Notes under the pieces: model-generated
What the model was told of the DNA's origin: nothing
Seen by the model: the letters and a program-made list of their open reading frames with translations, nothing else
Databases searched by the model: none
NCBI RefSeq assembly: GCF_018446385.1
Contig: NC_055991.1
Location: 96,331,712 to 96,395,711 of the forward strand
Source: Zingiber officinale
Taxonomy: Eukaryota > Streptophyta > Magnoliopsida > Zingiberales > Zingiberaceae
DNA length: 64,000 nt
Direction of reading: 5' to 3'
Position numbers and translations under genes: made by a program
Part shown: positions 1 through 64,000 of the stretch, piece by piece
Layout of the letters: each line of letters begins with the position of its first letter
How positions within the stretch are numbered: the stretch's first letter is position 1

Positions 1-619
1 TTCTTCAAGTTCATCTGAGGAAGAGAAGAGGGAGAAGAGTACACGGCAGTTAGCCCTCATGGCAAGAGAGGAGTCCGAGTCCGAGAGTGAGGACTCAAGC
101 TCTTCAGCCGCGACTTCATCATCTTCGGATGATGAAGAGGTAACATCTCCCCATTTAGAAAAGTGTTATAAAACAATTGCACATTTGTCTACTTCCCTTA
201 AAAAATAAAAAACAGAAACTAAACTGCTAAAAGATGAAATAGAGAAATTAAGGGCCCTTAGGGAAGATGAGGTCGATGACCTTTATCAAGAGGCCCTAGA
301 GGATGAAAACAAAACCTTGAAGGGTGAAATTGAGAAGCTCAAGAAAATGCTTGAGAAATTCTCAACCAGCTCTAAGACCTTAGACATGATTCTAAATGCC
401 CAAAGGGCGGTCTACAACAAGGCTGGATTAGGATACCAACCTAAGGAGTCTAGTTTTATTTCTTTAGTGTCAAGAACCCAATTTCATAGAACACATGTTT
501 CTAGGGTTCATGAGACTAGGAAGAAGGTGACCAAGGCATGGGTGCCTAAGTCTCTCATTGTAGATGCATTAGGTCCCAGAATTTGGGTACCTAAAACATC
601 CGTCTTTCGTGTCTTGTAG
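1..619 (+). pseudogene. C-terminal gag part of a SIRE-like Ty1/copia element, 5' cut by window
   Basis: Frame 2 reads an acidic Ser/Glu/Asp-rich stretch, then a heptad-like Leu/Lys/Glu coiled coil (about 210-360), then two copies of a 'W(V)PK' motif (about 538 and 588) just before protease. This order, with a coiled coil between the gag zinc knuckle and protease, is what I know from SIRE/Maximus-type copia elements. In-frame TAA at 206-208 and TAG at 617-619 break it; the TAG is followed directly by the protease frame, so gag and pol were one reading frame. The same motif order recurs on the minus strand at 5,530-5,940, so two related elements lie here. Start and zinc knuckle are outside the window. 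Confidence 0.8.
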
Positions 620-3600
620 GCATTGGTCGAGGGGGAGCGTCTATCAACTTGGTTTGTTGATAGTGGATGCTCCAAGCACATGACAGGGGACAAGTCACTA
701 TTCTCTACCATACAAAATAAAAATAGAGGTAATGTGTCTTTTGGCAATAATGGTAGTCTTAAGGTTATAGGGGTTGGAGACATTCATATATCCGAATGTC
801 TCCACATCAAGAATGTTCTTCTAGTCAAGGGGATGACTTTTAATCTCCTAAGTGTCAGTCAATTGTGTGATACGGGTTACACAATTGAATTTCATTCAAG
901 TCAATGTTTGGTTAAACACATTGACACACTTGACACGGTACTAGTAGGCACAAGGGTTGATAATATTTATCAAGTATCGTTTAAAAGTGCTACTAATGCT
1001 TTGATTAAGTGTTTCATGTCAAAAGAAGAAGAGTCTTGGCTTTGGCATAGAAGGTTGGCACATGTAAACATGAAGAACATTCGGAAGTTGGCCAACAAAG
1101 GACTAGTACGAGGCTTGCCAAGCATCAAGTACCAAAAGAACAAACTATGTGATGCATGTCAAATGGGTAAGCAAACAAAAGCATCTCATAAAGGTAAAAG
1201 CATTGTGAGTACATCTACTGCCTTAGACTTATTACATATGGACTTGTTTGATTGTAACAATGTCATTTCATTGAATGGTAGTAGATATTGTTTAGTAACT
1301 ATTGATGATTTTACTAGATATACATGGACCTTCTTTTTGAAAACTAAGGATCAAACCATAGATATTTTTATTTCTTTTTGTAGAAGAACTGAAAATGAAA
1401 AATCAACAACAATTAAAACCATTAGAAGTGATCATGGTGGTGAATTTCAAAACCATAGGTTCTTAGAATTTTGTCAAGCAAAAGGGTATAGACATGAGTT
1501 CTCAACTCCAAGGACCCCACAGCAAAATGGGGTTGTGGAGAGAAAGAACCGAGTCTTACAAGAGGCTGCACGAAGCATGCTCAATGAGTACTCACTACCG
1601 AGTTACTTGTGGGCTGAAGCTGTGAATACAGCTTGCTATGTGCAAAACCGAATCCTGATACATAGGTTTTTAGGAAAGACTCCTCATGAACTTTGGTTTG
1701 GGAAACCACCTATAATTAAACATCTTAGGGTGTTTGGTTGTAAGGTGTTTATTTTGAACACCAAGGACCATCTTGGAAAATTTTCGGCCAAGGCTGATGA
1801 AGGGATACTGGTCGGGTACTCGCTCACCAGCAAAGGCTATCGAGTCTACAACAATAGGACTAAATTGATTGAAGAGTCCTCTGATGTAGCCTTTGAAGAA
1901 ATCCCTCAATCAAATGAACAATCAAGGGATGTAGGAGAAATTCAACTTGAACTTAGAAATCTAAGTTTGAATGATCAAAATGAAGAAAGAGTCGAGGTTG
2001 ACTCTGATGACGATGAGCAAAGGCAACAAAGGGCTCCGGTTGATCCCTTGCCTGATATTGAGTCCTTGCCTGTGCCTAGTGAGACCATTCATGAGGCACC
2101 ACCAACACCAAGACAATCTAGGATAACCACTAGTCATCCCCAAGATCAAATTGTGGGAGATATCCAACAAGGGGTTAGGACTAGGTCATTCTTTATAAAT
2201 GAGTCTAATGAAGTTGCATTGATTTCAGAGATTGAACCAAGACTAGTTGATGAAGCATTGCACGATCCTGATTGGATCATAGCTATGCAAGACGAATTAG
2301 GTCAATTTGAAAGGAGCCAAGTGTGGGACTTAGTTCCTAGACCTAAGAAGACCACCATTATTGGAACTAAATGGGTCTTCAAAATAAGTTAAATCAAAAG
2401 GGAGAAGTTGTAAGAAACAAGGCAAGACTTGTAGCCAAGGGCTATAGTCAAGTCGAAGGTCTCGATTATGATGAGACTTATGCTCCGGGGCCGATTAGAG
2501 TCCATTCGTTTGATGCTAGCTTTTGCTGCACATAGAGGTTTCAAGCTCTATCAAATGGATGTTAAATCTTCCTTCTTAAATGGTTTCATTAAAGAAGAGG
2601 TCTACGTTGAACAACCACCGGGGTTTGTGAGTACCGAAGCTCCAAACCACATATACAAGCTCAAGAAAGCTCTCTATGGGCTTAAACAAGCACCACGAGC
2701 TTGGTACGAAAGGTTGTCAACATATTTACTAGAGAAGGGTTTTGTGAGAGGACAAATAGACCCAACACTATTTCTACGAAGAGATAGTGAAAACATATTT
2801 GTAGCCCAAGTATATGTCGATGACATAATTTGTGGCTCAAATAACAAGGGCTATTTGAATGAATTTATTTCTCACATGGAAAGTGAGTTTGAGATGAGTC
2901 TAGTAGGAGAATTGACATTCTTCCTTGGACTTGAAATCAAACAAACTCGAGATGGCATTTATGTCCATCAGACGAAATACACTCAAGAGATGCTTAGAAA
3001 ATTCAATATGAGTGACTCTAAGGAAATGTCCACTCCAATGGCGACAAGCACTCGCCTTGACAATGATGAGAGTGGAAAACCAATTGATCTAACGTAATAT
3101 AGAAGCATGATTGGTAGTCTTCTATATCTCACAGCTAGTCGACCAGACATACTTTTTGCTGTGGGCATGTGCGCTAGATATCAAGTCTGTGCCAAGGAAT
3201 CTCATTTAATTACAGTTAAGAGAATATTGAGATACCTTAAGGGCACAATTCGAGTAGGTCTATGGTACCCTCGTACAGAGTCTTTTGACTTGATAGGCTA
3301 TACCGATTCCGACTATGCTGGATGCAAATTGGATCGGAAAAGCACTAGTGGGGGTTGCCAATTTTTAGGTTCATCTTTAGTTAGTTGGTCAAGTCGGAAG
3401 CAACATTGTGTTGCTCTCTCCACGACCGAGGCCGAATATATTGCCATGGGAGAGAGTGTATCACAATTGTTGTGGATGATACACACCCTAGAGGATTATG
3501 GACTTTCTTATAAGGGTGTACAAGTGCTATGTGACAACATTAGCACGATCAACCTAACTAAAAATCCAGTCCATCACTCAAGGACCAAGCACATTGAAGT

Positions 3601-3757
3601 GCGTCATCACTTCATTAGAGATCACGTAGCTAGGGGTGACATTGTGCTCACATATGTGGAGTCAAAGTCAAACCTAGCTGATATTTTCACCAAACCCCTT
3701 CCGGAGAATGAATTTAGTCATTTAAGGAGGGAATTGGGAATGTGTTTGGCTCCTTAG
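620..3757 (+). pseudogene. pol: Ty1/copia pol: protease, integrase, reverse transcriptase, RNase H (broken)
   Basis: Encodes the copia replication enzymes in the usual order PR-INT-RT-RH. Visible: protease active site D-S-G in 'WFVDSGCSKHMTG' (about 653-690); GAG-pre-integrase HHCC zinc site ('WLWHRRLAH'...'CDAC', about 1,040-1,160); integrase D-D-E core with 'RSDHGGEF' (about 1,423) and 'TPQQNGVVERKNR' (about 1,515); RT with 'QMDVKSSFLNG' (about 2,553) and catalytic YVDD (about 2,815-2,827); RNase H with 'YTDSDYAG' (about 3,300) and 'STTEAEYIA'. Breaks: frameshifts near 2,380 and 2,488 that leave and re-enter frame 2, and TAA at 3,095-3,097. All motifs survive, so decay is moderate. RNase H ends at the TAG at 3,755-3,757; no env-like ORF follows. 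Confidence 0.93.
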
Positions 3758-4603
3758 GTCATTAGAACTTCACCATGATCAATAAGGACTATTAAAATGA
3801 CTAGAGTAATTGGGACAATAATTTGGGCAACTTGGGAACATCTCACACAAACTATAAGGTTTAACAAAATACTTTTGTTTGCTAGAAATGGGGTGAGATG
3901 CTAGGATCAACCCAATTATTCAAAATGTATCATGCATCCCTTGAATAATTAGGTTGAAGAGACATTAATTGAGTATGAGGAAGGCCATTACATAATTCAT
4001 GTGTATTTGGCTCCTAGATCTTACTCATATATTCCAACTAAGGAATCTTGGTTGGACTTTTGCCTAGAAATTTTCTAATCATGGTTGATGGTTGATGTGT
4101 TGATTGGTATTGTTGCTTGGTTCATGTCATGACTTTGATTGATAAAACGATAGGTTATTAAAGGAAATAATAACAACTTGGATATATTTTGACAAACTTG
4201 AAACTAAACATAACAAGGATCAAGAATTTCAGCTTTCATGCCTTGTTTGAAAATTAGGACAAGTTGTTTATATTTTGACAAACTTGAAACTGATCATAGC
4301 AATCCTAGGTCTTAACCAATACCTTGGTTCACTATAGGTAATAGTTTTATAAGGTTATCTAAGATTGGAACTCTAAGATTCCAAATGTCTGAGTTTTTGG
4401 GTTTTGAAGTCTGAAACTTTCGGGCTCTAGACACGCTCAGGCCATAAGAGTTCATTTTTTTTCATAATTGTGGGTGTTGATCCTTAGGTACTAGGTTATG
4501 AATTTGGGAGGTTCTGAATTCTTAGTTGGTGAACTTCTCAGAATTCTCGATCAACAACGGCTCAAAAATTTCAGTTACTGAAATCAGAATTTCAGGATTA
4601 TCA
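3758..4603 (+). other. 3' non-coding part of the SIRE-like copia element
   Basis: No open frame of note follows RNase H. The sequence is ordinary AT-rich non-coding DNA with local repeats such as 'tattttgacaaacttgaaac' near 4,184 and 4,272. SIRE-type elements commonly have a long untranslated stretch here. I could not place a polypurine tract or the start of a 3' LTR, so the right boundary of the element is open. Confidence 0.5.
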
Positions 4604-4890
4604 GACACTGATCGGTCCAGGGACCGATCAGGCCGATATCTGATCGGTCTCTACGACCGATCAGTAGAGTTCATTCGCTACTGATCGACCTCTGATCGGT
4701 CCGGGGACCGGTCAGGAGGTTCCCTGATCGGTCTCCACGACCGATCAGGAGATTTGACGATACCTGATCGGTCTCCACGACCGATCAGGACAGGAAATTC
4801 CTGACAGAGTTCACTGATCGATCCAGGGATCGATCAGGAGACACCGGCACAGATCGCAGCCCACTGATCCACATCTGATCGGTCTCCACG
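4604..4890. repeat. Array of CTGATCGGTC...GACCGATCAG near-palindromes
   Basis: About six to seven copies of a 22-26 bp near-palindrome with 10-bp arms (CTGATCGGTC / GACCGATCAG) and a 4-5 bp variable centre (for example 'tccac', 'tctac', 'cagg'), at irregular spacing. The same motif forms a longer array at 45,046-45,620 in another LTR fragment, so it belongs to an LTR retrotransposon family. Each copy could fold into a short hairpin. Confidence 0.85.
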
Positions 4891-5529
4891 GTCTAAGTTT
4901 TTAGATAAAGGAATCCTATGATTTTGTGAGATGAGTTAAATTTGAATTTCAAGGTTTGGTTTAACTTTGTGTTAGATTCAAGTTTAGCTTTGGGTTCAAC
5001 AAATAGGCATTCTTCGGATAAACTTCTGGGCTATGGTGAGTCACTTGGACATCATTAGAGTAACCATATCTTCGAGGTTTTTCAAATAGTCCTATCCACT
5101 GAACTTAATAACAAAACCTTGGTCTAACTAGCTAGGATTGGTAGAGGGTAGCTTCAGTTAGTTCTACTAAGTCAAATGCACTAGATCAAAGTCATATCTT
5201 CCTAAAAATGTATAGACAGAGTTTTCCTAACTTACTATCATCCAAAACTTCTCCAGTGTTATTTTACAAGTTAAACTTTTGTCCCTATTTGATCTAATTC
5301 TACTTACCCAGCTGGGTAAACTAATATTTTGGAGGTGTCAACTAATTTAGAGTCTCCCTCTGAATTATTGAGTTTTTATGTTTTAGGTTTATGTCATTTA
5401 TTCTTATAGTTATAATAAATTTGATGATGATATATTTGAGTTTGACTTGTTTGACTTTATTTTATTATTTGATTTATTTGACTTTATTTGATACTTTAGT
5501 ATTGAGTTAATGGGTTTAATTGGATTTAG
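4891..5529. other. AT-rich stretch without a recognised gene
   Basis: No supported coding sequence on either strand. Probably the internal non-coding part of one of the two flanking copia elements; the junction between the plus-strand element on the left and the minus-strand element on the right lies somewhere here and could not be fixed. Confidence 0.4.
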
Positions 5530-6551
5530 TTTTAGATAATGAATTTCAATTTTGGGTACATAGAATTTATTGAGCCCGACTTGCGTGGTAAGGCACGCTT
5601 TCGGAATCCAAGCTTTAGTTTGTTTCTTATTTTAGCTTATAAGTGACATAAATATTTTATTTGTTGAGTTGGATTTGTATCCAAGCTTAGATTTATTGTA
5701 AATAACCTTTTGGATTTTAAGAATTAAATCCAAGTTTTTAGATCCTAGTGGTAAAAGTTTCTGACAATCCTTTAAGTTTGTTAATTTCATTCTTTAATAT
5801 TGTGTTTTCCTCCTCAAGTTTTACAACTTGATTTAGATTTGTACTTTCAATCTAATCCTTGAGGTGTTGATTTTCCTCAAGGAGCGTTTCATTTTGTTTT
5901 CATATTTAATTAATTTTTTATTAAAAACATAATTATTCTATAGAACTTTTAGGTTAGGATAGAAGATACCTCATTCGAACCTTTGAAAACAAGTGTGGAC
6001 TCATGGCTTGATTCGTCTTTGGACTCATAGCCTTGTTCTATCTCGCTTTCTAATTTCGATTTGGATGCTATCAACGCGAGGTAGTTGTGATGTTCCCAAT
6101 CTTCGACGTTCGATTCTTTGAAGGGTGCTTCATCCCATGCCACCTTCTCTTCTTCCTGCATTTTGACATTAAGTAATTTATTCAAAATTGAATCCTTTTT
6201 AGTTACCTTTGCCTCACTGTTCCCTTCATGTAGTTCAATCAGTTTGTCCAAGAGTTCCTTCATGTTTTCATGTGGGTCGACGAGGTTTAGTTCTTCTTTC
6301 GTTAGCCCGCACTGGATTGTGTTGAGAGCCTTGAAGTCAATTTGAGCCTTTTTCTTCATTTCTGGATTCCAATTTTTCGAGTCTATTGGAATTCCGACGT
6401 TGTCGACGGGAGCCTTGTAGCCTTTGGTGACGCTGAACCATTGGTCGAAGTCAGTCTTCAGGTATACCTCCATTCGCTTCTTCCAGTATGGGAAGTCTTC
6501 ACCATTGAAGAGGGGAGGACGGACAGTGCTATATCCCTCATTTTGGGCCAT
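5530..6551 (-). pseudogene. gag: gag of a second SIRE-like copia element (DUF4219/UBN2 type), truncated
   Basis: The main open frame runs from ATG at 6,549-6,551 ('MAQNEGYSTVRPPLFNGEDF', the usual first residues of this gag) to a stop at 5,949. It has the N-terminal 'FNGxDFPYWKKRMEVYL' block, then a shortened UBN2 region ('LHEGNSEAKVTKKDSIL', 'LTKEELNLVDPHENMKELLDKLIELHEG'). Beyond 5,949, on the same strand in shifted frames, comes the coiled coil ('LLEENQHLK', 'EEENTILKNEINKLKGL') and 'KKQTKAWIPK', ending about 5,530. The zinc knuckle is not recognisable and pol is absent, so the element was truncated after gag. An extra in-frame ATG at 6,564 is possible, but the family start is the one given. 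Confidence 0.85.
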
Positions 6552-6819
6552 GAATCTTGCACACAAAGAGAAAAAGAAAAGACGGTCCCAGGACTGGGTC
6601 TTGGATTACCAGTGTGGGAGAAAAAAATAAAATATTAAGACTGAATTGATGTTGCACCAATTCAGAGTAGTTTACAATGAAAAAAAAATTATCTAAAGAG
6701 GTAATTGTACCCATTTGGATTATATCGAAAAGTTCAAAAATAAAAAAGATAGAAGAAAAAAAGAAGAAATTATCACCCTCTTTGCTTGATTGGTGGTTGC
6801 ACCAATTTAGAGTGGTACC

Positions 6820-6834
6820 TGCCCTGATACCACT
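6820..6834 (-). other. Primer binding site (tRNA-iMet type)
   Basis: On the minus strand TGGTATCAGGGC starts next to the LTR end, differing by one base from the plant tRNA-iMet primer site TGGTATCAGAGC. It marks the inner edge of the 5' LTR of the minus-strand element and fixes its orientation. Confidence 0.8.
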
Positions 6835-8097
6835 TGTAGGATCGGAAAGAATGTTAGAGGGGTGGTGGTGAATAGCAATCGTCAAAAATTTGATTAAAAT
6901 AGATATGCAGCGAAAGAATAAAAAGCAATGCTAACACAACCAAGTTTTTACTTGGTTTGGAGATTTCGACGACTCCTACTCCAAGCCTCACACTCGTCGA
7001 GTATTTTTGTTGGGCAATCTACTAATAGTTTGAAATGGTTACAAATTACAAGTACAAGAACTATATAAAAATTACCGACAATAAAAAAACTAATCAAAGT
7101 TAAAGTCTGATTGTCGGTGGAGCGTAACAGCGTTGTGGGAGCCTTTTCAGAGCACCGAGCAACATATAAGGTTGTTATAGTTGTTGTTTTGAAGCTTCGG
7201 GTCGAAGGCCTTTATATAGGTCCATTTCGGGCGCCTGGAACCCCTCCGATGCCTAGACCACGTGGTTCGGTCAATCGACACGCTCCACATCAGCTTATGA
7301 ATAAAGTTTCGGGTGCAGGCACCTAGATTAACTCAGGGTGCCTGGATTGCCTGGGCGCCTGTGGCCCACCCACGCGAGCTTGGTCTGAGCGCCTGGACTA
7401 GCTCTGGGCACCTGGACCCTGAGCACCCAGACCCCAAGCGCCTGAACCCCGGACGCCTGGACCCCGGACGCCCGGACTCCTTTTCTTCAGCCTTTTCACT
7501 TGTAAGAAAAGTTTAGTCCAGGAAATCAAAAAATATATTTTATCCTATAAAATAGAGTTAGCATAATATAATAGATTATGAGTAGTAATTAGATCCTGTC
7601 TTCTCAAGATCAGGATCTAGTCAAGGTCTAAACTTAGGTTTCCCAAATGAACCTAAGCTGGACCGACGCCTACAGTTCCCTCAATGGAGAACACGTCCTC
7701 ACTGAATCTCTCCTCCAATTGCTTACCTTTACTTAGCACTTGCAGTCACTTGACTTGCCTCTAACTCACCAGGTCTTTCCGCTAGTTGTCAGGTCTGTAA
7801 ATCCAACTGGACTTCGGCCGGTTGTAAGGTCCCGCGAACCCAACTGGACTTCTCGCTAGATATCGAGCCCCGCGGACCTATCTGGATTTCACACCAGCTA
7901 TCGGACCCCGCAGACCTAGCTAGATTTCCCACCAGCTATTTGGCCCTACAGACTTAGCTGGATTTTAGCCTGGTGTTAGGTCCTTCAGACCAGTCATCTC
8001 CTGCATACTTGGTAGAAACATTAGACAAACAACCCATCTAACTTTAACCTATTTGTAATACATCAAAACTGGACTATTAGTGCAACCTGCACCAACA
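6835..8097 (-). repeat. 5' LTR of the minus-strand SIRE-like copia element
   Basis: On the minus strand it runs TGTTGGTGCAGG...GATCCTACA, 1,263 bp, with TG...CA ends and a primer binding site directly inside. It holds two internal minisatellites: a GC-rich one with 'gcgcctgga'-like units (about 7,225-7,480) and a roughly 40-bp one with 'ctggacttc'/'ctagctgg' (about 7,775-7,985). Related LTRs in the same orientation lie at about 23,160-24,406 and 52,724-53,720. Open frames here are repeat translations, not genes. The 3' LTR of this element is not in the window. Confidence 0.85.
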
Positions 8098-8385
8098 GAT
8101 GTTGAGTATGTGGCTTATGCAATAGCTATATAAAAAGTTGTCTGGTTAAAAAGATTCCTAAAGTATCTAAAGATTGCTGAGGATAGTGAGAGTCCTGTTA
8201 TAATTTACTGTGACAATCAAGCAACTATAGCTTTTTATAAGGATCCCGAAGATCATTGTAAAGGCAAACACATATCTACTAAGTATAATTTTATAAGGGA
8301 TATAATTGATAAGAAAAATATAGGTCTTGAGTTTATCTCTACACGTGTTATGCTTGCCAATCCTTTTACTAAACATTGACTAAAG
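8098..8385 (+). pseudogene. 3' end of a copia RNase H (target of the neighbouring LTR insertion)
   Basis: Plus-strand translation gives 'VEYVAYAIAI', 'YCDNQATIAFYKDPEDHCKGKHISTKYNFIRD', 'GLEFISTRVMLANPFTK', the end of a copia RNase H with its D-N-Q-A block. There is a stop in the first part and the protein ends near 8,380. The sequence starts at the LTR edge, in the middle of the normally conserved 'EAEY' motif, so the minus-strand element jumped into, or was joined to, this RNase H. Its upstream part is missing. Confidence 0.8.
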
Positions 8386-9660
8386 AGTAATTTCAAGGAT
8401 AAGTGAAGTCTTTGGGACTTCGTAAAATGTAATATATTGTAAGATATTTAATTGTGGAATGTCATAATATATTCAATGTATATGTTATTATTAAATTTGG
8501 ATAAAATCTTAGTGAGATGTTAACAGGTTGAGATTGATTCTCTTACATAAACAATCATCTCTATTTGTTAAGTATAAATAGAGGTAAGACTAGGGGTGGT
8601 TATGTAAGTTATACCAAAATTTAAACCATATATCATATACCTTACCGAAAAATTTATTATAACAAAAATTTATACCAATACTATACTAAATTTTTAGTAT
8701 GATACAAATTTCATATCTTATATAGTTAAATTTCAATATTAGTATGGTATACCAGAAATTTTAATATAAATCTTATACCTATATTAAAAATTTTGGTACG
8801 GTATTATACCGTACCAAAATTTTTATATATTATTAAACCGTTCTATATATTTCGGTATGGTATGTGCGGTATACCAAAATTTCAATATTTTTCCCTATCC
8901 CTAAGTAAGATCATTGCTTATGGGAAAACTAATTAAACTGTGAATGGAGATATACTTGTAAGTTGGGGTTGCTTTGACAATAGTATCAAGATGAGATCAT
9001 TTGTAAATTGATAATGATCAGAGTAAAAGTATCCACTATTTACTAAATCTGCTGAAAGCCAGATTAGAATTTATAAGTTAAATTCAAGATTAGACATTGA
9101 GTATATCTAGATCAAAATTTGTACGATGTTAAATTTATAAAAAAAACATACATTCTTTCTTAGTAAAGAGAAGAATATTGTAGTATGTGATTCATATCAC
9201 ATATGCCATAGCGATAATTAAGATAGTAGAAGAATGAATCTCTGCTTCTTTACTATGTGAGACCTTTGAAATTATGAGATAGTCTCAGTTTTACCCTCAG
9301 AGGCATTTTAGTTGTCAACTTGAAGTTCTAATCAGTGACTACCACTTTAACATGAATCATAATGACTATGGTTGATTCGGTTATGGAGCATAACTAAGAA
9401 AGCGTCTAATTAAAATGAATGGATTCTAGCTTAAAAGGAAGATTAAAATTATTTTATTTATTTTACATTTATGCACTGGTCAACTAATTATATTTTTGTT
9501 TAGTACTAAAAATGTGATTGTGAATAATTGGAAATATTGAATATGCTCTTAACATAATAGTTATTATGAGGGATTAGAGATGTTCATGTTAATGTACATG
9601 ATTTAATTTAGGGTAAATGTAAAATATTGATGTCTCCAATTTGTTTTGATGAGCGGGTTA
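8386..9660 (+). repeat. LTR-like sequence downstream of the RNase H remnant
   Basis: The stretch after the RNase H stop, with 'tgtaatatattgtaag' near 8,430, reads like the 3' end and LTR of that older copia element. It is interrupted by a MITE at 8,591-8,903. No coding sequence is supported. The right edge is uncertain and no second LTR copy was found. Confidence 0.45.
8591..8903. mobile_element. MITE, strongly palindromic, probably hAT-type
   Basis: About 313 bp starting TAGGGGTGGTTATG and ending TATCCCTA, filled with mirrored copies of 'ggtataccaaaatttt' that let most of it fold back on itself (centre near 8,790-8,820, 'ttttggtacggtattatacc'). Flanks are 'gtaagac' on the left and 'gtaagat' on the right, an imperfect 7-8 bp duplication as expected for hAT-derived MITEs. 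No coding capacity. Confidence 0.7.
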
Positions 9661-9960
9661 TATAAAGTGTAACAACTTTCTTAACTTCAATTGCTCAGTA
9701 TGCTTATTGTCGCATGAATTATTTTTCATTAAGTATGAATTGGATGTTCTTATTTGGTCTTTGTAGCTTAAGTTGGACGAGTGAGAGATGTTGGTAATGC
9801 GCATGCAGTTGCTATGCAACTGCACATGAACTTTAAAAAAAAACTGCAATGTGCAATTTGGAAAACTTCCCATATATCCCTTTATATAAACATCCAAGTA
9901 GAAAAGAAGAAATGGACTTGATGCTTTGCAAGAAAAGGACATTCTCTAGTGGAGGTATTT
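9661..9960. other. Non-coding stretch with a short perfect hairpin
   Basis: No gene supported. At about 9,803-9,824 the sequence 'atgcagttgctatgcaactg' can form a tight hairpin. The stretch ends at the left edge of the Ty3/gypsy element. Confidence 0.4.
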
Positions 9961-10389
9961 TGATACAGGAGAATCCGAAGATTTTTATTATTATTTTTAG
10001 TAATTTCTATCTTTTTAGTAATTTTAGGGTTTTTTATTTTAGGTATTTTTGGTAATTTATATTTTTTATTTTTAAATTTTGCATCCATTTAGGAATTTTA
10101 GGATTAGGAGTCTGTTAATAATTTTTTTCCTTTCTTTTAGAATTTCTTTTCATTTTTTATAAGTTAGAAATATTAATCTATATATTAAGATTTATTTTCT
10201 TTATTTCGATTTTAGGGTCTATAGTCTATATAAACATCTGTTTAGTTGTAAGAAGGGTAATCCTCGGTTATTAAATAATATTTCCTTTTTGGGGGGGGAA
10301 TCTTGACGACTACGGTTTCTTTTCTTATCTTCTCCTCAATTTTCTCTTTTTGTCTATTAGCAAGATAATCACTATCTTATCCGACATCA
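9961..10389 (+). repeat. 5' LTR of the Ty3/gypsy element
   Basis: 429 bp, TG...CA ends. It aligns along its whole length with 25,686-26,115: shared blocks include 'gaagatttttatta', 'gtaatttctatcttttt', 'tatataaacatct' and 'ttattaaataatat', then 'tcttatccgacatca' against 'cctatctgacgtca'. A G-tract ('ttggggggggaa', near 10,291) is absent from the partner. Confidence 0.88.
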
Positions 10390-11100
10390 ATTATTATCAA
10401 AGCTGATAAGTTTTGATTGAGGAAGTCAAGCGTTAGATCCAAGGAAAGGTCATCGTGGTCATGGTTGCGATCACAATAGGCAGGTTTTGATTAAGGAAGC
10501 CAAGAATTATGAAAGACGGTTGATGATTTACAAAGACAAGTCACAAATTTAACCCAATGTCTAGTGACGTGAAATCTTAAAGATTGTGAGGATCGACATG
10601 GAGACCTCGAATGTCTAATTGATCTATTCGAATTTTTTGATGCATCACAAACAGAGTATTTTTTTTTATTGGATTATCAAAGTGGAGCAGATATTCGACT
10701 ATAAGCAAATTCCAGATCAGATGAAGGTGAAGTTGATTGTCATCAAACTTAAGAGTCGAGCATTCATGTGGTCAGAACACTTGCAGCACTCATGAGGCAG
10801 ACAGAGCAAAACTAAAATCAAGGATTGGGAGAAGATGAAAGATCATTTTCTTCCTTTTAGGTACCCTCAAATTTCATTCCAAGGATGATTAATTTTTTCC
10901 ATGGAGGACGGTAGCTTCGATACCCAAGATGACCTTAATTGATTCAAAGATGATTTGGAAAAAGAAGTTGATGAGGATATTAACTGTCCTATGAAAGGCT
11001 CTATTTCAAGGTTGGACTTATTAGGTGCTAATTAAATAATTAGATGACAAAGTGAATGAGGATGTTCATTGTAAAACCAAATTGCTCGATGGTATACAAC
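10390..11100 (+). pseudogene. gag: Ty3/gypsy gag remnant
   Basis: After the primer site and a leader, 10,670-10,890 translates in one frame to the Retrotrans_gag core: 'DWIIKVEQIFDYKQIPDQMKVKLIVIKLKSRAFMW' (partly) and 'KIKDWEKMKDHFLPFRYPQ'. The first tryptophan of the usual 'WWE' pair is kept and the second is Ser. An in-frame TGA (about 10,791) and frame changes disrupt it. No zinc knuckle follows; after about 10,900 only weak acidic frames remain. Confidence 0.75.
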
Positions 11101-11469
11101 AAGACAATTATCCAAAAGAAGTTGATGAATCTAATACGCTATAAGTTGTGGAAGACCCCAAAGAAGAGGAGATTGACCCAGAAAAGTACCAAGATGAGGA
11201 AAAGTTTAATGAAGAGAACCATGATGAAGAGGATGGATTTTTGTTGTCTGAAGGAGGAATAGGACAGAATTCGAAAAATCTCGAACAAGATCCACACATC
11301 CCTAGATTCTTAGTTGGTGCAACTTCTCTTGGACTTTTTGTTGGTACTAGCAGCAACGAAGTCTTATTCTCCCAGCCGCGCCGCCTCTCCCGCTCTTGCC
11401 ACTTCCTCTGCCTATTTATTCTAGGGGGAAGGAGGGCCTCAACTCCTTAAGGATTTTTGAATGCAGCGT
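11101..11469 (+). other. Acidic and GC-rich stretch of unknown origin between gag and CPN60 fragment
   Basis: An open frame covers 11,148-11,450: first a Glu/Asp/Lys-rich part, then after about 11,365 an abrupt change to C-rich sequence ('cccagccgcgccgcctctcc'). The composition break suggests another piece of foreign sequence, perhaps a 5' UTR or first exon of a host gene captured with the CPN60 fragment. I do not recognise it and claim no function. Confidence 0.35.
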
Positions 11470-11864
11470 CAGGAAGGCTATTAAAGAGAGATGTGAGCAG
11501 ATACAACCTAATATTGAATTGAGCATATCAGATCATGATACAGAGAAATTGTAAGAGGTTGGAAAAACTTTCTGATGGAGTTACTATCTCCAAGATTGGA
11601 GGAGTTAGTGAAGCAGAAGTTGGTGAGAAAAAGGGCAGGGTCACATGCCCTTCTTTATACATCCAAGGAGTTGGATAAGTTGGAGACTGCTAACTTTGAT
11701 CAAAAGATTGGTGTCTAGATAACTCAGAATGATTTAAAGGCACCAGTTCATACAATTGCTTCCAATGTTGGAGTAGAGGGGGCAGTTGTCGTCGGCAAGC
11801 TCTTGGAACAAAATGACCTTAACCTTTGTTATGATGCAGCTAAAGGTGACTACGTGGACATGGT
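11470..11864 (+). pseudogene. Captured, intron-less fragment of mitochondrial chaperonin CPN60
   Basis: Translation matches the part of CPN60 (HSP60/GroEL family, mitochondrial protein folding) well before the C terminus: 'RKAIKERCEQIQPNIELS', then in another frame 'ISKIGGVSEAEVGEKKGRVT', then 'SKELDKLETANFDQKIGV', 'VHTIASNVGVEGAVVVGKLL' and 'YDAAKGDYVDMV'. Frames shift near 11,550-11,650, there are stops (TAA about 11,551, TAG at 11,716), and about 20 residues are missing after 'GRVT', where CPN60 has its Gly-rich 'VPGGGV' stretch. No intron interrupts about 390 bp although plant CPN60 genes are intron-rich, so the piece was copied from spliced mRNA. It lies between the gypsy gag and 3' LTR. 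The hAT transposon begins at its end. Confidence 0.9.
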
Positions 11865-11991
11865 CCTGGAAACAGTGTCGTAGTCAGGATTTTTAATTAG
11901 GGGGGGGGGGTGAATTCAATAAATTTAATAAAAAATTAATACAACACAGAAAATGTATAATAAAAGTTATATATGAACTTCATATGTTTTT

Positions 11992-13229
11992 ACAATATCA
12001 CTCTTAAAGATTTCATATTTTGAAAATACTGAATAATAGCTTCATTATCAATGGTATCAAACACATCTCGCTCAATATATGGTATCAAATAATCATTTAT
12101 CATATCATCTCTCAACCAATTTTGAAGTGAGCTTTTGATTATTTTTATTGCTAAAAACACTCTCTCTACAGTTGCAGTTCAACAGGTAATAGCAATGCTA
12201 ACTTCAAAAGTAAATATACCAAAGGATGCAGACGATATTTTTTCAATTGAACCATCCTTTTAGCAAGCTGGCTAATCCCCACGACCTCAGAGAACTGATT
12301 GCTACTCCGCATATCAAAAATTAAATTATCAAGTTGGGACTCAAGATGCATTAACTCCATCGGGGAAAAATCGGATGGATAAAACTGAGCAAACTGAAGT
12401 AATTTTCTCTTATCATAAGCATAGAATGAATTTGATAGATCAAGACAACTCATACACAACAACAACTCCGTGTTCACCTCGTTAAAGTGATTGTTCAACT
12501 CCTAAAGTTGCAAATCTATCACTTCGTAAAATGTTTCAACATGATAATAGTGAAGATTTGTCCTTCCTTCAATATTTCATCGTGATCTCCCATGAAAGAT
12601 GAACAAGTCTTCCATGTGCGGGGTGACTATCTCATACTTAACACAAAATAAAGAAACTTCATTCAGTAACAAATCCCAACCATCATCTCTCATAGTTTGC
12701 AGTTGATGTTTGCTTAATCTTACAAGAATCATGGCATTTACAATGTCTTGATCTTTTCTTTGTAAAACTTGTGATAAATCATTCGTGGCTCCCAAGATAT
12801 TTTTCATTAAGTGCATCTGAAATATAAATTAATATTTTCCAATCAATTCCAATAGATTATTTGCTTGTGCCCTTTGCTTGTGATCTTTTCCCTCCTCTTT
12901 AACAAATAAAAGGACATCAATAACTGAAGGATACAAGCATATCAAACTTAACAATGTATTATAATGTGAACCCCAACGTGTGCTCCCAGCTATATTTAAT
13001 GTCATCTCTTGATTCATACCTTGTCCAGTGAAAATATCACCATTACAAATTCCTTTAATAACTTTTCTAAATTATTTCTCACGAAGTATATCTCTTTGCT
13101 TGCATGACGCTTCAACAATATTGTTCAATTGTGCAACCACATCAAAAAATGTAGAAATTCTTATGTGATTTTAAGCAACAGCTACAAATGCAAGTTGAAG
13201 TTGATGAGTAAAACAATGAACATAATAAG
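11992..13229 (-). pseudogene. hAT transposase, C-terminal half
   Basis: Reading leftward from the copia edge the frames give 'HVHCFTHQLQLAFVAVA', 'LNNIVEASCKQRDILREK', 'GSTRWGSHYNTLLSLI' (about 12,940-12,990), 'DLSQVLQRKDQDIVNAMILV' and, at the end, the hATC dimerisation block 'LPV.TATVERVFLAIKIIK' (about 12,110-12,190), stopping near 11,992. Single in-frame stops split it near 13,140, 12,830, 12,577, 12,499 and 12,181. This is the ZMYM1-like DUF4371/hATC transposase group. Nearly the whole protein can be followed, so the gene decayed by point changes rather than large deletions. Confidence 0.88.
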
Positions 13230-15038
13230 TGTTAGTGAGAACCCTAGAGTCGATCATATGATGATTGTTGTATGGACTCGATGTATCATATTCCTATATT
13301 TATAAAGGTATTTCTTTATGGTTATTATACTTACTTGTATTGGTGTCAAATAACTAAGTATAATAGCGTCCTTGAGTAGAAGGTTCTTATCCATATCAAT
13401 CAATTGGTTGAATTGATAGTGAGATGATATAGATAACATTACTCTTAATCATTCCTAGTCAAGTATTAACATTCAGGAACAATGTTAATGCGATGAGACT
13501 AACATGTAGGTCAACTCGATGACTTGATCTTACAAGTCATGGATATGAGATATCAAGTTGGCACATGGGTATGCATTGGAGAATGTATACTGAATGACCC
13601 GCTATGAGAAAGTATCATGGATCATTATATGAGTGTCATATACTTTCTCATGTGACTATTAGTATGACTATCAGTCTTTAGACCTGAAGTCACCATGGTT
13701 CCCTACATAAGGAGTTGCATACTTTGGCTTCGTCAAACGTCACCCAAAATGGGTGGACTATAAAGGCGACTACTGGGTATGTAACAAATTATGCGGAGGG
13801 ATGTGAGTGATGTAGATGGGATTTATCCCTCCTATATGACAGGAGTGACATCATGATTCTTGATAGAGTGAGACCACTAAGTGCATGGCCATGCCCAAAT
13901 AAGTCAATATGAGATATTGAGCTCATTTGATTAGAGTGAGTCTACTTGGAGTTCAAGATATAGATTGATCAGAGAATGACAGAGTATATGCCTCAATTGA
14001 TCAATTTAGATGTCAAGGATAGAAGGGCATTGTCACATATTGTGAGAGTCACAATTAGTAGTCACAATGGTGATGTTGGATCTCAATATTCTTGTAACTT
14101 GGGTAGTAATGATGTGTTGCTAGATACCGCTCATTACTTATGTTTCTAAATGAGTTTAGGAGCATTGCCAACGTTACAAGAACCTATACGGTCACACATA
14201 AAGGGAAATTAGATGGAGATTAGGTTCATATGATGGACCAAGAGGATTAGGTTCATGTGATGAACCAAGTTAGATTAAGAGTAATTCAAATTAGACTAAT
14301 TGAGTTGAACTTAATTTGATTCATGTGTCGAATGAGTCTAGTTTAGACTATGATTCATTGAGTCAATTTAAACCAATGTATAGAGATTCATTAAATTAAA
14401 TTGATTTGAATCAAATGTTAGATTTTATCAACCATGGGAGGTAAGAGGTCAAGTTTGACTTGACTTGAGAGGGAAGATGAAGGGTCAAGTTTGACTTGAC
14501 CAAATGCCACCTCATTGTGACTTGGCATGGGTCGGCCAATGATGATGTTCCACATCATCAAGGCTACATCAATGTGTGCCACCTCATGAGGGAGACCAAG
14601 AGCCATGACTCTTGGTATTACACGGAGGTTTAAAACCTCTCAAGAGTGGTCGGCCACATTAGGTGAATTCAAGGGGTGTGAATTCAAGGCTTCATCTTCT
14701 TCGTCTTCCTCTCTTCTCTATTCTCCCTCTCCTCCATTGCCAAAACCACTTAAGGGTGCTAGCACACTCTAAGTGTTTCTCTCCACCTTTTGTCCGTGTG
14801 GATACGTGTAGAGGAGTGTACACTTGATACTCTACGAGATCCGGCAACCGTTTGGACGAGCGGGATAAGCAAAGGGCATCGTTACAAGGGTATACTTCTT
14901 TTTCATGTAGATCTAAGGTAGATCTAGTATAGATAAACATGTACATATACAATTTTTATTTATCTTCACACAGATCCGTGGCTAGCTTTGGGGTTTCCGC
15001 AACGCAAAAAGCGATTTTTGCGGCTCGAATTGCTAACA
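13230..15038 (+). repeat. 5' LTR of the nested copia element
   Basis: 1,809 bp, TGTTAGTGAG...TTGCTAACA with short inverted ends. Highly similar to the right LTR; visible differences are single bases and a roughly 14-bp tandem copy ('aaggggtgtgaattc', near 14,670) absent from the partner. Contains a 'ttgacttgac' repeat near 14,455-14,500. Small open frames inside are not genes. Confidence 0.95.
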
Positions 15039-15052
15039 GCGGTATCAGAGCC
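15039..15052 (+). other. Primer binding site (tRNA-iMet type) of the nested copia
   Basis: GCGGTATCAGAGCC lies directly after the LTR end and matches the plant tRNA-iMet primer site TGGTATCAGAGC except for its first base. Confidence 0.9.
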
Positions 15053-16457
15053 ACGTGCAAAGCATGTACATGTTTTGTATTTATTATTATGAAAAAGTTT
15101 CAGATCTGTAAGTTTCTATAATTTTTCTATTTTTATGGATTTTGTGAGTATTTTTCTCGTAGAAGCGAAGCAACGAGTGCTTGGACACTTGTAGGCTTCG
15201 AATACCGAGAAAAATCTTTCGAAACTGCAAGGTCTCGCCCAAACAAAAAATTATTTTTTGGGGATAGCGACTTTAGGCACTTTTAGATCATTTTGGGGCA
15301 TTCGGGATATTTATTTCGCAAGAAGGGGTGTTGCCCCTAACCCCGCAAGGGACATTGTCTCGCGATCGCGCCCGAAAATCGCTAAACGGGACCGCAGGGA
15401 GTTGTGACTCATAAAATTGATAAAACACTAGTAAAATTATAAAAATTTATGTAAAATACATAATTTAGAATTATGTATGATATTGTGATGATCATGGCCC
15501 AAAACCCCAATGTGATTGGTCAAAATTGTGTTGTAATTCATAATATGGCCTGCACGTCATTTTTGTATTGTGCGTGTTGTATATGATATGCGACCTGCGC
15601 GTCGTGCCTCTCTTATTATGTTCCTGTTGTAAATAGATTTTAGACTCGAATGTAACTCGAGTTTCATATTTGTAATGTACAAAATGAAGCGGTGGAAGGT
15701 CCACTCAAGAAGGAGTTACGAGCAGGATGCTGTCAACACATGGTGGTCAAAATAGGCGCTTGAAGAAGTCGTTATCCCTAGGTTGACCGTCCGATCTTCT
15801 CATTGGCTTGAGAAGATCATAGTAGGGACATGACCTCATCACAATTTAATTTGCTTGTGTGTATGTGATGCATGCTAATATAGGGTAATTAGTGCCTTAA
15901 TGCGTATATAATACACATTCATGATTAGATTAGATCTTAATCAAGTCAACTCGAAATGCCTACCAATTTTTGATACCCATCACTACCTCGATCATTTGTT
16001 ATTGTTGAATCTGCCAAAGCAGAGCAACGCATATTATCTTGTTAGGGTGCGGAGGGACAATCTTGGTCCTGCCTATCAAAGCTTGGGTTAGTACAAACTC
16101 AATTAGATTGAGTATAACTAGTTAACTCAATTGGATCGAGTAAAACTATAAGCATTTTCCAATGGTTGGATAAACAAGAGTTGCATAGAGATGTAATTGA
16201 TAATTAGTTATCTACCGATCATACTAAATCTTGGACGATTTAGCCAAAGCTAACTCAAGGCGTAGTATCATGTGGATCTTGTCCCGCGAGAATTATAGCT
16301 AATTGGTATGAATCTAGTAGTGTGGTTTGACCATATCCATGACTTGATTCTACAAAAGCCCTATAATTCAGTGGGAGCATCATTTAGTTAAAGGCCTAAT
16401 TAAATGATCAGTGGAATATGATATTTACTTTCTCCTTTATTTATGTTGTAGATTGTC
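15053..16457 (+). other. Untranslated leader of the nested copia element
   Basis: About 1.4 kb between primer site and gag ATG with no supported coding sequence. It presumably carries the packaging and dimerisation signals, but nothing specific can be pointed to. Confidence 0.6.
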
Positions 16458-17320
16458 ATGTCGACAAACACGAACACTTTCTCCTTACGTTCTGTCCTTG
16501 ACAAGGACAAGCTCAATGGAGCTAATTTCCTGGACTGGTACAGGAATCTGAGAATCATTCTCACACAAGAAAGAAAACTATACGTCCTAGAGCAGCCCAT
16601 TCCGGAGGCACCTCCTGCCACTGCCACGCGAGCTGACCAAGATGCTTATAAGAAGCATCAAGATGATGCATTAGATGTGTCATGTCTCATGCTCGCAACC
16701 TTGAACTCTGAGCTTTAGAAGCAACACGAGTTGATGACTGCTTATGATATGGTTGAATATCTTCATCAACTATATCAAGGACAAGCAAGGCACGAGAGAT
16801 TCGAGATCTCTAAGGCATTGTTTCAGTGCAAGATGCAAGATGAGACTCCCGTAGGTCCATACGTACTCAAGATGATTGGGTACATAGAGAACCTACAGAG
16901 GTTGGGATTCCCACTTGGCCAAGAACTAGCCACTGACTTGATCTTGCAATCCTTGCCAGAAAGTTACAGTCAATTTGTCATGAATTACAACATGAACGAA
17001 ATTGATAAACCACTGCCTGAGCTGCTAAGCATGTTGCAAATTGCTGAGCTCAACCTTAAGAAGGTAAAGCCCAACTCCATTTTGATGGTGCAAAAGCATA
17101 AAGGCAAGAGCAAGCCTAAAAGCAAGGGAAAGTCCCAAGCCAAGGGCAAAGGCAAGGTAATGAAACCTAAAGGAGGGGTTGCCAAGGATGCTACCTGCTT
17201 CCACTGCGGTCAGATCGAGCACTGGAAGAGGAACTGCAAAGGATACCTGGAAGATCTTAAGAAGAAGAGAAATGAGATTTCTACTTCAGGTATATATGTT
17301 ATAGAAGTCAATCTCTCTAT
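16458..17320 (+). pseudogene. gag: gag of the nested copia element
   Basis: Begins ATG-Ser-Thr-Asn with 'LDKDKLNGANFLDWYRNLRI' and continues through a UBN2-type capsid region ('YQGQARHERFEISKALFQCK', 'LPESYSQFVMNYNMNEI'), a Lys/Gly/Ser-rich basic linker (about 17,100-17,170) and a zinc knuckle C-X2-C-X4-H-X4-C in 'CFHCGQIEHWKRNC' (about 17,199-17,240). Gag coats the RNA and forms the virus-like particle. One in-frame TAG at 16,716-16,718, in a context where CAG is expected ('EL.KQ'), splits it. The same frame then runs on into protease, as in single-ORF copia elements. Confidence 0.92.
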
Positions 17321-20300
17321 TTCTTCATCATGGGTATTAGATACCGGATGTGCTTCTTATATTTGTACTAATGTACAGGCGCTGAGAAATAGCAGGGCAT
17401 TGACGAAGGGCGAGGTGGACCTACGAGTAGGCAATGGAGCACGGGTTGCTGCTGTTGCTGTAGGAACTTACTTTCTATCTCTGCCCTCTGGACTTGTACT
17501 AGAATTAGATGAATGTTGTTATGTGCCTGCTCTCACAAAGAACATCATTTCAGTTTCTTGTTTAGACAAAAAAGGTTTTTCATTTATAATAAAGAACAAA
17601 TGTTGTCCATTTATTTAAATGATATGTTCTATTGTAGTGCACCTCTGATGAACAGACTCTACATTCTAGACTTGGAGAACCCCATCTATAACATAAGTAT
17701 CAAAAGGTTCAAGTCAAATGAAATGAACCGAACCTATCTCTGGCATTGTCGCTTAGGTCATATAAATGAGAATCGTTTATCCCAACTCCATAAAGATGGT
17801 TTGCTGGACTCATTTGATTTTGAATCATATGAGACATGCGAGTCATGCCTACTGGGCAAGATGACTAAGACTCCATTTAGTGGACACAGCGAAAGAGCAA
17901 CTGACTTGTTAGAACTTATACATAGTGATGTATGTGGCCCCTTCAATGTCACTGCCAGAGGTGGTTATAGGTACTTCATTACATTTACTGATGACTTCAG
18001 TAGATATGGTTATGCGTATATGATGACACATAAGTCACAATCCTTTGAAAAGTTCAAAGAATTCAAGAATGAAGTACAAAATTAGCTAGGCAAGAGTATT
18101 AAAATACTTCGATCAGATCGAGGTGGTGAATACCTTAGCCATGAGTTTTGTGACTATCTAGCTGAGTGTGGGATTCTATCCCAACTCACTCCTCCTGGAA
18201 CACCACAGTGGAATGGTGTATCCGAAAGGAGGAATCGTACCCTATTAGATATAGTGCAATCTATGATGAGTCACACAGATCTTCCTATATCCTTTTGGGG
18301 ATATGCTCTAGACACAGCAGCCTTCACACTTAACCGTGTTCCATCCAAAGCTGTGATAAAGACACTATATAGGATATGGACTGGGAGAGATGCCCAGATG
18401 TCTTTTATGAGGATTTGGGGTTGTGAGGCTTACGTTCGACGTCAAGTCTCGGACAAACTTGGACCCCAAATCCGATAAGTGCTATTTTATAGGATATCCC
18501 AAGGAAATGAAGGGATATTACTTCTACATTCCCAGTCACCACAAAGTGTTTATGGCTAAGACTGGGGTATTTCTAGAAAAGGACTTTGTTTCTAGAAAAA
18601 CTAGTGGGAGTACGTTCGATCTTGAAGAAGTTCAAGATATGGACTATAACACTGAAGCCTTGATGGAAGTTGAACTAGAACCGTAAAATGTTGTGGATGA
18701 TGAGATTGTTGCACAAGGAGTTGAGCAACAATAACCTGTTCAAGTAGACCTACCTCTTCGCAGGTCTGACAGGGTACGTCGTCAGCCTGAGAGATACTTA
18801 TTTCTCTTGTCTGACCATGACGACATTATGCTCGTTGAGAATGAGCCTACCTCCTATCAAGAAGCTGTAATGAGACCAGATTCTGAGAAATGGCTAGAGG
18901 TCATGAGATCCGAGATAGAATCCATGTACACCAACCAAGTATGGACTTTGGTTGATCCACCTGAAGGCGTCAAACCCATTGGTTGTAAGTGGGTCTTTAA
19001 GAGAAAGACTGATATGGATGGACTTATTACCTATAAGGGTCATTTGGTAGCAAAAGGTTTCAAGCAAATTCATGGTATTGACTATGATGAAATTTTTTCT
19101 CCAGTAGCGATGTTTAAGTCCATTCGGATTATGCTTGCTATTACAGCATACCACGATTATGAGATCTAGTAGATGGATGTCAAAACCGCATTTCTGAATG
19201 GAAACTTGCTCGAGGATGTGTACATGACACAACCTGAGGGTTTTGTAGATCCACTGCATACTGGTAGAATATACAAGCTGCATAAGTCCATTTATGGACT
19301 AAAGCAAGCTTCTTGGAGCTGAAATCTTTGATTCGATGATGCGATCAAACAGTTTGGTTTCATCAAGAATGAAGATAAACCCTATGTCTACAAGAAGGTT
19401 GTTGGGAACATAGTTGTCTTCCTTGTATTGTATGTGGATGACATACTACTCATTGGAAATGGCATCCCTTTGTTGCAGTCTATAAAGACTTGGCTGGGGA
19501 ATTATTTCTCAATGAAGGACTTAGGTGAAGCAGCCTGTATTCTAGACATAAAGATCTATAGAGATAGATCTAAGAGATTGCTTGGCCTAAGTCAAAGTAC
19601 ATATATTGACACGGTATTACTACGGTTTGCCATGCAGAATTCCAAGAAAGGATTTCTACCGATGTCACATGGTGTGAGTCTTTCAAAGACTCAAAGTCCC
19701 TCTTCTAGAGAGGAGAGAGACCGCATGGATAAGATCCCTTATGCTTCAGCCATAGGATCTATCATATACGCCATGTTATGTACTCGTCCTGATGTATCGT
19801 ATGCTTTGAGCATGACGAGCAGATACTAGTCAGATACAGGTGAACGTCACTGGATAGCGGTCAAGAATATTCTTAAGTACTTGAGAAGGACTAAAGAATA
19901 TTTCTTGATTTTTGGAGGCGATGGCGATCTAGCTGTAAAGGGTTATAGTGATGCCAGCTTCCAAACTGACCAGGATGATTATAAATCGCAGTCTGGGTTT
20001 GTGTTTTGCTTGAATGGTGGTGTTGTGAGCTGGAAGAGTTCGAATCAGGACACAATTGCTTATTCTACAACAGAGGCCGAGTATATTGCTGCATCCGAAG
20101 CAACAAAGGAGGCAGTCTGGATCCGCAAGTTCATTATTGAGCTTGGGGTGGTTCCTAGCATAGCCGATCCTATAGAGCTCTATTGTGACAACAATGGAGC
20201 AATTGCGCAGGCTAAGGAACCTCGCTCACACCAGCGGACCAAACACATACTACGGCGCTTCCATCTCATTCGAGAGATCATCGATAGAGGGGATGTGAAA

Positions 20301-20426
20301 ATTTGCAGAGTACCCACAGAGGCGAACGTCGCTGATCCCTTGTCCAAGGCTTTGGCACAGAGAAAGCATGATGGTCACACTAGGTCATTTGACCTTAGAG
20401 CTTACACTAGTTGGCACAAGTGCTAG
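17321..20426 (+). pseudogene. pol: pol of the nested copia element: PR-INT-RT-RH with many stops
   Basis: Protease 'WVLDTGCASYICT' (about 17,330); integrase zinc site 'WHCRLGHINENRL'...'CESCLLGK', core 'RSDRGGEYLS' (about 18,115) and 'NGVSERRNRTLLD' (about 18,215); RT '[11 protein letters not shown]' (about 19,170) and YVDD (about 19,430-19,441); RNase H 'YSDASFQTDQDDYKSQSG', 'STTEAEYIAASEA' and 'YCDNNGAIAQ'. It ends at the TAG at 20,424-20,426. Damage: frameshifts near 17,600 and 18,460; stops at 18,083 (TAG), 18,684 and 18,732 (TAA), 19,167 and 19,170 (TAG TAG), 19,320 and 19,329 (TGA), and 19,827 (TAG). In each context the expected codon is CAG, CAA, TGG or possibly CGA, one transition away. 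Catalytic motifs remain. Confidence 0.94.
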
Positions 20427-20434
20427 TAGGAGAT

Positions 20435-22229
20435 TATTAGTGAGAGCCCTAGAGTCGATCATGTGATGATTGTTGTATGGACTCGATGTATCATATTCCT
20501 ATATTTATAAAGATATTTCTTTATGGTTATTATACTTACTTGTATTGGTGCCAAATAACTAAGTATAATAGCGTCCTTGAGTAGAAGGCTCTTATCTATA
20601 TCAATCGATTGATTCAATTGATAGTGAGATGATATAGATAACACTACTCTTAATCATTCCTAGTCAAGTATTAACATTCAGGGACAATGTTAATGCGATG
20701 AGACTAGCATGTAGGTCAACTCAATGACTTGATCATACAAGTCATGGATATGAGATATCAAGTTGACACATGGGTATGCATTGGAGAATGTATACTGAAT
20801 GACCCGCTATGAGAAAGTATCATGGATCATTATATGAGTGTCATATACTTTCTCATGTGACTATTAGTATGACTATCAGTCCTTGGACCTGAAGTCACCA
20901 TGGTTACCTACATAAGGAGTTGCATACTTTGGCTTCGTCAAACGTCACCTGTAAATGGGTGGACTATAAAGGCGACTATTGGGTATGTAACAAATTATGC
21001 GGAGGGATGTGAGTGATGTAGATGGGATTTATCCCTCCTATATGACAGGAGTGACATCATGATTCTTGATAGAGTGAGACCACTAAGTGCATGGCCATGC
21101 CCAAATAAGTCAATATGAGATATTGAGCTCATTTGATTAGAGTGAGTCTACTTGGAATTCAAGATATAGATTGATCAGAGGATGACACAGTCTATGCCTC
21201 AATTGATCAATTTAGATGTCAAGGATAGAAGAGCATTGTCACATATTGTGAGAGTCATAATTAGTAGTCACAATGGCGATGTTGGATCTCAACATTCTTG
21301 TAACTTGGGTAGTAATGATGTGTTGCTAGATACCGCTCATTATTTATGTTTCTAAATGGGTTTAGGAGCATTGCCAACGTTACAAGAACTTATAGGGTCA
21401 CACACAAAGGGCAATTAGATGGAGATTAGGTTCATATGATGGACCAAGAGGATTAGGTTCATGTGATGAACCAAGTTAGATTAAGAGTAATCCAAATTAG
21501 ACTAATTGAGTTGGACTTAATTTGATTCATGTGTCGAATGAGTCTAGTTTAGACTATGATTCATTGAGTCAATTTAAACCAATGTATAGAGATTCATTAA
21601 ATTAAATTGATTTGAATCAAATGTTAGATTTGATCAACCATGGGAGATAAGAGGTCAAGTTTGACTTGACTTGAGAGGGAAGATTAAGGGTCAAGTTTGA
21701 CTTGACCAAATGTCACCTCATTGTAACTTGGCATGGACCGGCCAATGATGATGTTCCACATCATCAAGGCTACATCAATGTGTGTCACCTCATGAGGGAG
21801 ACCAAGAGCCATGACTCTTGGTATTACATGGAGGTTTAAAACCTCTCAAGAGTGGCCGACCACATTAAGTGAATTCAAGGCTTCATCTTCTTCGTCTTCC
21901 TCTCTTCTCTATTCTCCCTCTCCTCCATTGCCGAAACCACTTAAGGGTGCTAGCACACTCTAAGTGGTTCTCTCCACCTTTTGTCTGTGTGGATACGTGT
22001 AGAGGAGTGTACTCTTGACACTCTACGAGATCCGGCAACCGTTTGGACGAGCGGGATAAGCAAAGGGCATCGCTACAAGGGTATACTTCTTTTTCATGTA
22101 GATCTAAGGTAGATCTAGTGTAGACAAACATGTACATGTATAATTTTTATTTATCTTCGCACGGATCCATGTCTAGCTTTGGGGTTTCCGCAACGCAAAA
22201 AGCGGTTTTTGCGGCTCAAATTGCTAACG
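20435..22229 (+). repeat. 3' LTR of the nested copia element
   Basis: 1,795 bp, aligned throughout with 13,230-15,038. Its ends are mutated (TATTAG... and ...GCTAACG instead of TG...CA), but the flanking ATAAG duplication fixes the boundary. Confidence 0.94.
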
Positions 22230-23158
22230 ATAAGCAAATGGATTCTCCATCATAATTAAGCTTTTTAAGCCATTGGATTCTCCTCTCATATTGCTAGCTC
22301 CATCGTATCCTTGCCCCCACAAATTAGATATAGATAATCCATGTTGGTACAATAAAGAATCAATAGCAGTTTTAAGTGATAAGGCAGTAGTGTTGCTTAC
22401 ATGTACAATGCCTAGAAAGCATTCAACAATATTTCTCCTTTCATCTACAAATCATAAAGCAACTGTCATTTGTTCTTTAACAGATATATCACGAGCCTCA
22501 TCAACCAATATAGTAAATAATTCATCACTGAGATCTCCAAGAACAGAATTAGTGGTTAAATAAGCAATGGATCTGATAATATCATTCTGAATATCAAGCG
22601 ATGTCAATTTGAGATTTGAGGGAGCATTGTCTAGTGCAACTCTATTGATATCCTCATTATGGTCAGCAAGAAATCTTAACAGTTCAAGAAAATTACCATG
22701 ATTGAGTGAGTTTGTTGATTCATCATGACCACGAAATGCTAATCCTTGACACATAAGAAATCTTATGCAATCAATTGATGCTGTCAAACGAACACGATAA
22801 TCTATAGCTACTTGATTAGACTGATTGATCAAACAAGTTTCAATATGTTGTTTTTGATTCATTAAATCATAAGCCGTCATCATACACCTGTTGTGAATGC
22901 TGCTCTGATTTCCAACATGTTCATTAAAATTTTCTTTCTTTCTCCAATTTTTAAATCCCTCAGTAACAAAAGAATCACCACCACTTTGGCCACCATGATC
23001 CGCTTTGAATAAATAGTAATAAAGACAGAAAGATGCATCTTTTGCAATGTTATATTCTAGCCAATTAGGATGAAGACTAAACCATATAGCTCGAAATCTT
23101 CGTTTCTCTTTTGGACAAGAACGCCAAGGAAATTCATGATTCTTAGGCTGAAAAGGAC
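22230..23158 (-). pseudogene. hAT transposase, N-terminal half (DUF4371 region)
   Basis: Reading leftward: 'GPFQPKNHEFPWR', 'NWLEYNIAKDASF', 'FKADHGGQSGGDSFVTEGF', then an open stretch 22,452-22,883 with 'HIETCLINQSNQVAIDYRVR' and 'DEARDISVKEQMTVALR', ending in 'GQGYDGASNMRGE' (about 22,260-22,300), the hAT signature. This is the DUF4371/transposase region of ZMYM1-like hAT proteins. The zinc-finger-bearing N terminus expected further right is not found; an LTR-like insertion begins at about 23,160. The other half of the gene lies at 11,992-13,229, across the copia insertion. Confidence 0.88.
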
Positions 23159-23159
23159 C

Positions 23160-24406
23160 TTTTTACTTTCATTTCAGAAAACTTAACGAGTAAACATAGC
23201 GGAATATTAACACAAATACACAGAAAAGACACTAAGGATTTTTTGCTTAGTTCGGAGCCTGGGGCGACTGCTACTCCAAGGCCCGCACATAAGAGTGCTT
23301 TCAATGGGTAAACACTGTAGCTTTGGAAAGATTACAATAAGTATAATAAGTACAATAAATGCAATAATAAATTATACCGACAACAATGTAATCTCAAACT
23401 TAGAGCTTCTGGTTGTCGAGGTCAAGTTCTGGCTTTGTCACAACGTCTCGTTGGCAGTGTACAGCTGAAAGATCACTTAGAATTTGTTGTATCCAGCTTC
23501 TGCTCGAGACAACTTTATAAAGCCCATTGAGGGCGCCTCCAACACCCTGGAGGGTGCTCTCAACCTCGCCGATTTCGCAGCGTGAATGAGATCTGAAGAA
23601 GTCGCCTCTTATCCGCCTAAGGGCGCCCTCAACCTCCATGAGGGCACCCTCGCGCCAAGGTCCAGGGTGCCCTTGCGCCAGTGTCCAGGGAGCCCTCAAG
23701 CTCCATGAGGGCGCCCTCGCGCCTTGCAGCGAGGTTGCTTCTCCAGGTTCACTTCCTGCAAAATATGTTAGTCCAACATACCCTACAAAACAAAGTTAGG
23801 ATAATAGAGATATGTAAAATCAAAGTATTTGACAGTCATCGGATTGTCCGATTCTGACTTCGAATTCCCATCTAGAAATCCTAGGTCGAACCGACACCTA
23901 CTGTTCCCTCATCGGGGAACGCATCCTTACCTACTCCTCTCAAGAGAGTTTACCTATTGTCAGTTGATCCTCCAGACCAATTGGACTTTTGCTAAGTGCT
24001 CGAGACTCCAGGACTTTCCGCTGGACGTTCGCTCCACTACCCGCCAGTCTTTCACCTGGTTCACGACACCAGGACTTTCCACCTAGAGTCCTCAACTCTA
24101 GGACTTTTGCCCGAAGCCCTCGACCCGCCAAGACTTTTCGCCTAGAGTTACCACCCCCTAAGACCTAGGGTTACAGCCCCCTAGGGTTTTCCCTTTGCCT
24201 AATCGCAACTAGGACTTTTCCTTACCTAGGGTTACCACCCCCTAGGGTTTTCCACCTGCCTAACTACAGCTAGGACTTTTGCCTAAGTACACTTAGGATT
24301 TTCCTGCAATCTCATTTAACTTGTTAGATAATAAAACAACTTAACTTTGGACCCTTTGACATAATCAAAACACAGGTTTGACTGTCGGATGCTTCCCGCA
24401 CCAACA
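23160..24406 (-). repeat. LTR-like fragment related to 6,835-8,097
   Basis: Shares with 6,835-8,097 the order: 'actgctactccaaggcccgcac' block, then GC-rich units ('gagggcgcc', about 23,523-23,730), then 'tcgaaccgacacctactgttccctc' and a C/T-rich repeat ('aggacttttgcc', about 23,975-24,300), and the end 'ccgcaccaaca'. On the minus strand it begins TGTTGGTGCGGG. The inner end is not the expected one, so it is truncated or a diverged subfamily. No target duplication was found. Confidence 0.65.
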
Positions 24407-25228
24407 GTTATTTCACCTAATTTATCATTAATATAATATTTTAAAAACGTAATTATCTAATTAATGATTATTTGTTTTCAACAATTTATATTCAAAAATA
24501 AATAATAAACAAAATTGATAGAAAGAAATCAAAAACATGAATATATATGCAAAATTAACACTATATATTTTTTCAATACTTAAATCTGTAATCAAAAGAT
24601 ATCGAGTAAGAAAATTTTACCTCAATCAAAAGACATTTGTTGTGGAGCGTCGGTAGCGTTGTTAGCAAACGATAGCAGCGATAGCGGTGAAGCGACGATG
24701 GTAGCGTTAGCAGCAAATGATAACAGCGTTGCGGCGTTGGCAACGGCGTGTAGTAACAGACCGACAACGACGTGGATGGCAACGGCAATGTGCGACGGAG
24801 GATTTTGAGGGCAAAATTAAGATTAGGAAAAAATAAGATGAGAATTAGGGGAGGAAGAAGAACATGGGTAGAGGAAAAAGGAAAGGGTAACAGTGGAGGA
24901 AGAAGAAAATAAAAGAGGAAAAAAATAAGGTTCGACGGGAAGCAGTTTCACCGATAGGGAACAAAAACAATGAAAAAGGAAAAAGGAAAAACTTCGACGG
25001 AGAGAAAACATGAGAGAGAAAGAGAGAAAAAAGTTTGGACAAATGAGAGAGAGAGAAAAAATAAAAAACGGTGCTAGGTTTTAATTAGAGTTTTTCATAA
25101 AAGTCTAAATAGTTTTAGATTTATAAATAAATATTTTTTTATTTTTAACCATATTAATTTTTTTCCTCCAAATCTGAGAGGGGGTGATCGCACTACCCCC
25201 ACCCCCTCCCAAAGTAGCTATGCCCCTG
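24407..25228 (-). other. 5' non-coding end of the hAT transposon
   Basis: Contains a 'gcgttggc/agcgatagcg' triplet-rich part (about 24,640-24,790) and a long purine-rich tract (about 24,830-25,060, 'gagagagagaaaaaa'). On the minus strand these are a CT-rich leader followed by GC-rich repeats, typical of plant 5' UTRs. No coding sequence supported. Confidence 0.55.
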
Positions 25229-25590
25229 CCTGGAAACAGAGGCACAACAACTACTGGTGGGGAAATCCTTGTTACTGTGGGAAGAGCTGCGGTCCAAGGT
25301 TAGTGATTAGGCCTCTAAGCACAACATCAAGTTCGCTCCTTTAGAGAAGGTAATCGACAAGAGGTTTAAGAAGCACTACCACCCAACTTGGTCGGAGGCA
25401 TTCATGTTAGATCCATTATACTTGGTAAAGGACATCAGTAGAAAAAATCTTTCCCCCATTTAAGTCTCTAAGCTCTCACTAAGAGAAGGGTGTGGACAAG
25501 CTAATCACCAGACTAGTCTCGCACATCGAAGGCCACATTGCTCTCATGAAGCGGGATGAAAGTGAGGTGGAAGTCTAGTAATTACTAGTA
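25229..25590 (+). pseudogene. Captured fragment of a second plant gene (DUF659/hAT-derived, At1g62870-like)
   Basis: Translation gives 'AQQLLVGKSLLLWEELRSKV', 'FAPLEKVIDKRFKKHYHPTW', 'EAFMLDPLYLVKD', then after a frame change 'EKGVDKLITRLVSHIEGHIA'. From memory this resembles the conserved C-terminal region of uncharacterised plant nuclear proteins such as Arabidopsis At1g62870/At1g12380 (BED/DUF659, ribonuclease-H-like, hAT-derived). That identification needs a search. It starts in the same reading frame in which the CPN60 fragment ends, once the hAT transposon and one target copy are ignored. A TAG at about 25,299 and a frameshift near 25,460 break it. Confidence 0.65.
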
Positions 25591-25685
25591 AATTTTATCG
25601 ATTTGGTATTAGATGATTTCCTTCTAATTACCACCAAAAATTACTTTAAACTCGAGGAAGAGTTCTTTCAACCAAGGGTGAATAA

Positions 25686-26115
25686 TGTAGGAGGATTTGA
25701 AGATTTTTATTATTTTCTTAGTAATTTCTATCTTTTTGGTAATTTCAGTTTTTTTTATATTTTGGATATTTTGATAATTTCTATCTTTTGTATTTTTTTT
25801 TATTTTGCTTCCATTTAAAAATTTTAGAATTGGAGTCTATTAATATTTTTTTCTTTTAAATTCTTTTTTCTTTCTTTACAAGTTAGAAATTATAGTTTAT
25901 ATATTAGGATTTCTTTTCTTTATTTGAGTCTTAGATTCTAAAGTTTATATAAACATCTATTTAACTGTAAGTGGGATAAGTGGGATAATCTTTAGTTATT
26001 AAATAATATATTTTTTTAGAAGAAATCTTGAGGATAACGATTTCTCTTCTTGTCTTTTCCTCAATACCCATCTTCTTGTCAACCTACAAAATAATTGCTA
26101 TCCTATCTGACGTCA
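25686..26115 (+). repeat. 3' LTR of the Ty3/gypsy element
   Basis: 430 bp, TGTAGGAGGATTTGAAG...CTGACGTCA; pairs with 9,961-10,389. Preceded by a Glu-rich frame ('gaggaagagttctttcaacc'), the usual end of gypsy internal sequence. Confidence 0.88.
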
Positions 26116-26815
26116 GATTTGCTTCGTGAATACTGTGAAGTGATGCTCATTCATAATTGTTCTTCCAACGATAAGCACAAGTATCAACAAGACACTAAAG
26201 AGGAGGCAAAAATATGAAAGGTGTAAGCTTTTATTTTTTTCAAGTTGTTCATGCATATAAGTTCAATATACTATACATCATTTGTGGTTGCTTTATACAA
26301 AAATAGCACCACTAAACATCATTGTTTAGGAGTTGTTTTATATAAAATAACATCACCTTGTAGTTATATGCATCATTTTAGTGTTGTTTAGTATAAGATA
26401 GTTGTATTATGTATAAAGTAATTTCAAAATGATATTGTTTTGTACAAAACTATTACAGAGTGATGTTGCTTTGTACAAAATAGCTTCACCATTGGTGTTG
26501 CTTTCTACAAAGCAACTCTAAGGGTTATCAAGTTGTCGGTTCATATTGTTGTGGTTAGACCACTTACGAACAAAGATGCATTTAGATATGAAATAAAAGG
26601 GTGGTTTTATAAAACTTGAAAGAGGGACATCATTTTGATGATATAAATAAAAAATACATTCTTTTAATTGTTGTCAATCTAAAATTCACTTGTTAGATCC
26701 TTTCATTTTCATAAATTTTTGACATCCAAAGAATTTAAGAGGTATGATTGATAATAATTAAATAAAAATTTTTTAAATATCCTTAATTATTTATATCATA
26801 AAAACGACCTTTTAC
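26116..26815. other. Non-coding stretch right of the gypsy element
   Basis: No gene supported. Contains repeated 'gttgctttgtacaaaatag'-like units at about 26,280-26,520, suggesting a decayed repeat. Confidence 0.4.
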
Positions 26816-27350
26816 TAAAAAAAAATAATAAATTTGCCATGAAAAAAAAATCATCATAAAATTATTTTGCAACAAAAATTGAGATGAAAATATTTTCGTT
26901 GTCAATCCACCATCATCAAATTTTGCAACGAAATTATGAAAATTCATCACAAATTCTACGATGAATTTTTTTTCCTCTTAGAATTTGTTACAAATATGTG
27001 ATGAAAATTATTTCGCCGCAAATTTCATGATCTCAAATGTATGACAAAAATATATTTTTGTCGCAAATTGACAATGAATTATTTTTCATCGACAAAAAGG
27101 TTGCATATTTGTGAAGAAGCCATGTGATTTCATGAGAAAAAAAATCCGTTTTCATCATAGATTTACAATTAAAACATATTTTTTGCAATGAAAAATAATT
27201 CGTCGTCAATCTACAATGAAAATAATTCATCTCAGAACTCTGACGAATCTTGATTCATCATAAATTTGTGATGAATCAATATTCATCACAAAATTATGAT
27301 AAATAATGTTACAAAAAGTTTACGATGAAAATATTTTCGTTGCAAAATTC
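26816..27350. repeat. Cluster of inverted 'gatgaat/tcgtcgcaa'-type motifs
   Basis: Many short sense and antisense copies of 'ttgcaacgaaaat' and 'attcgtcgcaaatt' variants, able to pair with each other. Such clusters are common in subterminal regions of plant CACTA or Mutator-like elements. The same motif type appears in the array at 53,721-55,900. No terminal inverted repeat was identified. Confidence 0.55.
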
Positions 27351-27420
27351 AAACCTTTTTAATAGAAGCTCTCGATTTGTGCATTTAGCATGTATACATA
27401 TCATATCAAACCCATCCAAT

Positions 27421-27620
27421 ACATCATGCAATTAACATTCAACACATCCAATTAACATTTTCAACACATCCTATAATTAACATTTCCATCACATCCTATA
27501 ATTAACATTTTCAACACATCCTACAATTAACATTCAAAGAAGTCATCCAAAATAACTACAAGTCATACATATCATATCCATAACTACAAGTCATACATAT
27601 CATATCCATATATAACTACA
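27421..27620. repeat. Short tandem repeats (about 28-31 bp units)
   Basis: Two adjacent arrays: 'cacatcctataattaacatt' type units, about four copies (27,421-27,530), and 'ataactacaagtcatacata' type units, two to three copies (27,551-27,620). The following 400 bp (27,621-28,010) shows no gene. Confidence 0.8.
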
Positions 27621-28010
27621 AATCATGTAATATATCAAAGTTCATCAACAAATCATAATATCTAAACAACAAGTCATCTCACATGTCATTAAAAATAATA
27701 AGTCATCAACATGTCATCAAACAACAAGCCTCCTTTTTTGCCTCATGAGACACTTCCTTCTCCTTCTTTAATCCTTCTTCTCTTCCTAAGTCAAATTACA
27801 AACAAACATTAAGTAATGTTTATAATAAAAAAAATGTGTCTAACATATCAATGACATATGTGTCTAACATTTATAACAAATAAAACTTAATTCATTATCA
27901 TAGCATATCAAGGGTATATATGTGTTTTGTGAGTTGTAACATATACATACATCCTTAATTTTCAAAATATGTCATTTATCCTTAATTTTATGAAATATAT
28001 ATGATGTGTG

Positions 28011-28613
28011 CAAATCCACAAGTGCACGGAAATGTCGTCAAGTAATAAAAGATCAAATCCACAAGGACAGTGAATCAGGTACTAGTCAGAATGCCCATGT
28101 AGGTTATCTAGAGAATTAATAGTGGTTGAAGCCATGAACAAGCTAGGGAGAATGAGAAAGAGAGTTGAGAGTGGGATGCGAACAAGAGAGAATTAAGGGG
28201 GAGGCAGAAAAGAGAGCCAAGCCAGAGAAGTAAGTGAAGGATGAAGTGATTCTAGGATTTTGGTTTCTCTCAAATAATTATAAACACTTAATCTATGTTT
28301 GGTTTCTTATCGTCAATGAGTATTTATGTAGATAGATTATTCTATGATATCTGATGTGAACTTTGGGTACTACAATGACGTACCAACCCTAATCATCGTC
28401 TACTTTTGGAAGTATCGCAACTAGTGATCGAAACCTAGGGGGAACCCTATCACAAGATCCCTCAACTTTTAATTAACCACTTTTTCTACTGTGTGACAAT
28501 GAATTAGGTTTGATCCATTAAACTCTATGACGGCCTAGGATTCCTTACGGCATACTGGGTTGCACTTACGTATCCAACTCTCTGTATCTTGGTTTTTTAT
28601 GGATCAAGGTTGG
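28011..28613 (-). repeat. Old LTR-type repeat, left part (continues at 52,089)
   Basis: Contains 'ccacaagtgcacgg...gtcaagtaataaaa...ccacaaggacagtg', a sequence seen in the LTR or nearby region of many plant gypsy elements. It is cut by the GTTGG-flanked solo LTR and resumes at 52,089 ('gttcttcttttggtttatcc'). Confidence 0.5.
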
Positions 28614-30070
28614 TGTTGGTGCAATCGACTTCCAAGGTTTTAATGTTCGATAAATATATTTAATAAAGCTTGATCAAGGGAAGTCCTAGTCATAGCTAGG
28701 CAAGGGTGAGAAGTCAACCAAGTAACTAGTCCTAACTGTGGTTAGGTAAGGGGAGTCCTAGTTGTGGTTAGGAAAGGAAAATCTCAGTAGATCGTGGAAG
28801 TCAGGTAGAAGGATTCAATAGGTCCGGAGGACCCAATATCGAATCCCTAGTGGGTCAATCCAATGCTGAGTCTTGGTGACTGGAGCCAAGTGAAGAAAAC
28901 CCTAGGAGAAGGTAACCTTAGGTCCCAGTGAGTGAAGCCAGGTGGAGAAAACCTTAGAGATAGGTAAATCTAGGTTCTGGTGAGTGAAGCTAGATGGAGA
29001 AAATTCTAAGGGGAGGTAACCTTAGGTAACGGGAAGTCTTAGAGGAGTAAACTCCAAGCAAAGTTGATCGGTTGACCAGACCAGCGAATCTTGATAAATC
29101 TAAGTTTAGTTTTACCATAGTGTTCTGTATTACTATTATTGTTATTGGCTAATGTAGTATTGCAGAAAAAAGCTTTAGTGGATCAGGGATTAGACACTGA
29201 GCAAAGAAAGTCCAAACAGATCTGGAGGATCAATGTTTGGCAGGTAAGTTGAGGTAAATAACTAGAGAGAAGCGACAGTGAGATCGTGTTTCTGAAAGGA
29301 ACAACCTAAGGTCGCTGATCGAACTAAAGAAATCTGGAAGATTGCTAAATTGAGATCAACACAGTGTTACTATTAATTACTACTCATGCATCAACTATAG
29401 TAACCTTTGTTTTATAGGGACATATTTTGTTTAACTCTGTTTTGTAGGAATCAGTTTGATCGGTCGACCAAACTCATGGATCGGTTAATCAAACCAGGTT
29501 AATATAGAACAAAGATCAGATCGAGCTGAAGCAAAGAAAGAAGCCAGGCTGATTAGTCAACCAAATCCAGGGATTGGTCGACTGAACGATCACCTCATTA
29601 ATGATGAATTAAGTGTGAATCTCGGTGAACAGGGAAAGTTCACTATTCGGTCAACCGAACAAGGTGATTGTTTGACCAAACCATTAAAGCTCATAAATGT
29701 GCAAGGATCGGATTTTAATAAAGAAGGAAAGTACAGGGTTCAATCGACTGATAGGAGGTTCGGTCGATCGAACGAATGAGTCGACTGATGGGTTTATCAG
29801 TCGACTGAACCATGCTTATAAAAGGGAAGTTTGAGGTCCAAGGTAGGAATTAGCTTTTGGTTCATCTCTATGCTAAGTTTCTGTTCATGCTACTGCTCTA
29901 CTACTCATCATCAAGCAAGCTACTGCTCCAACCAAGTGTCGACGATCTTCATCACTATTCTTTTCGGTATATTTATATTTAGCTTGCACTGTACTTAATC
30001 TCATATAAGATAGTAGGTTGTTATTATCTTATAACTTTATTGTACAAATTGCTTCTTTCCGAAAGTTTCA

Positions 30071-30371
30071 CACTACAAAAAAAAAACCTTTAGAAGCGGT
30101 TTTAAGACACCTATAGCAGCGGTTTTCAACCCCTGCTAAATCTATTGCACCGGTTCAAAACCGTTGCAGATGTTGGCGACGCTAAAGCCAACAGATGCGG
30201 TAAAGTTGACCGGTGGTTTATGAATAAGAGCCGATTCTGTTGGATACCTATAGAAGCGGTTAATGACCGATCCGGATGTATACTTATAGAAGCGATTAAT
30301 GACCGATTCTGTTGGATACCTATAGAAGCGGTTAATGACCGATCCTGATGTATACTTATAGAAGTGGTTAA
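30071..30371. repeat. Left terminal and subterminal repeats of the CACTA element
   Basis: After the CACTA end come copies of 'tagaagcggttttaa'/'ctatagcagcggttttcaac' and about four units of 'tatagaagcggttaatgacc' (30,247-30,371). In En/Spm, TNPA binds such subterminal motifs; binding here is inferred. The copia-type element jumped into the fourth unit, which resumes at 40,238. Confidence 0.85.
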
Positions 30372-33043
30372 TGTTGGTTGCTACTCGGAAATCCTAGAGG
30401 TTCCACTGTACAAAAATTTTGTACAAAGGTCTGAACCTTTTCCTAGCTACCATGTGTTCTTTTAAATTAAATTTTGGATCGCCTGCGGAACTTAACACGT
30501 TTGATCCAAAACGTAATCTATTTGTTCTTTTAGGTTTTGACTTGGATCTCCTGCGGAACTTAACACGTTCGACCCAAACCACCTTAAGTTATTAATTACA
30601 TTAAATATTAATTTCCATAATTGGTTCCCAGTACTGACGTGGCGAGGCACATGGCCTTCTTGGATATGGGAGCAACCACCACCGACTAGACAAAACCTTT
30701 TATAGAAATCTAATATTTAATTTCCTAAAATAACTTTAGGTTAACCGAAAAGAACAATCAAATCACAAGGAAAAATAAAACAAAAGAACACAACTTCGAA
30801 AAACATATTCGAAATACTAGAATCGTAAGCCTCTTGTATTTGGTATTATTTCCAAAAATAACTAGTATGATGCGGAAAGAAAAAATACTAGTTATACCTT
30901 TTAGAAAGACCTCTTGATCTTCTACCGTATTCCTCTTCTAACCTCGGGCGTTGTGTGGGCAACGATCTTCCGAGATGAGAATCCACCAAAGCACCTTCTT
31001 CTCCTTTCTTCAAGTTTCGGCCAAGCACAAAGCTTCCAAAAGATGAAGATCTTTTCCACCAACCAAGCTCCAAGGGATACAAGCTTTTTCTCCTTCTTCT
31101 TCTTCTTCTCAAGTAGTATCCGGCCACCACAAGAGCTCCAAGCAAATAGAGAAGGTTCGGCCACCACCAAGAGGAAGAGAGAAGAAAGGTTGGCGACACA
31201 ACACCAAGGAAAAGAGGGAGAGAAATAATAGAGGTTGTTCACCATGAAGCCTTCTCTACCCCTTCTTTTATAATCCTTGGTCTTGGCAAATAAGAAAATT
31301 TAATTAAAACTTCCTTAATTCTTTTGCCATGAAAAGGAAAATTTATTTAATTAAAACAATTTTCCTTTTCTCAATTTACATGGCCGCCACCATCAAGCTA
31401 TAAACAAGGAGAGTTTTAATTAATTAAAACTTCCTAATTTGTCTCCAGAAATTTATAAAATTTCTCCAATAATTTAATCCCTTCATGATTGGTTTATAAA
31501 AAGGAAATTTAATAAATTAAAATCTTTCTTTTAAACATGTGGATAAAAATAAAGTTATCTCTAAAAATTAAAATCTCTTTTGATCTACAAATAAGGAAAG
31601 ATATCAAATCTTTTCTCAATCTTTTGTAGAAACTAATAAAAGAGAATTATTAATTTTTAAACTTTTCTTTTAAATCATGAACATGGTTAAAAAGGAAAGT
31701 TTTCTTAAAATTTAAAATCCTCCTTTAATCAACAAATAAGGAAAGATTTCAAATTTTAAACTCTCTTTTAAACATGTAGATGATTTACAAATAAGGAAAG
31801 TTTTTACCAAAAACTAAAACCATCCTTTTAAACTACAAATAAGGAAAGAGATTAATCTCTTCTCTTAATCTTTTGTAGAAAACTATAAAAGGAAATTTTT
31901 AATTTTTAAACTTTCTTTAAAATCATGATATCCACATAAGAAATAATTCTAATAAAAATCCTTTTAATATTCTAGTGGCCGGCCACCTAAGCTTGGGACC
32001 CAAGCTTTGGCCGGCCACCTACATGACTCATCCACTTGGTCTTGGCCGGCCCTAGCTTGGGTTCCAAGCTAGCTTGGCCGGCCCCATTGGATGGGTAAGA
32101 AGGTGGGTATGCGGTGGGTATAAATCTCTATATACTAGAGGCTACGATAGGGACCGAGAGGAGGAATTGGTTTTGGTCTCCCGATGAAATTAAGCATCCC
32201 GTGTTCGCCCCGAACACACAACTTATTTTCATCAATAATAATTCATTCCACTAAAGAACTATTATTGAACTACCGCACCAATCCCAAATTACATTTTGGG
32301 CTCCTTCTTATTATGAGCATGTTAGTCTCCCTGTGTTTAAGATATCGAATGTCCACTAATTAAGTGAGTTACTGACAACTCATTTAATTAATATCTAGGT
32401 CCAAGAGTAGTACCACTCAACCTTATCGTCATGTCGGACTAAGTCCACCTGCAGGGTTTAACATGACAATCCTTATGAGCTCCTCTTGGGGACATTATCA
32501 ACCTAGTATCTCTAGGACACAGTTTCCTTCTATAATCAACAACACACACTATAAGTGATACCATTTCTCAACTTATCGGGTTTATTGATTCATCGAACTA
32601 AATCTCACCCATTGATAAATTAAAGAAATAAATATCAAACATATGTGCTTGTTATTATATTAGGATTAAGAGCACACACTTCCATAATAACTGAGGTCTT
32701 TATTTCTTTATAAAGTCAGTATAAAAGAAACGACCTCTAATGGTCCTACTCAATACACTCTAAGTGTACTAGTGTAATTATATAGTTAAGATAAACTAAT
32801 ACCTAATTACACTACGACCTTCCAATGGTTTGTTCCTTTCCATTATGGTCGTGAGCTACTATTTATAATTTATAAGGTACTGATAACATGATCCTCTGTG
32901 TGTGACACCACACACCATGTTATCTACAATATAAATTAATTGAACAACTACATTTATCATAAATGTAGATATTTGACCAATGTGATTCTTATTTCTAGAT
33001 AAATGTTTATACAAAAGCTAGGCTTTTAGTATACACTCTAACA
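30372..33043 (-). repeat. 3' LTR of the gutted copia-type element
   Basis: 2,672 bp, on the plus strand TGTTGGTTGC...CTCTAACA. Pairs over its full length with 37,574-40,237. Contains perfect palindromes 'aagcttgggacccaagctt' and several 'ggccggcc' sites (31,975-32,085). Most differences from the partner are 1-3 bp indels clustered at 30,950-31,260. Small frames inside have no recognisable product. Confidence 0.94.
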
Positions 33044-36000
33044 ATCTCCCACTTATACTAAAAGATTATGCTGTCATACATCTGATTCCCAACCCTTCAA
33101 CATGTCCATCAAAAGCTCTTGCCTTAAGGACCTTAGTGAAAAAATCTATAGGTCATCATCTAGGTAGCAACAACTTCTCCTCGTTTATACGATTTCTCGT
33201 ATTGGGTGGTACTTGCGCTCTATTGTGTTTACTTGCCTTATAGACTTATGGTTTCTTCAAGTTTGCTCTGCACCAATATTATTACAATAAATTGTAATAA
33301 TCTTTGGACAAACCAGAAATCATATCTAAGTCTATCTTGAGGTTGTTGAGTCATTCAGCTTTTATGGCTACCTCAGAGGCTTGCCATATACTAAACTTCT
33401 ATGGTGGAGTCCAGAAAAACACCTATGCTTATCACTCTTCCATAGTTATGACTTTACCTCCTAAAGTAAACACAAAACCCCGAGGTTGACTTATTATTGT
33501 CCCTATCCGATTGGAAGTCAAAATCCATGCAACCCACAAGGACCAAATTAACTGCCTTGTAAGTTAGCATATAATCTCTAGTGCATCTAAGGTACTTCAA
33601 TATATGCTTTACTGCAGTCCACTGTCCTTGTCCAGAGTTATTTTGATATCTGCCAACTATGCCTTTGGCAAAACAGATTTCTTATCTCATGCATAACATT
33701 CATTAGGCTTCCGACAGCCGAAGCATAAAGAACTGCCTTTATTTCCTTTATCTCCTTTAATGTCTACAGAGACATATCTTTAGATAAAGTTACTCCATCC
33801 TGAAAAAGTAAGAAACCTTTCTTGGAGTTTTGCATGCTTTAAAACGAGCAAGGATTTTTCCGATGTATGAAGCTTGGGATAAGTAAAATATTCTTTTCTT
33901 GCGATCCCTTATTACTTTGATCTCAAGAATATATACATTCTCCCAAGTCCTTTATATCTAATTGTTTGGACAACCATACCCTTACTTCTGACAACATTTT
34001 GATATTGTTTCCAACTACCAAAAATGTTATCTATGTATAGTACAAGAAATACCACCACGCTTCCATCACACCTTTTGTATACACAAGACTTATCCGGTTA
34101 CTAAATATATCCATAGGTCTGAATTACTTTGATAAACCGGATGTTCCAAGACCTTGAAGCTTTGCCTCAGTCCATAGACTGATTGAGCTTTACACAAGAT
34201 GCTCTTAGCCCTTTGCAATGAACCCTTCTGGTTGCTTTATATGGATGCTTTCTTCAAGACTTCCATTAAGGAATGCTGTCTTGACATCCACTTGCCAAAT
34301 AGATAAAAGAATCCGGATAGACTTAAGCATGACTACCAGTGAAAAAAGTTTCCTTTTTCATCAAGCCTTGCTTTGAAGGTTTCAACCTTCCTGTCTATCC
34401 CTCTTTTCCTATTATAGACCTTTTACACCCAAAGGCTTTTACACCACTTGGTGGTTCTATAAGCTTCCAGATTTTATTAGAATACATATATTCTAATTCT
34501 ATTATTCATTACTCTTTGCCAAGATGCTGTATATTTATCTTGGAGTGCTTCGTCATATGTCCGGAGATCAGGTTCATGCCCTTCAGGGATCGAGTTCAAA
34601 AACTCTCCCAAAACATGAACCTATTTAGGTTGCCTAACAACCCTCCCACTACGACAAGGCACTTTCTGCAATTGTGTATCATTTGTGATACGTGTTGCAG
34701 TTTTCTTGTGGTATCTCATCTTGTACAGTTGGTACTAGGTTAGACATGTCCTTTATTATTTCCTTAAGAACAAATTTACTTATGAGCACTTGGTTCATTA
34801 TATAGTCCTTTTCTAAAAATCAGTCATTGATGCTAACAATGACCTTCTGATTTTTAAGACTATAAACCTACTTTTGTTTATCTAGGATAACTTACAAACA
34901 AGTGAACTCCTATCCAACTTATCATTGTCTCTCTTTAACATATGTGCTGGATTACCCGAATCCGAATATGCTTCAAAATAGGTTTTCACCTATTCAGCAA
35001 TTCTATATGAGTAGAGAGTTCTAACTTGGAAGGTACTATGTTCACTTTCGTTTTCAGAGTTTATCCTTAAAACAAATTTGGTAATTTTCTGAATAACTCA
35101 TCATCTATCTAATTATTCCATAAGAGTCCTTTACCTTCTTTCTACTACACCATTCTGTTGGGGTGTACCAGATGCAGTTAGTTGGGATTGAAATCCAACT
35201 TTTGATAAGTGACTCCTAAAATCTCTCAAGAGGTACTTGCCACTACGATCTTCCATAGTGACCTTTTACTTTAACATTTCTCCACATCAACCTTGTACTC
35301 TTTGAACTAATCAAAGTACTTAGTCTTTCGGTACATTAAGTAAATTTATTTGTATCTTGAATAGTTGTCTATTAAATAGACAAAATATTCAATACTACCT
35401 CTTGTCTGGATAGTCATAGGATCACACAAATCAGAATCGTTTTCAACATATCTTTGACTCCATACCCCTTGGACTTAAAAGCTTCTTGGTTATTTTCCTT
35501 CCAAGTAAGACTCGTAGGTTGGAAAGATTTCCACTACCAATGAACCCAAAAGTTCATCAGCTACCAATGAATCCTACTCAAGTATAACCTAGCTTTAGAT
35601 GCCAAAGATATAATTGGTTCATTTCCGAAGGTTGCTTTCTCTTAAAATTAGAAGATGTGTTACTAATTTCCATTTGTTGCATCGTGGGAGTTTATTGGAT
35701 TATAAATTGTCAACCATCATACCAGAATAGATAACTTTCCTATTTTTCTTGATAACAACTTTGTTATCAAAATAGACATAATATCTATAATAGTTTAGAA
35801 ACTGAAATCAGGTTCTTTCTAAACTTGGTACGTAAAGACAATTACTTAAAATCCATATTTTATTCTTATCAAAGGATAAACATCTCCCACTGCAACAGTT
35901 ACCACTTTTACAGTAGTGCCCATGTGGACGGTGATTTACCTTTCATTTAGTTATCGGGTTTCCTGGAACCCTGCAATGAATTGCATACATGATTAATGGC

Positions 36001-36200
36001 ATCTTGTATCTACACTCCAGGTTCTGGTAGATAACACCACTAGACATGTTTCAACTAATGAATTACATACACCTAAATTGTTCTTAGTTCTAAGAAGACA
36101 GTCTACCTTAATGTCCAAGTCATATTTCCAATCATTACAATTAGGACTACTAAGTCTTTTTCTATAGTATGATTACTAGGGATTGACAAACATCCTAAGA
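33044..36200 (-). pseudogene. Heavily eroded copia pol in the gutted element
   Basis: Minus-strand translations recover only islands: RNase H/RT end 'YASAVGSLMN' (about 33,725), an RT island 'VVFLVLYIDNIFG' (about 34,035-34,075) where the catalytic YVDD has become Tyr-Ile-Asp-Asn, and integrase 'TASGTPQQNGVVERR' (about 35,150-35,195). Between islands there are many small deletions and stops; no frame longer than about 130 codons survives, and the largest frame (34,339-34,743, plus strand) is spurious. No gag was recognised further right. Confidence 0.8.
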
Positions 36201-37558
36201 ATCACAAAAACATTTGGTCAAGATCAACTCCTTAAAATCTCCATGAATTTTGTGTATACAAAATCGAAGAGAAGATTTTATTCATTAATTTTATTATCTC
36301 GTCAACTTTACTTTATGACGAATAAAATTAATAGTTGATCTGTCTTTGATCAAATATTTGGTCAAAACTCTTTGAATTTAAAATAACATTGATTCCTCAA
36401 ATAATATTATTTAAATTTACCAACACCTCAAACACCGTGAATTTTGCATGCCACGTTAGTGTGGACGTATACAAATTCAACATTTGTAAAAGGAGGGTTT
36501 TACCCATTAACTATCTTGTCAACGTATCTTTATGACAAATAAAATTATCTCAAACACCGTTAATTTTGTATGCCACGTTAGTGTGGACGTATACAAAATC
36601 AATCATTTGTAAGAGGGGTTTTAACCCTTTAATTTTATTATCTTGTCAACCTAGTTTTATGACAAATTAATAGTTGGTTTCATTTGGTCACACAAATAAT
36701 AGCAGTGACTCCGATGGGGAGGATACTATTAGATGTGTCTAAGTGTATACCATTACTTGACACTAAGTCCATTAATAAGATTATGCCCCTTCCGTTGGGG
36801 AAGATCACACGCTCTTAATTAACTTCCTATAGTCATCCAAAAATGGAAGTCTGTTCTAGTGATCCACAAACAAGCTCATCCGTTATGGAGGAAGGCACTC
36901 AGAGCCAACGCGCAAGCTTGTTTGCATCACTTACAAACCAGTAATGGAGACCATGGGATTTACTTAAAAATCCCTCTCCCACTTAGTTATTTATAAATGA
37001 GGAATTTTAACTATGCTAGCCTACTAAATATGTAAACCAACATGCACACACAGCACAATATAAAAGCAATAAATAGAAAATCTAATTTTCAACTATTATG
37101 GCTTTTATCTCTAGTTGTCCTCCGTGTGTTGTCATCCCAAGCTGCTGCCATATTTGGCCACCGCTACCGGGTCTAGCTGTCGCATCCATCTTGCTCCTAG
37201 TTCCGCTGCGCCTCTGGTCCTCAGAAAGTTCCACGCTTTGCAAGATTAGATCCGCGACATAAATAGAATTTTACATTTTGATCCTATATTCCATAAAAGG
37301 AATGTACATGTATCTAGATCAAAAATAAAATCCTAATAAAACTAAATACAGCTCCTGCTATATTTTATAATACAATCATGCACACACAATAAAATGCCCT
37401 TGACATGTCCAAGGGTCCAATCACACACATAATAACTATAAGCCATAATAGTTGGATCCTGCATCCACAAAGTTAGCACATCCTACTATTAACCTGCCTA
37501 AATTATGTATGACATGTGCATAATTAAACTAATACCAAATACACAAAGGCAAAACCCT
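36201..37558 (-). other. Leader of the gutted element with a tandem duplication
   Basis: No coding sequence recognised. Two tandem copies of about 115 bp, each containing 'gccacgttagtgtggacgta', lie at about 36,425-36,545 and 36,546-36,660. Where gag would be expected, between here and pol, nothing gag-like was seen. Confidence 0.6.
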
Positions 37559-37571
37559 AGCTCTGATACCA
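37559..37571 (-). other. Primer binding site of the gutted element
   Basis: Minus strand TGGTATCAGAGCT lies two bases inside the LTR edge and matches the plant tRNA-iMet primer site exactly. Confidence 0.92.
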
Positions 37572-37573
37572 AT

Positions 37574-40237
37574 TGTTGGTTGCTACTCGGAAAGCCTAGA
37601 GGTTCCACTGTACAAAAATTTTGTACAAAGGTCTGAACCTTTTCCTAGCTACCATGTGTTCTTTTAAATTAAATTTTGGATCGCCTGCGGAACTTAACAC
37701 GTTTGATCCAAAACGTAATCTATTTGTTCTTTTAGGTTTTGACTTGGATCTCCTGCGGAACTTAACACGTTCGACCCAAACCACCTTAAGTTATTAATTC
37801 CATTAAATATTAATTTCCATAATTAGTTCCCAGTACTGACGTGGCGAGGCACATGGCCTTCTTGGATATGGGAGCAACCACCACCGACTAGACAAAACCT
37901 TTTATAGAAATCTAATATTTAATTTCCTAAAATAACTTTAGGTTAACCGAAAAGAACAATCAAATCACAAGGAAAAATAAAACAAAAGAACACAACTTGA
38001 AAACATATTCGAAATACTAGAATCGTAAGCCTCTTGTATTTGGTATTATTTCCAAAAATAACTAGTATGATGCGGAAAGAAAAAATACTAGTTATACCTT
38101 TTAGAAAGACCTCTTGATCTTCTACCGTATTCCTCTTCTAACCTCGGGCGTTGTGTGGGCAACGATCTTCCGAGATGAGAATCCACCAAAGCACCTTCTT
38201 CTCCTTTCTTCAAGTTTCGCCCAAGCAAAGCTTCCAAAGATGAAGATCTTTTCCACCAACCAAGCTCCAAGGGATACAAGCTTTCTCCTTCTTCTTCTTC
38301 TTCTCCAAGTAGTATCCGCCACCACAAGAGCTCCAAGCAAATAGAGAAGGTTCGCCACCACCAAGAGGATGAGAGGAAGAAATGGTCGACCACAACACCA
38401 AGGAAAAGAGGAGAGAAATAATAGAGGTTGTTCACCATGAGCCTTCTCTACCCCTCTTTTATAATCCTTGGTCTTGGCAAATAAGGAAATTTAATTAAAA
38501 CTTCCTTAATTCTTTTGCCATGAAAAGGAAAAATTTATTTAATTAAAACAATTTTCCTTTTCTCAATTTACATGGCCGGCCACCATCAAGCTATAAACAA
38601 GGAGAGTTTTAATTAATTAAAACTTCCTAATTTGTCTCCAGAAATTTATAAAATTTCTCCAATAATTTAATCCCTTCATGATTGGTTTATAAAAAGGAAA
38701 TTTAATAAATTAAAATCTTTCTTTTAAACATGTGGATAAAAATAAAGTTATCTCTAAAAATTAAAATCTCTTTTGATCTACAAATAAGGAAAGATATCAA
38801 ATCTTTTCTCAATCTTTTGTAGAAACTAATAAAAGAGAATTATTAATTTTTAAACTTTTCTTTTAAATCATGAACATGGTTAAAAAGGAAAGTTTTCTTA
38901 AAATTTAAAATCCTCCTTTAATCAACAAATAAGGAAAGATTTCAAATTTTAAACTCTCTTTTAAACATGTAGATGATTTACAAATAAGGAAAGTTTTTAC
39001 AAAAATTAAAACCATCCTTTTAAACTACAAATAAGGAAAGAGATTAATCTCTTCTCTTAATCTTTTGTAGAAAACTATAAAAGGAAATTTTTAATTTTTA
39101 AACTCTCTTTTAAAATCATGATATCCACATAAGAAATAATTCTAATAAAAATCCTTTTAATATTCTAGTGGCCGGCCACCTAAGCTTGGGACCCAAGCTT
39201 TGGCCGGCCACCTACATGACTCATCCACTTGGTCTTGGCCGGCCCTAGCTTGGGTTCCAAGCTAGCTTGGCCGGCCCCATTGGATGGGTAAGAAGGTGGG
39301 TATGCGGTGGGTATAAATCTCTATATACTAGAGGCTACGATAGGGACCGAGAGGAGGAATTGGTTTTGGTCTCCCGATGAAATTAAGCATCCCGTGTTAG
39401 ACCCGAACACACAACTTATTTTCATCAATAATAATTCATTCCACTAAAGAACTATTATTGAACTACCGCACCAATCCCAAATTACATTTTGGGCTCCTTC
39501 TTATTATGAGCATGTTAGTCTCCCTGTGTTTAAGATATCGAATGTCCACTAATTAAGTGAGTTACTGACAACTCATTTAATTAATATCTAGGTCCAAGAG
39601 TAGTACCACTCAACCTTATCGTCATGTCGGACTAAGTCCACCTGCAGGGTTTAACATGACAATCCTTATGAGCTCCTCTTGGGGACATTATCAACCTAGT
39701 ATCTCTAGGACACAGTTTCCTTCTATAATCAACAACACACACTATAAGTGATACCATTTCCCAACTTATCGGGTTTATTGATTCATCGAACTAAATCTCA
39801 CCCATTGATAAATTAAAGAAATAAATATCAAACATATGTGCTTGTTATTATATTAGGATTAAGAGCACACACTTCCATAATAACTGAGGTCTTTGTTTCT
39901 TTATAAAGTCAGTATAAAAGAAACGACCTCTAATGGTCCTACTCAATACACTCTAAGTGTACTAGTGTAATTATATAGTTAAGATAAACTAATACCTAAT
40001 TACACTACGACCTTCCAATGGTTTGTTCCTTTCCATTATGGTCGTGAGCTACTGTTTATAATTTATAAGGTACTGATAACATGATCCTCTGTGTGTGACA
40101 CCACACACCATGTTATCTACAATATAAATTAATTGAACAACTACATTTATCATAAATGTAGATATTTGACCAATGTGATTCTTATTTCTAGATAAATGTT
40201 TATACCAAAAGCTAGGCTTTTAGTATACACTCTAACA
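37574..40237 (-). repeat. 5' LTR of the gutted copia-type element
   Basis: 2,664 bp; near-identical to 30,372-33,043. It has the same palindromes at 39,170-39,285. Confidence 0.94.
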
Positions 40238-41586
40238 GTTAATGACCGATCCTGCTGGATACCTATAGAAGCGGTTATAACCGGTTCTAAAGGTGTAGTT
40301 ATAGAAACGATTAAAACCGCTACTACTATTATTGAATTAACAATTTTACAAAAAAAAATCCTATTTTCTATTGTACCGGTAGAATTCCAAATCAAATGCT
40401 TAAATTTAAATCAATTGACAATATTCATATTTCATTTCACAAACCTAATTTATTTCCATAACACATAAATATAAATTTGATTACCAAATCAACACATAGA
40501 ATTTGTATTTCATTTCAAAATATTCATAACATTTAACTCCACACTATAACACAAACATAATATTTTCTTCAATCTCCAAAATATATACAACTTTCAATAA
40601 CAAGTTTTTCTCTATCAAAAAAAACATCAAAAGGCATGTGCTCCAAACAACAAAAGGCATGCGCTCCCAACGACAAAAGACGTGCTTCAAGCGACAAAAG
40701 ACATTTGCTCCAACCTTCAATAGCAACCTTCAATAGAACCACCAAATTATATTCTATCAACATATTTGAATATATAATAAAAAAAATATTTAACAAAAGC
40801 TTATACCAAACAAGAAGACAAGTAAATATTTAACAAGATGGCAGTTTTGTTGTAGACTTTTCTTTAGTCCGTATGTTCAATCATCACCAATCAATAACCA
40901 AACTAAATTAGTTTAAAAACTAATAAAGTTTAACCAAACATAAAACCTATACTAGGTCACCAAACCTCATGCCACAGTAGAGAGCTAAATTCAATAAGTT
41001 TAACTGGGACATTGTGAATAAGCTTGCTGATTAAGAAAAATTCAAATTTGCAATTGTAACATGGAGACAAAAAACTAATGATGAATTAGGAGGGAATAAA
41101 CAATTGCCTAGATTTGTTATCAAATTCTAACTTTGGATGAAATTGATGTTTACTGAAACTTAGGGTAAAAATCTAAACTAAATTAAGCAATTCACCCTTG
41201 TTAGATTATCATGCCAATATATATGCCAAAAGATATATATTAGTAATAGAAGACAAGTTTTGTTGTCCTCTGCGAGTGGGGTCTTGGCACACTTGGAAGT
41301 ATGAACTATGCATGCACCAGTAGGGTTGATACAATAGCTTCTTGTTCCCACTATAATGCAGGAAAGAACATTCAGTAGACCTACAAGAACGAGTTCTTCG
41401 AGCTCTATGTTTATAGGTTTTGGGCCAGGTATCACAATAACTTTCACTGAGCTTAAGCTCTAATTAACACAGTTTATATACTCCTATAGGAAGAATTGTC
41501 TACAAAGTAAAAGCTTGGCAACAGTACAATATATATTATATAGCATGTACAAAGTAAAAGCTTGTGTAATTAAAAAACCAACCTCT
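40238..41586. other. CACTA internal sequence between the nested element and tnpA
   Basis: Starts with the interrupted subterminal unit ('gttaatgaccgatcc', 'agaagcggttataaccgg'), then about 1.2 kb downstream of the tnpA-like stop codon, presumably its 3' flank. No coding sequence supported; short frames at 40,150-40,830 are AT-rich noise. Confidence 0.6.
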
Positions 41587-43629
41587 CTAGTTATTATCTG
41601 TTTCTGGTGATGAGGAGGATCTACACCTATCTTCTTCCGCACGTGATGGAACTTGTTGTTGCATAATATTTGCAAACATAGCTGCCATCTACAAAAATAA
41701 ATAAATTTGCTATTAATGTACTTAACAATACAAATAATTTTAAACAATTATTTTTTAGTGAGAAATGTTATTACTTGTGCCGGTAATAATTCGGGTCCAC
41801 GAGAGCCCCCAACACTTCTCGACATCATACTTAACATTACTCGTGCAAAATTTTGGATCTGATCATTATCTTGCATTTGTTTTTTCATCAGCTCTATTTC
41901 TGTTTGTCGTTGTGCTTCTCGCAACTCCATATCTTTAATTTTCTCTCTCATTTCGTTAAATTTGTCCGTCAAATCTGAATTTGAGTGATAATCTTGCCAA
42001 TACATTGAGGTACGTTTACATTGCTCTGGGAAAACTTGGCTAGGTAGCGCACCAGCTCCTAAACATCGCACCCGACCAGAATGCTCAGGTCCAAAAACCT
42101 CACTATATAAAGAATATAATTAAAGTCGAATCATATGTAACAACTTTTACAAAAATAAAATGAAATTATAAGTAAATTGTTACCGAAATGCCTCCTCATG
42201 AACTTCCAATGGTTGTGTTCCTTCAGGTTTATCTTGGAGGAGACGATCTACAGCCTCTTTAAGTAAATTCTAACAAGAAAATAATTTGTTACTATAAATA
42301 AAAAAATATATAAAAGTTAACTTAAAAAGTAAAATTTTATTACCTCAATTCGTATTGCCTCATCGTCAATAGCGGCACCTCCTTTCTTTCTACTTCTCCG
42401 ACTTAATTGTTGTATTTCAATACGACTTGGTTTTCTACCATTCTCTTGAGACTAACAAGATAAGAAATCCACATTTAACACAAAATATTAATAGAATAAA
42501 TTATTCTATAGGTGCAACAACTTATATTACTAATTTACACATTTCATCAAAAGCTAACTAATATAAATTACATTGCTTGTAATCAATGTTTAGAATCTCA
42601 TAAAACCTTGAAACTTCAACGATAAGAGCATTAAAGTGTAAAACAATAAATGAACATTGAGAAACTAATTATAAAGAAGAAAAGAAAAAATTTGATTCTT
42701 ACAAATTTATATTCCAATGACGGAATATTAGTGCATCCCTGTGCATGAGTCCCTTTCTTTTTGTTTGCATTTTCTCTATTGATTTTTGAAGTTTTCTGGC
42801 ACAAAAATTTATAATGAAATTATAACATTTATAAACTTATGTCCAAAATAATTCATACTAGTAGTACCTCAGTAGACTTCCAATAGTTACATAAAACTTC
42901 CCAAGTTTGAGGTGTCAATCCATGAGGAATGGGTTGTATTGCAACAAGCTCTTCTAGTGAAGTATTTGAATCATAAGATGTAGCTTTCACTTCAGTCCTC
43001 CACCGTCTCCATGCGGCCCCCATCATTTGCATTATAACTCTTCTATGGTGATTGGGAATATAGAAACGTGCCTATAAACATAAAATAAAATATGTTCATG
43101 CTTTAAATTTAAAATTGAAGCTAAACTCTTGTAAACTTACGGTAACAAGTTTCCATGCATCATTCAGGCGATTTGCCGGCATTTTTCTCCAATCTAAAAA
43201 ATGTAGGGGCAACACAAGTCCATTCCGTGCAATAGTCCCAATAAAATTTGCAAGCGTCGGTTGTAAATCACCGTAAGGTTGTCCCCTTTCATTGAATTCA
43301 ACAACGAGCACATGATCAGGATGTAATGCATGAATATCTCTCATGATAGTCTTGCCACGTTTTCTTTGCTGACTTTGGGATGAAGACATGACCTCATTTT
43401 CAACTGAAAAAAGTAATTTGCACTTAGTGTTGCAAAAATAATTTACTGTTCATATCCAAAAATATTTTTCACCTTGTTCATTAACCTCCTCATTTTGTAT
43501 CTCCAATGGTGAATGGGATGTTGTATATTGTGATTCATTTCCATCATCAACTCCTCTGTTACTTGATTCTTCTCTCCTAGATCGTCTTTGGCTATTTTGG
43601 ATTAGCTTTCGCATTCTTTTGTTTGCCAT
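41587..43629 (-). CDS. tnpA-like CACTA protein (Transposase_24 / Ptta-En-Spm type), apparently intact
   Basis: Eight exons with GT-AG introns keep one frame from ATG to TAG (446 codons): 43,629-43,473; 43,403-43,141; 43,071-42,868; 42,795-42,703; 42,451-42,344; 42,269-42,184; 42,102-41,775; 41,688-41,587. Exon lengths 157, 263, 204, 93, 108, 86, 328 and 102 fit in phase at each junction. The protein has a basic start ('MANKRMRKLIQNSQRRSR'), a conserved middle ('NERGQPYGDLQPTLANFIG', 'WRKMPANRLNDAWKLV', 'GAAWRRWRTEV'), and a C-terminal coiled coil (about residues 350-385) ending in Met/Gln-rich sequence. The family pairs with TNP2 transposases in plant CACTA elements and is thought to bind subterminal repeats. 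No stop or frameshift is seen, unlike the transposase gene to its right. Exon choice rests on splice signals and frame only. Confidence 0.85.
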
Positions 43630-44990
43630 TTTCGAAAGTTACCTACATAACACAATATAGAAATATAAGTGAACATCCATCATCAATATTGTCAAATAGA
43701 TTACAAATGGATCAATAGGGAGGTATAATGCATGGTTGGTGGCCAATAAGATTGACTATATAGAGCCTTTCATTGAATTACAAAAGAATAATGTTAGCAT
43801 TCTTCTCAATCGACCTTATTGTTTCTGATGTTCTCAAAAAAAAAATTCTGATTGTCTCTTGCAGGTGCTGGAAGGCCTCCTGCAGGTGCTCAAAAGAAGA
43901 AGCATACAAAATTGATAATTGGAATTGTAATAGGCAAGTAAAAAAGTTGGCTCAAAATTAGTGTCTTGCAGATGCCACCAAAACCAGAATTCTCTTGAAT
44001 CTTCATTTAAAAGTTATGAATGTTATTAGAACACAATGTTTAGCTGCCAAGTTTCTATGTAAGTTGTGGTCAAAACATTTTCTTTGCACTTTGTATACCA
44101 GAGTAAACATTTGTCTTGCACTTGCTAACTGATCATTAGTAATCCTAATTTGTGTAGTGAGATTATAATAAAATCTTAAAATGAATGGCAATATATAACT
44201 AACCCACGATTGGAAATTGATAACTGCAAGTTTGGTTAAATATCATCAGTGACTACTTGAAGTTCAAGTGGGATGAGCTAATAAGACTTTGTTATTATAA
44301 TAAACTTGTAATTAACATAACTCACAATCTAGTATAACATGATTGAAATTAATACATCAAAATTGACAAACTCTTTATCAAGAAAAAATTAGAGAGAAAG
44401 GACACAGCAGCGGACACAGCAGCAGCGATGAACACAGGACACAGCAGATAGGAATTAGGAAGACACAAGTAACAATAGGTTTACTTATATGCATCAGGAA
44501 ATCACAGGCTCTTGTAAGACACATTAAGCAAGACCTAAAAGCCCTAATAGCAGATAGGAATCAGAAATAGGTCGGCGACGATAGCTAGGTCAAATAGTGT
44601 CAAGAGGAGGTTATGCTAGCTACGTACCTGGGAGGAGACAGAGGTTCCCCTTGCTGTGTAATTGGAAGGAGGAGGCGGAGGTCAGAGGCTCGTCGTCAGT
44701 GATGGGATGAATCCGATCGACGAAACAGAACACAACAGCGGGCACAGGAGCGGGCACAGCAGCGGCGATGAACACTTTGGCAGAATCGCGCGGTAGGAAA
44801 TAGCGGGAGTAAGAAGAGGGGAGGGAGATACAGAGCAGCGAGCGTGAGAAGAGGGAGGGAGATACACGGACATTGGCATAATCGGGCGGTAGGAATTTAG
44901 GAAAATAGCGGGAGTGAGAAGAGGGAGGGAGATATAGCGGGAACGTGAAATTTTGGGTAATTTTGGGTGGTATTTGAGTGAGGGAAATTA
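43630..44990. other. CACTA region upstream of tnpA
   Basis: No coding sequence. Includes 'cacagcagcggacacagcag' repeats (44,403-44,450 and 44,735-44,775) and two copies of 'tttgagtgagggaaattaat' (about 44,973 and 45,019). It could contain the promoter of the tnpA-like gene; no TATA box can be assigned with confidence. Confidence 0.5.
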
Positions 44991-45045
44991 ATATAAAGTT
45001 TTATTTTTATTTTATTTTTATTTGAGTGAGGGAAATTAATTTGGG

Positions 45046-45620
45046 TGGTCCGATCCATAGATCTCTGGACCGATCAGGACTCATCCTGATCGGTCTGGAA
45101 GGAGTCTGATCGGTCTGTGGACCGATCAGCCTATGGGTGGATCGGTCCACAGACCGATCCCCCCTCTCGATTTGAGTCCCAGCGTCTTCTGATCCCTTCT
45201 TGCTGATCGATCTGTAGACCGATCAGATATCCCACAGAATGCTTCTGTGTGGTTACTGATCGGTCCACAGGCCGATCAGATAACCCACAGAAACTATCTG
45301 TGTGGTTTCTGATCGGTCCTTAGACCGATCAGAGACTTCAAGTATCACTGGATCGATCCCCCCTCTCGCTTTGAGTCCCAGCATCTTCTGATCCCTTCTT
45401 GCTGATCGATCTGTAGACCGATCAGATATCCCACAAAATGCTTCTGTGTGGTTACTGATCGGTCCACAGACCGATCAGATAACCCACAGAAACTCTCTGT
45501 GTGGTTTCTGATCGGTCCTTAGACCGATCAGAGACTTCAAGTATCACTGGATCGGTCTGTCGACCGATCCAGTCGCACAGAGTATCACTGGATCGGTCTG
45601 TTGATCGATCCAATGTCCCT
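45046..45620. repeat. Array of CTGATCGGTC palindromes, with an internal duplication
   Basis: About a dozen copies of CTGATCGGTC...GACCGATCAG near-palindromes, mostly 'gatcggtctgtggaccgatc'. A block of about 190 bp is present twice in tandem (45,155-45,345 and 45,355-45,545), shown by 'tttgagtcccagc' followed by 'tcttctgatcccttcttgct' in both. The same motif is found at 4,604-4,890. Confidence 0.88.
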
Positions 45621-45667
45621 GAGCTAGTTTTAGAGCCTCCCAGCCCTAAACCCTAACGTCTTCCTGG

Positions 45668-46016
45668 TCCAGAGAACGAGCTACCAAGCCCTCTCTGACC
45701 TAGTCCGGAGAACGAGCTACCGAGCCCTCTCCGACTTCGTCCAGTCCAGAGAACGAGCTACCGAGCCCTCTCTGACCTAGTCCGGAGAACGAGCTACCGA
45801 GCCCTCTCCGACCTCGTCTGGTCCAGAGAACGAGCTACCGAGCCCTCTCTGACCTCGTCCGGTCCAGAGAACGAGCTACCGAGCCCTCTCTGACCTAGTC
45901 CGGTCCAGAGAACGAGCTACCGAGCCCTCTCTGACCTAGTCCGGTCCAGAGAACGAGCTACTGAGCCCTCTCTGACCTAGTCCAGAGAACGAGCTGCCGA
46001 GCCCTCTCCGACTTCG
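45668..46016. repeat. Minisatellite, nine copies of a 36-46 bp unit
   Basis: Unit built on 'gagaacgagctaccgagccc' then 'tctctgacctagtccggtcc'. Nine copies of 'gaacgagct' are countable; unit length alternates because some copies lack 'ggtcca'. It lies in the LTR between the palindrome array and the LTR start. Confidence 0.92.
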
Positions 46017-46617
46017 CGTGCCGAGTATCCGTACTTGGACTTTTCCTCTCCTCATGATCAACCTTGATCATTAATCAGACTGAGCTTAATTAATATCTGA
46101 TACAAACTTAAATCAGTGTCAACATCAAAACAACAGCCAGGTCAGACTGTATCAACAATCTCCCCCTTTTTGTTGTTTGACAACACGATTTAAGTTTAGA
46201 TCAGAAATATTTTGTTGTTTGGCACAAAGGTAACTCAACAGTAGCAACATTTTGTAAACATGCTTCTCAATTCCTGAATTGCAATTTCTCAAAAACCACA
46301 TTCAGAAATCAGAATTCAAGTTCCAATTCCTGCATTCATCTTCCTAAAATGTCACTATTGAAATAAAACCCAGCAGAATACCTTCACTTCAATTTCAGAA
46401 TTTTGATTTCCAGGTGATTATAGCTTAGTTCATGGAGAGTGGAGCTCAGCAAATAATCTCATTTAGCATTGAAATAACAGGACAATAATGTCTAGTTGCT
46501 GCTGATAAGTAACAATTCTTGGTGATTATAGCTTGTTCGTTTTTTACGTAACAATTCCTGTTGATAGAGCTTTAGAATTCTAAAGATAGTTTCATCATAA
46601 TGAACGACAATACAAAA

Positions 46618-49600
46618 TCAACTAAAGCTTTCATCATCTGTTTCATTGTTCACAACTGGAAGAACATCAACTATTGAGCCCTCTACATCAGTTCTAATTA
46701 ATTCAACATCTACTCTATTTACATCACCTAAAATCGATTCCATATTAGAAAAATTATTATGAATAAAATGCATCATATCCATATCATCTTCATTGCCCAT
46801 GTTGTATGTATCTCTTGGTGTGTGACGAATGGCACAATACCAATCCTCCTCCTTTGGATCACGAACATAATAAACCATTTGAGCTTGCGTAGCCAAAATA
46901 AAAGGTTCATGTTGCTCACGTTCTCCTGTATGTATCAAGCGTGAAAAATTTAGCATTGAAAATCCAAATGGATCAATTTTGAAACCTGTAGCAATGTTAA
47001 CCCAATCGCATTGAAAAAGAACAATTCGTCCACGACCACCATAATCAAGTGAGATGATATCAGTTAGTCGACCATAATAGATTGACTCATGATCATCATT
47101 ATCATGCATCGCCTGCACCATAACTCCGCTATTCTGCACATTTTTGTTTTTTTCAGATTCCACCGTGCGAAATGCAAACCCATTTATGTTGAACCCATGA
47201 TAACTAAATGCTACTGGATTTGGACCACGCGAAAGCACCCTAAGATCTAAGTCATCGATTCGTTCATTTACTCGATCAACCTATAAGGTACACATATAAT
47301 TTTTTACAGTAAAAAAATTAACAAGTATATTTATTAAAAATTTATAATATCAAATAAATCACATATATTACTTACTCGTCTTGCAAACCATTCTGGAAAT
47401 TGCATTCTAACCATGTCATCCAACTGAGAATTACTTGGGCGTTGGCCATATCTATGTCTTCTCTTCAGTTCATTTCTTATTTCACTGTTCAATATCAACA
47501 TTAATATATAATTAGAAAAAATGATTGATCATAAAATAATAAAACATTATGCAAAAAAAATAAAAAATAGTAATACTTACTCAAGATATGGTTGCAACAC
47601 TGCACAATTAGAGAGAATATATCTATGAGCTTGAGTCAGAGTTTTGTCATCCAAGGTAACTACTTGAAGCCCTTTTGTTGGTCGCCTTATATGTGGAAAC
47701 ATCGGTAGTGTGGGAAACTCATCATTTGGTGTCTCTTTATGTCGTGTTCCAGGATTGTTTAATGAGCTGTTACCATCTACATAACGAGAACAGAACACAA
47801 CGCATTCATCTGCTAAATATGCCTCTGCAATGTTGGCCTCTGGTCGTGCTTTATTTCTAACAAAATTTTTAAGTTTCCCTAGATATCTTTCTATTGGGTA
47901 CATCCATCGATAATGTACAGGCCCAGCAATTCTTGCTTCATACGCTAAATGTACCACCAAATGAACTATTATTGTGAAAAAAGATGGTGGAAATATTCTC
48001 TCTAATTGACATAAAACCAAAATAACTCCTTCTTCAGCCTTCTGTAATTCTTCTTCTTGTAGGGTCTTTGCACACACTGTTCTAAAATATTCACACAAAA
48101 TAATAAGCGGAGCAGTTACCTTTTTTGACAACACGCGACGAAGAGCAATTGGAAGGAATTATTCCATCATAATATGACAATCATGGCTTTTCAAGCCCAT
48201 AATCCTACAACGTCCAACATCCACACACTTTGAGATATCAGATGGCATACCATCAGGAACACGAATATCTTTTAATACAGAACAAAATATCTTTTTTTCA
48301 TCTTTAGACATAGCGTAACATGCAGGTGGCAAATACTCTCTACCATCTGATTGTGCCCGAGGCCATAATTGTTTCATAATACCCAAATTCTTTAAATCTC
48401 TACGTGCTGCGTAATTATCTTTGCTCTTGTTGGCATCATCTAAAAGTGTTCCAACAATGTTGTCGCAAACATTTTTTTCAATATGCATAGGGTCCAAATT
48501 ATGTCGGATCAAATTAAATTCCCAGTATGGAAGGCTAAAAAATATGCTTTGTTTTCTCCACATTTGTTCAATTGATCCTGTTTTTATTCTCACATTTGGT
48601 TTTGATGCATTACTCTTACCAAAAATTACATTCTTGTTTAAGGTCATTCATAGAACATCAGATCCCAACAATGGTGCCAAATCTAACTCACGTAGCTCTG
48701 GTTTGCCATAACTTGACATTGTTCACATTTCTGAATCTAGTGGTAGAAAACGACGATGCCCTCTGAATGACCACTTTTTGCCATGTTTTAGGTACACTGC
48801 ATCTGTATTATCAGCACAAGTTGGGCATGCATTCTTGGCATATGTATTCCATCCAGACAAACAACCCAAACCAGGAAAATCACTAACTGTCCAAAGTAAT
48901 GCAGCCCGCAGTTGAAACATTTTTTTGTCACAAGCATCAAATGTGGCAATTCCATTTTCCCATAAATCTTTCAATTCAGTCAATAGGGGGCGCAAATATA
49001 CATCAATATCATTGCCAGGTGCTTTTGGACCTGGAATAAGGGTGGATAAAATAATAGAATAAGGCTTCATGCATTCCCAAGGCGGCAAATTGTAAGGCAT
49101 CAGGACAATAGGCCAAGTACTATGTGAAGTGCTTTGATTTTTAAATGGATTAAACCCATCAGCGGCGAGTCCCAAGCGTACGTTTCTAGGATCAGACGCA
49201 AATTCATAATGACGTTCATCAAATTCCTTCCATGCTCGAGAATCAGCTGGATGCCTTAGATTTCCATCTGAAACACGTTTTTTGAAATGCCACTGCATAT
49301 TTTCAGACGTCTTAGATAACATGAATAACCGTTGCAATCTTGGTTTCAATGGAAAATACCAAAAGACTTTGGCTGGAATTTTAACCTCGAGACGTTTTTT
49401 TCCACCTTTATACGATCTCCTTGATGATTTCTGCAAATTTTTCCATCTGGGAAGGTTACACACTTTGCAAGCCTGTTCATTCTCATTTTCTCCCCAATAA
49501 ATCATGCAATCATTTGGACAAGCATGTATTTTTTCATAATGAAGTCCTAAACTAGAAATTAATTTCTTTGCTTCATAAAATGACTTAGGCACTTGAGCTT

Positions 49601-50171
49601 CAGATGGAAGTACTCGACGAAGGAAGTCCAACAATGCTGTAAATGACTTATCACTCCATTTTCCATTCACTTTCAGTTGAAATAACTCAACAAGGAATGA
49701 CAGTTTAGAAAACTCTGTGCATCCGGTATATAGCTGTTGTTTCCCTTCCTCAATTAGTCGATAGAAATCTTTAACATTAGACTCCATCGGTGTATGACTT
49801 GTTGATGCTCCAATGTAATTTTCATTACTTGTAGATCCTTCATGAATTCCAAATGCATCATGCAACATTTCTTGTACCATCGGTTCATGGCTAGTTACTT
49901 CAGAAACTTGTTGCACTGAATAATGAAGTTCTTTGTTATCATGATCTTGTACAATTAGTTTTTCTCCATGAAAATTCCAAATGCGATAATCTTGTAAGAT
50001 ACCATTTATCATCAGATGTTCGTGTACTGTCTCACGATCATGACTCAATGAATTTATGCATTTGCAACAAGGACATGGTCTCGTGACATCTGGAGCCGCA
50101 TCACCAAATGCATAAAGTAAAAAATATAGGATTCCCACCCGATACTCAAGACTGCCACGTGGCGCAGCCAT
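46618..50171 (-). pseudogene. TNP2-type CACTA transposase (Transposase_21) with DUF4218/DUF4216 regions, broken by stops
   Basis: Three exons in phase: 50,171-47,581, 47,484-47,376, 47,280-46,618 (about 1,120 codons, normal for TNP2). N-terminal Cys-rich part 'PCPCCKCINS'; Transposase_21 core with 'CPNDCMIYWGENENEQACKVC', 'AADGFNPF', 'PWECMKPYSIILSTLIPGPKAPG', 'LNPMHIEKNV'-like 'LDPMHIEKNVCDN'; DUF4218 part 'YRWMYPIERYLGKLKNFVRN'; last exon DUF4216 ('DRVNERIDDLDL', 'GRIVLFQCDWVN'). In-frame stops: TGA at 48,723-48,725, TGA near 48,650 and TAA at 48,159-48,161. A possible true start 15 bp upstream ('ATGCAG', then AAG TAA TGG ATG) would add a fourth. There are no frameshifts. It cuts and pastes the element when functional; this copy should make only fragments. 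Confidence 0.9.
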
Positions 50172-50749
50172 CCATTACTTCTGCATAATTTGATGCTGTT
50201 CAATAATTTATAAAAGTTAAAACATTGAAGCAAGATTTATCAAAATTAAAGAAACTTCGTAGATAAAATTTCAAAGAACTCAATAAACATATATATACAA
50301 TTCCTAAATATAAAAATGAAGCTTAGCATCATAGACACATTGTAAGCAAACTACAATAATAAAATTGAAAGATAATACGAATAACTTGCAGAAAAAGACA
50401 AATTAAATTAAGGGATTCATTGGAAAAATTTACAAATCTACCGGCCAACACAAATAAAAACATAATCGATTATAATTTTTATCACCATTAACATATAAAA
50501 ACATTGTCAGCATACGAAAACTAAACCAAGAAATTACCTCGAGAAACAAAAATCAAAGACGATTTATGATGTTGATGTCGAAGGATGATGCTAGGGTGCA
50601 ATTAATGTGATGTGTCGCTAGAATAGAGAGGATCGCTGGAACATAGATGGTCGATAGAAAAGAGAAGGTCGCTGAAACAAAGAGGGTCGCCGAAATAGAA
50701 AGGTTTGATGGAATTGTGAAAATAATATGAGATGCGAGCATGTTTTTTT
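50172..50749. other. CACTA region upstream of the transposase gene
   Basis: AT-rich, no coding sequence; 50,560-50,720 has repeats of 'gaacaaagagggtcgc'/'gaatagagaggatcgc'. Probable promoter and 5' leader of the transposase gene. Confidence 0.45.
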
Positions 50750-51017
50750 ATTAATCTCGTAGGTACCCTTTAGAAGCGGTCGTAAGTAACCTTTAGAAGC
50801 GGTTTCGAACCGCTCCTAAAAGAAACTTATAGGAACGGTTCTAATAACTGATTCTATATGTGTCAAATAGCAACGGTTTATCAACCGCTTCAAAAAAACT
50901 CAACTGAAGCGGTTTTAAGAGCGGTTAAACTTGACCGATTCTATTGGGTCTGCTTTTACAAGCGCTTTATCAACCGCTGCTAATATTGCGGTTCTAATGT
51001 CCAATTTTTTTGTAGTG
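50750..51017. repeat. Right terminal and subterminal repeats of the CACTA element
   Basis: Dense sense and antisense copies of 'tagaagcggtt' / 'aaccgcttc', ending in TTTTTTTGTAGTG. Mirrors the left end at 30,071-30,371. Confidence 0.88.
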
Positions 51018-51072
51018 TCAGAAAGAAGAATTATAGTGAATTGTCAAAGGTATGATCAAGGATCGTTGGTCT

Positions 51073-51926
51073 TGTTGGTACCCCAAGGTTATTTTGATGT
51101 GATCAAACAAGTTAGGTTAGGTCCTGTTGTGTTTAATCCTATGTCTAAGTGTGCAGAAACTTACGAGCACAGGATGTCTAGCAAAAGACGCAGCTAGCAA
51201 GAAGGACCGCATGGGAGAGAGCTAACGGACTCGTCGCGTCTGAGGGACGAGGTGCTGTGGAAGAGTACGCGGGCGGACGAGAAGGAGGCGCGCGACATTT
51301 TCGAGGGACGAGAAACCCGGAGCGGAAGCTTGCTCGAGAAGGGGGGAAGTTGGGTTTGGGTGAGCCCTATTCTGGATGGCTGAGATCACCTAAGCAAAAA
51401 GAATTAGAGCGGAAGACCCAGACTGAGGTGAGCAAAACTGGAGCAGAAGGTCCGGACTCAGTCCGAGCGCTCGGAACAGGATTTTATCGAGATCACATTT
51501 GACCGTGATTTGTTGTGAAGGAGATAAAGTTTTATCCCCCTCCAAATGGCTGGAACCTTTCCAAGTGCCCCAAGCAGGGCTATATAAGCAGCCCTGCTCC
51601 CATAAGCTAAATAGAATAAGAATTATTCAAGCAACACTTGTACATGCTTCTTTGTCTATTTTAGCTTCATCTTTATATGCTTCATCGCTGTAAAGAGGCT
51701 TCTCCGCCTGAAGGAGAAATTAGCGTGACTTTACTCTTTGGATTAACAACTTCCCCGGTTGTAACCAAGCAAAATTCTCTGTGTCTCTATCTTTTTAGTT
51801 TATTTTTTATTTTATCTATGCAAGTGTTTTATTCTAAGTTATAAGTCTGAGAAAGGTATTTGTTTTGTTTAATTTGTGCAGGGGCTATTCACCCCTCCCT
51901 CTAGCCGGCCGCTAAGGGTCCTAACA
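51073..51926 (+). mobile_element. Solo LTR, 854 bp, exact GGTCT duplication
   Basis: TGTTGGTACCCCAAGG...GGGTCCTAACA with TG...CA ends, flanked by GGTCT at 51,068-51,072 and 51,927-51,931. It carries a C/T-rich 'gcaggggctattcacccctccc' stretch near its end, the usual place for the R/U5 end of plant LTRs. No internal region remains. It sits in the distal arm of the older GTTGG-flanked solo LTR. Confidence 0.93.
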
Positions 51927-52088
51927 GGTCTTGGAGTAAGAGTCGACCTAAGCTCTGAACCAAGTAACCAAAACGAGTTCTTTATTTTCCGTTGCACTAC
52001 TCTTGTTTCAACGCCTCAAAAGAAAAAGTTTTTAACGTGCGATATTTGACCCCCACCTCCTCTATGCATCTTTCGATCCTTCAGTTGG

Positions 52089-52723
52089 GTTCTTCTTTTG
52101 GTTTATCCCCAAATCCTCATGGGATATGAATCTCATGATTTTGGCATCAAGGCCATGTTAATATGGTAGATCCATACCATAAACATACATTTCATCGAAC
52201 AAGAAATATACAAACTTAATAGATTAAATGAAAAGATGTTCACATATCAAAAGGATTACTCCCTACATCCTAGAATAAAAAAAAACTACTTTATAACAAA
52301 GGGATTACAAATAAAAGACACTAATAAAAGCATTAATACAATCCAAAACAAAGAATAGAGATGACGAAATGATTAGGGAGAAGATTCCCAATGTCTTGGG
52401 TATCATTCCTTGCTCCGGAGGTAGACAAATCATCTTGATGGAAGAAGATGACTTCTCTAGGGTTTCCCCTAGAGGGGGAAACTCTCTCCAAGGAAGGGGA
52501 TGAAGTCCCTCTGGTCCAAGATGTCAAACAAGGGTTTGCTTGACCCTTTTATACCTCCTCTCAAGCTGTCCAGATCTGTAGGTTTATATGGCTCCACCAT
52601 AATAGATTTTTTGACCCTTAGACCCTATTTTCTTAGGTTGGACCCTAAATCAAAGTTATAGATCTTAAAATTATCTACATTTCTATAGGCGTCATGACCT
52701 GTAACTCTAACCAAGTCAAAAGT
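52089..52723 (-). repeat. Old LTR-type repeat, right part (continues from 28,613)
   Basis: Continues the repeat cut at 28,613. It has a TATA-like 'ggtataaaaggg' on the minus strand (near 52,545) and a short hairpin 'tagggtttcccctag' (about 52,457). No coding sequence. Ends where the next LTR fragment begins. Confidence 0.45.
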
Positions 52724-53720
52724 GTTGGATCGTAAAGTTCACTAGAAGGGGGATGAATATCAATCGTTGAAAATCGTAAATTGAGTTGAGTAAGCAGCGG
52801 AAATAGAAAAATAAGAACAATGCTAACACACTAAGTTTTTTACTTGGTTTGTATCCTTTGTCGACTCCTACTCCAAGGCCCGCACTCGTCGAGTGCTTTC
52901 ATTGGCCAATCCACTAATAGTTCATAAAAAGAATTACAAGATTAGTACAAGAACTATACAACTGAATTACCGACAACAAGAAAATTAAAATGTAGTCACA
53001 GGTTGTCAAAGGATCTTCCCAGCATCGCAAGAACAGTGTGTAATAGAGCAATCATAGAAGAAAGTTGTTATTCTTTGCTCCTGGTGGAGGTCGGTTTATA
53101 TAGGAAGCTTCAGGCGCCCGGATCCCTTCCGGGCGCCTGGAGCGTGACGTCGGCTCAGCCAATCAGCGTGCTCCACGTTGTGACAAGATAAACTTTTGCA
53201 TTCCGGGCGCCCGACCTCTTTTTTCCAGCAAAAGTTTTTTTTTTGCAAAAAAAAGATTAGTCCGAGGCAATAAATATTATACTACCATAGAAAATAAAAG
53301 TTAGCACAAATATATATATAAACAGAGTAGTAATTAGATTCTATCTCCTCGAAACTAGAATCTAGTCACGACCTCAACTTAGATTTTCAAAATGGATCTA
53401 AGTTGGATTGACGCTTATAGTTCCCTCAAACAGGGAACACGTCCTCACTAAGTCACTCCCCTCCAGTGACTTTACTTACCTTTTGTCAGACATCCGGTCA
53501 GCCCGTCGACCTATCTGCTCTTCGTGCCAGCTATCCAATCGGCCCATTGACCTAGATGGACTTCGTGTCAAATATCCGATCGGGCCGTCGACCTATCTGG
53601 ACTTTGTACCAGCTATCCGGTCAGCCCGTCGACCTAGCTGGATTTCTTGCCAGATATCCAGTCGGCCCGTCGACCTATCTGGACTTCTCCTACACACTAA
53701 GTTAGATTGTTATATCACAA
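52724..53720 (-). repeat. Truncated LTR related to 6,835-8,097
   Basis: Starts 'tgttggatcg', matching the 'tgtaggatcg' edge at 6,835. It has the shared 'gactcctactccaaggcccgca' block, 'gggcgcc' units (53,112-53,215), the 'agttccctc..aggga-acacgtcctcact' block and six copies of a roughly 36-bp unit with 'ggtcagcccgtcgacctatc' (53,485-53,690). The far end with 'accaaca' is missing; it is cut where the inverted-repeat array begins. Confidence 0.8.
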
Positions 53721-55900
53721 GTTCCTATGTATTTGTATCAATTTCTTGATGAAATAAATTGCCTCAAATATTAATTTCATCCAATATATTGAGATCCATA
53801 ATTTTTTTAACATGAATGAGTTTAAAAAATCTAACTCTTGTTAAGAAAATTACGAATCTCAACATATTAGGTGGAATTGATATTTGAGGTCATTTATGTC
53901 ATCAGGAGATCAATACAAATATATAGAAATTGGTTTCATACTATTTCGAAATCTCTATTTTTATATATTGAATTTTGTATGCATTTTATTTATATTTTTA
54001 AAAAATTACCAATTTTACGACGAACCTCTATATTCATCGCCAATTAGATTCATCAGCAATTTGTGATGAATCTTTGGATTGGCCACAAATTAGTAATTTT
54101 TAAAAAATACAAATAAATGTGTCTTAAATATGGGATATAGACCTAGAGATCTCAGAATGACATGAAACAAGTTCCTATATATTTGTATCAATCTTCTAAT
54201 GATATAAATCGCCTCAAAAATTACTTCCACCTAATGTATATTTTTTTCATAGTTAAATCAATTAGATGAACTTTATAAATCTAATGACTTAGTGAAAAAA
54301 GCTATTGTTTGAAAATATTAAAGTCATTTTGATAATAAACAATCATTGATGTCAAAATATTGGGTGAAATTTATGTTTGAAGTCATTTATGTCATCAAAA
54401 GATCGATATAAATACATAGGAACTGATTTCATATCATCCCGGGATCTCTAGGTCTATCTCCTAAATTTAAACACATTTATTTTTATTTTTAAAAAATTAC
54501 CAATTTGCGACGAATCTATAAATTCGCCACCAATTGACGATGAATATATAGATTCATTACAAAAGTTTATTTTTAAAAAATACAAATAAATACGCACAAA
54601 ATTTGGTAAATAAATCTAGAGGTCTCAGAATGACATGAAACAAGTTTCTATGTATTCATATCAATCTCCTAATGAGATAAATTGCCTTAAATATCAATTC
54701 CACACAATATATTGAGATCCATAATTTTTTTTAACACGAATGAATTTGAAAAATCTAATTCTTGTTAAAAAAAAATATGGATCTCAATATATTAGGTGAA
54801 ATTGATATTTAAGATCATTTATGTCATCAGGAGATCGATACAAAAACACATAGGAACTGATTTTATGTTATTATGAGATCTCTATACCTATCTAGATTTC
54901 ATATGATTTTATTTGTATTTTTAAAAATTACCAATTTTACAACTAATCTATGTATTTGTCGCCAATTTGCGACGAATCCCTAGATTCATCACAAATTGGT
55001 AATTTTTAAAAATAGAAATAAATGCGTCTTAAATCCGAGGGATAGACCTAGAGATCTTGGAATGACATGAAATAAGTTTTTATGTATTCGTATCGATCTC
55101 CTGATAATATAAATAACCTCAAATATCAATTTCATATAATATATTTTTTATAGTTAAATCAATTAGATAGACATTATAGATCTAATAACTTAGTGAAAAA
55201 CTATTGTTTGAAAATGTTAAGGTTATTTTGATATTAAACAATCATCAATCTAAATATATTGGGTGAAATTCATGTTTGAGGTCATTTATGTAAAAGATTG
55301 ATATAAACATATAGAAACTGGTTTCATATCATTCCGATATCTCTAGGTTTATCTCCTAGATTTAAGATGCATTTATTTGTATTTTTTAAAATTACCAATC
55401 TGCAACAAATCCAGATTTATCGCAAAAGTTTATTTTTTTTTAAAAAAAATACAAATAAATACCTACGAAATATTGTAGATAGACCTGGAGATCTCAGAAT
55501 AACATGAAACAAGTTTCTATGTGTTCACATGATCTCCTGATGAGATAAATCACCTCAAATATAAATTCCACCAAATATATTGAGATTCGTAATTTTTTGT
55601 TAACATGAATGAGTTTGAAAAATCTAATTTTTGTTAAAAAAATTATAGATTTCAATATATTGGGTGAAATTGATATTTGAGGTTATTTTTATCATCAGGA
55701 GATCAATATGAAGACAGAAAAACTAGTTTTATGTTATTCCGAGCTCTCTAAGTTCATATGTCTGATTTCAGATATATTTATTTTCATTTTTAATTTCTGT
55801 GTCAATCTGATATGAATCTATTGATTCGTCATCAATTTACGATGAATTTGTTGATTCGTAGTCAATTTACGATGAATATAGGGTTTTGTCGTAGCATTGA
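53721..55900. repeat. Array of alternating inverted repeats, about 0.9-kb higher-order unit
   Basis: A roughly 120-bp block ('gacatgaaacaagtttctat ... gataaat.gcctcaaatat') alternates with its reverse complement ('atatttgaggtcatttatgt ... ggaactgatttcatat'), about five copies of each. Between the arms lie three kinds of spacer: a core with 'aattaccaattt..cgacgaat' and its mirror, a short hairpin 'aaatctaactcttgttaaga', and a longer one with 'ttgtttgaaaatattaaagt'. The same spacer returns at about 53,820, 54,750 and 55,615, giving a higher-order period near 0.9 kb. No coding sequence. It resembles subterminal or satellite-like parts of a DNA transposon; family unknown. Confidence 0.8.
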
Positions 55901-58283
55901 CTGCATCATGTCTTAATCTTATGCAATGAACTCTATTTTCGTCGTAGAGTTTACAATATTATAACGAATTTCAAATTTTTACGTTGATTAGTAATGAAAT
56001 CTGTAATAAAATATTATTTATTGTTATTTTACGATAATTTTATTTTGTTATCAATTAATGAATTTTGTTTTTATCACTAAATATATTGTAGATTTGTGAC
56101 GTCCGTTTTAAAATTTTGTGCCAAAATTAAGATTGTTTTACCGTGTTTTTTTTAAAAACAAATTATTATAATAACATCTTTATTTATAATTTCTTTCCAA
56201 AAAGTACTCTACTTTCAAATAACTTATTAATATTATACTATTTTGGAATTATTTTAATTAAAGTTTTTATTCAATTATTCAAATGTCTAAGTTCCATCTA
56301 ATTAACTGTCGTGGTAAATGATCTTCCTTGTGATTTATTTATATGTATAAATTTAGAGTACAATTTATATATATTTAAAATAATATTTTTTTAAAAAAAA
56401 TTTGGCGGGAAAGCGGGAGATGAGTGAAATACCTTTTTATCACATAGATTCAAATTTTATTTTATTTTTCTGAATATTTAACCATTATATTATATTTGTG
56501 GGAGCATTATTTTGATTAAAATTATTAGAGTTTCGAATTGTTTAATTAAAATAATTTCATCTTAGAGCTAGTTTGAGTAATTTATTACTCGATCTTGAAA
56601 TTGCTTTAGTAAAAAATGCGCCAACTTTAAAGTTGCTTTTGACTAAATCTGCCTTAAGATGATCAGGTTGAGGATTTATATTTTTATAAATACACCAGTT
56701 GCGAATGGAATATTCTAGAAAATTATAGGTATAAAGGCACCATTTTATTTTATTTTTATCAATTATTAAATATCCGATGCTATTTTAATAAAAGGAAAGA
56801 AAATGTAAAATCGGGAGAGGTGGAGTTTCAATTTTGAAATCGAAGCATTACAACGGAATTTATCCGAAGCGACTGAAGCTAATAAAGGGTATCGCTGTTA
56901 TAATTTATCCGAAGCTAACAAGGGGTACCGCTGTAAGTAGAGTATTTTTTTTTGTCAAAATACGACCGTAGGAGGAATGTGAAAAACAAACTTGGACAAA
57001 AATAAAAAACAACCCTCATCATTTACAAAATCATCCAATTAAAGTCACATAAGTATCCTAATTAACATGATCTATCTAAAATATTTTTATATTATATAAG
57101 CTAATTACTAGCTTTTATAATAATATTTTTTTTATTTTACTTCTCTGAATGAGAATATGATTAAAACAATATTTAAACGACGAAAATAAATGATAGAGAC
57201 TCCATAACATTCACTGTATTTTAATGAATATTATTTGATTATGATCGAATGAGTAAAAGTTATTATGTAACTTCTACATAATATAAAAGCTAGCAATTGG
57301 TTTATATAACGATGACTTTCTATCATTTTGATTTCGCTTCTTGTGATAACTTAGTTAAAATAATATTTTAACAAATAAAACAAACGTGTAGTTACTAGGA
57401 TATTCATTATATTTTAAATGAATATAATCTAATTATGATAGAGCGTGTAGAAACTAACATATAATTTTTACAACGTGTAATAACTATCTACTAAAAATAT
57501 AATGAATCAGATAATACTGAATCTGGAGAGACCGATCAAAAAAATATTGAACTAGGTAACATTAAACCTGCGATGGCCTAGTACTATGAAAGTTTATCAC
57601 CGACTCATAGCTTTTACGAAAATAGGTTCATATATATAAAATCTGATTTGGGAAATAAAATCTCCCAAATCGAATGTCAAACCATATAAGATAACTAAGA
57701 GTTTATCCTCTACAGTTAGACTCCTTGATCATCGTTTAGTACTTTTACAAAATCATCAAATTACCACATCATCATATATCATATATCACACTACTACAAT
57801 CCACCCATTGTGATATTTACAAAAAAAAAAAAATCTCATAAAACATTATGGAAGACTCAATCCTCTATCATCCAATCAACTCCATGAACTGTATTTTTAT
57901 AGAAATTATTTAATAGTTTCTACCATACGACAACGTTGAATTTAAAATATTTTCAGATAAAATTATAAAAGAGACATACATTTATTTTTTTTTAAAAAAA
58001 AAGAGGTGTCAAAATGGTATTTTTCTTAATTTGGAATGCCTTTTAAAATTTTTACCAAAAAAAAACTTTAAACTCTTGTTTTGGGAAGGGGTGTCCTGGA
58101 AGACTGACGACCGCGTGTTATGGAGCCGCCGGTCCATCTTCGTCTCTACTCTGCAACTTACCTACCACATCTCCCTCTCTCAGGCTTTTAGTCCCTTTCT
58201 TCTCATTATCTCCAACTACGCGCTCTATTTAATTGGCGTCTGTAACAGATTCTTTCTCCCTTCTCTTAATCTGTTCCCGAAAG
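55901..58283 (+). other. AT-rich upstream region and 5' leader of the sugar transporter gene
   Basis: No coding sequence supported. Two small repeats: 'tttatccgaagc..taa..aaggggta.cgctgt' twice at about 56,858-56,935, and a roughly 200-bp unit present twice at 57,060-57,480 ('ctagcttttataataata'/'aaaagctagcaattgg', 'aatgaatattatttgatt'). From about 58,085 the sequence becomes richer in C and T ('cttacctaccacatctccct'), as in a plant 5' UTR. A TATA-like 'ctctatttaat' is at about 58,223, which is close to the ATG, so the true promoter may lie further up. Confidence 0.5.
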
Positions 58284-60687
58284 ATGGCGTCCATGGAACC
58301 GGATTCCAATTCTAAGCAGCCCAAGTCGTGGACCTTCTCCGCTTGGTTTCCCGGAAGAGACGTCAGTCATCGATCTTCTTTTCATCTCACTTTTCCATTT
58401 TTTTTAAATTCTTATTTTGATTTCGTCATAATTTTCAATTGAATCTTCTACACTTGGGTTGTGCATTAGTATTTATTTCTTGAATTAGGCTGCGGCTGGT
58501 GAAATAGAAGACCCGAGGGAACCTCTGATCCACGGCGATGTATCTGGTGATAGTTATTCTGTGGCCGCAGCGATCCTCCCGTGAGTCTATTTAACTTCTT
58601 GTGCTTCTTGTGAAAAGAAGCAATTTTCCTCAATGATTCGTCAATCTATAATCTATGAATTTTATGTTACCATAGTAAGGAAGGTTACAGAGAAGTAGAT
58701 TGGTGTCTCAAGAAACTATAACGACTATCAAATTCGTCTTTGTCATTTCTGTATAAAATATGGAGAAAAATTGAGCAAAAGCAATTACATAGATTTGGCA
58801 AAAGAAATGTAATGAAAGGAATAGATTATTCGCTTGTCAAGGTCTAGTGTGCTCCATTGCAAATAGATAGTACAACAATCGTGCTGATTTCAGTTAAGCA
58901 TTTGGGATCACAAAGTACTGATCTATGGACCATAAACAACTAAAGGAGACATGGTAATTTTTACCTTGACCTTTTCCAACTCATCAATTAGTATCATTAA
59001 TTTTAATCATCTACATCTACCCTGCCTAAATCCTTTCTTGATGGGAGTTTCATGCTCTATGACTACCATATGGCTATCAATATAATTCCCTTTAAATCTA
59101 GTTTATCACATGAAACTATGGATGATAAATCATAGAGAATCTGCATTTTGTGAAAGTTCATACAACCAAGATCACCATTTCACTATTAGTAAGAATATTT
59201 TTCTCAAACATGACCTTCATAAACCTTCTATGAGGGACGATAAATATGACTGAAGCCTGTTGTTGCTCAATGGTATTTCTTTTGAAGTTTTAAATGGTAG
59301 GGAACACTGAAGAACATCTTTAGGATGTTTCCTTTTTTGCTTCTCCGTCTAATTGCCGTCATATTTAACATGCTTCCATTTTGCTTCTATTAGTGTAATT
59401 GCCAAGACCTTTTTCACATATTTAAATCTACTTAAATTTATGTTTTTTAATATTCTGGAGATTCTTCATGAGAGATTTATTGTAAGCATGAAAATGCACG
59501 GTCTGAAAACTGGGCTTTCAAAAGCCCTAGTTGTCACACAATGATAAAGGACCTATTCAAAGTGCTTGACTGAAAATGCACTGTTTGAAAATCGGGCTTT
59601 CAAAGCCCTAGTTTTCACTAGCTTTTATGGTGAGAATGGACCTAGAGGAAGAGAAAGAATTGCGTGTGATCAAAATTAAGATTTAACTTGGGATTAAACA
59701 CACAGACATACAAACACAACCTTTCGATCTCTTGAAATAGGTGCTACGCTTGCTCAGCTAAACTGCAATCCCTAATGGTCTGTTTGGGAGGAGGTGAGGG
59801 AAGGGTAAGTAAAGGGAAGGTGACATTTACCCTTGTTTGGGAAGAAGGTAAGGGGAGGGAGGGGGAACTTTTACCCTCCCTTACCCCTCAAATGAACTAT
59901 TTTCTTACACCCCAAATCGGGGTGTAAGGAAGTTCCCCTCCCTTCCCCTTCCTTTCCTTCCCTTCCCTTTCCATTAATGAACCTCCCCTCACCCCCATCC
60001 AATCAGAAGGTAAGACTCTTTGGACAAGAGCAACAAGAGCAGCAATAGGAATTACAGTTGAGCATGCGTTTGAGACTCTAATCTATCTTTTAGCTGCCGT
60101 GTATACAACTACCAGCTTTTGTTAGTTTGAAGTATGTACCTAACCGCAGATGAAACTTATCATGTGCCTTCCAGTTCTTCATCTCTTGTCAGTCTTTCTC
60201 TTGGTTTTCCATCTCTTTCCATGCCAAACCCAAGGTGAGCTTCCGAGTACTTTCCGAAACTTTCGCATGAAGCGCTCTTTCCTCGTATGCTTACTTTGAT
60301 ATGAGGATACGAGGATACTCTGAACTTCTTTATCTATTTCTTTATCTTACACATACATGAAAGGAGATTTTTATACGAGACACCATTTCTTTATCTTAAG
60401 CGTACTTGTTTCAAGAATAGGCCTATGGATATAATAATTTATCAAGTGAAGGTTTTTGAAGCAGTGAATCCTTCTCCATCCTGTCTCTAAATTTCATTCT
60501 AAACTTATCTAGTGCTTGGCCTTGGATCAGCATGATCGTAGGTCTTTTAAAATAATGAAGATATCTGTACAGTATGGTGGCATGCTTGAGTAACTCAATG
60601 TATTTTAGGTTCTTATTCCCAGCTATAGGAGGGCTACTCTATGGTTATGATATTGGTGCAACATCTGGTGCTAAAATTTCTCTTCAG
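58284..60687 (+). CDS. VGT-type sugar transporter (D-xylose-proton symporter-like), exons 1-3, 3' part beyond window
   Basis: A monosaccharide:proton antiporter/symporter of the major facilitator superfamily, VGT subfamily (vacuolar membrane in Arabidopsis VGT1). Exons: 58,284-58,361, 58,489-58,580, 60,609-60,687 with GT-AG introns; lengths 78, 92 and 79 join in phase to 83 codons. The protein starts 'MASMEPDSNSKQPKSWTFSA', has an acidic segment 'EIEDPREPLIHGD', the family's 'SYSVAAAILPF' and the first membrane helix 'FLFPAIGGLLYGYDIGATSG' (exon 3). The 56-residue tail before helix 1 is short and lacks an obvious transit peptide, favouring a vacuolar VGT over the plastid-targeted relative. 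Intron 2 is 2.0 kb; intron 3 exceeds 3.3 kb and no further exon was found before 64,000. No damage is visible. Start chosen as the first ATG in frame. Confidence 0.85.
59489..59625 (+). repeat. Tandem duplication in intron 2
   Basis: Two copies about 80 bp apart of 'aaaatgcac.gt.tgaaaa' followed by 'gggctttcaaagccctagtt', the second part itself a short palindrome ('gggctttcaaagccc'). Confidence 0.8.
59776..60010. mobile_element. MITE-like G/C-rich palindromic insertion in intron 2
   Basis: Begins 'ggtctgtttgggaggaggtg' and ends in complementary C-rich sequence ('cctcccctcacccccatcc'). G-rich 'aggtaaggggagggaggggg' on the left can pair with 'cttcccctcccttccccttcc' on the right; centre 'caccccaaatcggggtg' is a perfect hairpin. 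Starts with 'GGTCTGTTTGG', as many plant MITEs do. Target duplication not clear. Confidence 0.55.
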
Positions 60688-63318
60688 GTATTTTTTTTTA
60701 TCAAAGTTTATAACTTATGTTCGTGACATTGTTTATAGTTTACTTTAGTACAATGATTTATAGATCTCAATTTATTCAGTTATTTGTCTTTGCCTGCAAT
60801 GCATATTACTAATAGTAGATTTCATAGTTTTAAACCATACAAAACTTGCCAGAATAGTTAGTACGTGCAGATAGATAGGTGAGCTTGCTGATTTCAGTGT
60901 TGTATCCTTGTGAATCCAATATGTTATACCATCTGTCTGTATAGGGTAGGTACCAAATAGTATGGTGCTTTATACAGGTTAATGCTAGCCTAGTATATCA
61001 ATATCAAATGCATGGAAGTAGAAGATTGTTTCAAGTACCCATGGTTACATGATTTGGTTAATCATTTTGAATAATGTTTTCATAAGCCAAAGGAAGGATA
61101 GGAAGAGCTCATTTATAATTGATAACATTTTTTTTTATCATAAGATCTCAGCTCTACAGATAAATGATAAACCAATCTCAAATAAATTACAGAAACATCT
61201 CTTGTCAAAACACCAGTACTTAATTGCACCAGCTTAGGTTAGCATAATGCTAAAGAACTCCTTAAGAAATTTGTAGGCATAAAAATTATATTTAAAAAGT
61301 ATAATCACAATTTGATTTGTGCTTAAATTCAAAGACGTATGTAATACATGCCACCATTTCACTTGCACATTTAGTTGTCTTAACCTGAAAACATTATAAG
61401 ACCATACCACTAATATATAACCACAATCTAAAATGGAAAAATGACAAGGTAATAGTAATGTTATAAAACAACACAAGAAGATATTATGAAGGAACTTTAA
61501 CAATATGAAACCACATTGTAGAAGCATTAACATTAACACTCATTGGATGAAACTGCATCGTAAATCACTACAGAGGTACTTCAAAGTGTTGAAACAACAA
61601 TATAGAAACAAATTCACAATAGGTAACACCAATAGCATGAAAATACACCTGCAATACTATAAATTCCTACAACAACAAGGAACCCTAATAGATTGAAGTC
61701 CCTATTTAGGAAGAAAGAATAGAATATCAATCAAAAAACAAAGGAATTCAAACAAAGAAAATATGAACCAAATTGCAAGCCTCAAATACTCTTAGCCCCG
61801 TGGCTCATCTCCGTTAGTTCTGAAGAAAATCCTTTTCACAAATGTGCACATAATGCCACTTGCAGTCCCAATCTTCATATAATGTGAGTTCAAGTGAATA
61901 TTGAACAGGGGTAGGAATAGGTCCTCTCAACTGGGATATTCCAGGAAGGGTAGGACGTAAGAGAACTTCTTCCACTTTTTGCTAAATGTGAGATTACCGG
62001 CCAATTTGTGGAGAGATTGGATAACAACCTTTTTGCATGTAGAGTTTCCTGGGGAAAATACTGTTTGTTGGTTGTATTCTTAATTTGTTAGCCTCAGATA
62101 AAAATACTATTAAGGACTTGAAGAGTTGGGGGAAAACTGCGTAATTGTAAGGTCCTAATAATTCAGAAGTTAGACAAGGAAGATAGGGAAAGGGAGACAA
62201 TGTTGTTAGTGATAGTGCTTAGAGACAATTGGATTTTAAAGAGAATTCATCGTAAAAGTTACAATGTAATTACATGTTATATGAACGAAATTATTTTTTT
62301 ATTTACTATTTGTTAGATGTTCTAATAGCATCACTGCTTTAGTGATATATCAAGATAGATGTGTGACAATCATAATGATGTTATTGAAAGGGCCTTGATC
62401 TTAATAGTGATTTTGAGATAGGATATCTATTTCACTACTATACCAAGATGGACATATTAATGTCTAAACAAACACGTAGGTGATATTGTTGAACAATATC
62501 CTAATGGACATGAGCAGTTATGAGAACACATTTGGTATGCTGCTCAGTTTTTATGAGGGTCTTATGAAGATGACTCCAATTGGTCTTAAGATTTGAAGTT
62601 AGTTTCATCTCATAAGAAAAGTAACATAATCAGATGATGTTGGACCTTTAAAATTGTTACATATATACTTGTTGGACATTGTTGCTAGTCTTATGGAGAT
62701 GAATGAGTAATCAATAGAGGACTTTTAACTCTTGGTAAAAGATAGAGCACATTGCACAATCAGTTTGATTGATGACCATTTAAAGTTCTCAAGCTAATGT
62801 TCCACTAGTTTATGGTTGTATTTTATGATTACTCGATGTACAAAGACTAATTGAAATACTAAGAGAACATTGCTATAAAAGATGATAAAAGGATTTATAT
62901 TGCACGGTAACTGTATGATAGAGAGGCTTTTGTGGAAATCATCAATTTTAGAATAATGGGTAGTCTTAACACCCTACTAGAGATCAATATACCTAAATTG
63001 ATGAAGAGGGTCTTCATGTGGTATCAAAGATTTAATAGCCTAAGTGCACTATCACTATTTCTAGGAGTATAGACCCACAAACACAAGGCTCAATCCATGA
63101 CATGAGATGCATGTAGCTTGAGAGAGGACTACTGGATAATTAAGAGTTTATTATCTGAATTAATTAATTAATTAAGAGTAATTAGAATTAAATCTTAATT
63201 AATCTCTTATAATTAGTTTAGATCAAAAGGTCAAGTTTAGATCTCATATCTATAAGTATATGACTTATGTTGTGACAATCAATGCTCCTCCAATAGGACC
63301 TAGTTGTCTAACCTCTCT
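60688..63318 (+). other. Intron 3 of the transporter gene (first part)
   Basis: AT-rich, no exon matching the next transporter segment and no supported gene on either strand. 62,280-63,290 has a repeat-like character ('taattaattaattaagagta' near 63,160) but no element could be named. Confidence 0.5.
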
Positions 63319-63813
63319 AAGGGTGTCAATTTGGGTGGGTCGGGTTGGGTTGGATCGGGTCGGGTCAGGTTGAGTTTTTTTTTAACCCAACCCGAACCCG
63401 AGTTCAACCCAAAACCCCTAAACCCGAACCCGACCAACCCGAACTCGACCCGGATAACCCAAAAATCCGATTCAAAATGACTTTTTTTTTGTTTTGACTA
63501 TTTTCTCTATAATTCTTCATTTTTATCTCAATACTCCATCATTATCATACAAACATGATATTAATATACATCAAAACATCTTAATTTTCAAAATGAAATT
63601 TGATTTAACAAAAAAACCCCACTAAACCCTATATTTAGGTCAATCCGGGTCAACCCAAACTTGAACCCGACCCGACCCAACCCAAAACTTTTTAGCCCTT
63701 CAACCCTCCAACCCGAACCCGACTCGAACCCGAAAATGCCCAACCCGAACCTGATTATTTTCGGGTTGACTCGGCTTGGGTCATCGGGTCGGGTTCATTT
63801 TTGACACCCCTAA
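63319..63813. mobile_element. hAT-type MITE, 495 bp, 8-bp duplication
   Basis: Ends 'aagggtgtcaatttgggtgg' and 'ggttcatttttgacacccct' form inverted repeats (GGGTGTCAA). The interior is built of 'cgggttggg'/'cccaacccg' runs on both arms, enclosing an AT-rich centre (63,480-63,620). Flanked by ACCTCTCT on both sides (63,311-63,318 and 63,814-63,821). No coding capacity. It lies in intron 3 of the transporter gene. Confidence 0.88.
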
Positions 63814-64000
63814 ACCTCTCTCTCCTCTCATCCACGCTGATACCGACTACTTGCCACCAATGCCACTTCAATGAGCTTGACAAGACGTCCTCATCCCTCT
63901 CTTGCCAATAAGCATTAGCACCTTTATGGTATGATGAGAGTTTGCATCGTGTGGATAACCTAGAGGAAGTGTAACTTTGTGCATCTCTTACAAATGATGG
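63814..64000 (+). other. Intron sequence to window end
   Basis: No exon or element recognised; 'cttgccaccaatgccacttc' is unremarkable. Confidence 0.4.

Follow-up and report, generated by a model that had tools for sequence, protein, structure and literature searches.

Capture of host genes by long terminal repeat (LTR) retroelements is already known from the maize element Bs1, which a review presents as an LTR retroelement bearing segments of three host genes (PMC13317346). LTR-captured genes number 672 in rice, 1,343 in sorghum and 424 in maize according to the figures given in one survey (PMC3726574). Double template jumps by LINEs are described as yielding tripartite chimeric pseudogenes (PMC2104539), and template-switching complexes of LTR elements are reported from the Triticeae (PMC1950507). 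Such captures are as a rule encountered only in their final form. The window analyzed here, a stretch of 64,000 nucleotides from the C6 haplotype of ginger (Zingiber officinale), contains an old, decayed retrotransposon insertion in which a fragment of one host gene, in spliced form, lies within a fragment of a second.

Structure of the window element and its later insertions

The element is bounded by a 5′ LTR (positions 9961 to 10389; features are on the forward strand unless otherwise indicated) and a 3′ LTR (25686 to 26115). The repeats are 76% identical with gaps (9967, where the alignment starts, to 10389 against 25689 to 26115; E=1e-81), and their Kimura two-parameter (K2P) distance of 0.26 corresponds to approximately 0.13 per lineage since integration. 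Paired LTRs with a short target-site duplication (TSD) mark both this element and a relative on C4 as LTR retrotransposons: the flanks of the window element, TATTT (9956 to 9960) and GATTT (26116 to 26120), are alike at four of five bases, and those of the C4 relative read CTTGT on both sides. The C4 relative also harbors the sequence TGGTATCAGAGC after its 5′ LTR, which we take to be the initiator-Met primer binding site and which is degenerate in the window.

Downstream of the 5′ LTR lies a degenerate gag region (10390 to 11345), collinear with that of the C4 copy and of weak gag likeness; a genome search with this region returned 908 candidate places, of which 40 were scored. In the relative L046, the Retrotrans_gag match (E=0.0032) is below the Pfam cutoff. 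The Ty3/gypsy label of the family is a provisional one, drawn only from this weak gag likeness. Directly before the 3′ LTR, a family-specific tail (25587 to 25685) is present in 20 of the 22 loci L046 to L067.

The element is interrupted by a later insertion, a hAT transposon on the reverse strand (11873 to 25228), whose ends and 8-bp TSD, CCTGGAAA (11865 to 11872 and 25229 to 25236), are found in both haplotypes; its DUF4371 open reading frame (reverse strand, 22452 to 23162) matches Pfam DUF4371 at E=4.1e-45. Within the hAT, a Copia-type element with long direct repeats (13230 to 22229) is present in the C6 haplotype only, being skipped in the C5 alignment, and contains an integrase-like piece below Pfam cutoffs. 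A Pack-type DNA transposon was rejected as the carrier, since the host pieces fall beyond the ends of the hAT and not between terminal inverted repeats.

Captured CPN60 and DUF659-like fragments

The host pieces of the element are arranged in the order DUF659, CPN60, DUF659. The CPN60 piece (11474 to 11864) comprises six exons with a 59-nt internal deletion and is an exon-exact match to an intron-bearing parent on C17 (L031), the peptide of which, when scanned, matched Pfam Cpn60_TCP1 (E=2e-22). All four testable parental introns are exactly absent, bearing out the intron-less CPN60 fragment of the preliminary description, and the fifth junction falls in the 59-nt deletion. Changes in the piece are spread evenly over the codon positions (15, 11, and 11 of approximately 130 each), which indicates neutral decay; selection on the piece was rejected accordingly. 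On both sides the piece adjoins DUF659 sequence through joints with microhomology, where no poly(A) occurs, and a LINE-type processed pseudogene, lacking as it would here a poly(A) end and a directly flanking TSD, was rejected.

The CPN60 piece had been described as running straight into a DUF659-type fragment, which is correct for the 3′ joint but overlooked a second such stub upstream (11348 to 11473; 76% identity to the C12 parent, L040:405-536; K2P 0.28). The 3′ stub (25229 to approximately 25564; 84% to L040:1500-1832; K2P 0.20) begins with the 8 bp that form the right TSD copy of the hAT. Both derive from LOC121995993, a DUF7963/DUF659-like gene of C12/C11, the 3′ fragment from a single exon and hence from a stretch with no intron whose loss could show splicing; of the two unlinked spliced transcripts previously invoked, the separate parents (C17 and C12) and the spliced CPN60 stand. 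A genome search with the 3′ piece gave DUF659 matches only on C6, C5, C4, C3, C12, C11, C1, C2, C22, and C21 among the 40 scored of 95 candidates. A Pfam scan of the parental stretch, from which the N terminus is absent, returned no DUF659 match at E<=0.01 and only a sub-cutoff match to DNAPKcs_CC3. Homologues among the 120 listed of 822 carry PF25908 under names such as DUF7963; PF04937 (DUF659) is also present in one, and the name “DUF659 - like 2” occurs once. None of the three findings that would have contradicted the preliminary description arose: the second segment has a host-gene match, the CPN60 piece is free of parental introns, and the parents are not neighbors.

A separate insertion at C4/C3 carries the DUF659 capture without CPN60. 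The C4 and window elements have their outer breakpoints and tail in common, and their flanks are unmatched. Across the stretch that CPN60 replaced, the C12 parent and the C4 copy are collinear (83 to 87%) except for one missing 69-bp repeat unit, and at 12 of 323 sites a change from the parent is common to C6, C5, and C4. These comparisons show that a single 1.43-kb DUF7963/DUF659-like stretch lay between gag and tail in an ancestor and that its middle gave way to spliced CPN60 sequence in the window lineage. Because the DUF659-only state has the same outer breakpoints, CPN60 must have entered an element already holding DUF659, and the two captures were separate and ordered.

At the 5′ joint, the motif AGGCT (11475 to 11479) is present in the C12 gene, the C4 copy, and the CPN60 parent, and the window element has one base more than the C12 gene immediately before it. 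The 3′ joint is marked by GACATGGT (11857 to 11864), whose codon phase is identical in the two parents, each reading DMV. The simulated chance of such identities (5 and 8 nt) at a random joint is 0.0045 and 0.00013, respectively; because both parents share them, they fit a pair of template switches in which synthesis moved onto an mRNA and then returned. The reading frame was said to continue across the 3′ joint, and the parental frames do agree there; elsewhere, however, stop codons and frameshifts disrupt the two segments, such that the window copy has no long open frame.

Cargo of related elements

In the seven relatives with both gag and tail in view (L046, L049, L050, L058, L059, L066, and L067), these are separated by 0.57 to 1.44 kb, which leaves no room for pol. 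The lack of pol, described earlier for the window element, is not peculiar to that copy. An HSP70 stub was detected (E<=1e-3) just before the tail in 14 of 20 tail loci examined, representing 11 independent places if paired contigs are alleles. The 3′ edges of the stubs are nearly common (parent position 345 to 357, with 357 in 8 of the 14), and the 5′ edges are stepped (170 to 331). No significant HSP70 match was obtained at the stub position of the window and C4 copies; in an alignment of these with 19 relatives, positions 25570 to 25586 of the window occupy the KVQQLL position and are the presumed last remnant of the family HSP70 capture.

Further cargo includes a WD40 capture in L058, which is spliced at two exon junctions and recurs at unlinked loci, a piece of a TPR gene, exon-like blocks, from two genes, that precede HSP70 in L065 and recur on C14/C13 and C1, and a PPR-ABC stretch in L064 (ABC_tran above the Pfam cutoff, PPR below). 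As in a Bs1-like transducing element, fragments of unlinked host genes are joined in the window element (parents on C17 and C12), and spliced host cDNA lies between the LTRs (four exact junctions in CPN60, two in WD40 of L058). Pfam scans of relatives' open reading frames gave no match for 7 of 10 in one set and 4 of 8 in another. In L048, L053, L054, and L057, the sequence preceding the tail looks LINE- or Copia-like on visual inspection, and host cargo is accordingly absent from some relatives. The different host pieces found nevertheless suggest that the family has repeatedly captured host mRNAs. Two-gene chimeras, earlier called seldom described, are not isolated, given the different host pieces of these relatives and the three host genes attributed to Bs1.

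A C19/C20 match was rejected as HSP90, as its translation does not read as such; a short adjoining stretch resembles HSP90 (E=8e-5; Pfam below cutoff). Among roughly a dozen cargo stretches observed, three derive from chaperones (HSP70, CPN60 and, tentatively, HSP90), a pattern that might mirror cellular conditions during the element's activity. Heat activation, which such cargo suggested, was rejected: in 12 LTRs, no three-unit heat-shock element was found (0.07 expected), and two-unit elements were at the shuffled level (3 versus 2.6).

Mode of capture and comparison with known systems

We propose, with a probability of roughly 0.7, that a gag-only, Ty3/gypsy-like family repeatedly captured host mRNA and that CPN60 was acquired through an out-and-back template switch into a DUF659-bearing element. 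Such an apparently gag-only family would have to propagate with proteins supplied from elsewhere. Reverse transcriptase, copying element RNA in the 3′-to-5′ direction, would have departed from the DUF659 stretch at GACATGGT, proceeded along a CPN60 mRNA packaged alongside, within which it skipped 59 nt, and rejoined the element RNA at AGGCT. Subsequently, the hAT inserted beside the joint, and the Copia-type element into the hAT on one haplotype. At other times, the same jump may have overwritten earlier captures, whose edges would persist as layers, HSP70 being the oldest, followed by others, DUF659, and finally CPN60. We assign even odds to the proposition that this family has long acted as an exon-shuffling machine, habitually packaging host mRNA and repeatedly overwriting its cargo by out-and-back switching so that the cargo forms a stratified record of capture.

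The preliminary description also envisaged a template-switch chimera, which the joint microhomology fits; a single reverse-transcription event that captured both fragments is, however, very improbable. The presence of both in one element and the agreement in codon phase where they meet at the 3′ joint would suit such an event, but DUF659 lies on both sides of CPN60, and the C4/C3 copy has DUF659 and no CPN60 between identical outer breakpoints, which contradicts a single event unless recombination restored DUF659 to that copy. CPN60 is, furthermore, less diverged than the DUF659 flanks (37/391 versus 88/453; context-stratified odds ratio 0.57, p=0.013), the stratified age difference from the 3′ flank alone being not significant (p=0.12). 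Capture at the level of genomic DNA, for instance by the hAT, which sits at the joint, or by recombination between neighboring genes, is scarcely credible given host pieces outside the hAT ends, precisely missing CPN60 introns, and parents on different chromosomes (C17 and C12).

It is also conceivable, if unlikely, that CPN60 cDNA served as filler in the repair of a double-strand break in the DUF659-bearing element after its integration, the ends being joined by microhomology, with which the observed joints are also compatible. The CPN60 insert was found at the C5/C6 alleles of one locus only, with no unlinked copy to indicate later transposition of this particular chimera. Its K2P distance to the parent (0.10, with changes on the element's own branch at 24 to 29 of 345 sites), being slightly under the per-lineage LTR estimate of 0.13, leans toward entry after integration; this gap is small and affected by base composition, and the dating is not decisive. 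Transversion counts (9/391 for CPN60, 30/412 over two LTR lineages) leave the ages unseparated, and the other cDNA cargo of relatives went on to transpose, which argues that capture in this family is usually tied to retrotransposition.

With the states before (DUF659 only) and after (CPN60 inside) and both parents in one genome, the step can be followed at single-base resolution. Should the pattern hold across the family, it would provide a natural series for studying the frequency with which reverse transcriptase departs from its template and comes back to it, the selection of mRNAs for packaging, and the origin of multi-gene fusions in plants. Within the literature searched, in the form in which those sources present their systems, layered overwriting appears to be new. 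The LTR-captured genes of rice, sorghum, and maize likewise lie within LTR elements, many of them decaying, but the survey as consulted describes no layered capture series in one family (PMC3726574). The double jumps of LINEs similarly join three transcripts through two switches in one reverse transcription; they involve, however, LINE machinery and three different transcripts, with no return to the starting template in the account given (PMC2104539). In the Triticeae complexes, too, replication of LTR elements switched abnormally from one co-packaged RNA to another, but there, as reported, two retroelements and not host mRNAs were fused (PMC1950507). Bs1, as described, resembles the ginger element in being an LTR element with segments of several host genes (PMC13317346); relative to that description, the ginger element differs in having one host piece inside another and an earlier state surviving as a separate copy, and its relatives in sharing their oldest capture with later captures alongside.

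Captured host genes in the window element

The element at window 9961-26115 carries a piece of a chaperonin gene (CPN60) embedded in a second host gene. Window 11474-11864 aligns to a gene on contig C17 as exon-sized blocks, and alignment to the joined parental exons shows that it spans six exons, with the parental introns precisely missing at four junctions and the fifth junction lying inside a 59-nt deletion common to both alleles. The preliminary description of this fragment as intron-less is thus borne out, and the missing introns show that its capture included a cDNA step. The parental peptide matches Cpn60_TCP1 (Pfam). Its best hits among solved structures are a chain labelled glomalin, 60-kDa chaperonins and mitochondrial Hsp60; Chaperonin 60B1 ranks far below these. 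Among 32 genome matches, no further intronless CPN60 copy was found besides the C5 and C6 alleles.

On the 3′ side, window 25229-25564 corresponds to a single exon of a DUF7963/DUF659-like gene on C12/C11 (84% match), whose protein shows 100% identity to Zingiber officinale LOC121995993. The same gene is matched at window 11348-11473 (76%), approximately 1 kb more 5′ in the gene, and CPN60 therefore occupies the place of that gene's middle. The passage from CPN60 into a second host gene, as originally proposed, has its host match downstream, but the upstream piece of the same gene had been overlooked.

The search covered a 3.09-Gb assembly of 211 contigs (window, G000:C6:96331712-96395711), in which contigs with neighbouring numbers act as haplotype pairs; a 3.1 Gb haplotype-resolved ginger assembly has been reported (PMC8342452). 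The duplication flanking the hAT element (window 11873-25228, minus strand) is identical on both haplotypes, so that entry of the hAT beside the joint predates haplotype separation; a Copia-type element inside it is present in C6 only. Further along, approximately 21 kb of C6 (window 30071-51006) is missing at the matching C5 place, where the alignment jumps from 30070 to 51007, and C5 possesses approximately 4.2 kb (L033:4233-8445) absent from C6, opposite window 28003-28095. This part of the window also harbors a CACTA-type tnp2 transposase ORF (48723-50174, minus strand; Transposase_21, E=2.6e-85), arrays with 41-bp spacing (45626-46016, which also has 36-bp spacing, and 53478-53687), direct repeats interleaved with inverted ones, clustered at 53704-55793 (approximately 60-210 nt), and direct repeats at 30372-39379 with 7.2 kb between them and pieces 88-100% identical, which are probably the LTRs of another element.

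Order and timing of the captures

The search for other copies revealed a separate insertion of the same family at C4:24685665, with a presumed allele on C3, which has flanks unlike those of the window and its own duplication, CTTGT. Its order is gag, the C12 gene (positions 403-1832 of the parental locus L040, 83-87%), the same tail and the same LTR, with CPN60 absent; this copy shows that DUF659 was captured before CPN60. The two insertions have identical outer breakpoints, and C6, C5 and C4 have changes in common at 12 of 323 sites, from which it follows that both most likely descend from a single capture of the C12 gene that preceded their separation. The parent has a 69-bp direct repeat that is one unit shorter in the C4 copy; at L040:1422-1507 the 17-nt direct repeat GGACATGGTCCTGGAAA recurs 69 bp apart, and the unit was lost as if copying had slipped.

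CPN60 differs from its parent at 37 of 391 sites (K2P 0.10), spread evenly across codon positions, versus 88 of 453 in the flanks, a gap of which a large share reflects composition, since C>T and G>A predominate among the changes. The context-stratified odds ratio was 0.57 against both flanks (p=0.013) and 0.67 against the 3′ flank alone (p=0.12). On the element branch, 24 of 345 CPN60 sites changed, with 5 additional ambiguous, and LTR pair K2P values were 0.26 (C6), 0.28 (C5) and 0.27 (C4, minus approximately 160 bases of the 5′ LTR). These divergence data are consistent with CPN60 as the later of the two captures, and lean slightly towards its entry after integration.

Cargo among family members

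The gag region search returned 908 candidate genome places, 40 of which were scored; 20 of the 22 loci L046-L067 carry the family tail, L061 and L062 being host paralogs. In the seven loci with both gag and tail in the fetched piece, the gap between them is 0.57-1.44 kb, which is insufficient for pol. The absence of pol noted previously accordingly fits, but is not peculiar to the window copy.

The intervening sequence varies among copies. Directly before the tail, 14 of 20 loci match HSP70 (reference gene L072; E<=1e-3), representing 11 independent places if paired contigs are alleles. The 3′ edges of this stub fall at parent positions 345-357 (exactly 357 in 8 of 14) and the 5′ edges at positions 170 to 331; L049 and L050 likewise end at 357, at E=0.02. 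No significant match to L072 was found in L051, L054, L057, L060 or C4, and the best in the window (E=0.006) is placed elsewhere than the stub. The KVQQLL position beside the tail is kept in the window and C4 (alignment of 21 sequences, L056 excluded). We interpret this pattern as a single founding capture of HSP70 whose 5′ side was cut back by later captures.

Other loci carry further cargo. L046 has a C17/C18-parent stretch, a C19/C20-parent stretch, a short HSP90-like stretch and HSP70. L058 has a leading stretch without a gene name, a WD40 gene and the HSP70 stub; both introns of the three-exon WD40 parent (C2/C1) are spliced out. Its leading stretch plus WD40 recurs at near full length on C18/C17, C5/C6, C3/C4, a second C6/C5 pair and another C3 place, and over positions 214-962 on C22 (81-97% identity, self excluded), indicating transposition after capture. 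L065 comprises blocks that match a gene on C8/C7 and C10/C9, a stretch matching a TPR gene (C13/C14; match interrupted by approximately 70 bp, Pfam scores below cutoff) and HSP70, with no parental match for query positions 184-321; this fusion is found again along its length on C14/C13 (82%) and C1 (74%). In L064 (2056-2448, minus strand), PPR-like and ABC-transporter pieces adjoin in one frame upstream of the tail, and related stretches occur on C9, C10 and C15-C18. Against a general host-cargo pattern count the LINE- or Copia-like stretches, judged by eye, before the tail in L048, L053, L054 and L057, and the relatives' ORFs without a Pfam match (7 of 10 in one scanned set, 4 of 8 in another).

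Joints and mechanism

At the 5′ joint, AGGCT occurs in both sources, the element having one additional base immediately before it, and at the 3′ joint both contain GACATGGT; the simulated chance of overlaps this long at random joints is 0.0045 and 0.00013, respectively. The parental frames coincide at the 3′ joint (DMV), which accounts for the continuous frame recognized from the sequence at the outset.

Reverse transcription starts copying element RNA at its 3′ end. We infer template switches in which the reverse transcriptase would depart the element RNA inside an older capture, copy a host mRNA and rejoin the element RNA further 5′, leaving layered captures; such out-and-back copying would produce exactly the layers observed. 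A post-integration DNA-repair patch using CPN60 cDNA as filler, which the slight lean of the divergence data towards late entry would suit, is considered unlikely beside template switching.

Double template jumps have been described for LINEs (PMC2104539). Among titles and abstract openings of the open-licence literature, nested serial captures within one LTR family were not found. Maize Bs1 is reported to contain segments from three host genes (PMC13317346) and, like the ginger element, thus combines segments of several host genes in one LTR element.
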